From: Nitrospirota bacterium
Lineage (GTDB): Bacteria > Nitrospirota > Thermodesulfovibrionia > SZUA-242
DNA length: 43,084 bases
Assembly (NCBI GenBank): GCA_027021335.1
Contig: JALUUO010000057.1
Span: 1-43,084 of the forward strand
Reading direction: 5' to 3'
The notes beneath the pieces were generated by a model. It had not been told where the DNA came from. It searched no databases and saw nothing but the letters and a program-made list of their open reading frames with translations. The position numbers and the translations under genes are program-made. Shown one piece after another: positions 1 to 43,084 of the stretch (positions are counted from its first letter, which is position 1; each line of letters starts with the position of its first letter).

Positions 1-12
1 TCTCAGGTCTCT

Positions 13-711
13 TCAAGGTATCGGATAAAAAGTACAATTAAGATCAAGTGCGGCTGCAAGTTGTTCCAGGTACTCTTTTCTCCTGACCTCAACAGCGCCC
101 ATCCGGGCTGTGGTTTCTGTGATCACCTGGCAGTCAAGCAGTACAAAACCGCGTGCTCTTAAATGTTTAACAAGGGCTGCCAAAGCCACCTTTGAGGCGT
201 TAGGTTTGCAGTAGAACATGGATTCACCGGCAAAAAATCCGCCGATGCAGACACCGTAAAGTCCACCGGCCAATTCACCATCACTCCATGCCTCAATGCT
301 GTGTGCGTGGCCTAGCCGGTGAAGCTCGATATATGCTTCTATCATATCCTTTGTAAGCCAGCCCGGCCCGTAATTTTCTTCGTGCCTGGATGCGCACTGC
401 TTTATGACTTTGCTGAAATCCGAATTGATACGTATCTCGAAAATATTTCTATTTATAATCTTCCGGAGTGTACGGCTGATCTGGAATGCCTCCAGCGGAA
501 TTACAGCACGTGGATCAGGCGACCACCACAGAATCGGTTGGCCAGGACCATACCAAGGAAAAATCCCGCTTCTGTAAGCCAGCATCAGGCGTTCGGGAGA
601 AAGATCACCACCTACAGCAACGATTCCCTCATGCGTGGAAGTTTCAACGTCCGGAAACCAAAGTCCTGCACCTTTGGTGCTATGGTCTTTGAGACTCCCC
701 TGGACAATCAT
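13..711 (-). CDS. aat: Leucyl/phenylalanyl-tRNA--protein transferase
   Basis: Aat transfers Leu or Phe from aminoacyl-tRNA to N-terminal Lys/Arg of proteins in the cytoplasm, creating N-degrons that ClpS delivers to ClpA(P). The 232-residue length fits the family. Family blocks are visible: FPW near residue 51, WWSPDPRAVI (about 62-71), HSIEAW (about 136-141), GGLYG and GFFAGESMF (about 148-166). The stop is at 13-15. The ATG at 711 lies only 6 bases after the stop of the sulfotransferase-like gene, with a weak GAGCGG upstream. It therefore looks like the last gene of a minus-strand run rather than having its own promoter. The partner genes clpS and clpA lie 13 kb away on the same strand, separated by the phosphatase/sulfatase-fold island. 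Identity is firm; co-transcription is inferred from spacing. Confidence 0.95.
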   Translation of the reverse strand: MIVQGSLKDHSTKGAGLWFPDVETSTHEGIVAVGGDLSPERLMLAYRSGIFPWYGPGQPILWWSPDPRAVIPLEAFQISRTLRKIINRNIFEIRINSDFSKVIKQCASRHEENYGPGWLTKDMIEAYIELHRLGHAHSIEAWSDGELAGGLYGVCIGGFFAGESMFYCKPNASKVALAALVKHLRARGFVLLDCQVITETTARMGAVEVRRKEYLEQLAAALDLNCTFYPIP

Positions 712-717
712 AACCGC

Positions 718-1329
718 TCACTTTTTTCTTTGACGGTAAAGCTTTGGATCAATCACTGCTTCTGCCTTTTCAGAATCCAGTATACCGTCCAGAAATTTAT
801 TGATCATTTCAATATGAGGTTTTGGATCTTCGAGCAGCTCGTTGAAATTTATATCAAGACGCATTATGTTCGGCTGGCTGTTGACCCAAGCATCAACCTG
901 CTGTAAGTGCTCCATATAAAGCCCGGCCATTTCCTCATCACTTGTATCGTCTGCGTCCTCTTTACGGCGAACCAGCATTTTTTTCTGAGAAGCCAGGATT
1001 TCCGGCATGGACCGCTTCATAAAGATGATGCGGTATGTATAGGCAGGAGGCAGGTACAATAGTAGAGCCGAAATCACCTTGACCACCTTCCCCTCGGCCT
1101 CGGCCAGCCAGGAATTGTCTCCATCAACAAGTTTTTTTACACGTTCAAACTCGTAGTAGCCTTTTGGATTGTCGTCATCCGCGGTTCTTAAGTTGTCGGT
1201 AAGAGGAAGCAAGCCGCCCGCCTCCAGCATTTTCATCATCATTGATGTGCCGGAACGGGGCAGGCCCGAAACAATTGTTATGTCACGGCTATGGTTCTTT
1301 TTTCGAAATACTTTAAGTAGGCGTTTCAT
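718..1329 (-). CDS. Sulfotransferase-like P-loop protein
   Basis: A 203-residue soluble protein with the 5'-phosphosulfate-binding P-loop signature of PAPS-dependent sulfotransferases, SGLPRSGTSMM at residues 21-31. A second family-like segment, RIIFMKRSMPEILASQKKML at about 119-138, corresponds to the 3'-phosphate-binding strand and helix. It is short for a sulfotransferase (usually 250-300), but compact homologues with this P-loop occur. The acceptor cannot be read from the sequence. It starts at ATG 1329, about 120 bases after the polytopic AP-superfamily gene 1452-3701, and ends 6 bases before aat. Placement beside sulfatase-fold genes suggests envelope glycan or lipid modification, but no substrate is shown. 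A general P-loop kinase is the alternative. Confidence 0.8.
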   Translation of the reverse strand: MKRLLKVFRKKNHSRDITIVSGLPRSGTSMMMKMLEAGGLLPLTDNLRTADDDNPKGYYEFERVKKLVDGDNSWLAEAEGKVVKVISALLLYLPPAYTYRIIFMKRSMPEILASQKKMLVRRKEDADDTSDEEMAGLYMEHLQQVDAWVNSQPNIMRLDINFNELLEDPKPHIEMINKFLDGILDSEKAEAVIDPKLYRQRKK

Positions 1330-1451
1330 GTTGTATTTAAATTATAATTACTTTCCTGGTCTTGTTAAAAAAACTTCACCGTTGATGTTGGCAGCAACCC
1401 AGTATCTTGCTACTTGCACTTAGTCGCATCTAATTAGCGGATAAAACGTGG

Positions 1452-3701
1452 TCATTGAACATATCCGAGGGCTTTCAGCCGGTTAAGTGTATCTTTACTT
1501 GGTTGATTGCGGGCAACATTAACTCTTTCAGGTTCGTTTTTCTCCTTTACAGCCAAAAGCCATTTGTTCAGTTTTGATTCGAGATTTTCTGATATGGCGT
1601 TATTTACCATGTCAATGTTCGTCTTTTCTCTGGGGTCTTTTGAAAGGTCATAAAGTTCAGACTTTCCTGAAGTCGAACTTATGAATTTCATGGAATTGGA
1701 AAATATTGCCCGTTCGATACGATGAAACCTCTTATGTAATCTGAGCTTTATACGATCCGGAAATGACTCGCTTATCACAGTTCTATTATTTAAATCTTCG
1801 GGTTTCAACAGGCTGAGACCCTGAACATTTCCGGGAATTTCATATCCCAATGTGTCCAGAACGGTAGGTAATATATCAACACCGCTGACATACTGTTCAA
1901 TTACTGTTTTTTGGCTGCTGTTTGGGTACTTAATAATAAGGGGAACTTTAACCTGGTCTTGATAAACTGAGGTTCCGTGTTCAATATGCTTACGTTCCCC
2001 GAAGGCCTCACCATGGTCTGCAGTGACAATAATCAACGAGTTTTCATATAGATCGGCTTCTTTCAGCCGTGCAAACAGTTTTCCTATATGAAAATCTTCG
2101 TAAGCAATACCACCATCGTACTGGGATAATATATGTTGCCGTTCTTTAACAGTAATATCTCTTTCGAGTCTCAATACCTGATGTTCCAAGTCACGAAAGT
2201 GGCCCATTGTAAAAGTCTCATCTTTACCCGGGAAAAGCCTGTCATATGGTGCCGGCGGGGCATACTCTGTATGGGCATCCATGTAATTTAAAAAGAGGAA
2301 AAAACTGTTGTTATCTTTTTTTGCCTTATCTATAAGTGAAAAGGCAACCTTATTAATTTTATCAGCACGGCGATAGGTGTTATCACGATCGGATGCTGGT
2401 ATCATCCAGGCCATGAAATTATGGATTGTTTGTCTTAGATAGAATGGGCGTACTTTGCTGACAATATTTCCAAGAAATATAACCGGCGATCTATAGTCAT
2501 AAAAATTAAACCCCTGATCCAAATTATAATAATCATGGAGGTATCCTGGGTTTGCAACAACAGCCATTGTTGAGTAGCCTTTTTCAGAAAGTATTTCAGC
2601 AAGTGTATCGAATTTATCGTCCAGGGGCGGTGGACTTTTTGGCCAATCGGCAAATCCGCTTGTTAAATCATCCTCTGACGGTGTATTAAAAATATGATGG
2701 GCACCATGACTTGTTGGATAGAGCCCTGTAAATATTGATGCGTGTGAAGGCAATGTTATGTCAGAGGTTGAGACTGAATTGATGTATAGAGAGGACTCTT
2801 CCGCAAATTTTTTAAGATTGGGAGATGTATCTCTTTCATATCCGTACACTGATAGGTGGTCTGCTCTGACTGTATCCATGCTGATGAGTATGACATTGGG
2901 TTTATTTGTATTTTGAAGTGAAGATAATGTTTTCTGGTCTGTCTGCAGAGGTGTCTGTTTCAGGATAAGACCCGCGCCGAAAACCAGGCAGTAAACAGGA
3001 ACAAGAAACGCCAGCGCCCTCGTAGAAGACACCGGTCTGCTTTCCATCGAATTACTGGTTCTTTTTATAGCTATAATTTTATGAAAAACAAATGATATCA
3101 AAAATACAGCGGCAGGATAAACAAGAGCTGAAAGTGCCCTGACTGTCATCGTGGCACTACGAAGCGGCTCATAAAGTATCCATGGCAGAATACCAACCAG
3201 CACAAAGGCAACAGTCCAGGGATTGGTGATAAAACGCAATCGTTTCTGCCAGAGAGGATATCCTATACTAAGCGCCAGCGCCGGCAGAAGGAGGAGGGAA
3301 ACACCCATAGAGGGTAAAAGTGGACGGATATGGTAGTCCGTATACAACCATATATAACATATATTTGCATTAAAGGCCAGAACAACGGTAAGTGTTGTAA
3401 AGGGAGCGAACATTGAGCTACCTGTTTTTTTCGAGAATAGATTGGCCCTGGTTGCCGCATAAATGCAGAGTCCGGATATTCCACCAATGATCAGACCCAT
3501 AACCGGATAAACGGTAAACAGCAGCAAAGTAAAGTAACGATGAACAGGTGTATAGGCATGTGACGGGGTCATGATCCAAGGAAGAATGGCTGTAAAAAAA
3601 TACTCAACCACTGCATAAACAATCCATGCTGTTACTCCGTATATTGCGCCGGCATACATACTTTCACTAACATTCTGTAACCCTTTGGTTTTTGTATTCA
3701 T
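1452..3701 (-). CDS. Polytopic sulfatase-fold (alkaline phosphatase superfamily) enzyme with Thr nucleophile
   Basis: A 749-residue inner-membrane protein. About seven hydrophobic segments occupy residues 14-250 (for example 15-40, 55-82, 98-120, 128-148, 160-178, 186-210, 228-247), followed by a Sulfatase-type catalytic domain from about 268. Metal-site residues are visible: ISMDTVRADH (D276, D281), ADHGEAFGER (D562, H563) and EHG (H575). The nucleophile position reads T-L-P-S-H-A-S (T316), where true sulfatases have C/S-x-P-x-R. A formylglycine is therefore impossible and a phospho-transferase or phosphodiesterase is more likely. The C-terminus ends NRLKALGYVQ, a tail shared with its paralogues. 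A strong Shine-Dalgarno (AGAAGGAGA) precedes ATG 3701. It is closely related along its full length to 11465-13708, so the two are probably an old duplication. Confidence 0.85.
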   Translation of the reverse strand: MNTKTKGLQNVSESMYAGAIYGVTAWIVYAVVEYFFTAILPWIMTPSHAYTPVHRYFTLLLFTVYPVMGLIIGGISGLCIYAATRANLFSKKTGSSMFAPFTTLTVVLAFNANICYIWLYTDYHIRPLLPSMGVSLLLLPALALSIGYPLWQKRLRFITNPWTVAFVLVGILPWILYEPLRSATMTVRALSALVYPAAVFLISFVFHKIIAIKRTSNSMESRPVSSTRALAFLVPVYCLVFGAGLILKQTPLQTDQKTLSSLQNTNKPNVILISMDTVRADHLSVYGYERDTSPNLKKFAEESSLYINSVSTSDITLPSHASIFTGLYPTSHGAHHIFNTPSEDDLTSGFADWPKSPPPLDDKFDTLAEILSEKGYSTMAVVANPGYLHDYYNLDQGFNFYDYRSPVIFLGNIVSKVRPFYLRQTIHNFMAWMIPASDRDNTYRRADKINKVAFSLIDKAKKDNNSFFLFLNYMDAHTEYAPPAPYDRLFPGKDETFTMGHFRDLEHQVLRLERDITVKERQHILSQYDGGIAYEDFHIGKLFARLKEADLYENSLIIVTADHGEAFGERKHIEHGTSVYQDQVKVPLIIKYPNSSQKTVIEQYVSGVDILPTVLDTLGYEIPGNVQGLSLLKPEDLNNRTVISESFPDRIKLRLHKRFHRIERAIFSNSMKFISSTSGKSELYDLSKDPREKTNIDMVNNAISENLESKLNKWLLAVKEKNEPERVNVARNQPSKDTLNRLKALGYVQ

Positions 3702-3761
3702 ATTTACTCGTTCTCCTTCTGAGTTGTTTTTTTCGCTTGTATAGAAGTTGTATAAAAAAGG

Positions 3762-4589
3762 TTAAACAGAAACCCTAAACGGCTTCAACAGCATAAAGCC
3801 AAATACAAGTGAAAGAATGAAAAACAGTACAAGCCAATGTACAGTCCAGCCAAATAATGAAACCTTCATGTATGGATACCTGACCTCAAAAGACTCGACT
3901 TCAAAATCACTTGCCAAGGCTGGTTCGCCAGGATAAAAAAATGTTTTCAGCCCATTTTCTTTTAAGGTTTTAGGTGAAATTTTTGTAACTTTATCACCAA
4001 TTACAATCCTCTTTTTTATTTCTTTATTAAACACCCGGAAGCTTAAATCGAACTCTCCTTCTTCTTCAGCTTTGATTCTCCAGTATATTTCCTCTCCCCC
4101 GTTAATACGCAGTGGAGGAGTCTCTACCTTCAAACCTTTGGGCAGAACCAAGATTCCATTGGCAGCATTTTCGGACTTAGTTGGATTATTTATTCTTACT
4201 TTTACAATAGCCGTTTCGCCGGAGTGAAGGGGTCTATATTCATATCTAAGGCCGGTCTGAATAATTATTATCACTACAGGCAGCATAACAAACAACAAGG
4301 GTTTTAACATATGCTTCAAGTATATAAGATTATATTTCAACATATTCTTCTGTGCAGATAATACTATCCTTATATCGTTTTTAAATAGTCTTACTTCCAG
4401 GAGATGTCCCATTATTCTGCTTTTAGTTCTCTTAATAGCCTCCTGATTTGATGTATATTTAAAAATTGGAAGCATTATCACTGTAGTCAACAGAGAAACG
4501 GCACACAATCCATATATCGGGTCAATTGACCTGAACGGGTAAAAAAACAGGTCAAAGATTGAAGTAATGATATGATTAAACTTGTTCAT
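3762..4589 (-). CDS. EMC3/DUF106-like (Oxa1/YidC superfamily) membrane protein with extra beta domain
   Basis: A 275-residue protein. TM1 is at about 25-45 and a basic, helical, probably cytoplasmic stretch follows (46-92; K/R rich, AIKRTKSRIMGHLLEVR). TM2 is at about 95-113 and is preceded by YNLIYLKHMLKPLL, with prolines at 97 and 104. A 125-residue beta-rich soluble region follows (116-240; VKVRINNPTKSENAANG, LPKGLKV, then alternating strands). TM3 is at about 247-268. The TM1/basic coiled region/TM2 arrangement with N..YLK.MLKP resembles the DUF106/EMC3/TMCO1 branch of Oxa1-type insertases; this is judged from pattern memory, not a search. The beta region looks like an Ig-like or cohesin-like periplasmic insert. 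The start is 6 bases after the small upstream gene, with no clear Shine-Dalgarno, so translational coupling is likely. Function unknown. Confidence 0.6.
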   Translation of the reverse strand: MNKFNHIITSIFDLFFYPFRSIDPIYGLCAVSLLTTVIMLPIFKYTSNQEAIKRTKSRIMGHLLEVRLFKNDIRIVLSAQKNMLKYNLIYLKHMLKPLLFVMLPVVIIIIQTGLRYEYRPLHSGETAIVKVRINNPTKSENAANGILVLPKGLKVETPPLRINGGEEIYWRIKAEEEGEFDLSFRVFNKEIKKRIVIGDKVTKISPKTLKENGLKTFFYPGEPALASDFEVESFEVRYPYMKVSLFGWTVHWLVLFFILSLVFGFMLLKPFRVSV

Positions 4590-4595
4590 AAACTT

Positions 4596-4787
4596 TTAAG
4601 ATAGATAGCCTAGCCCTTGAAGTCTCTTCTTAACCTTGTCCTCAGAGAGGGATTCATCTTGCCTTGATATCTCTTTTTCTATCAGATGGCTTATAAACTC
4701 ATCAACCGATGAATACCCGGATTTTTCAGCGTATTGTGTAGCCTTTGATAATAATTCCTTCTCAATTTTAATTTTTGAACCAAACAT
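4596..4787 (-). CDS. Small ribbon-helix-helix-like protein with LGYLS tail
   Basis: A 63-residue protein read from ATG 4787, which has a good AAAGGTG site just upstream; an in-frame TTG at 4817 would add ten unconvincing residues. Residues 5-41 follow a CopG/ribbon-helix-helix pattern: the strand KIKIEKELL, a first helix (ATQYAEKSGY), then SSVDEFISHLIEKEISR as the second helix. The acidic linker DESLSED follows. The last 14 residues (KVKKRLQGLGYLS) match the C-terminal tail of the three sulfatase-fold enzymes of this island (LKALGYVQ, LKALGYIQ, LKSLGYL). It sits between the phosphodiesterase gene ending at 4823 and the EMC3-like gene, with 6-base spacing to the latter. It could be a regulator or a small adaptor; DNA binding is unproven. 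Confidence 0.7.
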   Translation of the reverse strand: MFGSKIKIEKELLSKATQYAEKSGYSSVDEFISHLIEKEISRQDESLSEDKVKKRLQGLGYLS

Positions 4788-4822
4788 GATTTCACCTTTC
4801 TTTCTAAAACCTTTCAAGTTTT

Positions 4823-6784
4823 TTAAAATATAGGTTCTCCTACCATATCTTTATCTTTTTCAATATTGAACTCTTTCAAAATAGTAGGCGCAATATCGTA
4901 TAGAGCAGGAGAATCTGTCTTAATCTTCCTGTTTGAAAGAATAACTCCTGGCACCAGCTTATAGTTCCACAAATGTGTACCACTCCATTTCTGCATGTTG
5001 TCACCAATTAGTCCTTCAGGAACCTTGCCCAGAGCTGTTTCCCAGGAAGCCCTATAGCCCCTGTTATAACCTATAAGAAGATCAGGCGAGTCTTCAACAT
5101 ATTTGCCGGAATATAGCTCCCTGCTTTTATAGACTTTACTGATGATACTCTCTCCTGTTACCGGGTCTATCACAGCCTCCAGTTTCTCGATAAGTTCATC
5201 CATAAGTTTTTCTTTTTCAGCTCCACTTGATACTATTCCCTTGCCCTCTCTTCCCTTGAGGTTTATATATACTCCATTGAAACCAAGTGCATACGCAGTT
5301 GTCTGGTTGAAGTCCACGTTCTCGAAAAAGGCTCCGCTTTTTTTAATGTTTCTGTCGATAAAATTAATATATCCGTTATTTTTCAACCAGGTATTCAGAT
5401 GAAAATATCTGCGAAAAGAACCAAAACCGTGATCTGAAAGAGTTATGAGGGTGGTGTCGGCATCGATTTTTTTCATTGTATTTTCAAGAATGATATCCAT
5501 GTCCATATATGTTTTTCTTATGGCTCCGGAGTATTGCGCAGCTTCTTCCGAGTTATGGGCAGGATGTTTCTTGTCTATGTTTCGCCAAAACATATGTTGA
5601 ACAGGATCAGTCGTAGGGAAATAAACAAATAAGAGGCCTGAGTCGAATCGCTTCATCTCCAGGTCGAGCATCCTTATTCTTTCGTTCTTTATAAATTCAG
5701 ATAACTCCAGGAAGTCATCGTTATGAAGGTAATCCTGATCCAGAGCTTTTGTATCTTCAGGCATTCCCTGAGTATAGAAAAAACCGATTTCATCAACAAG
5801 CTCGGCCGAGTAGTCATCAGGAGTACTGACCGGAATTGTTGGATTGGAAGGATCAATATTTATTGGAGAGACGTAAAGTTCAAACTCCGGCCTGACTTTC
5901 ATCAGGTAGAACCGGCAGATTCCGGTTATTGATTGAAAAGGTGCAAGGTTAAATTCAACCTGTGCCCAATCGCTCCACTCCCCTTCATTCAGAAGAAACT
6001 CGTTGTCACCTGCCTGGATCAGCGCCACCGGGTTTTCAGGATCGACTGTTATTGTAAGCTCTAAACTTACTTCGGTCTTGTCAGCCCTAAACGGATTTGG
6101 AGGCCCAGTCAATTTTGTTTTAACGATATTATTTGAAAAATGTATGTTTAATACTCTACCGCTTGTGACCTCCTCATCTGTTTTTATTTTTTTGGTGGTA
6201 TAAAAAGTAAATGTTCCGTATGTTCCCAATATGTCCGGTGTCCCCATTCCAGAGAGGGTTTTTGCTCCGGATTTGACAGGTGGAAAGTTTGCCGGAATTT
6301 TTATCACTGTTGAAGGGATACCCTCGTGTTCAAGGATTTCCCAGAAGGCCTTTCCTTTTCTAAGAAGCAGTGTTTCGGCCTTAGAAAACGGAATAAGCCA
6401 ATCACCTATTTTAAGTGTTCTTTCGGCTTCAGTCGTCTTGGAGGTGGAAAGATAAGGCATGTAGCTTTGCGGTTCTCTGGCGATAAAATCAAAAATACCG
6501 TGCCCTCCGGGATTCATGCCCGTGATTAAGTTAGACCATGCTACAGGGCTTTGAGGCGGCATGGAAGTGACAAGAGGTTTGAAACTCCCCATTTCCTTAA
6601 GCCGTTTAAAGTTCGGCATAAGGCCTTCCGCCATATATTTTTCGAGCAGCACAGGGTCCATACCGTCAAAACCAAGTACAAGAACCTTTTTTGCAGCTTG
6701 TGGCTGTTTTGCCTCAGCTAGGGAAGAGATTGCGAAGTAAGAGGCAACGATGAAAAGTATGGTAAATAAGATAAATCGTTTCAT
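4823..6784 (-). CDS. Exported type I phosphodiesterase/nucleotide pyrophosphatase-like enzyme
   Basis: A 653-residue protein with an N-terminal hydrophobic signal or anchor (residues 3-24, ending SSLAEA), placing the enzyme in the periplasm. The alkaline-phosphatase-superfamily core begins at KKVLVLGFDGMDP (D40 metal ligand). The nucleophile region is PPQSPVAWSNLITG with S79 aligning with the NPP Thr/Ser. The later metal site is LSDHGFGSF, and GTHLWNYKLVPGV lies near the end. It is a paralogue of the gene immediately upstream (6781-8907), sharing the same blocks in order, but lacks the YIGPGAG membrane segment. Its ATG overlaps the upstream stop by four bases (ATGA), indicating translational coupling and probable joint action. 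Substrate unknown; phosphodiester or phosphoryl-lipid headgroup hydrolysis is a family-level guess. Confidence 0.85.
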   Translation of the reverse strand: MKRFILFTILFIVASYFAISSLAEAKQPQAAKKVLVLGFDGMDPVLLEKYMAEGLMPNFKRLKEMGSFKPLVTSMPPQSPVAWSNLITGMNPGGHGIFDFIAREPQSYMPYLSTSKTTEAERTLKIGDWLIPFSKAETLLLRKGKAFWEILEHEGIPSTVIKIPANFPPVKSGAKTLSGMGTPDILGTYGTFTFYTTKKIKTDEEVTSGRVLNIHFSNNIVKTKLTGPPNPFRADKTEVSLELTITVDPENPVALIQAGDNEFLLNEGEWSDWAQVEFNLAPFQSITGICRFYLMKVRPEFELYVSPINIDPSNPTIPVSTPDDYSAELVDEIGFFYTQGMPEDTKALDQDYLHNDDFLELSEFIKNERIRMLDLEMKRFDSGLLFVYFPTTDPVQHMFWRNIDKKHPAHNSEEAAQYSGAIRKTYMDMDIILENTMKKIDADTTLITLSDHGFGSFRRYFHLNTWLKNNGYINFIDRNIKKSGAFFENVDFNQTTAYALGFNGVYINLKGREGKGIVSSGAEKEKLMDELIEKLEAVIDPVTGESIISKVYKSRELYSGKYVEDSPDLLIGYNRGYRASWETALGKVPEGLIGDNMQKWSGTHLWNYKLVPGVILSNRKIKTDSPALYDIAPTILKEFNIEKDKDMVGEPIF

Positions 6785-8907
6785 CTTTCGCTCTCTGGCT
6801 TTTTTGGGCTGATTAAAGGCTTTCCGTCCATATAAGATGGAATCTCCACTCCGAATAAATCAAGAACGGTAGGGGCCATATCCTTGATATGGGGGGTGTC
6901 ATCAGATATTTTTCTGTTACAAAAGAAGACTCCCGGAACAAGACGCGGATCCATGCAGTGATCTCCACTCCAGCTTTTGTTATTATCTTCGAATGTTTTT
7001 GCGTCCACTCTGCCGACAGCCGCCCCCCAGGATGCTCTGTAACCTTCGTTATAACCTATAATCAGATCAGGACCATTATCACGGTATGGCCCATCATAAT
7101 GTTTTGTAATATCATAAACTTCTTTTATCGCGATTTGTTCTGTTTCTTCATCAGGCAGACCTTTAAGCCTGTTTATCAGCTCCGCCTTTAACTCTTCTTT
7201 TTCATCAGAAGACACAATCCCCTGCGCTTCTCTTCCCTTTTGGTTTATATAAATACCACTCAGGCCGAAGGTATATGCCCTGGTCTTGCTCCAGTCAATA
7301 TCCTTAAACCATTCATCACCTGTCTCTTTTCCATCCTTCATCGCTAAATATCCGTTTTTATAAAGCCATGAGTTCAGATTGATTCCACGCTTAAACTGTT
7401 TGAATCCATGGTCGGAAATAACCATCAAGACATCGTCTTTATCAATGGTTTTCATCACCCTGCCGATCATGTCATCCATCCTGGTATATAGTTGCTCAAC
7501 CGTGTTTTCGTAATTTTCTTTAACTACATTATTAATAGAGTGAGCAGGATGGTCTTTAGAGATAAAACGCATAAACATGTGTTGAATTCTATCTGTTGTA
7601 TCAAACACACATACGCACAAACCGTTTTTTGTCTTATCAATAGCGTTGAAAAACATCGTTTCTCTTTCTTCGTGGTGCTTGTATGCCTGCTCCAGAAAGA
7701 TATCTTCATCGATCACTCTTTCGTTTAACGCCCATGTATCCTCAGCAAGACCGAGGGTGGCGTAACTGCCCATAATCTTAGCCAGGTAGACAGAATAGGA
7801 AAATGGAAACGATATGGGAAGAGATGGAGATTCAGGGTCGATATTTATAGGAGTCATGTACATTTCGAAGTCCGGTTGAATGTTTTTTATATAAAAACGG
7901 CATATTCCATGAACCTTCATGCCCGGCCCGGCTTTAAAAGTTAATTTCACCCAGGGAGAATAAGTCCCCTTTTTAAGCCTTATTTTTTCTTTTAATATCT
8001 CTAAAGTAGCTTCATCTTCACTGTTTACGGTAATAATAAGTGGGATACGCATTTCTTCGGTTTTTTTGAGCAGGTAATTATCCGGTCCCGGAATATGCGT
8101 TTTGATTTTATTCCCTTCCCTGTCAACATGTATCTGTACTCCACCTGTCTGTTTTTCAACCGAGTTTATATTGGATGTATAACCGGTAAAGGTTCCCTGA
8201 GTACCCTTTAAATCCGGTACACACATTCCGGATAAAAGCACTCCGTTCAACTTTTCAGGAGGATATGTTATAGGTACCCTGATTATTGCACTAAAAATAC
8301 CGTACTTATCCATGTGAGTCCAGAAGGGCTTGCCTTTTCTTAAAAGCTTGACACTTGCTTTGCTTAGCGGGATCGAATATTTACCTATGGATAGGTTTCT
8401 TTTTGAGCCTGTCTCTACCTTTGTTGACGAGAGTTCCGGAAGATAAGTACGAAGGTCGCGGTTTAAAAAGTCGAAGATATTATGGCGTGACGGATCGACG
8501 CCTGTAATAAATGTGGACCATGCCACTGGAGAGATCGGCGGAAGAGTTGTCTGGAGTTTTTGAAATGTGCCGCTACTTCCGAGTTCTGAAAGGTTCGGGA
8601 GTTTGCCTTCCTGCATATATTGTGTAGCCAGGTCTGGATCCAGCCCATCAAGACCCACTATAATTACGCGCTTGGTATCATGTTTTGCAAACGAACGCTT
8701 TTTTGTCTTTAAGCCTCTAATGACAAGGCTAAGCGGCCAGAAAAGAATTGTCATTACAGCCAATAATATACTTACAAGAAGGATGAAGAAAGAGGATATG
8801 AATGCGAAACCAGCGCCGGGACCAATATAAGCATGCGCGGTTTCAATGCCGCCAGGAAGTAAAGATACAGATAACGTTAATACTAATATATAAAGAAGTT
8901 TTTTCAT
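6781..8907 (-). CDS. Membrane-anchored type I phosphodiesterase-like enzyme with YIGPGAG motif
   Basis: Read from ATG 8907 the protein has 708 residues and starts with a clear signal sequence (MKKLLYILVLTLSV). A TTG at 8940 would put 11 polar residues before it. After the predicted cleavage region (ETAHA) come AYIGPGAG and a long hydrophobic helix (about 32-65), then a basic cytoplasm-type patch. The catalytic domain starts at RVIIVGLDGLDPD (metal-binding Asp about 87) with nucleophile motif PPISPVAWSTFITG (Ser about 126) and SDHGFKQF. The sequence parallels the 653-residue downstream paralogue throughout. This is the first gene of the minus-strand run leading to aat. The topology between the signal and the second helix is ambiguous, so whether the active site is periplasmic is inferred from the paralogue. 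Confidence 0.82.
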   Translation of the reverse strand: MKKLLYILVLTLSVSLLPGGIETAHAYIGPGAGFAFISSFFILLVSILLAVMTILFWPLSLVIRGLKTKKRSFAKHDTKRVIIVGLDGLDPDLATQYMQEGKLPNLSELGSSGTFQKLQTTLPPISPVAWSTFITGVDPSRHNIFDFLNRDLRTYLPELSSTKVETGSKRNLSIGKYSIPLSKASVKLLRKGKPFWTHMDKYGIFSAIIRVPITYPPEKLNGVLLSGMCVPDLKGTQGTFTGYTSNINSVEKQTGGVQIHVDREGNKIKTHIPGPDNYLLKKTEEMRIPLIITVNSEDEATLEILKEKIRLKKGTYSPWVKLTFKAGPGMKVHGICRFYIKNIQPDFEMYMTPINIDPESPSLPISFPFSYSVYLAKIMGSYATLGLAEDTWALNERVIDEDIFLEQAYKHHEERETMFFNAIDKTKNGLCVCVFDTTDRIQHMFMRFISKDHPAHSINNVVKENYENTVEQLYTRMDDMIGRVMKTIDKDDVLMVISDHGFKQFKRGINLNSWLYKNGYLAMKDGKETGDEWFKDIDWSKTRAYTFGLSGIYINQKGREAQGIVSSDEKEELKAELINRLKGLPDEETEQIAIKEVYDITKHYDGPYRDNGPDLIIGYNEGYRASWGAAVGRVDAKTFEDNNKSWSGDHCMDPRLVPGVFFCNRKISDDTPHIKDMAPTVLDLFGVEIPSYMDGKPLISPKKPESER

Positions 8908-9294
8908 TTGAGATATAGTAAGTTTATTGAGTATATTCAATAACTTTGAGGTACTAAGTGATCTCTTTGCCTGAATTTGCTATGGGTGGTAGAACCCTTC
9001 AGTGCAGAAGACGACTCAAACTTCATTATTGTTCCGAGTTATTAATTATAACAGAAAGCTCCATTCTTTATCTTCACTATATCAACTAGTGATTCGGTAT
9101 CGCAGAAAAATACTGAATTCTAAGACTCAAATTTGGCAGTATAAAACTATATCTTTTTAACCGGCATATTGTAAAATAGTAAAGTATATTTTTTACATTT
9201 TACCCCCGAAATAATACAACCCGGATGAGCCGCAGTTCTAAGAAATTTCTAAGTAGTTTTTTACAGGGTTCATTTAGTTGTAAATTTAATAATA
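8908..9294. promoter_or_regulatory. Divergent intergenic region inside the island
   Basis: About 390 AT-rich bases without a gene separate the first gene of the minus-strand run (start 8907) from the plus-strand sulfatase-fold gene (start 9295). Promoters for both directions should lie here, including the one likely to serve aat. I see no convincing -35/-10 pair or Shine-Dalgarno for either start. The only strong structure is the inverted repeat at 9171-9203. Confidence 0.5.
9171..9203. repeat. 12-bp inverted repeat, possible operator
   Basis: The left arm GTAAAAT-A-GTAAA (9171-9183) pairs with the right arm TTTAC-ATTTTAC (9192-9203), with one unpaired A at 9178 and an eight-base centre. It lies about 90 bases upstream of the plus-strand start at 9295 and 260 bases upstream of the minus-strand start. 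The AT-only arms make a terminator unlikely and a regulator binding site plausible. Chance cannot be excluded in such AT-rich sequence. Confidence 0.45.
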
Positions 9295-11394
9295 ATGACT
9301 TCATATAAAACAAAAACAATCAAAATTTTTTTTCACATTGTTGCTGCAGGTGCCTCTATTGGAGCGGTTTTTGGCTTTTTAAGCGCATGCCGTGATATTT
9401 TTCTAAATGGTTATTTCAGTTTGGGATACTGGAGAAATATATCATTTGTTCTGCGAAATACGATGACAGGGTGGACATTGATTGGAGCTGTTATTTCGGT
9501 TGCGCTCATTCTGTTAAGGTTTTCACTAAAAAAGGTATCAATAATTACGGTTCTAACAAAGCTTACCCTGAAACCACTGCGTTTGTCTCATGCCGCTGTT
9601 TTTCTGGCCGCCTCAGTACTTTTGATGGTTTTAGTCTTTTTCGTTCTGTTCGTTCTTTACGGCAGGCCGGAACCACGGTTTCTAGGCGCTATATTGGCGG
9701 TAACCCTCATAGGTTTCGGGCTTGCTGTTTCTATTGCTCACTTTTTGAGCAGACGTTTTATCCCTGACTCCATAAATTACCGGACATTCCTTTATGGGTT
9801 TTACGCAATGACGTCAATATTCTTGAGTGGTAGTATGATTGCTCTTTATCCGAACTGGCGTAACCCTATGCAAAGCGAGAGTGTTACTGCCATTATAAGT
9901 CTTGCTATAGGTTCGTTTTTTACTTTTTTCATAGTTCGTGCAGTTTTTTTCAACTTAATTAACCTGACTAACCTTTCGCGCAGTCTATTGCTGAAACGCT
10001 ATATACTGTCTCCATACATACTGCCGCTTATTCTGTTTGTTGGATTTCAGTTATTATTTCCATTTTTGTCTCGTCCGACACTTAGTACGAAAACGTCAAA
10101 GAATATAGTTCTTATAGGAATCGATACATTGCGCCTTGACCATACCTCACTCTTTCGCACTGATCAGAGAGGCCTTCAACTCACACCAAATTTAACGCGT
10201 CTGTCTAAGTCAGGTGCCAGCTTTCGTCACGCGATCTCCCAGGCGCCATGGACAATGCCGGCATTTGCATCAGTAATGACAGGACGTTATCCGCAAGAAC
10301 ACCGGGCGATTTCCCAGGGCGGTTTTCTGCGAAAAAAAGAATCCACCCTGGCAGAGGTTCTAAAAGAAGCCGGTTATTATAACTCTGCCGTTATAAGCGC
10401 ACCTATGCTTAATGAAAGACATGGTTTTTCACAGGGCTTTGATGAATTTGACCAGAGTAACATTTTAGGCCGCGCAGCTATCACCTCTAAAAAAGTCACG
10501 GATAAAGCGCTTAATACCATTAAGGAAAATAAAGACGGCCCGTTTTTCCTGTTTGTTCATTATTTTGATCCCCATTATGACTATATGCAGCAACCTGACT
10601 GGGACTTTGCAGATCACTATACAGGTTGGCTTTCTAAGAACCGGATAACAATAAATGAGTTAAGGGAGAAGAGGCGGCTGCTCGGCCCTGATGACATTGA
10701 GTACCTGCTGGATCTTTATGATGAAGAGATAGCATACACCGACCGGGAAATCGGCCGGTTGCTGGCCTTTCTAGAAAAAGAAGGCCTTATGGAGGAAACA
10801 GCAGTAGTAGTTGTTGCTGACCACGGCGAGGAGTTCATGGAGCGGGGATGGATCGGTCATACAGTAAGCCTGTTTAACGAACTGATCCGGGTCCCACTCA
10901 TCATGCATTTGCCGGGTGTAAGTTCAACCGGAACTGTTATAGACACCGTGGTCGAAACAAGATCTGTGTTTGGAACTATTCTTGATTATCTTGGCATTCG
11001 TAAAGGGGAAAAAACGGAGTCAGACAGCCTTGTACCATTGCTCACGGAAACGGCCGAACATAATAAAGATAAGGAAAGCAGTTACGGATTCGCTTTTTCA
11101 TCAACATGGCTTCCCGACGCTCATGGAGAAAAACGTGTGCGCAAGTTATCCGTTCATATGAATGAGTGGAAACTTATCTTTGATTATGATAATAACAGCT
11201 CGCTTTTATACGATTTATCCAAAGATCCCTACGAAACCAGGAACCTCGCTTCCGAGGAGCCGGAAAAGAGGGCTGAACTCTGGAAATTACTTGATTCCTG
11301 GCATAAAATGGTCGAAGCTTCCGGTGCAGAAACACCGGCCTTGAATCTAAGCGAAGAAGAGGTTCGTAAGTTAAAGTCTCTCGGATACCTGTAA
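9295..11394 (+). CDS. Polytopic sulfatase-fold enzyme with Thr nucleophile (plus-strand member)
   Basis: A 699-residue protein with six or seven hydrophobic segments up to about residue 257 (12-32, 58-76, 97-122, 130-150, 165-185, 196-220, 238-256). The catalytic domain then starts at IVLIGIDTLRLDH (D277, D282). The nucleophile position is A-P-W-T-M-P-A-F-A-S with T320 in place of formylglycine Cys/Ser. The second metal site is VADHGEEFMERGWIGHT. It ends VRKLKSLGYL, the shared island tail. It is more distant from the 749- and 747-residue proteins than those are from each other, and its membrane region is different. It is the only plus-strand gene of the island and converges on 11465-13708. 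Likely an envelope phospho- or sulfo-ester enzyme; the exact chemistry is unknown. Confidence 0.82.
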   Translation: MTSYKTKTIKIFFHIVAAGASIGAVFGFLSACRDIFLNGYFSLGYWRNISFVLRNTMTGWTLIGAVISVALILLRFSLKKVSIITVLTKLTLKPLRLSHAAVFLAASVLLMVLVFFVLFVLYGRPEPRFLGAILAVTLIGFGLAVSIAHFLSRRFIPDSINYRTFLYGFYAMTSIFLSGSMIALYPNWRNPMQSESVTAIISLAIGSFFTFFIVRAVFFNLINLTNLSRSLLLKRYILSPYILPLILFVGFQLLFPFLSRPTLSTKTSKNIVLIGIDTLRLDHTSLFRTDQRGLQLTPNLTRLSKSGASFRHAISQAPWTMPAFASVMTGRYPQEHRAISQGGFLRKKESTLAEVLKEAGYYNSAVISAPMLNERHGFSQGFDEFDQSNILGRAAITSKKVTDKALNTIKENKDGPFFLFVHYFDPHYDYMQQPDWDFADHYTGWLSKNRITINELREKRRLLGPDDIEYLLDLYDEEIAYTDREIGRLLAFLEKEGLMEETAVVVVADHGEEFMERGWIGHTVSLFNELIRVPLIMHLPGVSSTGTVIDTVVETRSVFGTILDYLGIRKGEKTESDSLVPLLTETAEHNKDKESSYGFAFSSTWLPDAHGEKRVRKLSVHMNEWKLIFDYDNNSSLLYDLSKDPYETRNLASEEPEKRAELWKLLDSWHKMVEASGAETPALNLSEEEVRKLKSLGYL

Positions 11395-11464
11395 CCCAAG
11401 TTGATAAAATTGACGATAAGACAATGGCTCAGCATCTCAAAGTGTGTCTAGATTATGAGCACGG

Positions 11465-13708
11465 TTACTGGATATATCCTAAGGCTTTTAAGCGGTCAAG
11501 GGTGTCTTTGTCTATTTTCTTATGTGACAAAGAACTCTTAAAATATGGAGACTCTTCCTTGGTATCTGAGAGCCATTGGTTTAACAGGGCTTCCAGATCA
11601 ACAGCGACATCTGTATTTTTGCTGTAAATATTTGTTGTTTCGTTGGGATCCGTGGATACATCGTAAAGTTCCTGCTTTTTCAAGGTAGATGTGATAAGCT
11701 TCATCCCACCTGAAAATACCGCCCTTTCAATGTTATAAAAACGTTTATGCCATTTAAGCTTTTTACGGGAAGAAAATGATTCGCTTATCACAAATCTGTT
11801 ATTTAAGTGTTCAGGTTTAAGCAGGCTTATGCCTTGCAGGTTGCCGGGAATTTCATACCCCAGAAAATCAAGAACAGTCGGCATAATATCTACACCACTG
11901 ACAAATTCGTCCACCACTTTGCTCTGGCCGGTGCCAGGATACCTGATCAGAAGAGGCACATAGACTTCATTTTGATAAACAGAATTTTCGTGTTGAATAA
12001 AGTCCCTTTCTCCAAAAGCTTCACCATGATCCGATGTAATAATAATAACGGTTTTTTCATAAAGTCCGGCTTTTTTCAGCCTCTTAATTAATTCTCCGAT
12101 ATGAAAATCCACATACGCAATTCCACCATCATACTGTGAGACTATATGCTTTTGTTCTCTTCCGGTAATCTTACGCTCAAGCTTCATTACCTGTTTTTCC
12201 ATCTCAACAAATTTACCGGGTGTGTATGTCTCGTCTTTACCCGGGAAAAGTTTGTCATAGGGTGATGGCGGGGTATATGGAAAATGAGGGTCCATATAAT
12301 TTATAAACAGAAAGAAGCGCTCGCTTTTTTTAGTTTCATCAAGAAGAGTAAAAACCTCATCATTAATTTCATCCGCATTGCGAAACGCCATATCATAGTC
12401 GGAAGAGTGTATAAACTTGGATAGAAAAGTATGAATACTCTGCCTCAGGTAAAATGGATGCACTTTTCCACGAAATTGTCCCAGAAACGGCACCGGAGTC
12501 CGGTAATCATAGTGTTGAAACCCTTGGGTTAAACGGTAAGAATCTCCAAGGTATCCCTGGTTTGCAACTACGGCCATTGTTCTATAGCCTTTTTTCGAAA
12601 GAATTTCAGCAATTGTACTAAATTTATCATCCAGCGGCATGTTATGTGCCCAGTCATAAAAGACACCTGCACGATCATCCGCCGGGTTCTGAGTCTCAAA
12701 TACATGATGAGCGCCATGGCTTCTTGTGTAGAGTCCTGTAAAAATAGATGCATGAGATGGCAGCGTCATGTTTGATGTAGCAATTGCGTTTTTGTACAAA
12801 ATAGCTTCTTGCGACAGCCTTTTAAGGTTTGGGGTGGTATCCCTTTCGTATCCATACAATGATAGGTGGTCAGCCCTTACCGTATCCATTGTGATAAGTA
12901 TAATATTAGGTTGACTCGAATCACTGAATGACGCTGCCGTGTTTTGGTCCGTCTGCAGCGGTGTCTGCTTATAAAACAAGCCGGAACCGAAAACAATTAA
13001 AAAAACAGAAGCCGTAAAGACGATATTGCTTTTTGGCGGCGTTGATACTATTTTTATCGCTTTGTCGGTATTTTGCCTGTCTGTGATCTTGTAAATGATT
13101 TTATAAGCAAAAAATGATATTAAAAAAATAGCAGCAGGATAAACCATAGACAAGATTGCCTTAACACTCTTTGACTGACCGGCAAGAGGTTCGAAGGGAA
13201 CCCATGGTAAAATGCCAAACAACACGATCACAGCAACCCATGGATTGGTGATAAAGCAGAGCCGTCCGTACCAGATAGAGGATATGGAACTAAGTATAAC
13301 TCCTGCCATTAACAGCAGGGAAATACAAAAAGACGGCAACATATTAATAACTGGATAATTACTAAACAACGATGTGTAACAGATGTTTAAAACAAAAAAC
13401 AGAATAACAGAAAAACTCGCTGCCAGCTTAAGTAATATATGAGTTTCTTGTCCTCTAAAAAGTCTTTTACCGGTTATCCGGTTAACATTCCACCCTGACA
13501 AACCACCCAAGGTCAAACCAATAACCGGATAAATAAGAAACAACAAAATCGTAAAACCCCAGTGGGTAGGGGTGTAAGCATGAGAAGGCTTGGTAAGCCA
13601 TGGAAGCGTGGATGTAAATAATTGCTCAACAACGGCATAAATCATCCAGGCCGTCAGCCCATAGACAGAACCGGCATATATGTTATCTCCAATTGTTTTA
13701 GTCCGCAT
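11465..13708 (-). CDS. Polytopic sulfatase-fold enzyme, paralogue of 1452-3701
   Basis: A 747-residue protein with the same architecture as the 749-residue enzyme. Seven membrane segments lie within residues 10-246 and the catalytic domain starts at NIILITMDTVRADH (D275, D280). T315 is at the nucleophile position (M-T-L-P-S-H-A-S), with SDHGEAFGER as the second metal site and C-terminal DRLKALGYIQ. Shared blocks such as PWLTKPSHAYTP/PWIMTPSHAYTP and KQTPLQTDQ show the two are duplicates that diverged while keeping their membrane domains. It starts 87 bases after the clpA stop on the same strand, so read-through from clpS-clpA is possible, although a stem-loop (13754-13777) lies between. Because Thr replaces Cys/Ser, I would not call it an arylsulfatase. 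Confidence 0.84.
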   Translation of the reverse strand: MRTKTIGDNIYAGSVYGLTAWMIYAVVEQLFTSTLPWLTKPSHAYTPTHWGFTILLFLIYPVIGLTLGGLSGWNVNRITGKRLFRGQETHILLKLAASFSVILFFVLNICYTSLFSNYPVINMLPSFCISLLLMAGVILSSISSIWYGRLCFITNPWVAVIVLFGILPWVPFEPLAGQSKSVKAILSMVYPAAIFLISFFAYKIIYKITDRQNTDKAIKIVSTPPKSNIVFTASVFLIVFGSGLFYKQTPLQTDQNTAASFSDSSQPNIILITMDTVRADHLSLYGYERDTTPNLKRLSQEAILYKNAIATSNMTLPSHASIFTGLYTRSHGAHHVFETQNPADDRAGVFYDWAHNMPLDDKFSTIAEILSKKGYRTMAVVANQGYLGDSYRLTQGFQHYDYRTPVPFLGQFRGKVHPFYLRQSIHTFLSKFIHSSDYDMAFRNADEINDEVFTLLDETKKSERFFLFINYMDPHFPYTPPSPYDKLFPGKDETYTPGKFVEMEKQVMKLERKITGREQKHIVSQYDGGIAYVDFHIGELIKRLKKAGLYEKTVIIITSDHGEAFGERDFIQHENSVYQNEVYVPLLIRYPGTGQSKVVDEFVSGVDIMPTVLDFLGYEIPGNLQGISLLKPEHLNNRFVISESFSSRKKLKWHKRFYNIERAVFSGGMKLITSTLKKQELYDVSTDPNETTNIYSKNTDVAVDLEALLNQWLSDTKEESPYFKSSLSHKKIDKDTLDRLKALGYIQ

Positions 13709-13753
13709 AGATTTTATTTACTTGTAACAGCTCAGGTATCTTTTTCAGGTTGT

Positions 13754-13777
13754 AGGGGCGTATTACGGTATGCCCCT
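13754..13777. other. Stem-loop between clpA and the 747-residue enzyme gene
   Basis: AGGGGCGTA (13754-13762) pairs with TATGCCCCT (13769-13777) through nine pairs including one G-U, around a six-base loop. No T-run follows on the minus strand, so it is not a classical intrinsic terminator. It may reduce read-through from clpA or stabilise the clpA 3' end. Confidence 0.45.
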
Positions 13778-13795
13778 GTATTTGGATGGTTAAAG

Positions 13796-16093
13796 TCAGT
13801 CGAAAGCTAAGATGATTTTTCCGTTTTTCAGGCCGATACGCAGCATACCGCCTTTTTCCAACTTTCCAAAGAGAAGTTCGTCCGCAAGAGGCTGTCTTAT
13901 CTCTTTCTGGATAAGCCTCCACAACGGGCGGGCGCCATAAGCCGGATCATGACCATTTTCGGCAAGCCACGACCGGGCTTCCGGAGACAGCATAAATGTA
14001 ACCTTCTTTTCTGAAAGTTGAGCCTCAAGTTCCGCGATGAACTTATCCACCACTTGCTCCATGGTCTCTTTGCTCAACCGGTTGAAGGCTATAATGGAAT
14101 CCAGCCTGTTTCTGAACTCGGGACTAAATGTGTTTTTAACCACTCTGCTTACTACGTCCGGTTTGCTTATGTCCTGCGGCTTATTGTTTTTACCGTCCCC
14201 GGCAAAACCGATACTTCCCTTGGCAAGTTCCTGGGCTCCCACATTGCTGGTCATGATAATAATTACATTACGGAAATCAGCTTTTTTCCCGTTGTTGTCT
14301 GTGAGTGTTGCGTAATCCATTACCTGGAGCAGAATGCTGAACATGTCTTGATGAGCTTTTTCAACCTCATCCAGCAGAAGCACAGAATAAGGGTTCTGTA
14401 TTATTGCATCGGTGAGAAGACCTCCCTGGTCAAAACCTACATATCCAGGCGGAGCTCCGATAAGGCGGGAAACAGCATGGCGTTCCATATATTCGCTCAT
14501 ATCGAACCTGAGGAAACGCACGCCCATGATTTTGGCAAGCTGTTTTGCAACCTCGGTTTTACCCACTCCGGTAGGTCCTGTAAACAGGAAAGAGCCTACT
14601 GGTTTATCCGGATGAGAAAGGCCGGCACGGGAAAGTTTAATGGATGCAACAAGGGCTTCAATGGCCTGATTCTGTCCGAAAACCGAAAGCTTAAGGTCGC
14701 GGTCAAGGTTTTTGAGGATTGCCTTATCCGTAACCGAGACACTTTTTGAAGGTATACGAGCGGTCTGAGCCACTATACGTTCTATATCTTTTATTCCAAC
14801 CGTTGTTTTTTGCCTGGCCGTGGTCATTAACCTCGTTGCCGCTCCTGCCTCGTCTATAACGTCTATGGCCTTGTCCGGCAGTCTTCGATCGTTAATATAC
14901 CTGGCCGAAAGTTCAACCGCTGTACGGAGAGCGGCCGGCGTGTAGCGCACGCCATGATGTTTTTCGTAATAAGGCTTGAGTCCTTTGAGTATTGCAACAG
15001 CTTCCTGCGCGGCCGGTTCTGCAATATCGATTTTATGAAAACGGCGCGCAAGCGCCCTGTCTTTCTCGAAATAGTTGCGGTATTCCTGGTAGGTTGTAGA
15101 ACCTATGAACCGGATTTCTCCGGAAGCAAGTGCAGGCTTTAATATATTTGAAGCATCCATCGAGCCGCCGCTTGTAGCGCCTGCGCCCACAATTGTATGT
15201 ATTTCGTCTATGAACAAAATCGCGTTTCCGGATTTTTTTAAAGACTTTAGTACTCCCTTAAGCCGCTGTTCAAAGTCTCCACGATACCTGGTTCCGGCCA
15301 GCAGGGAGCCCATGTCCAACAGGTACAGTTCAGCATCTTTAAGAATATCCGGAACCTTACGCTCATGTATCTTTAAGGCCAGCCCTTCGGCCAGAGCTGT
15401 TTTGCCGACTCCTGGATCTCCAACGTACATGGGATTGTTCTTTGTACGGCGGCAAAGGGTTTGCATGGTACTTTTCAGCTCAGACTCACGTCCTATTATA
15501 GGGTCTATAAGTCCTTTCGCAGCCTTTTCCAGAAGATTTATGGTAAATGTCTCAAGCGGTTTTTTGGTAGGGTACGGTCCCTCGTTTCCGAATTTAACCG
15601 AATCCTCATCCTCATCGGAGTATAGGTCATCATCTATTTCTTCGCTTAAATCGTCTATTGCGGAAAGTCCATGGGCAAGGTAATTGACTACGTTAAAACG
15701 GGTGACTCCGGCCTCTTCGAGGAAGTAAACAGCATGGGAATCAGGCTCGCCGTAAAGGGCCACCAACATGTCTCCACCGGTTATCCGGCTTTTGCCGGAA
15801 CTTTGAATATGAGTTGCAGCACGCTGGAGAACACGCCGGAAAGCCATTGTGGGCTCAGGGGTCAGATCAGGCCCCTCGGGAAGGCTGACGAGGCCGTTTT
15901 GCAGGAAGTCTTCAACCACGACTTTCAGCTCATGCGGTTCTCCTCCGACCTGGCTTACAATATCTGCTGTCGCTTCATCCAAAAGAAGGGCAAACAGCAG
16001 ATGCTCGGTTGTAAGGAACTCGTGCCGCTTGGAACGCGCCTCTGCTTGCGCCACGCTTAAAACTATTTCTATTTCCGGACTGATCATGCTCAT
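13796..16093 (-). CDS. clpA: ATP-dependent Clp protease ATP-binding subunit ClpA
   Basis: A 765-residue AAA+ unfoldase that partners ClpP and receives N-degron substrates from ClpS. Two N-terminal Clp_N repeats (about 5-65 and 80-145) precede an acidic linker (EEIDDDLYSDEDED). Module D1 has GDPGVGKT (225-232) and ILFIDEIHTIVGAG. Module D2 has GPTGVGKT (about 505) and VLLLDEVEKAH. The ClpP-docking loop IGF is visible in GSIGFAGDG. There is no ClpB-type middle coiled coil, which separates it from clpB at 25801. The clpS stop and clpA ATG abut (TAAATG). MSMISPE offers a second Met at residue 3. No clpP is in the window. Confidence 0.96.
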   Translation of the reverse strand: MSMISPEIEIVLSVAQAEARSKRHEFLTTEHLLFALLLDEATADIVSQVGGEPHELKVVVEDFLQNGLVSLPEGPDLTPEPTMAFRRVLQRAATHIQSSGKSRITGGDMLVALYGEPDSHAVYFLEEAGVTRFNVVNYLAHGLSAIDDLSEEIDDDLYSDEDEDSVKFGNEGPYPTKKPLETFTINLLEKAAKGLIDPIIGRESELKSTMQTLCRRTKNNPMYVGDPGVGKTALAEGLALKIHERKVPDILKDAELYLLDMGSLLAGTRYRGDFEQRLKGVLKSLKKSGNAILFIDEIHTIVGAGATSGGSMDASNILKPALASGEIRFIGSTTYQEYRNYFEKDRALARRFHKIDIAEPAAQEAVAILKGLKPYYEKHHGVRYTPAALRTAVELSARYINDRRLPDKAIDVIDEAGAATRLMTTARQKTTVGIKDIERIVAQTARIPSKSVSVTDKAILKNLDRDLKLSVFGQNQAIEALVASIKLSRAGLSHPDKPVGSFLFTGPTGVGKTEVAKQLAKIMGVRFLRFDMSEYMERHAVSRLIGAPPGYVGFDQGGLLTDAIIQNPYSVLLLDEVEKAHQDMFSILLQVMDYATLTDNNGKKADFRNVIIIMTSNVGAQELAKGSIGFAGDGKNNKPQDISKPDVVSRVVKNTFSPEFRNRLDSIIAFNRLSKETMEQVVDKFIAELEAQLSEKKVTFMLSPEARSWLAENGHDPAYGARPLWRLIQKEIRQPLADELLFGKLEKGGMLRIGLKNGKIILAFD

Positions 16094-16414
16094 TTATTCA
16101 GGCTCCATACTGCATTTTAACGGGTGTTGATGCTCTCTGGCAAACTCATGGACCTGGTTCACCTTGGTTTCCGAAGTTTCGCGCGTGTAGATACCGGCTA
16201 CACCAACACCCTTGTGATGTACCGTCAGCATTGTATGCAGGGCTTCGGCTTCACTTTTGTGGAAAATTTTACGCAGAACCGTAACCACAAACTCCATAGT
16301 GGTGTAATCATCGTTATGAAGCAGAACTTTGTATAGCTGCGGCTTCCGGGTTTTTTCCTTCTCTAAGATGGAAGTATCGCTTCCAGCCTGATACTGTCTA
16401 TTGCGTCTGACCAT
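16094..16414 (-). CDS. clpS: ATP-dependent Clp protease adaptor ClpS
   Basis: A 106-residue N-recognin adaptor. The hydrophobic-pocket residues are intact and fall at the same numbers as in E. coli ClpS: N34, D35 ([11 protein letters not shown]), M40 and H66 ([10 protein letters not shown]). The N-terminal tail of about 25 residues is polar and basic, as needed for delivery through ClpA. It lies directly upstream of clpA with no gap, giving a two-gene unit. With aat at 13-711 it completes the Leu/Phe N-degron pathway. The start ATG at 16414 is the only sensible one. Confidence 0.96.
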
Positions 16415-16457
16415 GTGTGTTTTAGGAATTACACTAAAAATACAAAGTTATTCTTAC

Positions 16458-16500
16458 GGGGTCAAGACGGCTCTTATTCCAGCCTTATTTCCTTGACCCC
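16458..16500 (-). terminator. Stem-loop at the 3' end of the RelA/SpoT-type gene
   Basis: GGGGTCAAG (16458-16466) is complementary to CTTGACCCC (16492-16500), with an inner GGCT/AGCC pairing. On the minus strand the structure begins in the last codons of the RelA/SpoT-type gene and ends just after its stop at 16474. No clear U-run follows, so termination is tentative. Confidence 0.4.
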
Positions 16501-18609
16501 TTTTATCTCTCTAAGTTTCTCCAGGACATTCGATATTTTATCCGCTGTTGTCTCTTCCACCTTAACATTAAAAACCACTGTATCCTGTACGCTTTTGCCC
16601 ATAAATTCCACCATGTTGAGGTGCGCTTTTCTAAAAGCGGATGTTATTCTGTTTCCCATACCGTACTCGTCAGAGGCCAGAATCTCCATAGAGACCATGA
16701 CTTTTACCTGGACTTGGGATTTCCATTTAAGAGGAAAATACTTTTCGGGTGAGATCTTCTTAACCAACCGGCAGCTGCTTCTGTGTATTACCAGCCTGTT
16801 ATTTTCAAACACTCCGACACAGGCGTCTTTAAGCACCGGGATACAGAAAGAACAGTGTCCCACCGGAAAGTCCAGGTACGGCACCCTCAGGAACTGGGAC
16901 CGCGGGCGATTGGAAAACCATGCGCCTATCATCCTGTTTAGGAAATTTATCTCCATGGTTTTTATATCCTGGATTCGTTTCTTTGTGATAAGGCGCAAGT
17001 CGAGAATCAGGGTGTCACACCGGTTTTTGTCTTCCAGGATTCCGATGAATTTTTCGATCTGTTCGTTTTCGTTATAGCGCTGGTTAAAACGTTTCCAAAA
17101 TTCGTCCAGGTCCACCTGGTAACGAAACAGTGTCCGCTCAAGAAAACTCCGGGCATACCCGGCAGCAGCGACCCTGGCCCGGCAATTTAAGTAGTTGTTA
17201 ATAATCTGTTTAGAACGAAATGTGATGCACTTATCGAGCGAGGCCGAGGTGATAACGGGCTCAAGAGCGCTGTTAATGCTGATCTGATCGCCGTCCGTGA
17301 GCCTTGTCTCAAGAGCGACAGGTGTTCCGTCTATTACAGCGCTAACGGCCCGCAGACCCAACTCCGGGTCTACCTTGAACGCAAAATCAAGAGCAGTGGA
17401 AACTTTTTCCATGTCAAACGGCACCCCGTCTTCGGAAATCACGGTAATTTCTTCCGGGTTGTGATATGCAAATACACGCTGGATATCTTTAAAATCCCCG
17501 TCTTCCTTAAGATATGTTTCAAGGTGCCGCATGTATACCATGTTTTTAGCCGCATCTTCACTAAAACCATATGTGAGCATCCCTTTTCTATTAAAGACAT
17601 GATACTCTTTTGTCGTAATAGACATGGGAATTTTAACACCGTGATGCAATATCTCGAATCGGAGACTGCGGTGATTGTTATAGCGTGGCACAGAGATATA
17701 GTCGTATATTGAACTTCTTACATGTGAGAAGTGTTCGTTAATCACTCCCATCATTGTATAGGCAGCGTACCTGTCCTTCATAATCACTCTCAGCCTGAAA
17801 GCATCGGCAGCGACCATCCTGTCATAGTTGTAGTGGTTTACAAAAGGTTTCCAGTACTCCTCGACCGAAAGAAGGGGCAGTTCCTTTTCCCTTGCAAGAT
17901 TCCATATCTTTTCCTCGATCTCATCAAAGCCGGGCCGTAGTGCATCCTTTAACTCTTTAACCTGCTCGCTATACCGTAATACCTTTTCAGGCTGGAGAAC
18001 CCGGTTGCAGAGGAGCTCCATTTCGTCCGCGATATCCATCAACGAGAGGCGAATACAGATTTTGAAGAATATATCAAGGGTTTCCCGTGCAATGCGCTGC
18101 TGCTTCTCCGGCGGTAGACTGCCGATTGTTTTCATATTGTGAAGACGATCGAAAATTTTGATGTACAGGATTCTTGGGTGTTTCAGTGAAAGGCTGAAGA
18201 ACTTGTCAAAGGATTCTATTTTTTTGTTTTTTATCTTTGTCATCCCGTCCACCACGTTCAGAACCCCCTGACCGAAGTTTTCAAGGATGCCTTGAGTTGA
18301 TACGTCTGTATCCTCCATTACATCATGCAGAAGACACCCGAACAGGGAAACAAAGTCCACCATGTGGTTGGCTGAAACATCGAAAGCGACGTTTAAAGGG
18401 TGAAAAACATAAGGTTCTCCACTTCTTCTGAACTGCCCTTCGTGAGCCCGCTTAACAAAATCAACCGCATGGTTCAGCTTATCTCTGATGCTGATAATTT
18501 CGTCGTTTGAAAAGGATGTTCTGGAGTGGATGATTATATTTTCGAGAATATCGGTGACGATATCATCTATCTGCGCATTTACCGTCTCAGGATCGTATTT
18601 CGTCTTCAT
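16474..18609 (-). CDS. RelA/SpoT-type protein with intact HD hydrolase and eroded synthetase domain
   Basis: A 711-residue RSH-like protein. The (p)ppGpp hydrolase half keeps its HD residues: H70 in PYVFHPLNVA, H95-D96 in LLHDVMEDTD and D154 in IKIFDRLHNMKT. The central synthetase-like region (about 245-350) retains an outline (DAFRLRV, YDYISVPRYNNHRSLRFEI). The catalytic E-x-Q-x-R-T strand reads PMSITTKEYHV, so the essential Glu is absent, and the basic S-x-x-K/R substrate segment is missing. A TGS domain (about 378-447), a Cys cluster (C586, C589, C597, C613) and a C-terminal ACT domain (about 634-711) follow. It is probably a hydrolase or a regulatory sensor rather than an alarmone synthetase. 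It is upstream of clpS on the same strand but separated by about 60 bases and a stem-loop. Confidence 0.85.
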   Translation of the reverse strand: MKTKYDPETVNAQIDDIVTDILENIIIHSRTSFSNDEIISIRDKLNHAVDFVKRAHEGQFRRSGEPYVFHPLNVAFDVSANHMVDFVSLFGCLLHDVMEDTDVSTQGILENFGQGVLNVVDGMTKIKNKKIESFDKFFSLSLKHPRILYIKIFDRLHNMKTIGSLPPEKQQRIARETLDIFFKICIRLSLMDIADEMELLCNRVLQPEKVLRYSEQVKELKDALRPGFDEIEEKIWNLAREKELPLLSVEEYWKPFVNHYNYDRMVAADAFRLRVIMKDRYAAYTMMGVINEHFSHVRSSIYDYISVPRYNNHRSLRFEILHHGVKIPMSITTKEYHVFNRKGMLTYGFSEDAAKNMVYMRHLETYLKEDGDFKDIQRVFAYHNPEEITVISEDGVPFDMEKVSTALDFAFKVDPELGLRAVSAVIDGTPVALETRLTDGDQISINSALEPVITSASLDKCITFRSKQIINNYLNCRARVAAAGYARSFLERTLFRYQVDLDEFWKRFNQRYNENEQIEKFIGILEDKNRCDTLILDLRLITKKRIQDIKTMEINFLNRMIGAWFSNRPRSQFLRVPYLDFPVGHCSFCIPVLKDACVGVFENNRLVIHRSSCRLVKKISPEKYFPLKWKSQVQVKVMVSMEILASDEYGMGNRITSAFRKAHLNMVEFMGKSVQDTVVFNVKVEETTADKISNVLEKLREIKGVKEIRLE

Positions 18610-18732
18610 GAAACTCTATCCACCATCAACTTGTAAACAGACAAGTTGAGCGATTTTCCTGCTGAATTCGGGTAACATATGTACCTAATTAAATTAAAGC
18701 ATTTAATTCATTTTCTTGTCCATATTCCGCTT

Positions 18733-20223
18733 TTAACGTCTGTTCTTAAGAGCTGGAGCAAGAGATGTTTTCTCTTTACTTTCTTCATCTGTTTCATTTT
18801 CTTCCGGTTCAACCTTAGGGGGAACCGGAGCCAGGTCACCATTAAATAACCGATAAACACGTATCTCCTGACCATCCAGTACCCTCCAAAGAGAGACCAA
18901 AGCCATACCGTCCGGTGTAAAATTAAATATACCCGGATTCAGGCCGGCCTCGTTATCCCGGCCCGGAATAAATTTCAGATTCATCTCACCTTTCACAACA
19001 ACCCTAACCTTGCCCGTGGCAAGATCGGCCAGGAATATTTCCTGGCGCTGAGCAGTAGTCCAGGCGCGGAAAGCCGCATACCGGTGATCCGGCGACAAGG
19101 CGAGATCACGGTATAGATACTTAATACGCCGCCAGGGAATCTCGACAACTAACTCATGCTGCCCTGTCATGAGATCCACTCTGTATAGTCCGTTTGGTCT
19201 AAGAAGAATTGCAGTTTCCGGGTCAAGCAGGCGGAAGACCGCCAAAAAATCGTCACTGGAAAAAAGATAGGAGTCCAATTCCGGGTACAGGGTCATATCA
19301 GGTTCACCAGGTACCAAGCGGGCAAACCTATTCCCGTTAAGAAGAAAATAGAGGGATGGCTTGTCCTCATCATCACTTTTTACAGAATCAAGCAGAGTAA
19401 GTCTTTCATGCACAAGCCTTGACATGTCAAGCCAGGGCCAATCGATTTCAGGTGTCTCGCTTTCTCCTTCCTGAAGTACAACCTCAGGTTCGGTGAAATC
19501 TAAGTCTTCAAGCTCGCCTTCGATTCCGGCCAGGGCTTCTGCCGCCAGGAACTCTTTTCCGGATACAGCAACAACCGCCTCTACCCTGCTGTTTCCCCTT
19601 GACATTATCAATGAAGAATTTTTAAACAGCATCAGGTCTGGAATCCACCATATATCGCTTTTCCAGCTGTCAAGAAACATGCTTATTAAGGAATCATACC
19701 TATAAACCTGGAGGACAAAAAGCTCACGTGTACCTTTGACGGGAATCAGTGACCGGACTATCGTGTCCGGCGAACTTTCTCCTGTCGATAACCCCGGGAT
19801 AGGCTTAACTCTTCCACGGCGGTCCATAACCCATACCCCTTGAGCTTTGGTGTTGAACACGAGGTTAGATCCGTCTCCTGAGAATTTAGGCGGGTACGGC
19901 GCCAGGTCCGCCGAGGCTTTCCTGCACTTCCGGTAGGCCCGTTTGTATACTATACCCCTGCCCTTAAGAGGCCACTCGATCGAATCAATATCAGGAAGTC
20001 TCCAGCGGCAAAACAGGTTGTCGCCTTTTTTAAACCTTCTTGCATCCCTGGTTTGCAGGTCATAAACCGCCGCTTCCAGAACTCCGGATGAGTTTACATT
20101 AAGCGAAAGCAGGTCCGCATCGGCAGGCTTGCATAAAACCAGGCTTGAAAGCAATACAAAAAGCCTGAAAAAAAGCTTGAAAACAGAGTTAAAACGCAGT
20201 ATTAAAGGTAGATGTGCAGACAT
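18733..20223 (-). CDS. Exported beta-propeller-like protein of unknown function
   Basis: A 496-residue protein with an N-terminal hydrophobic stretch (about 13-33) and a probable signal peptidase I site near KPADAD. The body shows recurring WD40/TolB-like blade phrases: PPKFSGDGSNLVFNTKAQGV, DLALSPDHRYAAFRAWT, IFLADLATGKVRVVV and IFNFTPDGMALVSLW. An acidic insert is at about 230-262. The C-terminal about 40 residues are charged and low-complexity (EPEENETDEESKEK). It is likely periplasmic and a protein-interaction platform; no enzyme motif is seen. It is divergent from the tadA region, 28 bases from an inverted repeat whose arms overlap its own start codon. No specific family recognised. Confidence 0.7.
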   Translation of the reverse strand: MSAHLPLILRFNSVFKLFFRLFVLLSSLVLCKPADADLLSLNVNSSGVLEAAVYDLQTRDARRFKKGDNLFCRWRLPDIDSIEWPLKGRGIVYKRAYRKCRKASADLAPYPPKFSGDGSNLVFNTKAQGVWVMDRRGRVKPIPGLSTGESSPDTIVRSLIPVKGTRELFVLQVYRYDSLISMFLDSWKSDIWWIPDLMLFKNSSLIMSRGNSRVEAVVAVSGKEFLAAEALAGIEGELEDLDFTEPEVVLQEGESETPEIDWPWLDMSRLVHERLTLLDSVKSDDEDKPSLYFLLNGNRFARLVPGEPDMTLYPELDSYLFSSDDFLAVFRLLDPETAILLRPNGLYRVDLMTGQHELVVEIPWRRIKYLYRDLALSPDHRYAAFRAWTTAQRQEIFLADLATGKVRVVVKGEMNLKFIPGRDNEAGLNPGIFNFTPDGMALVSLWRVLDGQEIRVYRLFNGDLAPVPPKVEPEENETDEESKEKTSLAPALKNRR

Positions 20224-20260
20224 GTGACATTATATACAGCACCGAAGTGAAATGTCACAT
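20222..20260. repeat. 9-bp inverted repeat at the divergent start region
   Basis: ATGTGACAT (20222-20230) and ATGTCACAT (20252-20260) are perfect inverted arms 21 bases apart. The left arm overlaps the start codon of the minus-strand gene and the right arm overlaps the most upstream ATG available to tadA. TGTGA/TCACA resembles CRP/FNR-family half-sites, but the spacing is far wider than the usual six bases. It could be a looped operator or an RNA hairpin. Confidence 0.45.
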
Positions 20261-20368
20261 ATATCCGAGCTTGTCGTCTTGTCATGTTTGATAATGATTT
20301 GTTATCGTAAATTCAACTTGATTTTTAACTTGAAAGAGACATTTAACAAGCAACAGGATGAAACTTTT

Positions 20369-20827
20369 ATGAGGCTGGCCCTTGAAGAGGCCGGCCTTGC
20401 ATTTGCTGAAAACGAAGTGCCGGTAGGAGCCATACTTGTTGACCAAAACGGGGAAGTTCTTGCCAAAACTCATAATCAAAGAGAATCTGCTGCTGATCCA
20501 ACCGCTCATGCCGAAATACTGGCGCTTAGAATAGGAGCAATACGCAGACATGAGTGGAGGTTGGAGGATGCTACCCTGTATGTTACGAAGGAGCCCTGTG
20601 TAATGTGTGCAGGAGCCATGATTAACTCACGTTTGAAGCGGGTGGTTTTTGGCTGTAAAGATATTAAAGGTGGGGCAGCCAACAGCCTTTACCATATTTT
20701 ATCCGACCCGCGTATGAATCACAGGGTGGAAGTAACAGCGGGAATTTTTGAGGATGAAGGCAGGAAAATTCTGCAGGATTTTTTTATTGCCAGAAGATCT
20801 CTTAAAAATCAGAAAAAACGGCTCTAA
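20369..20827 (+). CDS. tadA: tRNA-specific adenosine deaminase
   Basis: TadA deaminates A34 to inosine in tRNA-Arg(ACG). The deaminase zinc site is complete: HAE (PTAHAEILAL) and PCVMCAGAM, with EVPVGAILV and the FGCKDIKGGAANSLYHIL block typical of the family. I use ATG 20369 (152 residues; MRLALEEAGLAFAENEVPVG), which has AGGA about ten bases upstream. Homologues usually carry a few residues before this point (here DETF), so a TTG at 20330 is also possible. ATG 20252 gives 191 residues but an unrelated hydrophobic leader that overlaps the inverted repeat. The enzyme is certain; the start is not. tRNA-Ser follows 21 bases after the stop. Confidence 0.93.
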   Translation: MRLALEEAGLAFAENEVPVGAILVDQNGEVLAKTHNQRESAADPTAHAEILALRIGAIRRHEWRLEDATLYVTKEPCVMCAGAMINSRLKRVVFGCKDIKGGAANSLYHILSDPRMNHRVEVTAGIFEDEGRKILQDFFIARRSLKNQKKRL

Positions 20828-20848
20828 TTCAGACTTTTTTTAGACTTC

Positions 20849-20938
20849 GGAGAGGTGGCTGAGTGGTCGAAAGCGGCGGTCTCGAAAACCGTTGTGGGGG
20901 CAACTCCACCGTGGGTTCGAATCCCACCTTCTCCGCCA
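20849..20938 (+). tRNA. tRNA-Ser (anticodon CGA)
   Basis: A 90-base gene with a complete cloverleaf. The acceptor GGAGAGG pairs with CTTCTCC (one G-U) and discriminator G precedes an encoded CCA. The anticodon loop is CTCGAAA (anticodon CGA, reading UCG). A long variable arm, as in class II tRNAs, lies between the anticodon stem and the T arm. The T stem is GTGGG/CCCAC around TTCGAAT. It lies between tadA and the convergent glycosyltransferase gene, whose stop is only 9 bases away. No integrase or duplicated tRNA end is seen nearby. Confidence 0.97.
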
Positions 20939-20947
20939 TTTTCAGAT

Positions 20948-21592
20948 TTATGCAGGCTCTGAGCGAATGCCGAGTCGTTGAAGTATACGTGCGGTATGCT
21001 TCATGCAATCCCGTACTCTCAGCCGCTTCAGGTCGTCGAACGTATCGATATCAAAATATTTTTTTAATCTGGCAGTTCTTATTCCCAGCGCGTGTGCTTT
21101 GGCCTCTGTCACTTCCAAAGTAGCTGCAGAAGACCATGGTATCTCCATGAAAACCGCATGGCTGACCCTTTTCTTAATCCCTACCAGGTAATATCCACCG
21201 TCTTCTGCCGGACCAAAGACCATGTCAGCAGAATCAAGAGCCTCCAGGGCATGCTCCAGCTCAACAGGCTCCAGATGAGGGATATCCGAGCCTATTAAAA
21301 AAACCTTTGGAGCACCCATTGAGACAGCCCGGTTCAGGCAACGGCAAATTCTTTCTCCAAACTCACCACTGCCCTGCGGAAAAAGTTTCACCCCGAAACG
21401 TGTGAAATACAAGGCGGTGTCGTCAGGAGTATGGCAGATCATTATATCCAAGTCCGGACGGGCCGAGAATTTAGATATGATATCTTGAATAAATGCGTCT
21501 TGAAGTTCTGAGCATTGCCCGGGTGTCAGGTCTGGCATTAACCGGGTTTTCACCCTGCCGGGCACTGGAGCCTTGGTAAAAACAATAAGCAT
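20948..21592 (-). CDS. TIGR04282-type GT-A glycosyltransferase (DUF2064)
   Basis: A protein of about 215 residues of the DUF2064/TIGR04282 family. Its motifs are LIVFTKAPVPGRVKTRL at the N-terminus, IGSDIPHL, and the GPAEDGGYYLVG signature that binds the nucleotide-sugar metal. ATG 21592 puts the family-typical MLIVFTK at residue 1. GTGs at 21643 and 21691 would add a basic Asn/Lys leader; the latter overlaps the upstream gene by 44 bases. It pairs with the TIGR04283 gene directly upstream. This pair is often annotated with arsenosugar biosynthesis, but no radical SAM or arsenic methylase gene is present here, so the acceptor is unknown. Cytosolic. Confidence 0.88.
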   Translation of the reverse strand: MLIVFTKAPVPGRVKTRLMPDLTPGQCSELQDAFIQDIISKFSARPDLDIMICHTPDDTALYFTRFGVKLFPQGSGEFGERICRCLNRAVSMGAPKVFLIGSDIPHLEPVELEHALEALDSADMVFGPAEDGGYYLVGIKKRVSHAVFMEIPWSSAATLEVTEAKAHALGIRTARLKKYFDIDTFDDLKRLRVRDCMKHTARILQRLGIRSEPA

Positions 21593-21647
21593 GGGCCTGG
21601 AGGTCTTTTTGTGGTTTTTTTTTGTATTATTCCTGTTTTTCACCGGA

Positions 21648-22331
21648 TCACTTACCGCGATAGTACCGGGCGAGCCATGCCGGGTTGGCACCGAGAACCG
21701 TATAGCTGAAAGCCATTATGCCGTCACGGATAACCGTGGAAACAACGCCGTGGCTTTCGAAGCGCCGGGGAGAAGGGTATATGGGAAGTTCGATGAAATA
21801 TATTTTTCCTAGCGATTTAAGCTTTTGGCAAAGATCAATATCTTCCATAAGGGGAATGTCGGCATAGCCTCCTATGGCCTCAAATGTTTTTTTTCGTAAA
21901 AAAATTCCCTGATCACCATAAGCTATTCCGGTAAGCCGGGATCTGCGATTTGCAAACCTGGAAATCCACCGGTACCTAAGACATGAGGAATCCAGGCTGA
22001 TATCAAAAGCACCGGCAACCACATCCTTATTCGAAAGTATCGCCCTGACCTCGTTTAGAGCGCCGGGTGACAGACGGCAATCAGCGTGCAGAAAAAGCAG
22101 AATGTCACCATTTGCGGCTTTTACTCCAAGGTTCATCTGCCGTGCCCGTCCCTGCGGCCCACTTAAAACCTTTTCCGTATAGGCCGAGGCTATCCTCACT
22201 GTAAGGTCGGAACTTCCACCGTCGACCACAATTAATTCATAATCATCAGCATCCGGCAGAGGCAGAGCTGAAAGTGTGTTGCTTAAGACGGCCTCTTCGT
22301 CTAAAACCGGCATTACTATAGATATTTTCAA
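21648..22331 (-). CDS. TIGR04283-type family 2 glycosyltransferase
   Basis: A 227-residue GT2-fold enzyme. It starts MKISIVMPVLDEEAVLSNTL and has YELIVVDGGSSDLTV for nucleotide-sugar binding. The LFLHADCRLSPG DxD-like metal site, GAFDISLDSS and YGDQGIFLRKKTFEAIGGYADIPLMEDIDLC acceptor blocks match the TIGR04283 subfamily. The C-terminus (GANPAWLARYYRGK) is typical. It forms a three-gene minus-strand unit with yraN upstream (6-base gap) and the DUF2064 gene downstream. Glycosyl transfer onto an unidentified lipid or small-molecule acceptor is inferred; the arsenosugar label is only a family name here. Confidence 0.9.
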   Translation of the reverse strand: MKISIVMPVLDEEAVLSNTLSALPLPDADDYELIVVDGGSSDLTVRIASAYTEKVLSGPQGRARQMNLGVKAANGDILLFLHADCRLSPGALNEVRAILSNKDVVAGAFDISLDSSCLRYRWISRFANRRSRLTGIAYGDQGIFLRKKTFEAIGGYADIPLMEDIDLCQKLKSLGKIYFIELPIYPSPRRFESHGVVSTVIRDGIMAFSYTVLGANPAWLARYYRGK

Positions 22332-22337
22332 AGCTCT

Positions 22338-22700
22338 TTAAAAACCCCAAGGCGCCTCAAAAGCATCTTTAATAAGTTCGGCGGACAGATCTCCGGCAGC
22401 ATTCAAACTACTTATGCTCAGCACATCAAATCTACACGCAGGTAATTCACGAAAACGTTTGAGATATAAAAGCGCTACATTGGCTATTTTCCTCTGCTTT
22501 CGCCGGTCCACCGCTTCGAAAGGACTGCCGAACCTTCCACTTTCACGCGTCTTTACTTCCACAAATACCACGGTGTCGCCGTCACGCGCTATAATATCTA
22601 TCTCTCCAAGCGGGGTGGTGTAGTTCTGCTCGACTATCTTGTATCCCCTTTTTACAAGAAACAATTTTCCAAATGCCTCACCATCGCTGCCAAGACTCAT
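22338..22700 (-). CDS. yraN: YraN/UPF0102 nuclease-fold protein
   Basis: A 120-residue member of UPF0102. The restriction-endonuclease-like motif is visible as GEIDIIARDGDTVVFVEVKTR (about 32-52), giving the D-x(n)-E-x-K arrangement. AFGKLFLVKRGYKIVEQNY at the N-terminus and a basic DRRKQRKIANVALLYLK helix are also family hallmarks. Its cellular role is not established; it is often linked to rnhB and translation genes in other genomes. First gene of the unit with the two glycosyltransferases. Start ATG 22700. Confidence 0.92.
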   Translation of the reverse strand: MSLGSDGEAFGKLFLVKRGYKIVEQNYTTPLGEIDIIARDGDTVVFVEVKTRESGRFGSPFEAVDRRKQRKIANVALLYLKRFRELPACRFDVLSISSLNAAGDLSAELIKDAFEAPWGF

Positions 22701-22811
22701 TTTTCTACTCCTGTCTTAAAGTTACAACCTAAATTGTACAATAATTGTAAAATATTTCTTACCAGGTCTCTCTGTGCTAATCTTAATAAATGGGGTTTTG
22801 ACATTACGCAT

Positions 22812-22823
22812 CTAAAATTTTAG
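22812..22823. repeat. 12-bp palindrome upstream of the response-regulator gene
   Basis: CTAAAATTTTAG is a perfect palindrome in the 198-base divergent gap between yraN and the response-regulator gene. A related ACTAAAATGTTAG follows at about 22838. This could be an operator, but AT-only palindromes are common by chance. Confidence 0.3.
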
Positions 22824-22898
22824 TTGCCCAAACCAGCACTAAAATGTTAGCTTTTATATCGTCTTGAAAATTATAAAAAATGTTATACTATATATCTA

Positions 22899-23366
22899 GT
22901 GAGTGATATTGGTAGCAAATATATGGATTTCAGATCAAATTACCAACGTCTACCACGGATTTTAGTTGTAGACGATGACAAGGCTGTACAGGAAATGCTG
23001 ACCACTCTCCTGAGTGAACTCGGCATGAATGTTGTAAAAGCCGTATCCGATGGTATTGAAGCTGTCGATTTTATTACAGATCACGGAGAAGATGTAGATC
23101 TTGTCTTACTGGATATGGTGATGAAAAAGCTGCATGGCAACGTTGCCCTGCCTATCCTCAAATCAAAAAAACCCGAGCTCAAGGTTATTATAATCAGCGG
23201 CTTTTTCATGGATTACAAAACACACTTTTTGGCAAACCTGGGCGCCGATGGTTTTGTTGAAAAACCTTTTACTATGACTGATTTGCAACAGGCGATAAGC
23301 AAGGCATTTCCTGCATTGGACAAAATCCCTGCCGGCAATGACTATACCAGCAGCCCTCTAAGGTAG
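22899..23366 (+). CDS. Receiver-only (CheY-like) response regulator
   Basis: 155 residues from GTG 22899, or 147 from ATG 22923 (MDFRSNYQ). One receiver domain spans about residues 20-137 with all functional residues: D25/D26 in LVVDDDK, phospho-acceptor D72 in LVLLDMVM, S100 in IIISGF and K122 in FVEKPF. No output domain follows; the last 20 residues are unstructured. It is therefore a phospho-signalling shuttle or a target-binding regulator. No kinase gene is nearby. A TATACT at 22884-22889 sits just upstream, so an RNA starting about 22896 would make the GTG leaderless and favours ATG 22923. It precedes lspA by 117 bases. Confidence 0.9.
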   Translation: MSDIGSKYMDFRSNYQRLPRILVVDDDKAVQEMLTTLLSELGMNVVKAVSDGIEAVDFITDHGEDVDLVLLDMVMKKLHGNVALPILKSKKPELKVIIISGFFMDYKTHFLANLGADGFVEKPFTMTDLQQAISKAFPALDKIPAGNDYTSSPLR

Positions 23367-23483
23367 AAAAAGATAATTCCGAGGTAATAATTTCGCGTTT
23401 TTTATTTAAATTACCGGTTAGTATTCCTCTGTTTTTGTGTCCTGATACTTATTACACCCTGTTAATTTTTTAATTATTTTTTA

Positions 23484-23966
23484 ATGATGAGAAAATCAGC
23501 CCTGCCCGCCATAGTTGTTACTACCGTCCTGTTTCTTGATCTGCTTACAAAACAATGGATACGAACTCACTTGGCGTTGTATGAAACTATTGCTGTAACA
23601 CCATTTCTGGATATCGTACACTTTCGTAACAAGGGAGCCGCATTTGGTATGCTCGCTTCCCTGGGCAACCCGTTTTTTATAACCATCTCCACTGTTGCAG
23701 CAGTTGCTATAGTCACCTATATGGTTAAGGTCGAAAAAGACCGCCTGATAATGGCAAGTGTGCTGGGAGGCGCACTGGGAAATATGATAGACAGGATATC
23801 CCTGGGCTATGTCACCGATTTCGTCTACCTTCATGTCGGTCAGTGGTACTGGCCGGCCTTTAATGTGGCTGATACCGCACTCTCGATCGGCATATTTCTG
23901 CTTGTTGCCTCCAGTCTGCGTCACCACCCCACGGGAGATGAGAAAGAAACAACGAACAAAGATTAA
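23484..23966 (+). CDS. lspA: Lipoprotein signal peptidase (signal peptidase II)
   Basis: A 160-residue inner-membrane aspartyl protease that removes the signal peptide from diacylglyceryl-prolipoproteins. Four hydrophobic segments (about 7-22, 62-82, 88-100, 128-145) are visible. So are the family blocks NKGAAFGML, GGALGNMIDRISLGYVTDFV (catalytic D112) and WPAFNVADTALSIG (catalytic D130). Two ATGs in a row (23484, 23487) are possible starts and no clear Shine-Dalgarno is present. The TAA stop abuts the hflX ATG (TAAATG), so the two genes are translationally coupled. Confidence 0.97.
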   Translation: MMRKSALPAIVVTTVLFLDLLTKQWIRTHLALYETIAVTPFLDIVHFRNKGAAFGMLASLGNPFFITISTVAAVAIVTYMVKVEKDRLIMASVLGGALGNMIDRISLGYVTDFVYLHVGQWYWPAFNVADTALSIGIFLLVASSLRHHPTGDEKETTNKD

Positions 23967-25625
23967 ATGCTGTACGGTAATCTCTCCGGCTTAAAGCATG
24001 CCGAGCTGCGCGAACTTGAACGGCTCTATCGCAGAAAAATACCGGTCCGGTCCATAATCTCACCTGAAGCTGCCAAAATTATAACACGGCTCTCGGCCAG
24101 GCTTAACAGGCAGATAGGCATTCTTATAACCAGGCGCGGGCGTGTCAGCCACGTGGTTGTCGGCAATGCAACAGGTCTTTTCCTTCCCGATCTCAAAGAG
24201 TATGCCCTTGGACACAAGCTTCTTAGGGGGCTCCGGCTGATTCACACGCATCTTAAAGGCGAGCCCCTGAGTAATGACGACCTGACCGACTTGACTCTTT
24301 TGCGGCTCGATCTTATCGCAGCCATCGGAGTTTCTGGTGGGCAAGGATTGCCCGGAAAAGTTTATATCGGCCTGCTTAAGCCTGGAGAAGGCCAAGATAA
24401 CCTATATGAAGAACTGCCGGCCGAAGACTTTCACCACATATCGTTGGATTTCAAGTCGTTTATCGAAGCGCTTGAGGAAGAGATGCACCGCACAGCGCGT
24501 GCATCTGAAAAAAAGTCTGAAAAAAGGTCTGGGAAAAAGACCGTAAAAAGATGGACAGAAGATGAACGCGCAATACTGATTTCGGTCAGCACAGGCCCCA
24601 GATGGCTTCAGGATGATTCGATGTCTGAACTGGAAGATCTGGTCCGTTCGAGCAATATCGCTGTCTTAGACCGGATCATCCAAAGACCTGCGCGTATAGA
24701 TCCAAGGCATTTACTGGGGGCGGGTAAACTAAGAGACATTATAATACGTGCCATGCAGCTTGGAGCGACTGTTATCGTATTTGATCAGGATTTAACCCCT
24801 GCCCAGGGAAAGAGGATTGCGGATGCTACAGAACTTAAGGTTATAGATAGAAGTCAGCTGATTCTGGATATTTTTGCAAGAAGAGCCCACAGCCGCGAGG
24901 GCAAGGTACAGGTGGAGCTTGCGCAGCTTAAATACAGGCTGCCGAGGCTTACCGGAAAAGGCACCGCAATGTCACGTCTCATGGGCGGAATAGGAGGCAG
25001 GGGGCCCGGGGAGATGAAGCTGGAGGTTGACCGGCGGCGTGTCCGGGATCGGCTGGGACTTCTTGAAAAACAACTGAAATCCATTTCAAAGGCCAGGCGG
25101 CAACGCAAAGCAAAACGGGCCCGCACAGGTATTCCCATTGTCTCGATCGTGGGATATACAAATGCCGGTAAATCCACACTTCTTAATGCTCTCACAAAGA
25201 GCAGCACCTATGTTGAGTCGAAGATGTTTGCAACTCTGGATACTGCAAGCAGAAGACTGCGTTTTCCAAAGGAGCGGGATCTGATAATAACAGACACTGT
25301 CGGCTTTATACGAGATCTTCCCAAGGATCTTTTTAACGCGTTTAAAGCTACCCTTGAAGAGATGCAAGACGCGGACCTCCTTGTGCACCTGGTTGACATA
25401 AGCAATCCCAGGTTCGAGTCTCATATCGCCTCGGTCGAAAGCATTTTATCCGATCTTGGGCTGTCTGATAAACCTTCCTTGCTGGTCTTTAATAAAATCG
25501 ACCTGGTCTCCCCAGATGCAGTCGAAAATCTCTGTTTGCGTTTTGGAGCCATTGGCATTTCGACCCTTGAAGGCAGAACACTTTTGCCCCTGTTATCCGA
25601 AATCGAGACAAGACTCTGGCCATAA
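23967..25625 (+). CDS. hflX: Ribosome-associated GTPase HflX (long form)
   Basis: A 552-residue protein. The C-terminal G domain has GYTNAGKST (about 393), DTVGFIRDLP and NKID, the Obg-HflX type order. It is preceded by the HflX signature IDPRHLLGAGKL, VIDRSQLILDIFARRAHSREGKVQVELAQL and the G-rich GGIGGRGPGE linker. An additional domain of about 190 residues precedes this core (GRVSHVVVGNATGLFLPDL), ending in a Lys-rich spacer (SEKKSEKRSGKKTVKRW). E. coli HflX lacks it, but longer forms with such a region are known in other phyla. HflX splits or rescues stalled 70S ribosomes. The start abuts the lspA stop. Confidence 0.96.
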   Translation: MLYGNLSGLKHAELRELERLYRRKIPVRSIISPEAAKIITRLSARLNRQIGILITRRGRVSHVVVGNATGLFLPDLKEYALGHKLLRGLRLIHTHLKGEPLSNDDLTDLTLLRLDLIAAIGVSGGQGLPGKVYIGLLKPGEGQDNLYEELPAEDFHHISLDFKSFIEALEEEMHRTARASEKKSEKRSGKKTVKRWTEDERAILISVSTGPRWLQDDSMSELEDLVRSSNIAVLDRIIQRPARIDPRHLLGAGKLRDIIIRAMQLGATVIVFDQDLTPAQGKRIADATELKVIDRSQLILDIFARRAHSREGKVQVELAQLKYRLPRLTGKGTAMSRLMGGIGGRGPGEMKLEVDRRRVRDRLGLLEKQLKSISKARRQRKAKRARTGIPIVSIVGYTNAGKSTLLNALTKSSTYVESKMFATLDTASRRLRFPKERDLIITDTVGFIRDLPKDLFNAFKATLEEMQDADLLVHLVDISNPRFESHIASVESILSDLGLSDKPSLLVFNKIDLVSPDAVENLCLRFGAIGISTLEGRTLLPLLSEIETRLWP

Positions 25626-25782
25626 AACATGGTATTCTTTTAAATGTAAAGATATAAGACGCTCTTAATTTCAGGTTAAAAAGATCAAAAGACATGCAAT
25701 TGCCGGGTAAATATTTTATATTTATATATTTATCCACATTAAACTATATTTGTTACGAAGAGATCTGCTAAGACAATAGATT

Positions 25783-25789
25783 AAGGAGG
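25783..25789 (+). promoter_or_regulatory. Strong Shine-Dalgarno of clpB
   Basis: AAGGAGG, 11 bases before ATG 25801, is among the strongest ribosome-binding sites in the window and fixes the clpB start. The 170 bases upstream are AT-rich. I found no convincing heat-shock promoter (CTTGAA with CCCCAT-type) or CIRCE repeat. Confidence 0.75.
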
Positions 25790-25800
25790 TTTGGTTCGGT

Positions 25801-28440
25801 ATGGATATAAATAAGCTAACCCAGAAATCCCAGGAAGCCGTGCAGGCTGCCCAGACAAAAGCTCTGCGCTTTGGACACCAGGAGGTGGACGGCGAACACC
25901 TGTTTCTTGCCCTTTTGGAGCAGCCCGACGGACTGCTGCCAAGGCTTTTTACAAAAATGGACCTGCCTGTTGATACACTTAAAACCGAGGTGGAAAAAGA
26001 GCTGAAACGCAGGCCCAGAGTTTCAGGTCCCGGCATAGAGAGTGGAAAAATCTACATCACCCACCGCATAGAGGAGATCTTCAGAAAAGCCGAGCAGGAA
26101 GCCGGCCGTCTCAAGGACGAATACGTCTCGGTCGAACATATCGCCCTTGCATTAATAGATGAGGGCGACTCCTCTGCCGCCGGTAAAATCCTTAAGCGGT
26201 TCGGTGTAACGAAAGACTCTTTTCTGGCTGCCCTGACCAAGGTCAGAGGCAGTCAGCGCGTAACAAGCGCCACACCTGAAAGCTCATACGAAGCGCTCGA
26301 GAAATACGGAATAGACCTTGTCGAACAAGCGAAGTTAGGAAAACTCGATCCGGTAATCGGCCGTGACTCGGAAATACGCCGTGTAATACGTATACTTTCA
26401 CGAAAGACGAAAAACAACCCGGTTCTTATAGGAGAGCCTGGGGTTGGAAAAACCGCTATCGTAGAGGGCCTTGCCCAGCGTATAGTCCGTGGAGATGTTC
26501 CTGAGTGGCTGAAGGAAAGGTCGGTCTTTTCCCTTGACATGGGAGCGCTGATGGCCGGCGCAAAGTACCGGGGTGAGTTTGAAGAAAGGCTTAAGGCTGT
26601 CCTTAATGAAATAAAAAACAGCGAGGGCAAGATCCTGCTTTTCATAGATGAGCTGCATAACATTGTGGGCGCGGGCCGTACCGAAGGATCGACTGACGCC
26701 GGAAACATGTTAAAGCCGATGCTTGCACGCGGCGAGCTTCACTGCATAGGCGCCACCACTCTGGACGAGTATCGTAAGTACATAGAAAAAGACGCCGCGC
26801 TTGAGCGCCGGTTTCAGCCCGTCATAGTTGACGCGCCGTCGGTGGAAGACACCATATCCATACTGCGTGGATTAAAAGAGCGTTTCGAGGTTTTTCACGG
26901 AGCCAAAATACAGGATAACGCACTGGTCTCAGCAGCGGTTTTGTCGAACCGCTACATCTCCGACCGTTTTCTTCCGGATAAGGCAATCGACCTTGTGGAC
27001 GAGGCCTGCGCCATGATCCGGACCGAAATAGACTCTATGCCGTCCGACCTGGACGAGGTTACCAGGAGAGTCATGCAGCTGGAGATCGAGGAGGCGGCAC
27101 TCAAAAAAGAGACGGACGAGGCAAGCCGGCAGCGTCTTAATAATCTTCGCAAAGAACTGGCTGACTTAAAAAGCCATACCGATTCGATGCGCACCCAGTG
27201 GGAGACGGAGAAACAGGCCATATCCCGGGTTCGTGAACTTCGTAAAGAGATAGAAGAGGTTAGACACGAAATAGAACAGGTGCAGCGGCAGTACGACCTG
27301 AACCGTGCAGCCGAGCTGCAGCATGGAAAGCTTCCGGCGCTCGAGAAAGAACTTAAGGAGGCAGAAAAAAAATTAACAGAAAAGCAGGGGGGAAACCGGC
27401 TGCTCAGAGAAGAGGTGACAGAGGATGAAATCGCTGATATAGTCTCTCGCTGGACAGGCATTCCGGTTACAAGACTTGTTGAGGGTGAGCGCGAAAAACT
27501 TCTCCGTCTTGACGAAATTTTACACAAACGGGTGATCGGCCAGAACGAAGCCGTCCGGCTGGTTTCGGATGCCGTAATTCGCGCCCGGGCCGGTATAAAG
27601 GACCCGAAACGGCCTATCGGGTCATTCATATTTCTTGGCCCCACAGGAGTCGGTAAAACCGAGCTGGCAAAAACACTCGCCCAAACCCTTTTTGATACGG
27701 AGGAAAACATGGTCCGCATAGACATGAGCGAATACATGGAGAAACACACTGTTTCCCGCATGATCGGAGCCCCGCCAGGTTACGTCGGATACGAGGAAGG
27801 CGGCCAGTTGACCGAAGCGGTACGTAGAAAGCCTTACTCTGTCATACTGTTTGACGAAATCGAGAAGGCGCACAACGATGTATTCAACGTGCTTCTGCAG
27901 ATCCTGGACGACGGCCGTGTCACCGACTCGCAAGGCCGGACCGTGAACTTCAAAAACACCGTAATAATAATGACAAGCAATATCGGCTCCCAGTACCTGC
28001 TTGAAGGCGTTACCAGCACCGGGCGGATAACCGAAGAAGCGAGAAGCTCGGTGCTAAGGGAAATGCGTACGCACTTCCGGCCGGAGTTTCTTAACCGCGT
28101 TGATGATATTGTTCTGTTTAAGCCTTTGATCATGGAAGAGATCAAGCATATTGTTGACCTTATGACCGACGACATAAGAAGCAGACTTGCCGAACGGAAT
28201 ATTAAAATCGAGTTGACGGATGCCGCCAGGGAGTTTGTGGCCCGTGAAGGCTTTGATCCTGTTTACGGAGCCAGACCGCTTAGAAGGTTTCTGCAGCACG
28301 AGGTCGAAACCAGGATAGGACGCCAGATTATAGCCGGAGGAGTGACTGACGGTGCAACCATTAAAGTGGACGCAAAAGAAGACGGCCTGTCAGTGGAGAT
28401 ATTTAATGCCCAGGAAGGGAAGGAGGTAACAGTAGATTAA
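25801..28440 (+). CDS. clpB: Protein-disaggregating chaperone ClpB
   Basis: An 879-residue HSP100 disaggregase that works with DnaK. Clp_N repeats occupy about 1-145. Module D1 has GEPGVGKT (about 210) and [15 protein letters not shown]. The long Glu/Lys/Arg-rich coiled-coil middle domain (about 410-535, [20 protein letters not shown]) distinguishes it from ClpA. Module D2 has [16 protein letters not shown] (about 613) and [20 protein letters not shown]. The C-terminal D2-small domain shows [18 protein letters not shown]. There is no ClpP-binding IGF/L loop. It appears monocistronic: AT-rich leader with a strong ribosome-binding site, and a 15-bp stem-loop after the stop. Confidence 0.98.
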
Positions 28441-28453
28441 GTCTCTGTTGGAG

Positions 28454-28486
28454 ATCTCCCCCTCTTAGGCGCTAAGAGGGGGAGAT
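28454..28486. terminator. 15-bp perfect stem-loop between convergent clpB and porin genes
   Basis: ATCTCCCCCTCTTAG (28454-28468) and its exact complement (28472-28486) flank a three-base GCG loop. It sits 13 bases after the clpB stop and 10 bases before the porin stop, so it can serve both transcripts. T-runs are short on either side, so it may act partly as an RNA-end stabiliser. Confidence 0.75.
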
Positions 28487-28496
28487 GTTAATCTGT

Positions 28497-29522
28497 TTAG
28501 AACAGCAACTGGTATTGAGCCAGGAAGGTATTATCTTTATAACCACCTGCACCTGTCCAATCCCATTTGTCCCCGCTTGCTAACACATAGTTCAACTGAA
28601 GACGTGATGCGGAGTTAAAGAAAACGTTAAGTCCAAGAAATGTGTTGCCAAGGGTAGAATCTTGGTAATCTCCCTGATAGTATCTCACAACCGGTTCAAA
28701 TGTGGAGTTGACGTTATAGCCTGCATGCACAAACCAGACTGTTTGGTCTCCTCTGGTTCCCTCGATATTTTCGCCGCTGATGTATTCGGCCTTAAGCGTG
28801 GCATTTCCAACATGACTAATGGCGCCTATATCTAAAACTTTATAAGCATCGGTGCCTGTACCGCCTGCCTGCTCGCTTTCACCGTAGGATACTTCAGCAT
28901 GAATGGTTTTGCCCCTGTCATACATGATACGGCCTGCGTATGCTATGGAATCTCCAACAGTGCCGCCGTTTACCACACTGCTACGTGTTGTCGGATTAAA
29001 TACACCGATATCATAGCTGAGGCCGGGGCCGATCTGACGTCCACTCAACATAAGGCCGGTGGAACGTTCAAGTACAAGTGATTTTTCCATGCCGCGTTTG
29101 GTGATGTCCAGCTTGGCGCCTGAGCCATTGAAATCCATGCCCACCGGAGTTTTGAATATACCCATCTTAATTGAAGCGGCACTGTGAAGCTTGTAGCCGA
29201 CCTCTGCATCTTTGATGATTTGAGGAAGAAGGCCACTGTTGCCACTATCCGCTTTATTAAAATCTACCTGTAACTTGCTGAAAGCCTTACCCATCTTGGC
29301 CTTGTATCCGATACGAATACGGTCGGCTCCGAATCTAAAACCATTATTCTCAGCATTTTCTACATCCATTAAGCCATCACCCTGTTCCGCTGTACTCTGG
29401 ATATAGCCGAACCACTTGACTTTTAATTCATCTCCATCCGCACTGGCCGCTTTCGGCATTGCCAATGCCGCCGTGAAAACAGCCGCCACTATGAAACTCA
29501 TAAACACGAAAATTTTTCTCAT
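28497..29522 (-). CDS. Outer-membrane porin (phosphate-selective porin O/P-like)
   Basis: 341 residues with a classical signal peptide (MRKIFVFMSFIVAAVFTAAL, cut after ASA). An amphipathic beta-strand-rich barrel follows with alternating patterns such as RFGADRIRIGYKAKMG, YKLHSAASIKMGIFKTPVG and HAGYNVNSTFEPVVRYYQGD. It ends in Phe (FLAQYQLLF), the signal for BAM assembly. The length and the IKMGIFKTPVG and LLSGRQIGPGLSYDIGVFN-type segments point to the OprO/OprP superfamily; substrate specificity cannot be read. GGAGGAGG just upstream of ATG 29522 predicts high translation. A CCCTGT/ACAGGG hairpin (29567-29581) lies in its leader. Confidence 0.85.
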   Translation of the reverse strand: MRKIFVFMSFIVAAVFTAALAMPKAASADGDELKVKWFGYIQSTAEQGDGLMDVENAENNGFRFGADRIRIGYKAKMGKAFSKLQVDFNKADSGNSGLLPQIIKDAEVGYKLHSAASIKMGIFKTPVGMDFNGSGAKLDITKRGMEKSLVLERSTGLMLSGRQIGPGLSYDIGVFNPTTRSSVVNGGTVGDSIAYAGRIMYDRGKTIHAEVSYGESEQAGGTGTDAYKVLDIGAISHVGNATLKAEYISGENIEGTRGDQTVWFVHAGYNVNSTFEPVVRYYQGDYQDSTLGNTFLGLNVFFNSASRLQLNYVLASGDKWDWTGAGGYKDNTFLAQYQLLF

Positions 29523-29566
29523 CTTCCGAATCCTCCTCCAAATACTTTTGAGGTTAGAAATTTATG

Positions 29567-29581
29567 CCCTGTAAAACAGGG
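29567..29581 (-). other. Small hairpin in the porin mRNA leader
   Basis: CCCTGT and ACAGGG form a six-pair stem with a three-base loop about 45 bases upstream of the porin start codon. Leader hairpins of this kind can stabilise abundant outer-membrane-protein mRNAs. The role is inferred. Confidence 0.4.
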
Positions 29582-29893
29582 AAATCACTAAAATTTGTAT
29601 TAAATTTGCCACTATGTTGTGTCGGTTTTACCTGACCCGTCTTTTAGGAAATAGGCCGCGCTATACTCTAAAATACTCTTAAAATACCGTTTTCAAAGCT
29701 GATATACCTCCAGTTTATACCCTAATTTTTAAGATGGACCGCACTGTCAAGACCTGTCATCAATATTTAGTTATGTCAATTTTATAGCAAAAAATATGCC
29801 AATATATTTGGTTCGATTGATGGTTTCTTTGTGTTTATAACGCAAAGATAGTGCAAGGTAAATGTGGATATGCTTTTGCTGGTTCTTATAATA

Positions 29894-29923
29894 TTGACTC
29901 ATTGGGGTCTAATCCTTTAAACT
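29894..29923 (+). promoter_or_regulatory. Candidate promoter for the S1-domain gene
   Basis: TTGACT and TAAACT hexamers are separated by 18 bases. Transcription would start about 29930 and leave a leader of about 95 bases before ATG 30024, which has AGAGG upstream. Such a leader could allow S1 autoregulation, which is known for rpsA in E. coli; that link is inference. Confidence 0.4.
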
Positions 29924-30023
29924 TTAATGCTTTTAAATTTTCCCGAATGGGCAAATCTGCAATTTCCCCCCATGCTTAATATTTATTATTGTGTGGTAGA
30001 TCATATCAAAGAGGTTTAAATTC

Positions 30024-31520
30024 ATGTCTGAAGATTATCCGGAAAACAGCAATTCCAGTCCCTCATCCGGTGGGACGGTTGAATATGAGGAAAGTTTCGA
30101 AAAACTTCTTGAAGAAAGCGATAGCATTCGACGAAAGACCAGGCTTAGACCAGGAGAAAAGGTAAAGGCCACGGTAATAAGTATTTCCGATGATTCTGTG
30201 TATATAGACTTCGGGGAAAAGAGTGAGGGAGTTGTTGCTCTGAGCGAATTTGTGGAAGATGGCGTAACGCATCTGAAAGAGGGTGATGAAGTAAATGCGT
30301 TCTTTCTGTCCAAGACGGATGGTACTATGCGTTTTACAACTTTGATTCACGGATATTCACCTGTAAAACTAGAGGCTATACGTGACGCACAGGCGGCGGG
30401 TATCCCGGTAAACGGCGAGGTTAAGCGAGAGGTTAAAGGCGGCTTCGAAGTTTCTGTAGGTGGGATCAGATGTTTCTGTCCGTTTTCACACATAGATTTG
30501 AGCGGTGGTCGTGAAGGAGGTGTTTTTCTGGGGCTAACGTTTCCCTTCAAGGTACTTGAGTTCGAGGAAGATGGCCGCAATATCATAGTATCAAGGCGGG
30601 CTCTGCTTGAAGAAGAGAAAAAGGCCAAAATCGAGGAACTTAAAAAGAGCCTTGAGGTTGGAGCTGAGATTACCGGAATAGTGCGCTCTGTGCAGAAATT
30701 CGGGGTTTTTGTGGCATTGGAAGGCGTGGTGGATGCTCTTATCCCTGTCAGCGAAATGGGTTGGGGGCGAATAGAAGAGCCCAAGAACCTGCTTTCTGTG
30801 AACCAGGAGGTGACGGCTAAGCTAATCGCTTTGGACTGGGAGAAGAACCGCCTGACCCTGAGCCTTAAGGCCATGCAGCCTAACCCATGGACCTTCACAT
30901 CCGAAAAATATCCTGTTGGTGTTAAGGTTAGTGGAACTATTGTCCGGCTTGAACCCTTTGGGGCTTTTGTTAACCTTGAACCTGCTATTGATGGATTGAT
31001 CCATATTTCAAACCTGGGAGCTGGAAGACGAATCAACCACCCGAAAGAGGTGGTTGAGGTGGGGCAGAGTGTGGAGGCATATGTATTAGCTGTAGACCCC
31101 GAAAAAGGAAAGATATCCCTGTCTCTTGAACAGAAGTTGAAGCCTGAAGAGATCGAACTTCCTGAAAAAGGTGAGCTTATAGATGGCGTAGTCGATAGAG
31201 TTATGCCTTACGGAATCTTTTTGAAGATGAGCAGTGGGCTTACAGGACTTATTCCTAATGCCGAAATGGGTACTTCCCGTGGCACTGACCACAGCCATAT
31301 GTTTCCTGCAGGCACGGATATGCAGGCGGTCGTAATCGAGGTGGATAAAAAACACCACCGTGTACGGCTTAGTCGTAAAGCGGTGATTAAGAAAACGGAG
31401 CAGGACGAGTACAGCCGTTATAAAAACGCTGCAAACGTACAGGAACAGAAATCTTCAAGTGGCATGGGAAGCTTCGGAGAACTTCTTAAGGCCAAGATGG
31501 ATGAAAGAGAAGCAGTTTAG
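30024..31520 (+). CDS. rpsA: Ribosomal protein S1-family protein with five S1 domains
   Basis: 498 residues. An acidic, Ser-rich N-terminal tail (1-40) is followed by five OB-fold S1 repeats at about 43-108, 127-192, 211-281, 298-368 and 384-452. The third and fourth have the classic G-x-V-x-x-x-x-x-FGxFV form (GIVRSVQKFGVFV, GTIVRLEPFGAFV). The C-terminus has a GSFGELLKAKM box seen in S1-like proteins of this type. Full-length proteobacterial S1 has six repeats, so this could be a short S1 or a second S1-like RNA-binding protein; the symbol is therefore tentative. Flanked by a porin (divergent) and a DUF6941-like gene (convergent). Confidence 0.8.
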   Translation: MSEDYPENSNSSPSSGGTVEYEESFEKLLEESDSIRRKTRLRPGEKVKATVISISDDSVYIDFGEKSEGVVALSEFVEDGVTHLKEGDEVNAFFLSKTDGTMRFTTLIHGYSPVKLEAIRDAQAAGIPVNGEVKREVKGGFEVSVGGIRCFCPFSHIDLSGGREGGVFLGLTFPFKVLEFEEDGRNIIVSRRALLEEEKKAKIEELKKSLEVGAEITGIVRSVQKFGVFVALEGVVDALIPVSEMGWGRIEEPKNLLSVNQEVTAKLIALDWEKNRLTLSLKAMQPNPWTFTSEKYPVGVKVSGTIVRLEPFGAFVNLEPAIDGLIHISNLGAGRRINHPKEVVEVGQSVEAYVLAVDPEKGKISLSLEQKLKPEEIELPEKGELIDGVVDRVMPYGIFLKMSSGLTGLIPNAEMGTSRGTDHSHMFPAGTDMQAVVIEVDKKHHRVRLSRKAVIKKTEQDEYSRYKNAANVQEQKSSSGMGSFGELLKAKMDEREAV

Positions 31521-31625
31521 GAATTCTATAAATTATAAATTATACAGGGCCGCCTCTTTGTGTGTTTGGACAAAATCCGAGTGCGAAAAAACAAGCTGGT
31601 TTAGTAGATTACTTTAGAACGAGCC

Positions 31626-32048
31626 CTAATGAAAATTTTGGTTCCCGATCTGTATTACAGGAAGTGGAAGTGAAGAGACAACCTGCCTGTCAAGAACTAT
31701 GTCGACCCAGTAGGTCCCCTGTGTCTTGAACTCCAGGTTGATGATTATCGAAATATGACGGCAGCGTTTTGTTCTGCCTGATAGTGACAGCCTGGATTTT
31801 GTCTGTGCTATCATCGAGTTGCGGTCAGGTGTGTATATTCTTATTGACATATCATGATCGCTGTTATCGCCCATCCATTCGTTTATAATCGTAAGACGCA
31901 GGTGCATGGCAGGGAAGGTATTCGCGTATATATTTTCGAATATTCCTATGAAACTCATTTTCCCACCAACTTCCTGTCTTACATCATCACAAAACAGGGT
32001 GAAGCTGAGCTGTGGTTTTTTTATATCGGATCCCATGTAGTTCCCCAT
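31626..32048 (-). CDS. DUF6941-like small protein
   Basis: 140 residues, soluble, with no signal peptide. The phrase LSFTLFCDDVRQEVGGKMSFIGIFENIYANTFPA matches the opening of a family I know as DUF6941 (CDDVR-E-GGK-S-IGIF). The rest is strand-rich (LRLTIINEW, MSIRIYTPD, ISIIINLEFKTQGTYWVDIVLD) and looks like a single beta-sandwich. Function is unknown. A second Met (residue 5) is an alternative start. It is transcribed alone on the minus strand, convergent with the S1 gene and 139 bases from the divergent MFS gene. Confidence 0.65.
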   Translation of the reverse strand: MGNYMGSDIKKPQLSFTLFCDDVRQEVGGKMSFIGIFENIYANTFPAMHLRLTIINEWMGDNSDHDMSIRIYTPDRNSMIAQTKSRLSLSGRTKRCRHISIIINLEFKTQGTYWVDIVLDRQVVSSLPLPVIQIGNQNFH

Positions 32049-32187
32049 TTAACAATGTAAGCCTACCATTCTTCTGCTTCGGTAAACAAGTGGGTGTTGT
32101 TCTCAAAGTCCGATTGACGGTTGCCGGAACTGTGAAAATAATTGATTGCCTGCGCCATTTGCCGCCGTGAACTGTTAAAGTAGTAAG

Positions 32188-33426
32188 GTGTCAACCTCTG
32201 TTGGATCACTCGGACGGTTTTCTGCCTTTCGTTACAGAAACTTCAGGCTATACTGGATAGGGCACCTAATATCTCTAAGTGGCGCCTGGATGCAGATTGC
32301 TGCTCAGGGGTGGCTTGTCTTTAGCCTGACGAACTCCGCTTTTTATCTGGGGGTTGTGACCGCAGCCGGATCTATGCCGATATTATTTTTCACCCTTTTT
32401 GGTGGTGTTTTAGCGGACCGCTTCAGAAAACGCTCACTTCTTATGTTTACGCAGACAGTATCGATTCTGCCTGCTGCAATTCTGGGTATTCTAACCTTTA
32501 CCCAGCAGGTTCAGATATGGCAAGTCATTGCTTTGGTAGGGCTTCTGGGCGTGGTTAATTCTCTGGATATTCCTGTCCGCCAATCTTTTCTTATTGATTT
32601 GGTGGCGCCTGAAAGTCTTCATCATGCCATAGCATTAAACGCAGCTGCTTTTAATGGGGCACGGATGATCGGCCCCGCCCTGGCCGGTTTTTTAATCAGC
32701 TGGTTCGGCCTTTATATCTGTTTCTGGCTTAACGCCGTAAGTTTTGGTGCCAGCCTTTTGGCCCTGTATTTTATACGTTCCGCCGATGCCGATCAATATC
32801 CGAAGGAAGAGGGAGGTGTTTTTGCACGGATGAAGGAGGGGTTTGTTTATCTTAAGATGGATAAAGAAATTTTTTCTCTAATGGTTTTGGTCAGCGTTTT
32901 AAGCCTTTTTGGCTTGCCGTACGCAACTCTTCTGCCTGTTTTTGCACGCGAAATTCTGCTTGTTGATTCGGAGGGATATGGATTGTTGATGAGTTCCGTG
33001 GGGCTGGGTGCGCTCTCCGGGGCACTGTGGCTTGCATTTAGAGTCTCCGGAGGCGGTGATAGCCGGCGAAATGTTTATTTAGGCGGCGTGTTTTTTGCCG
33101 CTGCCATGATATCTTTTTCGCAATCAAGACATATAACGCTTTCCATCTTACTTCTTTTTTGCACAGGTTTTGCCGCGGTTGCAGTTATCGCTTCGATAAA
33201 TACAACAATACAGAAGAAAATACCAAACCATCTTCGAGGGCGTGTAATGAGTATTTATACAACTCTTTTTTTGGGAATGTTTCCCATAGGTTCTTTGATA
33301 ATGGGAGCATCGTCACACCTGATCGGGGTTCGGTATGCTGTTGCTATAAGTGGAGTTATTTGCTTAACGGTTGTTGTTGTTGGCTCCTGGCGCTGCTACC
33401 GGAAGGCAAAACAGACAAATGGCTGA
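32188..33426 (+). CDS. Major facilitator superfamily exporter (MFS_3/enterobactin-exporter type)
   Basis: 412 residues with about 12 hydrophobic segments. The N-terminus FSAFRYRNFRLYWIGHLISLSGAWMQ and the loop GGVLADRFRKRSLL (MFS motif A between TM2 and TM3) match the EntS/TIGR00900 branch of proton-driven exporters. PVRQSFLIDLVAPESLHHAIALNAAAFNGARMIGPALAGFL is also typical of it. The central loop (about 195-215) and the GRVMSIYTTLFLGMFPIGSL second-half motif complete the fold. The substrate is unknown. It starts with GTG 32188, directly after a TAAGG. The last eight bases overlap the recD2 start (ATGGCTGA), so the two are translationally coupled although unrelated in function. Confidence 0.88.
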   Translation: MSTSVGSLGRFSAFRYRNFRLYWIGHLISLSGAWMQIAAQGWLVFSLTNSAFYLGVVTAAGSMPILFFTLFGGVLADRFRKRSLLMFTQTVSILPAAILGILTFTQQVQIWQVIALVGLLGVVNSLDIPVRQSFLIDLVAPESLHHAIALNAAAFNGARMIGPALAGFLISWFGLYICFWLNAVSFGASLLALYFIRSADADQYPKEEGGVFARMKEGFVYLKMDKEIFSLMVLVSVLSLFGLPYATLLPVFAREILLVDSEGYGLLMSSVGLGALSGALWLAFRVSGGGDSRRNVYLGGVFFAAAMISFSQSRHITLSILLLFCTGFAAVAVIASINTTIQKKIPNHLRGRVMSIYTTLFLGMFPIGSLIMGASSHLIGVRYAVAISGVICLTVVVVGSWRCYRKAKQTNG

Positions 33427-35545
33427 GATCTCAGGGATACTTGAGCGTATCGTATACATAAACGAAGAAAACTCTTACCTTGTCGCCCGTATTCAGGAAA
33501 AAGGGAAGTCTGATTTGACCACCATCATCGGTAATATTTCTGCACAGCCCGGTGAGTCCCTTAAGCTATATGGTAAGTGGATAAACAGTAAAAAATACGG
33601 AATTCAGTTCAGCGTTGAAAAATACGAAAGTCTTGTACCTGCCTCAACCACCGGAATAGAAAAATACCTCGGCTCCGGCCTTATAAAAGGTATCGGGAAA
33701 AAATATGCTTCCAGAATTGTAGGCCGCTTTGGCGGCGGTACTCTTGATGTAATAGAGCATGAGCCTGAAAAACTTCTGGAGGTCGATGGCATTGGCGAGG
33801 TCAGGCTGGATAAGATCAAGAAGGCTTGGGATCAACAGAAGGAAATCAAGAAGGTTGTGATATTTCTTCAGGAACACGGAGTCTCCACCACTTATGCCGT
33901 CAAGATATTCAAGACCTATGGAAACGATGCAATAACTATTGTTGCCGAAAATCCCTACCGGTTGGCTGCGGATGTGTATGGTATAGGCTTCAAAACAGCC
34001 GATAAGATAGCACAAAACATGGGAGTTAGCCGTGATTCAATCATGCGTGCAGAGGAGGGTGCTGCCTATGTTCTGTCAGAACTCGCCGGCAACGGGCACG
34101 TTTTCTACCCTGCTCAGAACCTGATCGAAGCCGCTGTGGAAATACTCGAGATAGACGGAGAAATCATAAAAAAGGCAATACGGTCTTTAAGTGAACACGA
34201 GAGAATTATTATAGACGGTGATGATGTTTACCTCAGCCCGTTTTACTACGCCGAAACCGGTGTGGCGGACAGGCTGGCCCTTCTTATGGCCGGGCCAAAG
34301 AGAAACATCAATATAGATATTGACAAGGCCATAAGTTGGGTGGAGGAAAAGAACCGGATTCAACTGGCCGATTTACAGAAAGAGGCCATAAGAAAATCGG
34401 TCGTGGAAAAGGTTATGGTGATCACCGGAAATCCGGGCTGTGGCAAGTCGACACTGGTTAAGAGTATTATTGATATTCTGGAAAAAAAAGGACTTCGCAT
34501 ACTACTTGCCGCGCCTACCGGAAGGGCGGCGCAAAGGCTGTCTGAGCTTGCCGGTATGGAGGCTAAAACCATACACAGGCTTCTGGAATTCAAGAAGATG
34601 AAATTCCAGCGTAACCAGGACAACCCGCTCGATGCTGACCTTGTCGTGGTGGATGAGGCATCCATGATAGACATCATTCTTATGAACAACCTTCTGAAGG
34701 CTGTTCCGCCCTGTGCCTCGCTTATACTTGTGGGTGACGTGGATCAGCTTCCATCTGTCGGTCCGGGTAATGTGTTTAAAGACATCATAAACTCTGGTGT
34801 GGTGCCGGTGGTTTCGTTGACAGAGATATTCCGGCAGGCGCGCAACTCAATGATTGTGGTTAACGCCAACAGGATTAATAAAGGCGAAAGACCTATTCTA
34901 AAGAACAGCAACAACCAGGACTGCTATTTCATAGAGGAAGAGAACCCTGAGCAGGTTGCCGCCCAGATTGTTTCTTTGGTTTCGAGGCGGCTGCCTGAGC
35001 ATTTTCACGTGGATCCGGTCAGGGATATACAGGTTCTTTGTCCTATGCACCGGGGGATTATAGGCGTAGGAAGTCTGAATATCGCTCTTCAGCAAGCCCT
35101 TAATCCTGAAGGAAGCATAACGGTTAGCAGGGGTGGCAGTGCTTTTCGTCTCGGCGATAAGATTATGCAGATGCGTAACAACTATGACCTGGATGTTTTT
35201 AATGGCGATATAGGAATAATATCCAGCATAGACCAGGAGGATAACGTGGTTATTGTTGAGTTTGACGGACGGTTTGTCGAGTATGATTTTTCAGACCTGG
35301 ATGAGATCTCCCTCGCTTATGCCTGTTCCGTCCATAAGTCGCAGGGGAGTGAATATCCTGTGGTTGTTATCCCGGTTCATACTCAGCACTATATTATGCT
35401 TCAGAGGAACCTGATTTATACCGCTCTTACAAGGGCCAGAAAGGTGGCTGTCTTTGTCGGAACAAGAAAAGCCATTGCTATTGCTGTAAGTAACGATAAG
35501 GTGGCTGATAGATTTTCAAGACTTAAAGAGAGGCTTGCAGGATAG
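33419..35545 (+). CDS. recD2: RecD2-type 5'-3' DNA helicase
   Basis: 708 residues from ATG 33419 (MAEISGILERIVY), preceded by GGAAGG; an earlier in-frame start (33371) lies inside the MFS gene and adds a non-family leader. It has an N-terminal OB-like domain and tandem helix-hairpin-helix motifs (GLIKGIGKKYASRI, LEVDGIGEVRLDKI, YGIGFKTADKIA). The SF1B helicase core follows: GNPGCGKST (Walker A, about 335), APTGRAAQRL (Ia), VVVDEASMID (Walker B), LVGDVDQLPSVGPG (III), FRQA (IV), and YACSVHKSQGSEYPVVV with LIYTALTRAR (V/VI). It resembles the RecBC-independent RecD2 of Deinococcus and Bacillus. Its role is DNA repair or replication-fork maintenance. Confidence 0.95.
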   Translation: MAEISGILERIVYINEENSYLVARIQEKGKSDLTTIIGNISAQPGESLKLYGKWINSKKYGIQFSVEKYESLVPASTTGIEKYLGSGLIKGIGKKYASRIVGRFGGGTLDVIEHEPEKLLEVDGIGEVRLDKIKKAWDQQKEIKKVVIFLQEHGVSTTYAVKIFKTYGNDAITIVAENPYRLAADVYGIGFKTADKIAQNMGVSRDSIMRAEEGAAYVLSELAGNGHVFYPAQNLIEAAVEILEIDGEIIKKAIRSLSEHERIIIDGDDVYLSPFYYAETGVADRLALLMAGPKRNINIDIDKAISWVEEKNRIQLADLQKEAIRKSVVEKVMVITGNPGCGKSTLVKSIIDILEKKGLRILLAAPTGRAAQRLSELAGMEAKTIHRLLEFKKMKFQRNQDNPLDADLVVVDEASMIDIILMNNLLKAVPPCASLILVGDVDQLPSVGPGNVFKDIINSGVVPVVSLTEIFRQARNSMIVVNANRINKGERPILKNSNNQDCYFIEEENPEQVAAQIVSLVSRRLPEHFHVDPVRDIQVLCPMHRGIIGVGSLNIALQQALNPEGSITVSRGGSAFRLGDKIMQMRNNYDLDVFNGDIGIISSIDQEDNVVIVEFDGRFVEYDFSDLDEISLAYACSVHKSQGSEYPVVVIPVHTQHYIMLQRNLIYTALTRARKVAVFVGTRKAIAIAVSNDKVADRFSRLKERLAG

Positions 35546-35665
35546 CCCAAGAGCAAAAAACACCTCACACTTTTGGGCCGCTCTTACATCGGCTGTGGGC
35601 GGCTGGACTTTTTTCGTGTTTATTGACCATGCCTCAAGTTGTATGATAAATTAAAAAATATTTTT

Positions 35666-35733
35666 AAGGGCCACGAAGGCTTTTCCGGATTTTTTTAAAA
35701 TAATAAGAATATTCCGGGCCTTCGTGGCTTTTT
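35666..35733. terminator. Long inverted repeat with T-run between recD2 and cbiM
   Basis: GCCACGAAGGC (35670-35680) is exactly complementary to GCCTTCGTGGC (35718-35728). An inner CCGG/CCGG pair (35685-35688, 35714-35717) is offset by a four-T bulge. AT-rich flanks extend the pairing, and a T-rich run follows to 35740. It reads as an intrinsic terminator for recD2 on the plus strand. The arm sequence also resembles CACGAAGG-type dispersed intergenic repeats I recall from many environmental genomes, so it may be of repeat origin. The rest of the 224-base gap shows no cobalamin riboswitch. Confidence 0.6.
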
Positions 35734-35769
35734 ATTTTTTTGAGAGCTTTTATTAATAACTAAAATACT

Positions 35770-36816
35770 ATGCATATGACAGATGCTCTACTTTCACCGG
35801 TTGTCGGTACCGGTTTCTGGGCCGGGACTATTACGGTTATAGGTGTTGCTTCCAGAAAGGTAAGGGAGAAAATTTTACTGGAAGAAAAACTTGTTCCTTT
35901 CATGGGTGTGCTGGCTGCCTTCATATTTGCAGGCCAGATGATTAATTTCACGATTCCTGGAACCGGTTCAAGCGGGCATATAGGCGGAGGCATGATCCTG
36001 GCGATCCTTCTTGGGCCTCATGCCGGCTTTCTCGCGGTGGCATCGGTTCTGACAGTGCAGGCCCTCTTTTTTGCGGACGGCGGTATCCTGGCTCTTGGTT
36101 GTAACATATGGAACTTGGGTTTTTATCCATGCTATGTTGCCTATCCGCTTATTTACAGAACTATCGCCAAAGAAAGGGCAAGTGCTACCCGGCTGAATGC
36201 CGCATCTGTTATAAGTGCCATAGCGGCGCTTCAACTGGGAGCTTTTTCCGTTGTGCTTCAAACCGTGTTATCGGCAAGGTCTGAACTTCCATTTTATTCT
36301 TTTCTCCTTGTGATGCAGCCCATTCATCTGGTTATAGGGGTGGTTGAGGGTTTTGTAACCGCCGGCGTAGTTGGATACATCAGGACAACCACTAAAGAAA
36401 CCCGGGACGAGACCGCTGTGCCTGCATACGACATACGACGCTACTTTATTACTAAAAAGTTTCTTATCCGGATTGCCGCGGCAACTTTGGTTGTAGGAGC
36501 CTTTATGTCGTGGTTTGCCTCCACTAATCCGGATGGTCTTGAGTGGTCACTTAAGCATGCGGTTGTATCAAACAAGATCGATATGCCTGAGCCTGGTTCA
36601 AACTCTGTTGTCAAGGGCATCCAGAAGAATATAACGCTGCTTCCTGATTACGGATTTAAAAATGGTGATAGTAAGAATGTAAAAGAGGGTGTGCGGCAGT
36701 CATGGCCGAATGTTGATGCAGGAAGATCATTGTCAGGAATTCTGGGCGGAGTTATTGTTCTTGGTTTTGTTTTAGGCATCGGCTTGTTAATAAGTAAAAG
36801 AAAGAAGAAATTATGA
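35770..36816 (+). CDS. cbiM: Cobalt/nickel ECF transporter substrate-specificity protein CbiM with PDGLE domain
   Basis: 348 residues. The CbiM/NikM fold spans about 1-215. His2 follows the initiator Met (MHMTDALLSP), as needed for N-terminal metal coordination, which supports ATG 35770 as the start. GQMINFTIPGTGSSGHIGGG is the metal-site loop and GCNIWNLGFYPCYVAY is characteristic. The C-terminal part (about 230-348) is a PDGLE/CbiN-like domain: a membrane helix, the motif STNPDGLEWSL, then a second helix and a KRKKKL end. It thus replaces a separate CbiN. Whether Co2+ or Ni2+ is carried cannot be decided. It overlaps cbiQ by four bases. Confidence 0.93.
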   Translation: MHMTDALLSPVVGTGFWAGTITVIGVASRKVREKILLEEKLVPFMGVLAAFIFAGQMINFTIPGTGSSGHIGGGMILAILLGPHAGFLAVASVLTVQALFFADGGILALGCNIWNLGFYPCYVAYPLIYRTIAKERASATRLNAASVISAIAALQLGAFSVVLQTVLSARSELPFYSFLLVMQPIHLVIGVVEGFVTAGVVGYIRTTTKETRDETAVPAYDIRRYFITKKFLIRIAAATLVVGAFMSWFASTNPDGLEWSLKHAVVSNKIDMPEPGSNSVVKGIQKNITLLPDYGFKNGDSKNVKEGVRQSWPNVDAGRSLSGILGGVIVLGFVLGIGLLISKRKKKL

Positions 36817-37622
36817 CGATACCCGGCAATGAGTATGTTGATATGAGTCTTCTGGATGACCTGTCTTATGGAAACACATTTGTGCATCGTCTTGATCCAA
36901 GGGCGAAGTTGTTAACCACCTTGTTTTTTGTAATTATTGTTGTATCATTTTCAAAATACGAGGTTGCAGGACTGATGCCGTTTTTTATTTTTCCGACGCT
37001 TATTATCGCAATTGGAGAGATACCCGTCCGTCTCATTGTAAAGAAGGTTCTACTTGTTTCTCCCTTTGCTCTTGCGATAGGTGTTTTCAACCCCATACTT
37101 GATACAGAGCCGATGGTACGGCTGGGCGGAGTAACTATTAGCAGCGGCTGGATGGCATATTTTTCTATATTGTTAAAGTTTATTCTTACAATCACGGCGG
37201 CTTTGGTTCTGATAGCTACAACATCTTTTCAAGGTGTATGTTTTGCCCTTGAAAAGTTAGGTGCCCCAACGGTATTTGTTGTGCAGCTCATGTTTCTATA
37301 CAGGTATCTGTTCGTGCTTGTAAAAGAAGCCGCTTCTACGCTGCAAGCGTATAACTCCCGTTCATTCGGGGGTAGTTCTATCTCTATCAGGGTGATTACG
37401 CAGGTACTCGGAAATCTCTTTATGCGTACAGTGGAAAGGTCTGAGAGAATTTATGCTGCCATGGCATCCAGGGGATTTGATGGAACCGTCCGCTTTATGC
37501 GTCCGCATGGAATCAGAGCTTTGGATGTTGCTTTTACACTCCTCTGTATTGCCTGTTTTATCTTGTTTAGAGCGCTGAATATTGCCCGGGACCTGGGCTC
37601 TCTCATTACAGGGGGAGGCTGA
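36813..37622 (+). CDS. cbiQ: Energy-coupling factor transmembrane protein CbiQ (EcfT)
   Basis: 269 residues with about five to six hydrophobic segments. The N-terminal DLSYGNTFVHRLDPRAKLLTTLFFVIIVVSF is the CbiQ hallmark. The two EcfT coupling helices carry the Ala-Arg-Gly type signatures: LQAYNSRSFGG (about 180) and YAAMASRGFDG (about 208), which contact the ATPase grooves. It transmits ATP-driven movement from CbiO to CbiM. The start overlaps the cbiM stop by four bases (ATGA) and cbiO begins two bases after its stop, a tight cbiMQO operon. Confidence 0.93.
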   Translation: MTIPGNEYVDMSLLDDLSYGNTFVHRLDPRAKLLTTLFFVIIVVSFSKYEVAGLMPFFIFPTLIIAIGEIPVRLIVKKVLLVSPFALAIGVFNPILDTEPMVRLGGVTISSGWMAYFSILLKFILTITAALVLIATTSFQGVCFALEKLGAPTVFVVQLMFLYRYLFVLVKEAASTLQAYNSRSFGGSSISIRVITQVLGNLFMRTVERSERIYAAMASRGFDGTVRFMRPHGIRALDVAFTLLCIACFILFRALNIARDLGSLITGGG

Positions 37623-37624
37623 TA

Positions 37625-38362
37625 ATGAGCCATCATTTACTCGAGGTTTCTGACCTTCACTATACATATCCTGATAAGACAAAAGCGCTTAAAGGCGTCT
37701 CTTTTCGCATCACGCATGGAGAGTCGGTGGGAATTGTAGGTGCCAACGGAGCCGGCAAAACTACCCTGTTTCTGCATCTAAACGGTTTTCTTTTTCCTGA
37801 AAAAGGTTCGGTTACGGTAGGTGATACGGTGCTTACGAAAAAGACGCGTAACGAGATAAGAAAAAGAGTAGGCATGGTTTTTCAAAACCCCGATGACCAG
37901 TTATTTATGCCGCGCGTATTTGATGATGTTGCATTTGGTCCTTTAAATCTTGGAATGGCTCCCGAGAAAGTGCTGGAACGTGTGGAAGACTCACTTGACA
38001 GGGTGGGCGCCTTGCATCTTCGCGACCGTCAGTCACACAGACTCTCAGGCGGACAAAAAAGGGCGGTTACTATTGCTTCGGTAATAGCCATGCAGCCTGA
38101 TATCCTGGTAATGGACGAACCAGCTTCGCATCTCGATCCCGGATCACGCAGGCAGCTGGTAGAACTCCTCAAAGGTTTTCAACATACAAAACTTATCGCA
38201 TCACATGACCTTGACATGATCCTGGATACCTGCGAACGCTGTATAGTACTCGGAGATGGAAAGGTTCAGGCTGATGGCCCGACCGTGGATATACTTACCT
38301 CCAGGGAACTTTTGGAGGCAAACCACCTGGAACTTCCTCTGTCTATCGCTAAAAATATGTAA
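37625..38362 (+). CDS. cbiO: Cobalt/nickel ECF transporter ATPase CbiO
   Basis: 245 residues, a single ABC ATPase. Walker A is GANGAGKTT and the Q-loop is VFQNPDDQLFMPRVFDDVAFGP (the NPDDQ form is typical of ECF ATPases). The signature is LSGGQKRAVTIASVIAM, Walker B is ILVMDEP with D-loop SHLDPGSR, and the H-loop is ASHDLDMI. A single ATPase means CbiO works as a homodimer under CbiQ. Last gene of the operon; the Rrf2 promoter begins only 19 bases after its stop. Confidence 0.95.
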   Translation: MSHHLLEVSDLHYTYPDKTKALKGVSFRITHGESVGIVGANGAGKTTLFLHLNGFLFPEKGSVTVGDTVLTKKTRNEIRKRVGMVFQNPDDQLFMPRVFDDVAFGPLNLGMAPEKVLERVEDSLDRVGALHLRDRQSHRLSGGQKRAVTIASVIAMQPDILVMDEPASHLDPGSRRQLVELLKGFQHTKLIASHDLDMILDTCERCIVLGDGKVQADGPTVDILTSRELLEANHLELPLSIAKNM

Positions 38363-38380
38363 GTGATAAGGTTGATTCAC

Positions 38381-38410
38381 TTGACACTATCAATGCAGAG
38401 TTCTTATACT
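38381..38410 (+). promoter_or_regulatory. Near-consensus promoter of the Rrf2 gene
   Basis: TTGACA (38381-38386) and TATACT (38405-38410) with an 18-base spacer. The predicted start of transcription, about 38417, is two bases before the ATG at 38419, so the mRNA would be leaderless or nearly so. Rrf2-type regulators often repress their own promoter, so this is also the likely operator region. Confidence 0.7.
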
Positions 38411-38418
38411 CGACAATC

Positions 38419-38871
38419 ATGCTCAAGCTTTCTACAAAGGGACAGTACGGTGTCAGGGCCATGTTCGAAGTGGCCAAAAACTACCAAAAGGGCACAATTA
38501 CCATCAAGGAGATATCTGAGAGGCAGGATGTCTCCGTATCATATCTTGAGCAGTTATTAAACAAGTTACGCAGGGCTGGTTTGATAGAGAGCATCAAGGG
38601 GCCTGGAGGCGGCTATCTGCTTAGCCGTGAGCCCACGTCTATATCTATAGGCGAAATCTTGAGAGTTCTCGAGGGGCCTGTAGCTATCACTACCTGCTTG
38701 GATCCTTCCACTGATGGATGTGACCGTGTGGATTATTGTGTCACCAGGATGTTGTGGAAATCTCTTGGAGAGAGAATAGAAAGTTTTCTTGATAAAATAA
38801 CCCTTCAGGAATTGATTGAAGAAGAAAAAATCACACAGACCCAAGAGCTGGAAGACATAAAAATAATTTGA
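38419..38871 (+). CDS. Rrf2-family transcriptional regulator (IscR-like Cys motif)
   Basis: 150 residues. A winged helix at about 1-66 starts MLKLSTKGQYGVRAMFEVA and includes the recognition helix SVSYLEQLLNKLRRAGLIESIKG and the wing GPGGGYLL. A dimerisation helix follows. Three cysteines, C93, C101 and C107 (C-x7-C-x5-C), fall where IscR binds its [2Fe-2S] cluster, though IscR has C-x5-C-x5-C. It is therefore likely an Fe-S, redox or NO sensor, or a CymR-like regulator that has kept the cysteines. No isc or suf genes follow. The MLKLSTKG start is family-typical although no Shine-Dalgarno precedes it, consistent with a leaderless transcript. Confidence 0.9.
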   Translation: MLKLSTKGQYGVRAMFEVAKNYQKGTITIKEISERQDVSVSYLEQLLNKLRRAGLIESIKGPGGGYLLSREPTSISIGEILRVLEGPVAITTCLDPSTDGCDRVDYCVTRMLWKSLGERIESFLDKITLQELIEEEKITQTQELEDIKII

Positions 38872-38892
38872 ATTTGAATATAAAATTTGAAA

Positions 38893-39363
38893 ATGCAAAA
38901 AAAAAGACCATACAGGTTTCGTAAAGCTGTGCTGTTGGATGTGAAATCTATTCATAGCTTGGTTAATGATTATGCTTCTAAAGACAAGATGCTTCCGTTA
39001 TCGCTTCATGATGTTTTTGAATCGCTAAGGGACTTTCATATTTGTGTCTTTCGTAATAGAGTGGTCGGAGTCTGTGCCTTGCATGTCACCTGGAAAGGTC
39101 TTGCCGAGATACGTTCTCTTGCTGTAGCCGGCGGGTTTCAGGGCAATGGAATTGCAAACGCTTTGGTGCGGAAGTCTCTTGCTGAGGCAAGGCGTCTTGG
39201 AGTTAAAGAGGTTTTTGCACTAACTTATTGCCCGGCTTTCTTTGAAAAAATTGGATTTAAAGAGGTGGATAAAGCAAAGCTTCCGCATAAAGTATGGGCT
39301 GACTGTATCCGTTGTCAGCATTTTCCTGACTGTAATGAAGTGGCCGTAAAACGTAACTTGTAA
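38893..39363 (+). CDS. GNAT N-acetyltransferase, short ArgA-type
   Basis: 156 residues from ATG 38893; a TTG at 38887 would add two residues. GNAT fold: FRKAVLLDVKSIHSLVNDYASKDKMLPLS at the N-terminus and the acetyl-CoA loop GGFQGNGIANALV (Q/R-x-x-G-x-G/A). The C-terminal part, LTYCPAFFEKIGFKEVDKAKLPHKVWADCIRCQHFPDCNEVAV, resembles the stand-alone N-acetylglutamate synthases annotated argA in Geobacter-type genomes. The two Cys pairs near the C-terminus are a feature of that group. Arginine biosynthesis is therefore the best guess, but no arg genes are nearby and substrate identity is inferred. It follows rrf2 by 21 bases. Confidence 0.78.
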   Translation: MQKKRPYRFRKAVLLDVKSIHSLVNDYASKDKMLPLSLHDVFESLRDFHICVFRNRVVGVCALHVTWKGLAEIRSLAVAGGFQGNGIANALVRKSLAEARRLGVKEVFALTYCPAFFEKIGFKEVDKAKLPHKVWADCIRCQHFPDCNEVAVKRNL

Positions 39364-39431
39364 CTTCCAACTGTTTAGGTCAATATATTAGAGCGTGCTC
39401 ATCCTTTTCAAAAAAACGCACAGTTTGGGTC

Positions 39432-39707
39432 TCAGATTGATATACGGCGTTCTTTTGCGAAATTGTTTATTATAATTATGGCGGTATGAAGACGCTGAAG
39501 TTTCATGTTGCGCATACGAATGGCAGGAATATCTTTGGCGGGAAATGGTATACTTCTGATTTCTGTCTGTATTTTACGTATATGGTTTGACAGATTTTTT
39601 AGCTGGTCCTGGTTGAAAGACTTAAGGAAAATAGGATTTACGGTTGTATAGCCCTCGGCAATGTCTTTAACCACTGCTTGTATGCTTTTTCCTCTAACGT
39701 CAGCCAT
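39432..39707 (-). CDS. Hypothetical small protein coupled to tatC
   Basis: 91 residues from ATG 39707, which overlaps the tatC stop by eight bases (ATGGCTGA). A start at 39755 would overlap tatC by 56 bases. The sequence is basic and mostly helical (KSIQAVVKDIAEGYTTVNPIFLKSF, DQLKNLSNHIRKIQTEIRSIPF, NMKLQRLHTAIIIINNFAKERR). It has no signal peptide, membrane segment or recognised family. Coupling to tatC suggests co-regulation only. Unknown function. Confidence 0.6.
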   Translation of the reverse strand: MADVRGKSIQAVVKDIAEGYTTVNPIFLKSFNQDQLKNLSNHIRKIQTEIRSIPFPAKDIPAIRMRNMKLQRLHTAIIIINNFAKERRISI

Positions 39708-40485
39708 CCTTTCTTTGTCTCCATAAAATTTTGGATGCAACAACACCACCTTCATAAAGAATAATTATAGGCAGCGCCATCAGTGTCTGGTTGAATGCAT
39801 CGGGCGTCGGGGTGAGAAAGGCAGCCAGAATAAACGCACCCAGGATAGCATACTTTCTGTTTTTGGCGAGAGTTTCAGGTGTGACGATTCCCATTCTGGT
39901 CAGCATAATGATTATCAGTGGCAGCTCGAATATAAAGCCGAAGGCCAGAAGGAATTTAAGGCAAAAATCCACGTAATTGCCCGCAGATATCATCGGCACC
40001 AGGTTTTCCGAAAAACCCAGCAGAAAATCCATAGCGTACGGCAGTATTATCAGAAAGCAGAAAGTAAGGCCCAGGTAGAACATCAAAGTAGAGACAAGAA
40101 TGAATGGGATGGCGTACTTCTTTTCATGATCCATGAGTCCGGGCGAGATAAATTTCCAGATTTCCCACAATATAAATGGAAGAACAAGTGATAGTCCGGA
40201 AAGAACTGAGGTCTTGAGGTACATCCAGAATGCCTCTGCCGGAGCCATGAAGTATAGTTTATGCGGATTTTCCATCTTTAAAAAGTTCACAAACGGTGCG
40301 GTTGGCTTTAGCTGGATATGGGAGTTCATTGGAAGTTTGATAACAGCAACCAGGAACTCACGAAAGTAATAGCAGATTATGAAACCAACAGCAAGATAGA
40401 TGAGGCTGTGGATGATCTTTGCTCGAAGGTCCTCAAGGTGGCCCGTAAGGGGCATAGGATTGTCAGGAGAAGGGATATCCGTCAT
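39700..40485 (-). CDS. tatC: Sec-independent protein translocase TatC
   Basis: 261 residues with six membrane helices. The N-terminal cytoplasmic segment PLTGHLEDLRAKIIHS contains the conserved HLxELR-type signal-binding motif, and LYFMAPAEAFWMYLKTS is the second family motif. The Glu/Pro-rich FLTPTPDAFNQTLMALPIIILYE is the TM5/TM6 hallmark. It recognises twin-arginine signal peptides with TatB in the inner membrane. The ATG overlaps the tatB stop by four bases (ATGA). Confidence 0.97.
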   Translation of the reverse strand: MTDIPSPDNPMPLTGHLEDLRAKIIHSLIYLAVGFIICYYFREFLVAVIKLPMNSHIQLKPTAPFVNFLKMENPHKLYFMAPAEAFWMYLKTSVLSGLSLVLPFILWEIWKFISPGLMDHEKKYAIPFILVSTLMFYLGLTFCFLIILPYAMDFLLGFSENLVPMISAGNYVDFCLKFLLAFGFIFELPLIIIMLTRMGIVTPETLAKNRKYAILGAFILAAFLTPTPDAFNQTLMALPIIILYEGGVVASKILWRQRKDG

Positions 40486-40853
40486 TTTTCAACGATTTTT
40501 CTATCTGCATCTTCAGGTTTTGACGATTGGCCGGTTACGGATGGGGTTTCCGGAGTCTCCTTATTTTCCGGAATGTCGGCTTTACTCATTGGCTTAAGGT
40601 CACTTATATCTAATTTTATATCGGTTTTTATATCGGCAAGAGGTTTCTCTATTGATTCTTTGATGTCAGGGAGGTCCTTTTTTATGAGTTTTTCTTCCTC
40701 CTGAATTGAACTTTGTATTCCATGCATTGCTTTTTTTAGCTCTGCTATGCCCCGCCCTAGAGACCTGCCTATCTCGGGGAGTTTTTTGGGGCCAAAAACC
40801 AGAAGAGCCACAACAAATATGATAATTAGTTCTTGAAATCCAAGGTCAAACAT
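40482..40853 (-). CDS. tatB: Sec-independent translocase TatB (TatA/B family)
   Basis: 123 residues. A short N-terminal membrane helix (MFDLGFQELIIIFVVALLVF) is followed by the FGPKKLPEIGRSLGRGI hinge and amphipathic helix. A long charged tail (KTDIKLDISDLKPMSKAD and a Pro/Ser-rich end) completes it. Glu8 after GF and the tail length favour TatB over TatA. No second tatA-like gene is seen here, so it may serve both roles, or tatA lies elsewhere. It overlaps tatC and follows the OMP gene by 10 bases. Confidence 0.9.
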   Translation of the reverse strand: MFDLGFQELIIIFVVALLVFGPKKLPEIGRSLGRGIAELKKAMHGIQSSIQEEEKLIKKDLPDIKESIEKPLADIKTDIKLDISDLKPMSKADIPENKETPETPSVTGQSSKPEDADRKIVEK

Positions 40854-40863
40854 AGATTATAAA

Positions 40864-41679
40864 TTAGTTTATTAGATCATCCCGTATACGAATGAGAGGC
40901 CGGTCGTCCCCTTGCTGGGGATAGCCAAGGGTGAAGAGTATCATCAAGCGGTAGTCAGGCTCTCTGCTGTTAAGACCGAAACCTAGACCGACGGTATTGG
41001 TTATACTCTCAGCCAGAATCGTCCGGTAACCAAAACGCGCCTCAAGCAGGTCAATACTGTTTTGATCGCGGCTGGTTTTACCATAAAGTTCGGCAAGCAG
41101 AACAAGCCTTTTTGCTGCCGAAAAATCCAGCCCCCCTGCTAGAATAAGTTCGTTATCCTTATCCGTGTCGTAGATAACATTGTACCCTAAATTGAAGTGT
41201 CCGGTAAAAGGACCGATCCGTTTGCTTACGATAACCAGGGCTTCTGTTTCCAGGTTTCCGGAGCCAAAGCCGGCTGACTCATCTCCTGTGGGCAGGGATA
41301 CTGCCAGTAGGGCAGCCGCAGCCGGGCCGTACCGTCCCTCGTCTATGAACCTGTGCCGGATTCCAAGGGAAATATCCTCCATGCCGTCCTCATTCTTTCT
41401 GCTGCCTCCTGAGAGCGAGATTCCTGCCTCTGTATTCTTGGTTATGCCATAAGCTGCGCGAAGCGAAAACCGTTTGACGTCCGGCCCTTTTACTATCTCA
41501 AGCCCAGGCTCTATATCAAAATGATTTGCAATGGTGGTTTTTGTGCTGAAGACAGAAAAAACTCCTGTTGTCTGCACGGGTTGATAACCTTTTGGCGGAT
41601 CAGCTGCCGACCAGGCTTTTGTGACAAGCATGAAAGCCAGAAAGATCCCGATAAAAAATATTTTGATATAACTTCTCAC
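40864..41679 (-). CDS. Outer-membrane beta-barrel protein, MetA-phenol/transporter-like
   Basis: 271 residues with a signal peptide (about 1-25, ending TKAWSA). Beta-strand patterns follow: FSLRAAYGITKNTEAGISLSGG, DISLGIRHRFIDEG, AAALLAVSLPTGDES, GHFNLGYNVIYDTDKDNELIL and GLDFSAAKRLVLLAELYGKT. The phrase AVSLPTGDESAGFGSG is typical of the 'phenol MetA-pathway/transporter' family of small barrels. The last residues (RIRDDLIN) do not form a classical terminal aromatic strand; the likely last strand is YRLMILFTLGY. Function unknown. It is first in the OMP-tatB-tatC run. Confidence 0.7.
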   Translation of the reverse strand: MRSYIKIFFIGIFLAFMLVTKAWSAADPPKGYQPVQTTGVFSVFSTKTTIANHFDIEPGLEIVKGPDVKRFSLRAAYGITKNTEAGISLSGGSRKNEDGMEDISLGIRHRFIDEGRYGPAAAALLAVSLPTGDESAGFGSGNLETEALVIVSKRIGPFTGHFNLGYNVIYDTDKDNELILAGGLDFSAAKRLVLLAELYGKTSRDQNSIDLLEARFGYRTILAESITNTVGLGFGLNSREPDYRLMILFTLGYPQQGDDRPLIRIRDDLIN

Positions 41680-41758
41680 CAGACAAAAATAGCAAATAAA
41701 CTCAAAAATATCAAATCAGTGCAATTTTATGAGTTATTGTTAATATAAAAAGTCGAAC

Positions 41759-41788
41759 TTGACAGATACACCGGAAAAGAAATAAAAT
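41759..41788 (+). promoter_or_regulatory. Candidate promoter for rpsU
   Basis: TTGACA (41759-41764) and TAAAAT (41783-41788) with an 18-base spacer, about 100 bases before the rpsU start. The minus-strand OMP gene diverges 80 bases to the left. Confidence 0.55.
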
Positions 41789-41886
41789 AACACCTTCTAT
41801 CATAGGAAATTCGGGTTTTTTGCCAAAAATACGCTCAGGATCTGATCGTATTAACACTGCCCGGGAATTGGGGTGAGTCTTAAGTT

Positions 41887-42075
41887 TTGGAAATTAAAGT
41901 ACAGGACAACCAAGTTGACAAGGCGCTGAAATCGTTGAAACTCAAAATGGCCAAGGATGGCCTTTTGAGGGACATAAAACGTCATACCTACTATGAGAAA
42001 CCTTCTGTAAAGCGGAAGCGTAAACAGGCTGAGGCAAGAAAAAAGAGAGCCAAGGCTATGCGTGGCAGGAGATAG
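41887..42075 (+). CDS. rpsU: 30S ribosomal protein S21, TTG start
   Basis: 62 residues, very basic, with the S21 pattern MEIKVQDNQVDKALKSLKLKMAKDG, LLRDIKRHTYYEKPSVKRKRKQAEARKK and an Arg-rich C-terminus. S21 helps 30S subunits bind initiation regions. The start codon is TTG at 41887, placing the conserved Glu as residue 2, with GGGGTGAG about ten bases upstream. The next ATG would cut off the first 20 residues. It is monocistronic, with a promoter candidate at 41759 and a strong intrinsic terminator at 42079-42110. Confidence 0.95.
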   Translation: MEIKVQDNQVDKALKSLKLKMAKDGLLRDIKRHTYYEKPSVKRKRKQAEARKKRAKAMRGRR

Positions 42076-42078
42076 ATG

Positions 42079-42110
42079 AAAAAAGGCCCGGTTATAACCG
42101 GGCCTTTTTT
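42079..42110 (+). terminator. Intrinsic terminator of rpsU
   Basis: The 32 bases form a perfect palindrome: an A-run, the stem GGCCCGGTT, AT at the loop, the complementary stem AACCGGGCC, then six T. It begins four bases after the rpsU stop. The A- and T-runs make it bidirectional. Confidence 0.95.
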
Positions 42111-42147
42111 GTGTGTGCCCGGCATGGAAACTTTAGGAAACTATAGG

Positions 42148-42252
42148 ATGTTAATCAATAAAGCATACGGTTACCGTAACAAAGAACGATTCAAAACAGG
42201 TATCCTTTTTCACTGCGGCGGTTTAAACCTCTACCCAAAAATTAGTCAATGA
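42148..42252 (+). pseudogene. C-terminal fragment of an ISL3-type transposase
   Basis: 34 codons ending at TGA: NKAYGYRNKERFKTGILFHC followed by GGLNLYPKISQ. The pattern [KR]-x-YG[YF]R-N-x-x-x-F-x-x-x-I resembles the extreme C-terminus of ISL3/IS204-family transposases. The frame stays open upstream to about 42121 but shows no further transposase motif. No inverted repeat was located. Identity rests on a short match. Confidence 0.45.
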
Positions 42253-42324
42253 CAAATCACCCCACAAATCCGGAAGAACCATAAAGATGTAGCTAAACTT
42301 ATTGCCTGAAAAGAGATGACAGAT

Positions 42325-42392
42325 AATCGGGATAGGGAGTCTCTCTAGGCCCCATTCCCAGGGCACCGTACTTACGGGCCCGTATGCGGCGT
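42325..42392 (-). mobile_element. Group II intron 3' RNA region (domain V/VI-like) remnant
   Basis: On the minus strand, downstream of the maturase tail, GCCGCATACGG and GTAAGTACGGTGCC (about 42392-42362) can fold like a domain V hairpin with an internal bulge. A GGGGCC...CTCCCTATCCCGAT segment (to about 42325) then resembles domain VI and the intron 3' end. The loop is not a GNRA tetraloop, so the element is probably decayed. Confidence 0.4.
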
Positions 42393-42448
42393 CTGGCCTG
42401 CTGTTTGCAGAGATATTTCATCGGGCAAATCGAATCCATATCAAGTGT

Positions 42449-42622
42449 CTATCGGGCCGTAGCCGGATGATGAATCTTGCACCATAGCTCACGCATGGAA
42501 ATGAGTTCGATCTTTTTGAAGTGTGCATTGTTAAATCCACTGTTAGTGGCAAGTGTTTTTGAAAGCCGCCAGTAGCTTTTGCGCGATAGACCTAAACATA
42601 TGGCAGCGCCTTTGCTAATTCC
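42449..42622 (-). pseudogene. Group II intron maturase/reverse transcriptase, C-terminal fragment
   Basis: The open frame from about residue 'SKGAAICLGLSRKSYW' to the stop reads as the X/DNA-binding end of a group II intron-encoded protein: SRKSYWRLSKTLAT, NNAHFKKIELISMRELW and the terminal IHHPATAR. I recall this ending (YWR.S.TLAT, L.S...LW, HYPATAR) from bacterial maturases. An in-frame GTG at 42646 adds about ten residues that derive from the neighbouring IS21 end, so it is not a true start. The reverse-transcriptase domain is gone. Confidence 0.55.
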
Positions 42623-42623
42623 C

Positions 42624-42713
42624 AATGACAGCCGAAAATTGACCACCCTGAGTTTAGGTTAATGTTAATGATGGTTGCTGGTGTGCGGTCCTTATTAATT
42701 CATACTGATCCAT
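42624..42713 (-). pseudogene. IS21-family remnant: terminal repeat plus istA 5' end
   Basis: From ATG 42713, preceded by AGGAG, the frame reads MDQYELIRTAH and then leaves the family (QQPSLTLT, stop at 42654-42656). The first 11 residues match the start of IstA transposases as I remember them. Next to it GACAGCCGAAAATTGACCAC (42627-42646, plus strand) is an IS21-type terminal repeat. The start of istA next to an element end implies a large internal deletion. Confidence 0.5.
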
Positions 42714-42801
42714 TGTGAGCAACTCCTGATACAGATAGAAAAATTATTGGGACAAAAGGTGGTGCTGGAGGCAATGGAGTAGGCTCTTCAGGATTTACTG
42801 A

Positions 42802-43084
42802 TTACTGTTGCTCAGATTTAGTCTCTCCTTCTGAGCTTACTTTCAGAAATTCCACAAGAGAATCTATCTGCGCCGGAGTGAGCGGACCGCCGCTTGTTTC
42901 GGCAAACCCCGGCATAGAGGTGCCGGATACACCTTCAAGAATTGTTTTCTTCAGCTCGGCCTTGCTTAGCATGCCCAAGCCGGAATAATTCGGATGACAG
43001 ATAAAGCATACAGCATTAAAAAGTATTTCGCCTTTCTTAGAATCTATTTTATTACCTACATGACACTTCCTGCAATTTCCTTGA
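42802..43084 (-). CDS. Multihaem cytochrome c, C-terminal part (runs off the window)
   Basis: 93 codons open to the right edge, stop at 42802-42804. Two haem c sites are present: CRKCH at the very edge and CFICH 24 residues later. GVSGTSMPGFAE supplies a probable Met axial ligand for the second haem, and LTPAQIDSLVEFLKV is the closing helix of a cytochrome c (cytochrome_CBB3/class I) domain. The last residues (SSEGETKSEQQ) are polar. The protein should be periplasmic or membrane-anchored, with its N-terminus beyond the window. It indicates respiratory electron transport. Partial, so subfamily unknown. Confidence 0.85.
   Translation of the reverse strand, partial: QGNCRKCHVGNKIDSKKGEILFNAVCFICHPNYSGLGMLSKAELKKTILEGVSGTSMPGFAETSGGPLTPAQIDSLVEFLKVSSEGETKSEQQ

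Follow-up and report, generated by a model that had tools for sequence, protein, structure and literature searches.

At 64 distinct loci in at least 13 phyla, genes for two phosphodiesterases (PDE-A and PDE-B), a small ribbon-helix-helix (RHH)-type protein, and an EMC3-like membrane protein form a core of constant order and strand. One copy lies within the window (a 43,084-nucleotide stretch of a Nitrospirota genome) as part of an island of about 13 kb inserted between clpA and aat. The core unit is real and widespread, and it is undescribed within the literature searched, where no description of the cassette was found (preprints and most subscription journals lay outside the search). Our preferred reading, to which we assign a probability of roughly 0.45, is that the insertase-type protein serves the phosphodiesterase pair in a modification of the cell envelope with optional sulfation.

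Conservation of the core unit

An alignment of the EMC3-like protein, used to scan 84,980 species genomes, returned 63 loci, and profile searches of these and of loci drawn from genomes gave the 64 distinct loci, the window included. The RHH gene is directly upstream of the EMC3-like gene in 63 of the 64 (at L070 it overlaps the downstream end of that gene), a phosphodiesterase gene is directly upstream of the RHH gene in 60 of the 61 loci with sequence covering that position, and a second phosphodiesterase gene is found in 50 of 51 loci with the corresponding coverage. Because the loci were fetched through the EMC3-like gene, this co-occurrence is conditional on that gene, and phosphodiesterase homologues are also found without it. 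Of 396 genomes drawn separately from the phylum, 6 had the EMC3-like gene, a patchy distribution, and the only new locus obtained (G080) again had the order PDE-PDE-RHH-EMC3. Pairwise identities of the EMC3-like protein, PDE-A, and PDE-B correlate across loci (Mantel r 0.83-0.94, reached by 0 of 2000 permutations), showing that the core genes co-evolve as a conserved, co-inherited unit.

The EMC3 tree spans 13 named phyla and places the Nitrospirota copies in separate positions that require more than one change of label, with the proviso that labels of metagenome-assembled genomes (MAGs) can be wrong. The window sequence groups with those of two Nitrospirota MAGs (L011 and L012), and this group lies next to a Scalindua and a deltaproteobacterial MAG. 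A first-pass annotation of the window had listed five AP-superfamily enzymes in the insert, together with proteins resembling a sulfotransferase, EMC3, and an RHH protein. Window ORFs and family scans recovered every gene at its proposed coordinates and confirmed these contents, and for the core the genes were found together rather than scattered independently.

The phosphodiesterases and the EMC3-like protein

PDE-A (6781..8940, minus strand; PF01663, 112 bits) has two N-terminal hydrophobic segments, including a YIGPGAG-TM segment, and is a predicted membrane-anchored phosphodiesterase. PDE-B (4823..6784, minus strand; PF01663, 117 bits) has one such segment and is predicted to be periplasmic, with a beta-rich insert in an NPP fold; fold matches to its model (pLDDT 91.9) include NPP/ENPP and phosphonoacetate hydrolase (E 2.5e-10). 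Seven positions are invariant in all aligned sequences of each protein (D98, S137, D450, H454, D510, H511, and H661 in PDE-A; D40, S79, D393, H397, D451, H452, and H604 in PDE-B), which we take, from general knowledge of the family, to be the metal and nucleophile residues of an AP-superfamily active site. Both proteins are thus predicted, from sequence and model, to have the fold and the complete metal/nucleophile set of NPP-type phosphodiesterases (PF01663).

The EMC3-like protein (3762..4589, minus strand) has three TM helices and a cytosolic hairpin between TM1 and TM2, according to hydropathy and an AlphaFold2 model (mean pLDDT 88.7) in which an N-terminal helix, TM1, a helical hairpin leading into TM2, a beta-sandwich, and TM3 follow one another. 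The beta-sandwich, of about 125 residues and predicted to be periplasmic, matches Ig/filamin-like domains in Foldseek. The window protein alone has no Pfam match; PF01956 matches 13 of 41 family members (best 3.7e-7), and a search with the family profile hits archaeal MJ0480 (PDB 5c8j; E=2e-8) across TM1, the hairpin, and TM2, the third TM also aligning in order, though weakly. In all 41 members TM1 closes with a basic residue (K/R44), a candidate for the groove-associated basic residue of the superfamily; the invariant Q49 follows five residues later, an arrangement also seen in MJ0480. Foldseek found no Oxa1-family core for the model among the 50 matches listed, the Ig-like domain being matched instead, so membership in the family rests on sequence profiles, topology, and residues. 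On these grounds the EMC3-like protein is classified as a member of the Oxa1 superfamily, of the archaeal and eukaryotic three-helix type. Bacterial YidC is described as a protein of five TM helices in which H4 and H5 are joined by an additional, bacteria-specific hairpin, and the three-helix EMC3/DUF106 branch has been reported from archaea and eukaryotes (PMC8887752, PMC8675477). Assignment as a canonical bacterial YidC was rejected for the EMC3-like protein, which has only three TM segments and an Ig-like domain in place of the TM hairpin.

An insertase-type fold might instead have been reused, with the EMC3-like protein joining the two phosphodiesterases in a periplasmic assembly, where it would have a structural role or handle lipids or glycans. 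The unusual Ig-like domain between TM2 and TM3 and the constant pairing with two secreted enzymes would fit such a role, as would a canonical YidC, presumed to be present in all core-bearing hosts. The retention of both the TM1-end basic residue and the cytosolic helical hairpin, as in MJ0480, argues against it, and we regard this alternative as unlikely, with odds of little better than one in four. Against the insertase reading itself, no gene of the cassette stands out as an obvious dedicated client.

Sulfation genes, SULF enzymes, and glycan neighbors

The accessory gene sulT (718..1329, minus strand) encodes a predicted PAPS-type sulfotransferase (Sulfotransfer_3, PF13469, 34.5 bits against a cut-off of 27) with a 5'-PSB-like motif, GLPRSGTSMMMK. 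The same sulfotransferase subfamily occurs near the core in 28 of the 64 distinct loci. Its gene follows the core on the same strand in several phyla, and in Acidobacteriota it lies upstream in divergent orientation. For over half of the cores no such gene was seen nearby, so sulfation may be an optional addition. Sulfate-activation genes, some identified by Pfam and the rest by similarity to those or by eye, also accompany some of the cores. At L018 the operon reads ATP sulfurylase, PDE, APS kinase, PDE, PDE, PDE, RHH, EMC3; ATP sulfurylase and/or APS kinase lie near the core at L030, L054, and L072, and a PAPS-reductase-domain (CysD-like) and CysN-like pair does so at L071. The window's own genome encodes a 569-aa APS-kinase-domain protein with an ATP-sulfurylase-like N-terminus, and no PF01507 PAPS-reductase-domain protein was found in this genome, which is 96% complete. 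At L008, L009, and L065, the core adjoins glycosyltransferase 2, PMT, UbiA, FAD-oxidase/SDR, and flippase-like genes. From these sulfation and glycan neighbors we infer that the target is a lipid-linked envelope glycan or lipid.

Three further AP-superfamily enzymes of the island have six predicted TM segments each: SULF-A (1452..3701, minus strand; PF00884, 161 bits), the divergent SULF-B (9295..11394, plus strand; PF00884, 142 bits), and SULF-C (11465..13708, minus strand; PF00884, 182 bits), a paralogue of SULF-A with 55.6% identity. Their nucleophile motif is T-L-P-S-H in SULF-A and SULF-C and T-M-P-A-F in SULF-B. The formylglycine signature C/S-x-P-x-R is absent from all three, with Thr replacing Cys/Ser, so the name "sulfatase" is misleading and the proteins were rejected as formylglycine sulfatases. 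Against P_eth_NH2_trans the score is 53.5 bits, below the cut-off of 500 and thus short of the curated family score for EptA or LtaS.

The presence of five AP-superfamily enzymes, from a superfamily used for ester hydrolysis, could also mean that the island is a catabolic set scavenging phosphate or sulfate from external esters. However, the three SULF proteins are without the formylglycine motif, the sulfotransferase and sulfate-activation genes are biosynthetic, glycosyltransferases adjoin the cassette in several loci, and no transporter is encoded in the island; we consider scavenging improbable, at about one chance in eight.

Under the preferred reading of an insertase-type protein serving the phosphodiesterase pair, the EMC3-like protein would act at the inner membrane, inserting or organizing PDE-A, with its membrane anchor, and PDE-B, its partner on the periplasmic side. 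Both phosphodiesterases, as metal-dependent enzymes, would have a lipid-linked envelope glycan or lipid as substrate and would cleave or transfer its phosphodiester groups; the accessory cytoplasmic sulfotransferase could add sulfate from PAPS to molecules of that class. The polytopic, Thr-type SULF enzymes may add or remove phospho-substituents, as EptA/LtaS-like enzymes do, and the RHH protein is probably a local regulator. If this reading is true, a bacterial EMC3/DUF106 branch in which an Ig-like domain replaces the TM hairpin, tied to a phosphodiesterase pair in at least 13 phyla, would constitute a new setting for an insertase, and the cassette would be the signature of a pathway for surface modification that moves between phyla and has yet to be studied.

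The RHH protein and a shared C-terminal tail

The RHH-type protein (4596..4817, minus strand; likely ATG start near 4787) was tentatively assigned through its family, RHH_1 matching 16 of 37 members (best 1.1e-4) and the window protein itself having no match. All 37 aligned proteins share an invariant tail (L57, G59, L60, G61, and Y62), which in the window reads RLQGLGYLS. The same tail, LxxLGY(I/V/L/M), ends SULF-A (RLKALGYVQ), SULF-B (KLKSLGYL), and SULF-C (RLKALGYIQ), and at other loci it ends APS kinase (L018 and L030), PAPS-reductase-domain proteins (L071 and L109, and by similarity L113), and many PF01663 proteins in glycan clusters. Among 4364 ORFs of at least 100 aa, the motif was found 49 times versus 3 times for its reversal, many of the 49 being homologous to one another. 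For APS kinase and CysD, common descent may account for a similar ending. Within the window's genome, the LxxLGY form ends four island genes and a single truncated ORF, which lies at the edge of a contig with flippase- and ligase-like genes; a few looser matches, such as FxxLGY, also occur. An imperfect inverted repeat upstream of PDE-A (GGTAAAATGTAAAA/TTTTACAATATGCC) was considered as an operator for the RHH protein and rejected, as it is absent upstream in L011, L013, L014, and L015.

It is tempting to speculate that the LxxLGY peptide, common to the RHH protein, AP-superfamily enzymes, APS kinase, and PAPS-reductase-fold proteins, is a docking or regulatory tag holding together a bacterial EMC-like insertion machine dedicated to envelope sulfo/phospho-modification, in which the complex of two phosphodiesterases would be assembled by an EMC3-type insertase carrying a periplasmic Ig domain. 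We hold this extended proposal to be doubtful, with perhaps a quarter of the probability on its side. The shared tail offers a simple handle for finding parts of the pathway.

Insertion of the island between clpA and aat

The host genes clpS (16094..16414; PF02617, 120 bits), clpA (13796..16093; TIGR02639, 1066 bits), and aat, which encodes leucyl/phenylalanyl-tRNA-protein transferase (13..711; TIGR00667, 219 bits against a cut-off of 143.6), all lie on the minus strand of the window, with 15.4 kb between clpS and aat. A palindrome, GTAGGGGC, follows clpA and has no close copy within the window. Among 60 genomes of relatives, both clpS and aat were detected in 30. In 29 of these 30 same-class relatives, including both same-family genomes, the two genes lie 2.2-2.5 kb apart on one contig, the length of clpA alone, and in the 30th they are on separate contigs. 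In relatives aat directly follows clpA, and in the same-family genome G002 its start codon overlaps the clpA stop. The short interval in relatives versus 15.4 kb in the window marks the insert as derived and lineage-specific, which upholds the split of about 13 kb claimed in the first-pass annotation and shows that the island was inserted in one Nitrospirota lineage, breaking the ancestral clpS-clpA-aat order and displacing aat from clpA.

Composition (GC3 of 0.34-0.41 in island genes, 0.51 in the sulfotransferase gene, versus 0.42-0.57 in flanking genes) and the patchy distribution support a foreign, horizontally acquired origin of the island. Classification as an integrative mobile element was rejected, as there is no integrase among the island ORFs, no flanking repeat at the junctions, and no tRNA target, the nearest tRNA being at 20849.

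The contig ends 0.7 kb from the sulT/aat junction, and the end of aat is overlapped over 384 bp at 99.2% by a second contig (C50) that runs on into aroA, tyrA, hisC, and pheA-like genes, making strain variation at the insertion site possible. C50 is more likely an overlapping or strain-variant contig end than a sign of aat duplication. The nearby contig end and the variant aat end could also be taken as signs of an assembly chimera at the sulT/aat junction, but aat keeps an intact reading frame, the clpA/SULF-C junction lies 13.7 kb inside the contig, and the junctions are free of repeats, making a chimera very improbable.

Operon structure was deduced from gene spacing. PDE-A and PDE-B overlap by 4 bases, and 6 bases separate the RHH and EMC3-like genes. 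Between SULF-A and sulT, a gap of 122 bases contains a promoter-like TTAACA-16-TATAAT just upstream of sulT (1341..1368, minus strand; 11 of 12 consensus bases), which is weak evidence, the 29 promoter-like sites in the region not exceeding the 34.5 in shuffles. The opposite strand of SULF-B means that the insert is not one transcription unit; it probably holds at least two, one of SULF-B alone and another running from PDE-A through PDE-B, RHH, EMC3-like, SULF-A, and sulT to aat. Since aat starts only 6 bases after the sulfotransferase stop, it may be co-transcribed with sulT and expressed from the island, in the tail of whose transcript it would now be a bystander.

The first-pass annotation had described the island as a candidate undescribed envelope-modification system physically tied to an N-degron gene. 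Envelope modification stands as the best inference, and the core recurs; a functional tie is not supported, as aat lies beside the core in 0 of 63 other loci. No other core locus has aat or clpS, and a Clp ATPase is near the core in only 1 of the 63 (L014, ClpC-type, about 6 kb away). The N-degron link is an incidental consequence of where the island happened to insert. Co-selection of aat and the island as a functional extension of the N-degron pathway, suggested by the 6-bp spacing, can be dismissed as extremely unlikely, given that no other core copy adjoins aat, that relatives keep clpS-clpA-aat intact without the island, and that the closest cassette, at L011 in the same class, sits elsewhere in its genome beside hydrogenase-like genes.

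Comparison with known systems

Like the NPP/ENPP enzymes (PF01663), the phosphodiesterases share the fold and the full metal/nucleophile residue set, at about 11% identity to solved NPPs. Unlike those enzymes, they have a probable nucleophile Ser in an SPVAW motif, carry a large beta-rich insert, and nearly always occur as a tandem pair in the cassette. The SULF proteins combine a polytopic N-terminus with an AP-superfamily domain and a predicted Thr nucleophile, as do membrane phosphotransferases of the EptA/LtaS type, from which they differ in falling far below every curated NCBIfam cut-off, in their sulfatase-like first metal motif, and in their C-terminal LxxLGY tail. With MJ0480 and EMC3/TMCO1 (PF01956) of the Oxa1 superfamily, the EMC3-like protein shares three TM helices and a cytosolic helical hairpin, and with MJ0480 also, where TM1 ends, a basic residue that is conserved and precedes an invariant Gln. 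Unlike them, it is bacterial, carries a predicted periplasmic Ig/filamin-like domain between TM2 and TM3, and is encoded in an operon with phosphodiesterases. Finally, bacterial pathways for sulfated surface polysaccharides likewise have PAPS sulfotransferase genes in their polysaccharide gene clusters (e.g., PMC11641403), but the PDE-PDE-RHH-EMC3 core of the cassette is absent from every such pathway found in the literature searched.

C-Terminal LxxLGY Tails

A C-terminal LxxLGY motif is common to otherwise unrelated proteins, namely RHH proteins, AP-superfamily enzymes, APS kinases, and PAPS-reductase-fold proteins. Among 4364 ORFs of at least 100 aa, it occurs 49 times, against three for the reversed motif, with many of the 49 being homologous. 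Within the window, the tail is encoded in the RHH gene (4596-4622) and in the genes of the three six-TM AP-superfamily enzymes, SULF-A (1452-1478), SULF-B (11371-11394), and SULF-C (11465-11491). Elsewhere, tailed proteins include APS kinases (L018 3687-4286; L030 4770-5705) and proteins of loci L106-L114.

Tandem PF01663-type proteins, several per polysaccharide cluster, are found in L106, L107, L108, and L114; these are ~560 aa, end in LGY, and have no obvious signal peptide. Many relatives lacking the EMC3-like gene encode a single PF01663-type protein of ~630-646 aa (L095, L096, and L097), 40-42% identical to the phosphodiesterase PDE-B and again with no obvious signal peptide.

Island Boundaries and Core Neighborhoods

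Another contig (L005) begins inside aat, continues into aroA, tyrA, hisC, and pheA-like genes, and overlaps the window over 384 bp (1-384 in both, 99.2% identity), likely reflecting strain variation or contig overlap. Between clpA and SULF-C lies a palindrome, GTAGGGGCGTATTACGGTATGCCCCTGTA (window 13750-13780), a candidate REP-like element at the edge of the insertion.

Besides the window, the only Clp ATPase near a core gene set (PDE-A, PDE-B, RHH, and EMC3-like) is a ClpC-type gene in a Scalindua MAG (L014 11972-14455), ~6 kb downstream of the core. The L008 core is adjoined by FAD oxidase, SDR, HAD-like, and UbiA genes (13190-16792), a set that resembles a polyprenyl-phosphoryl-pentose pathway.
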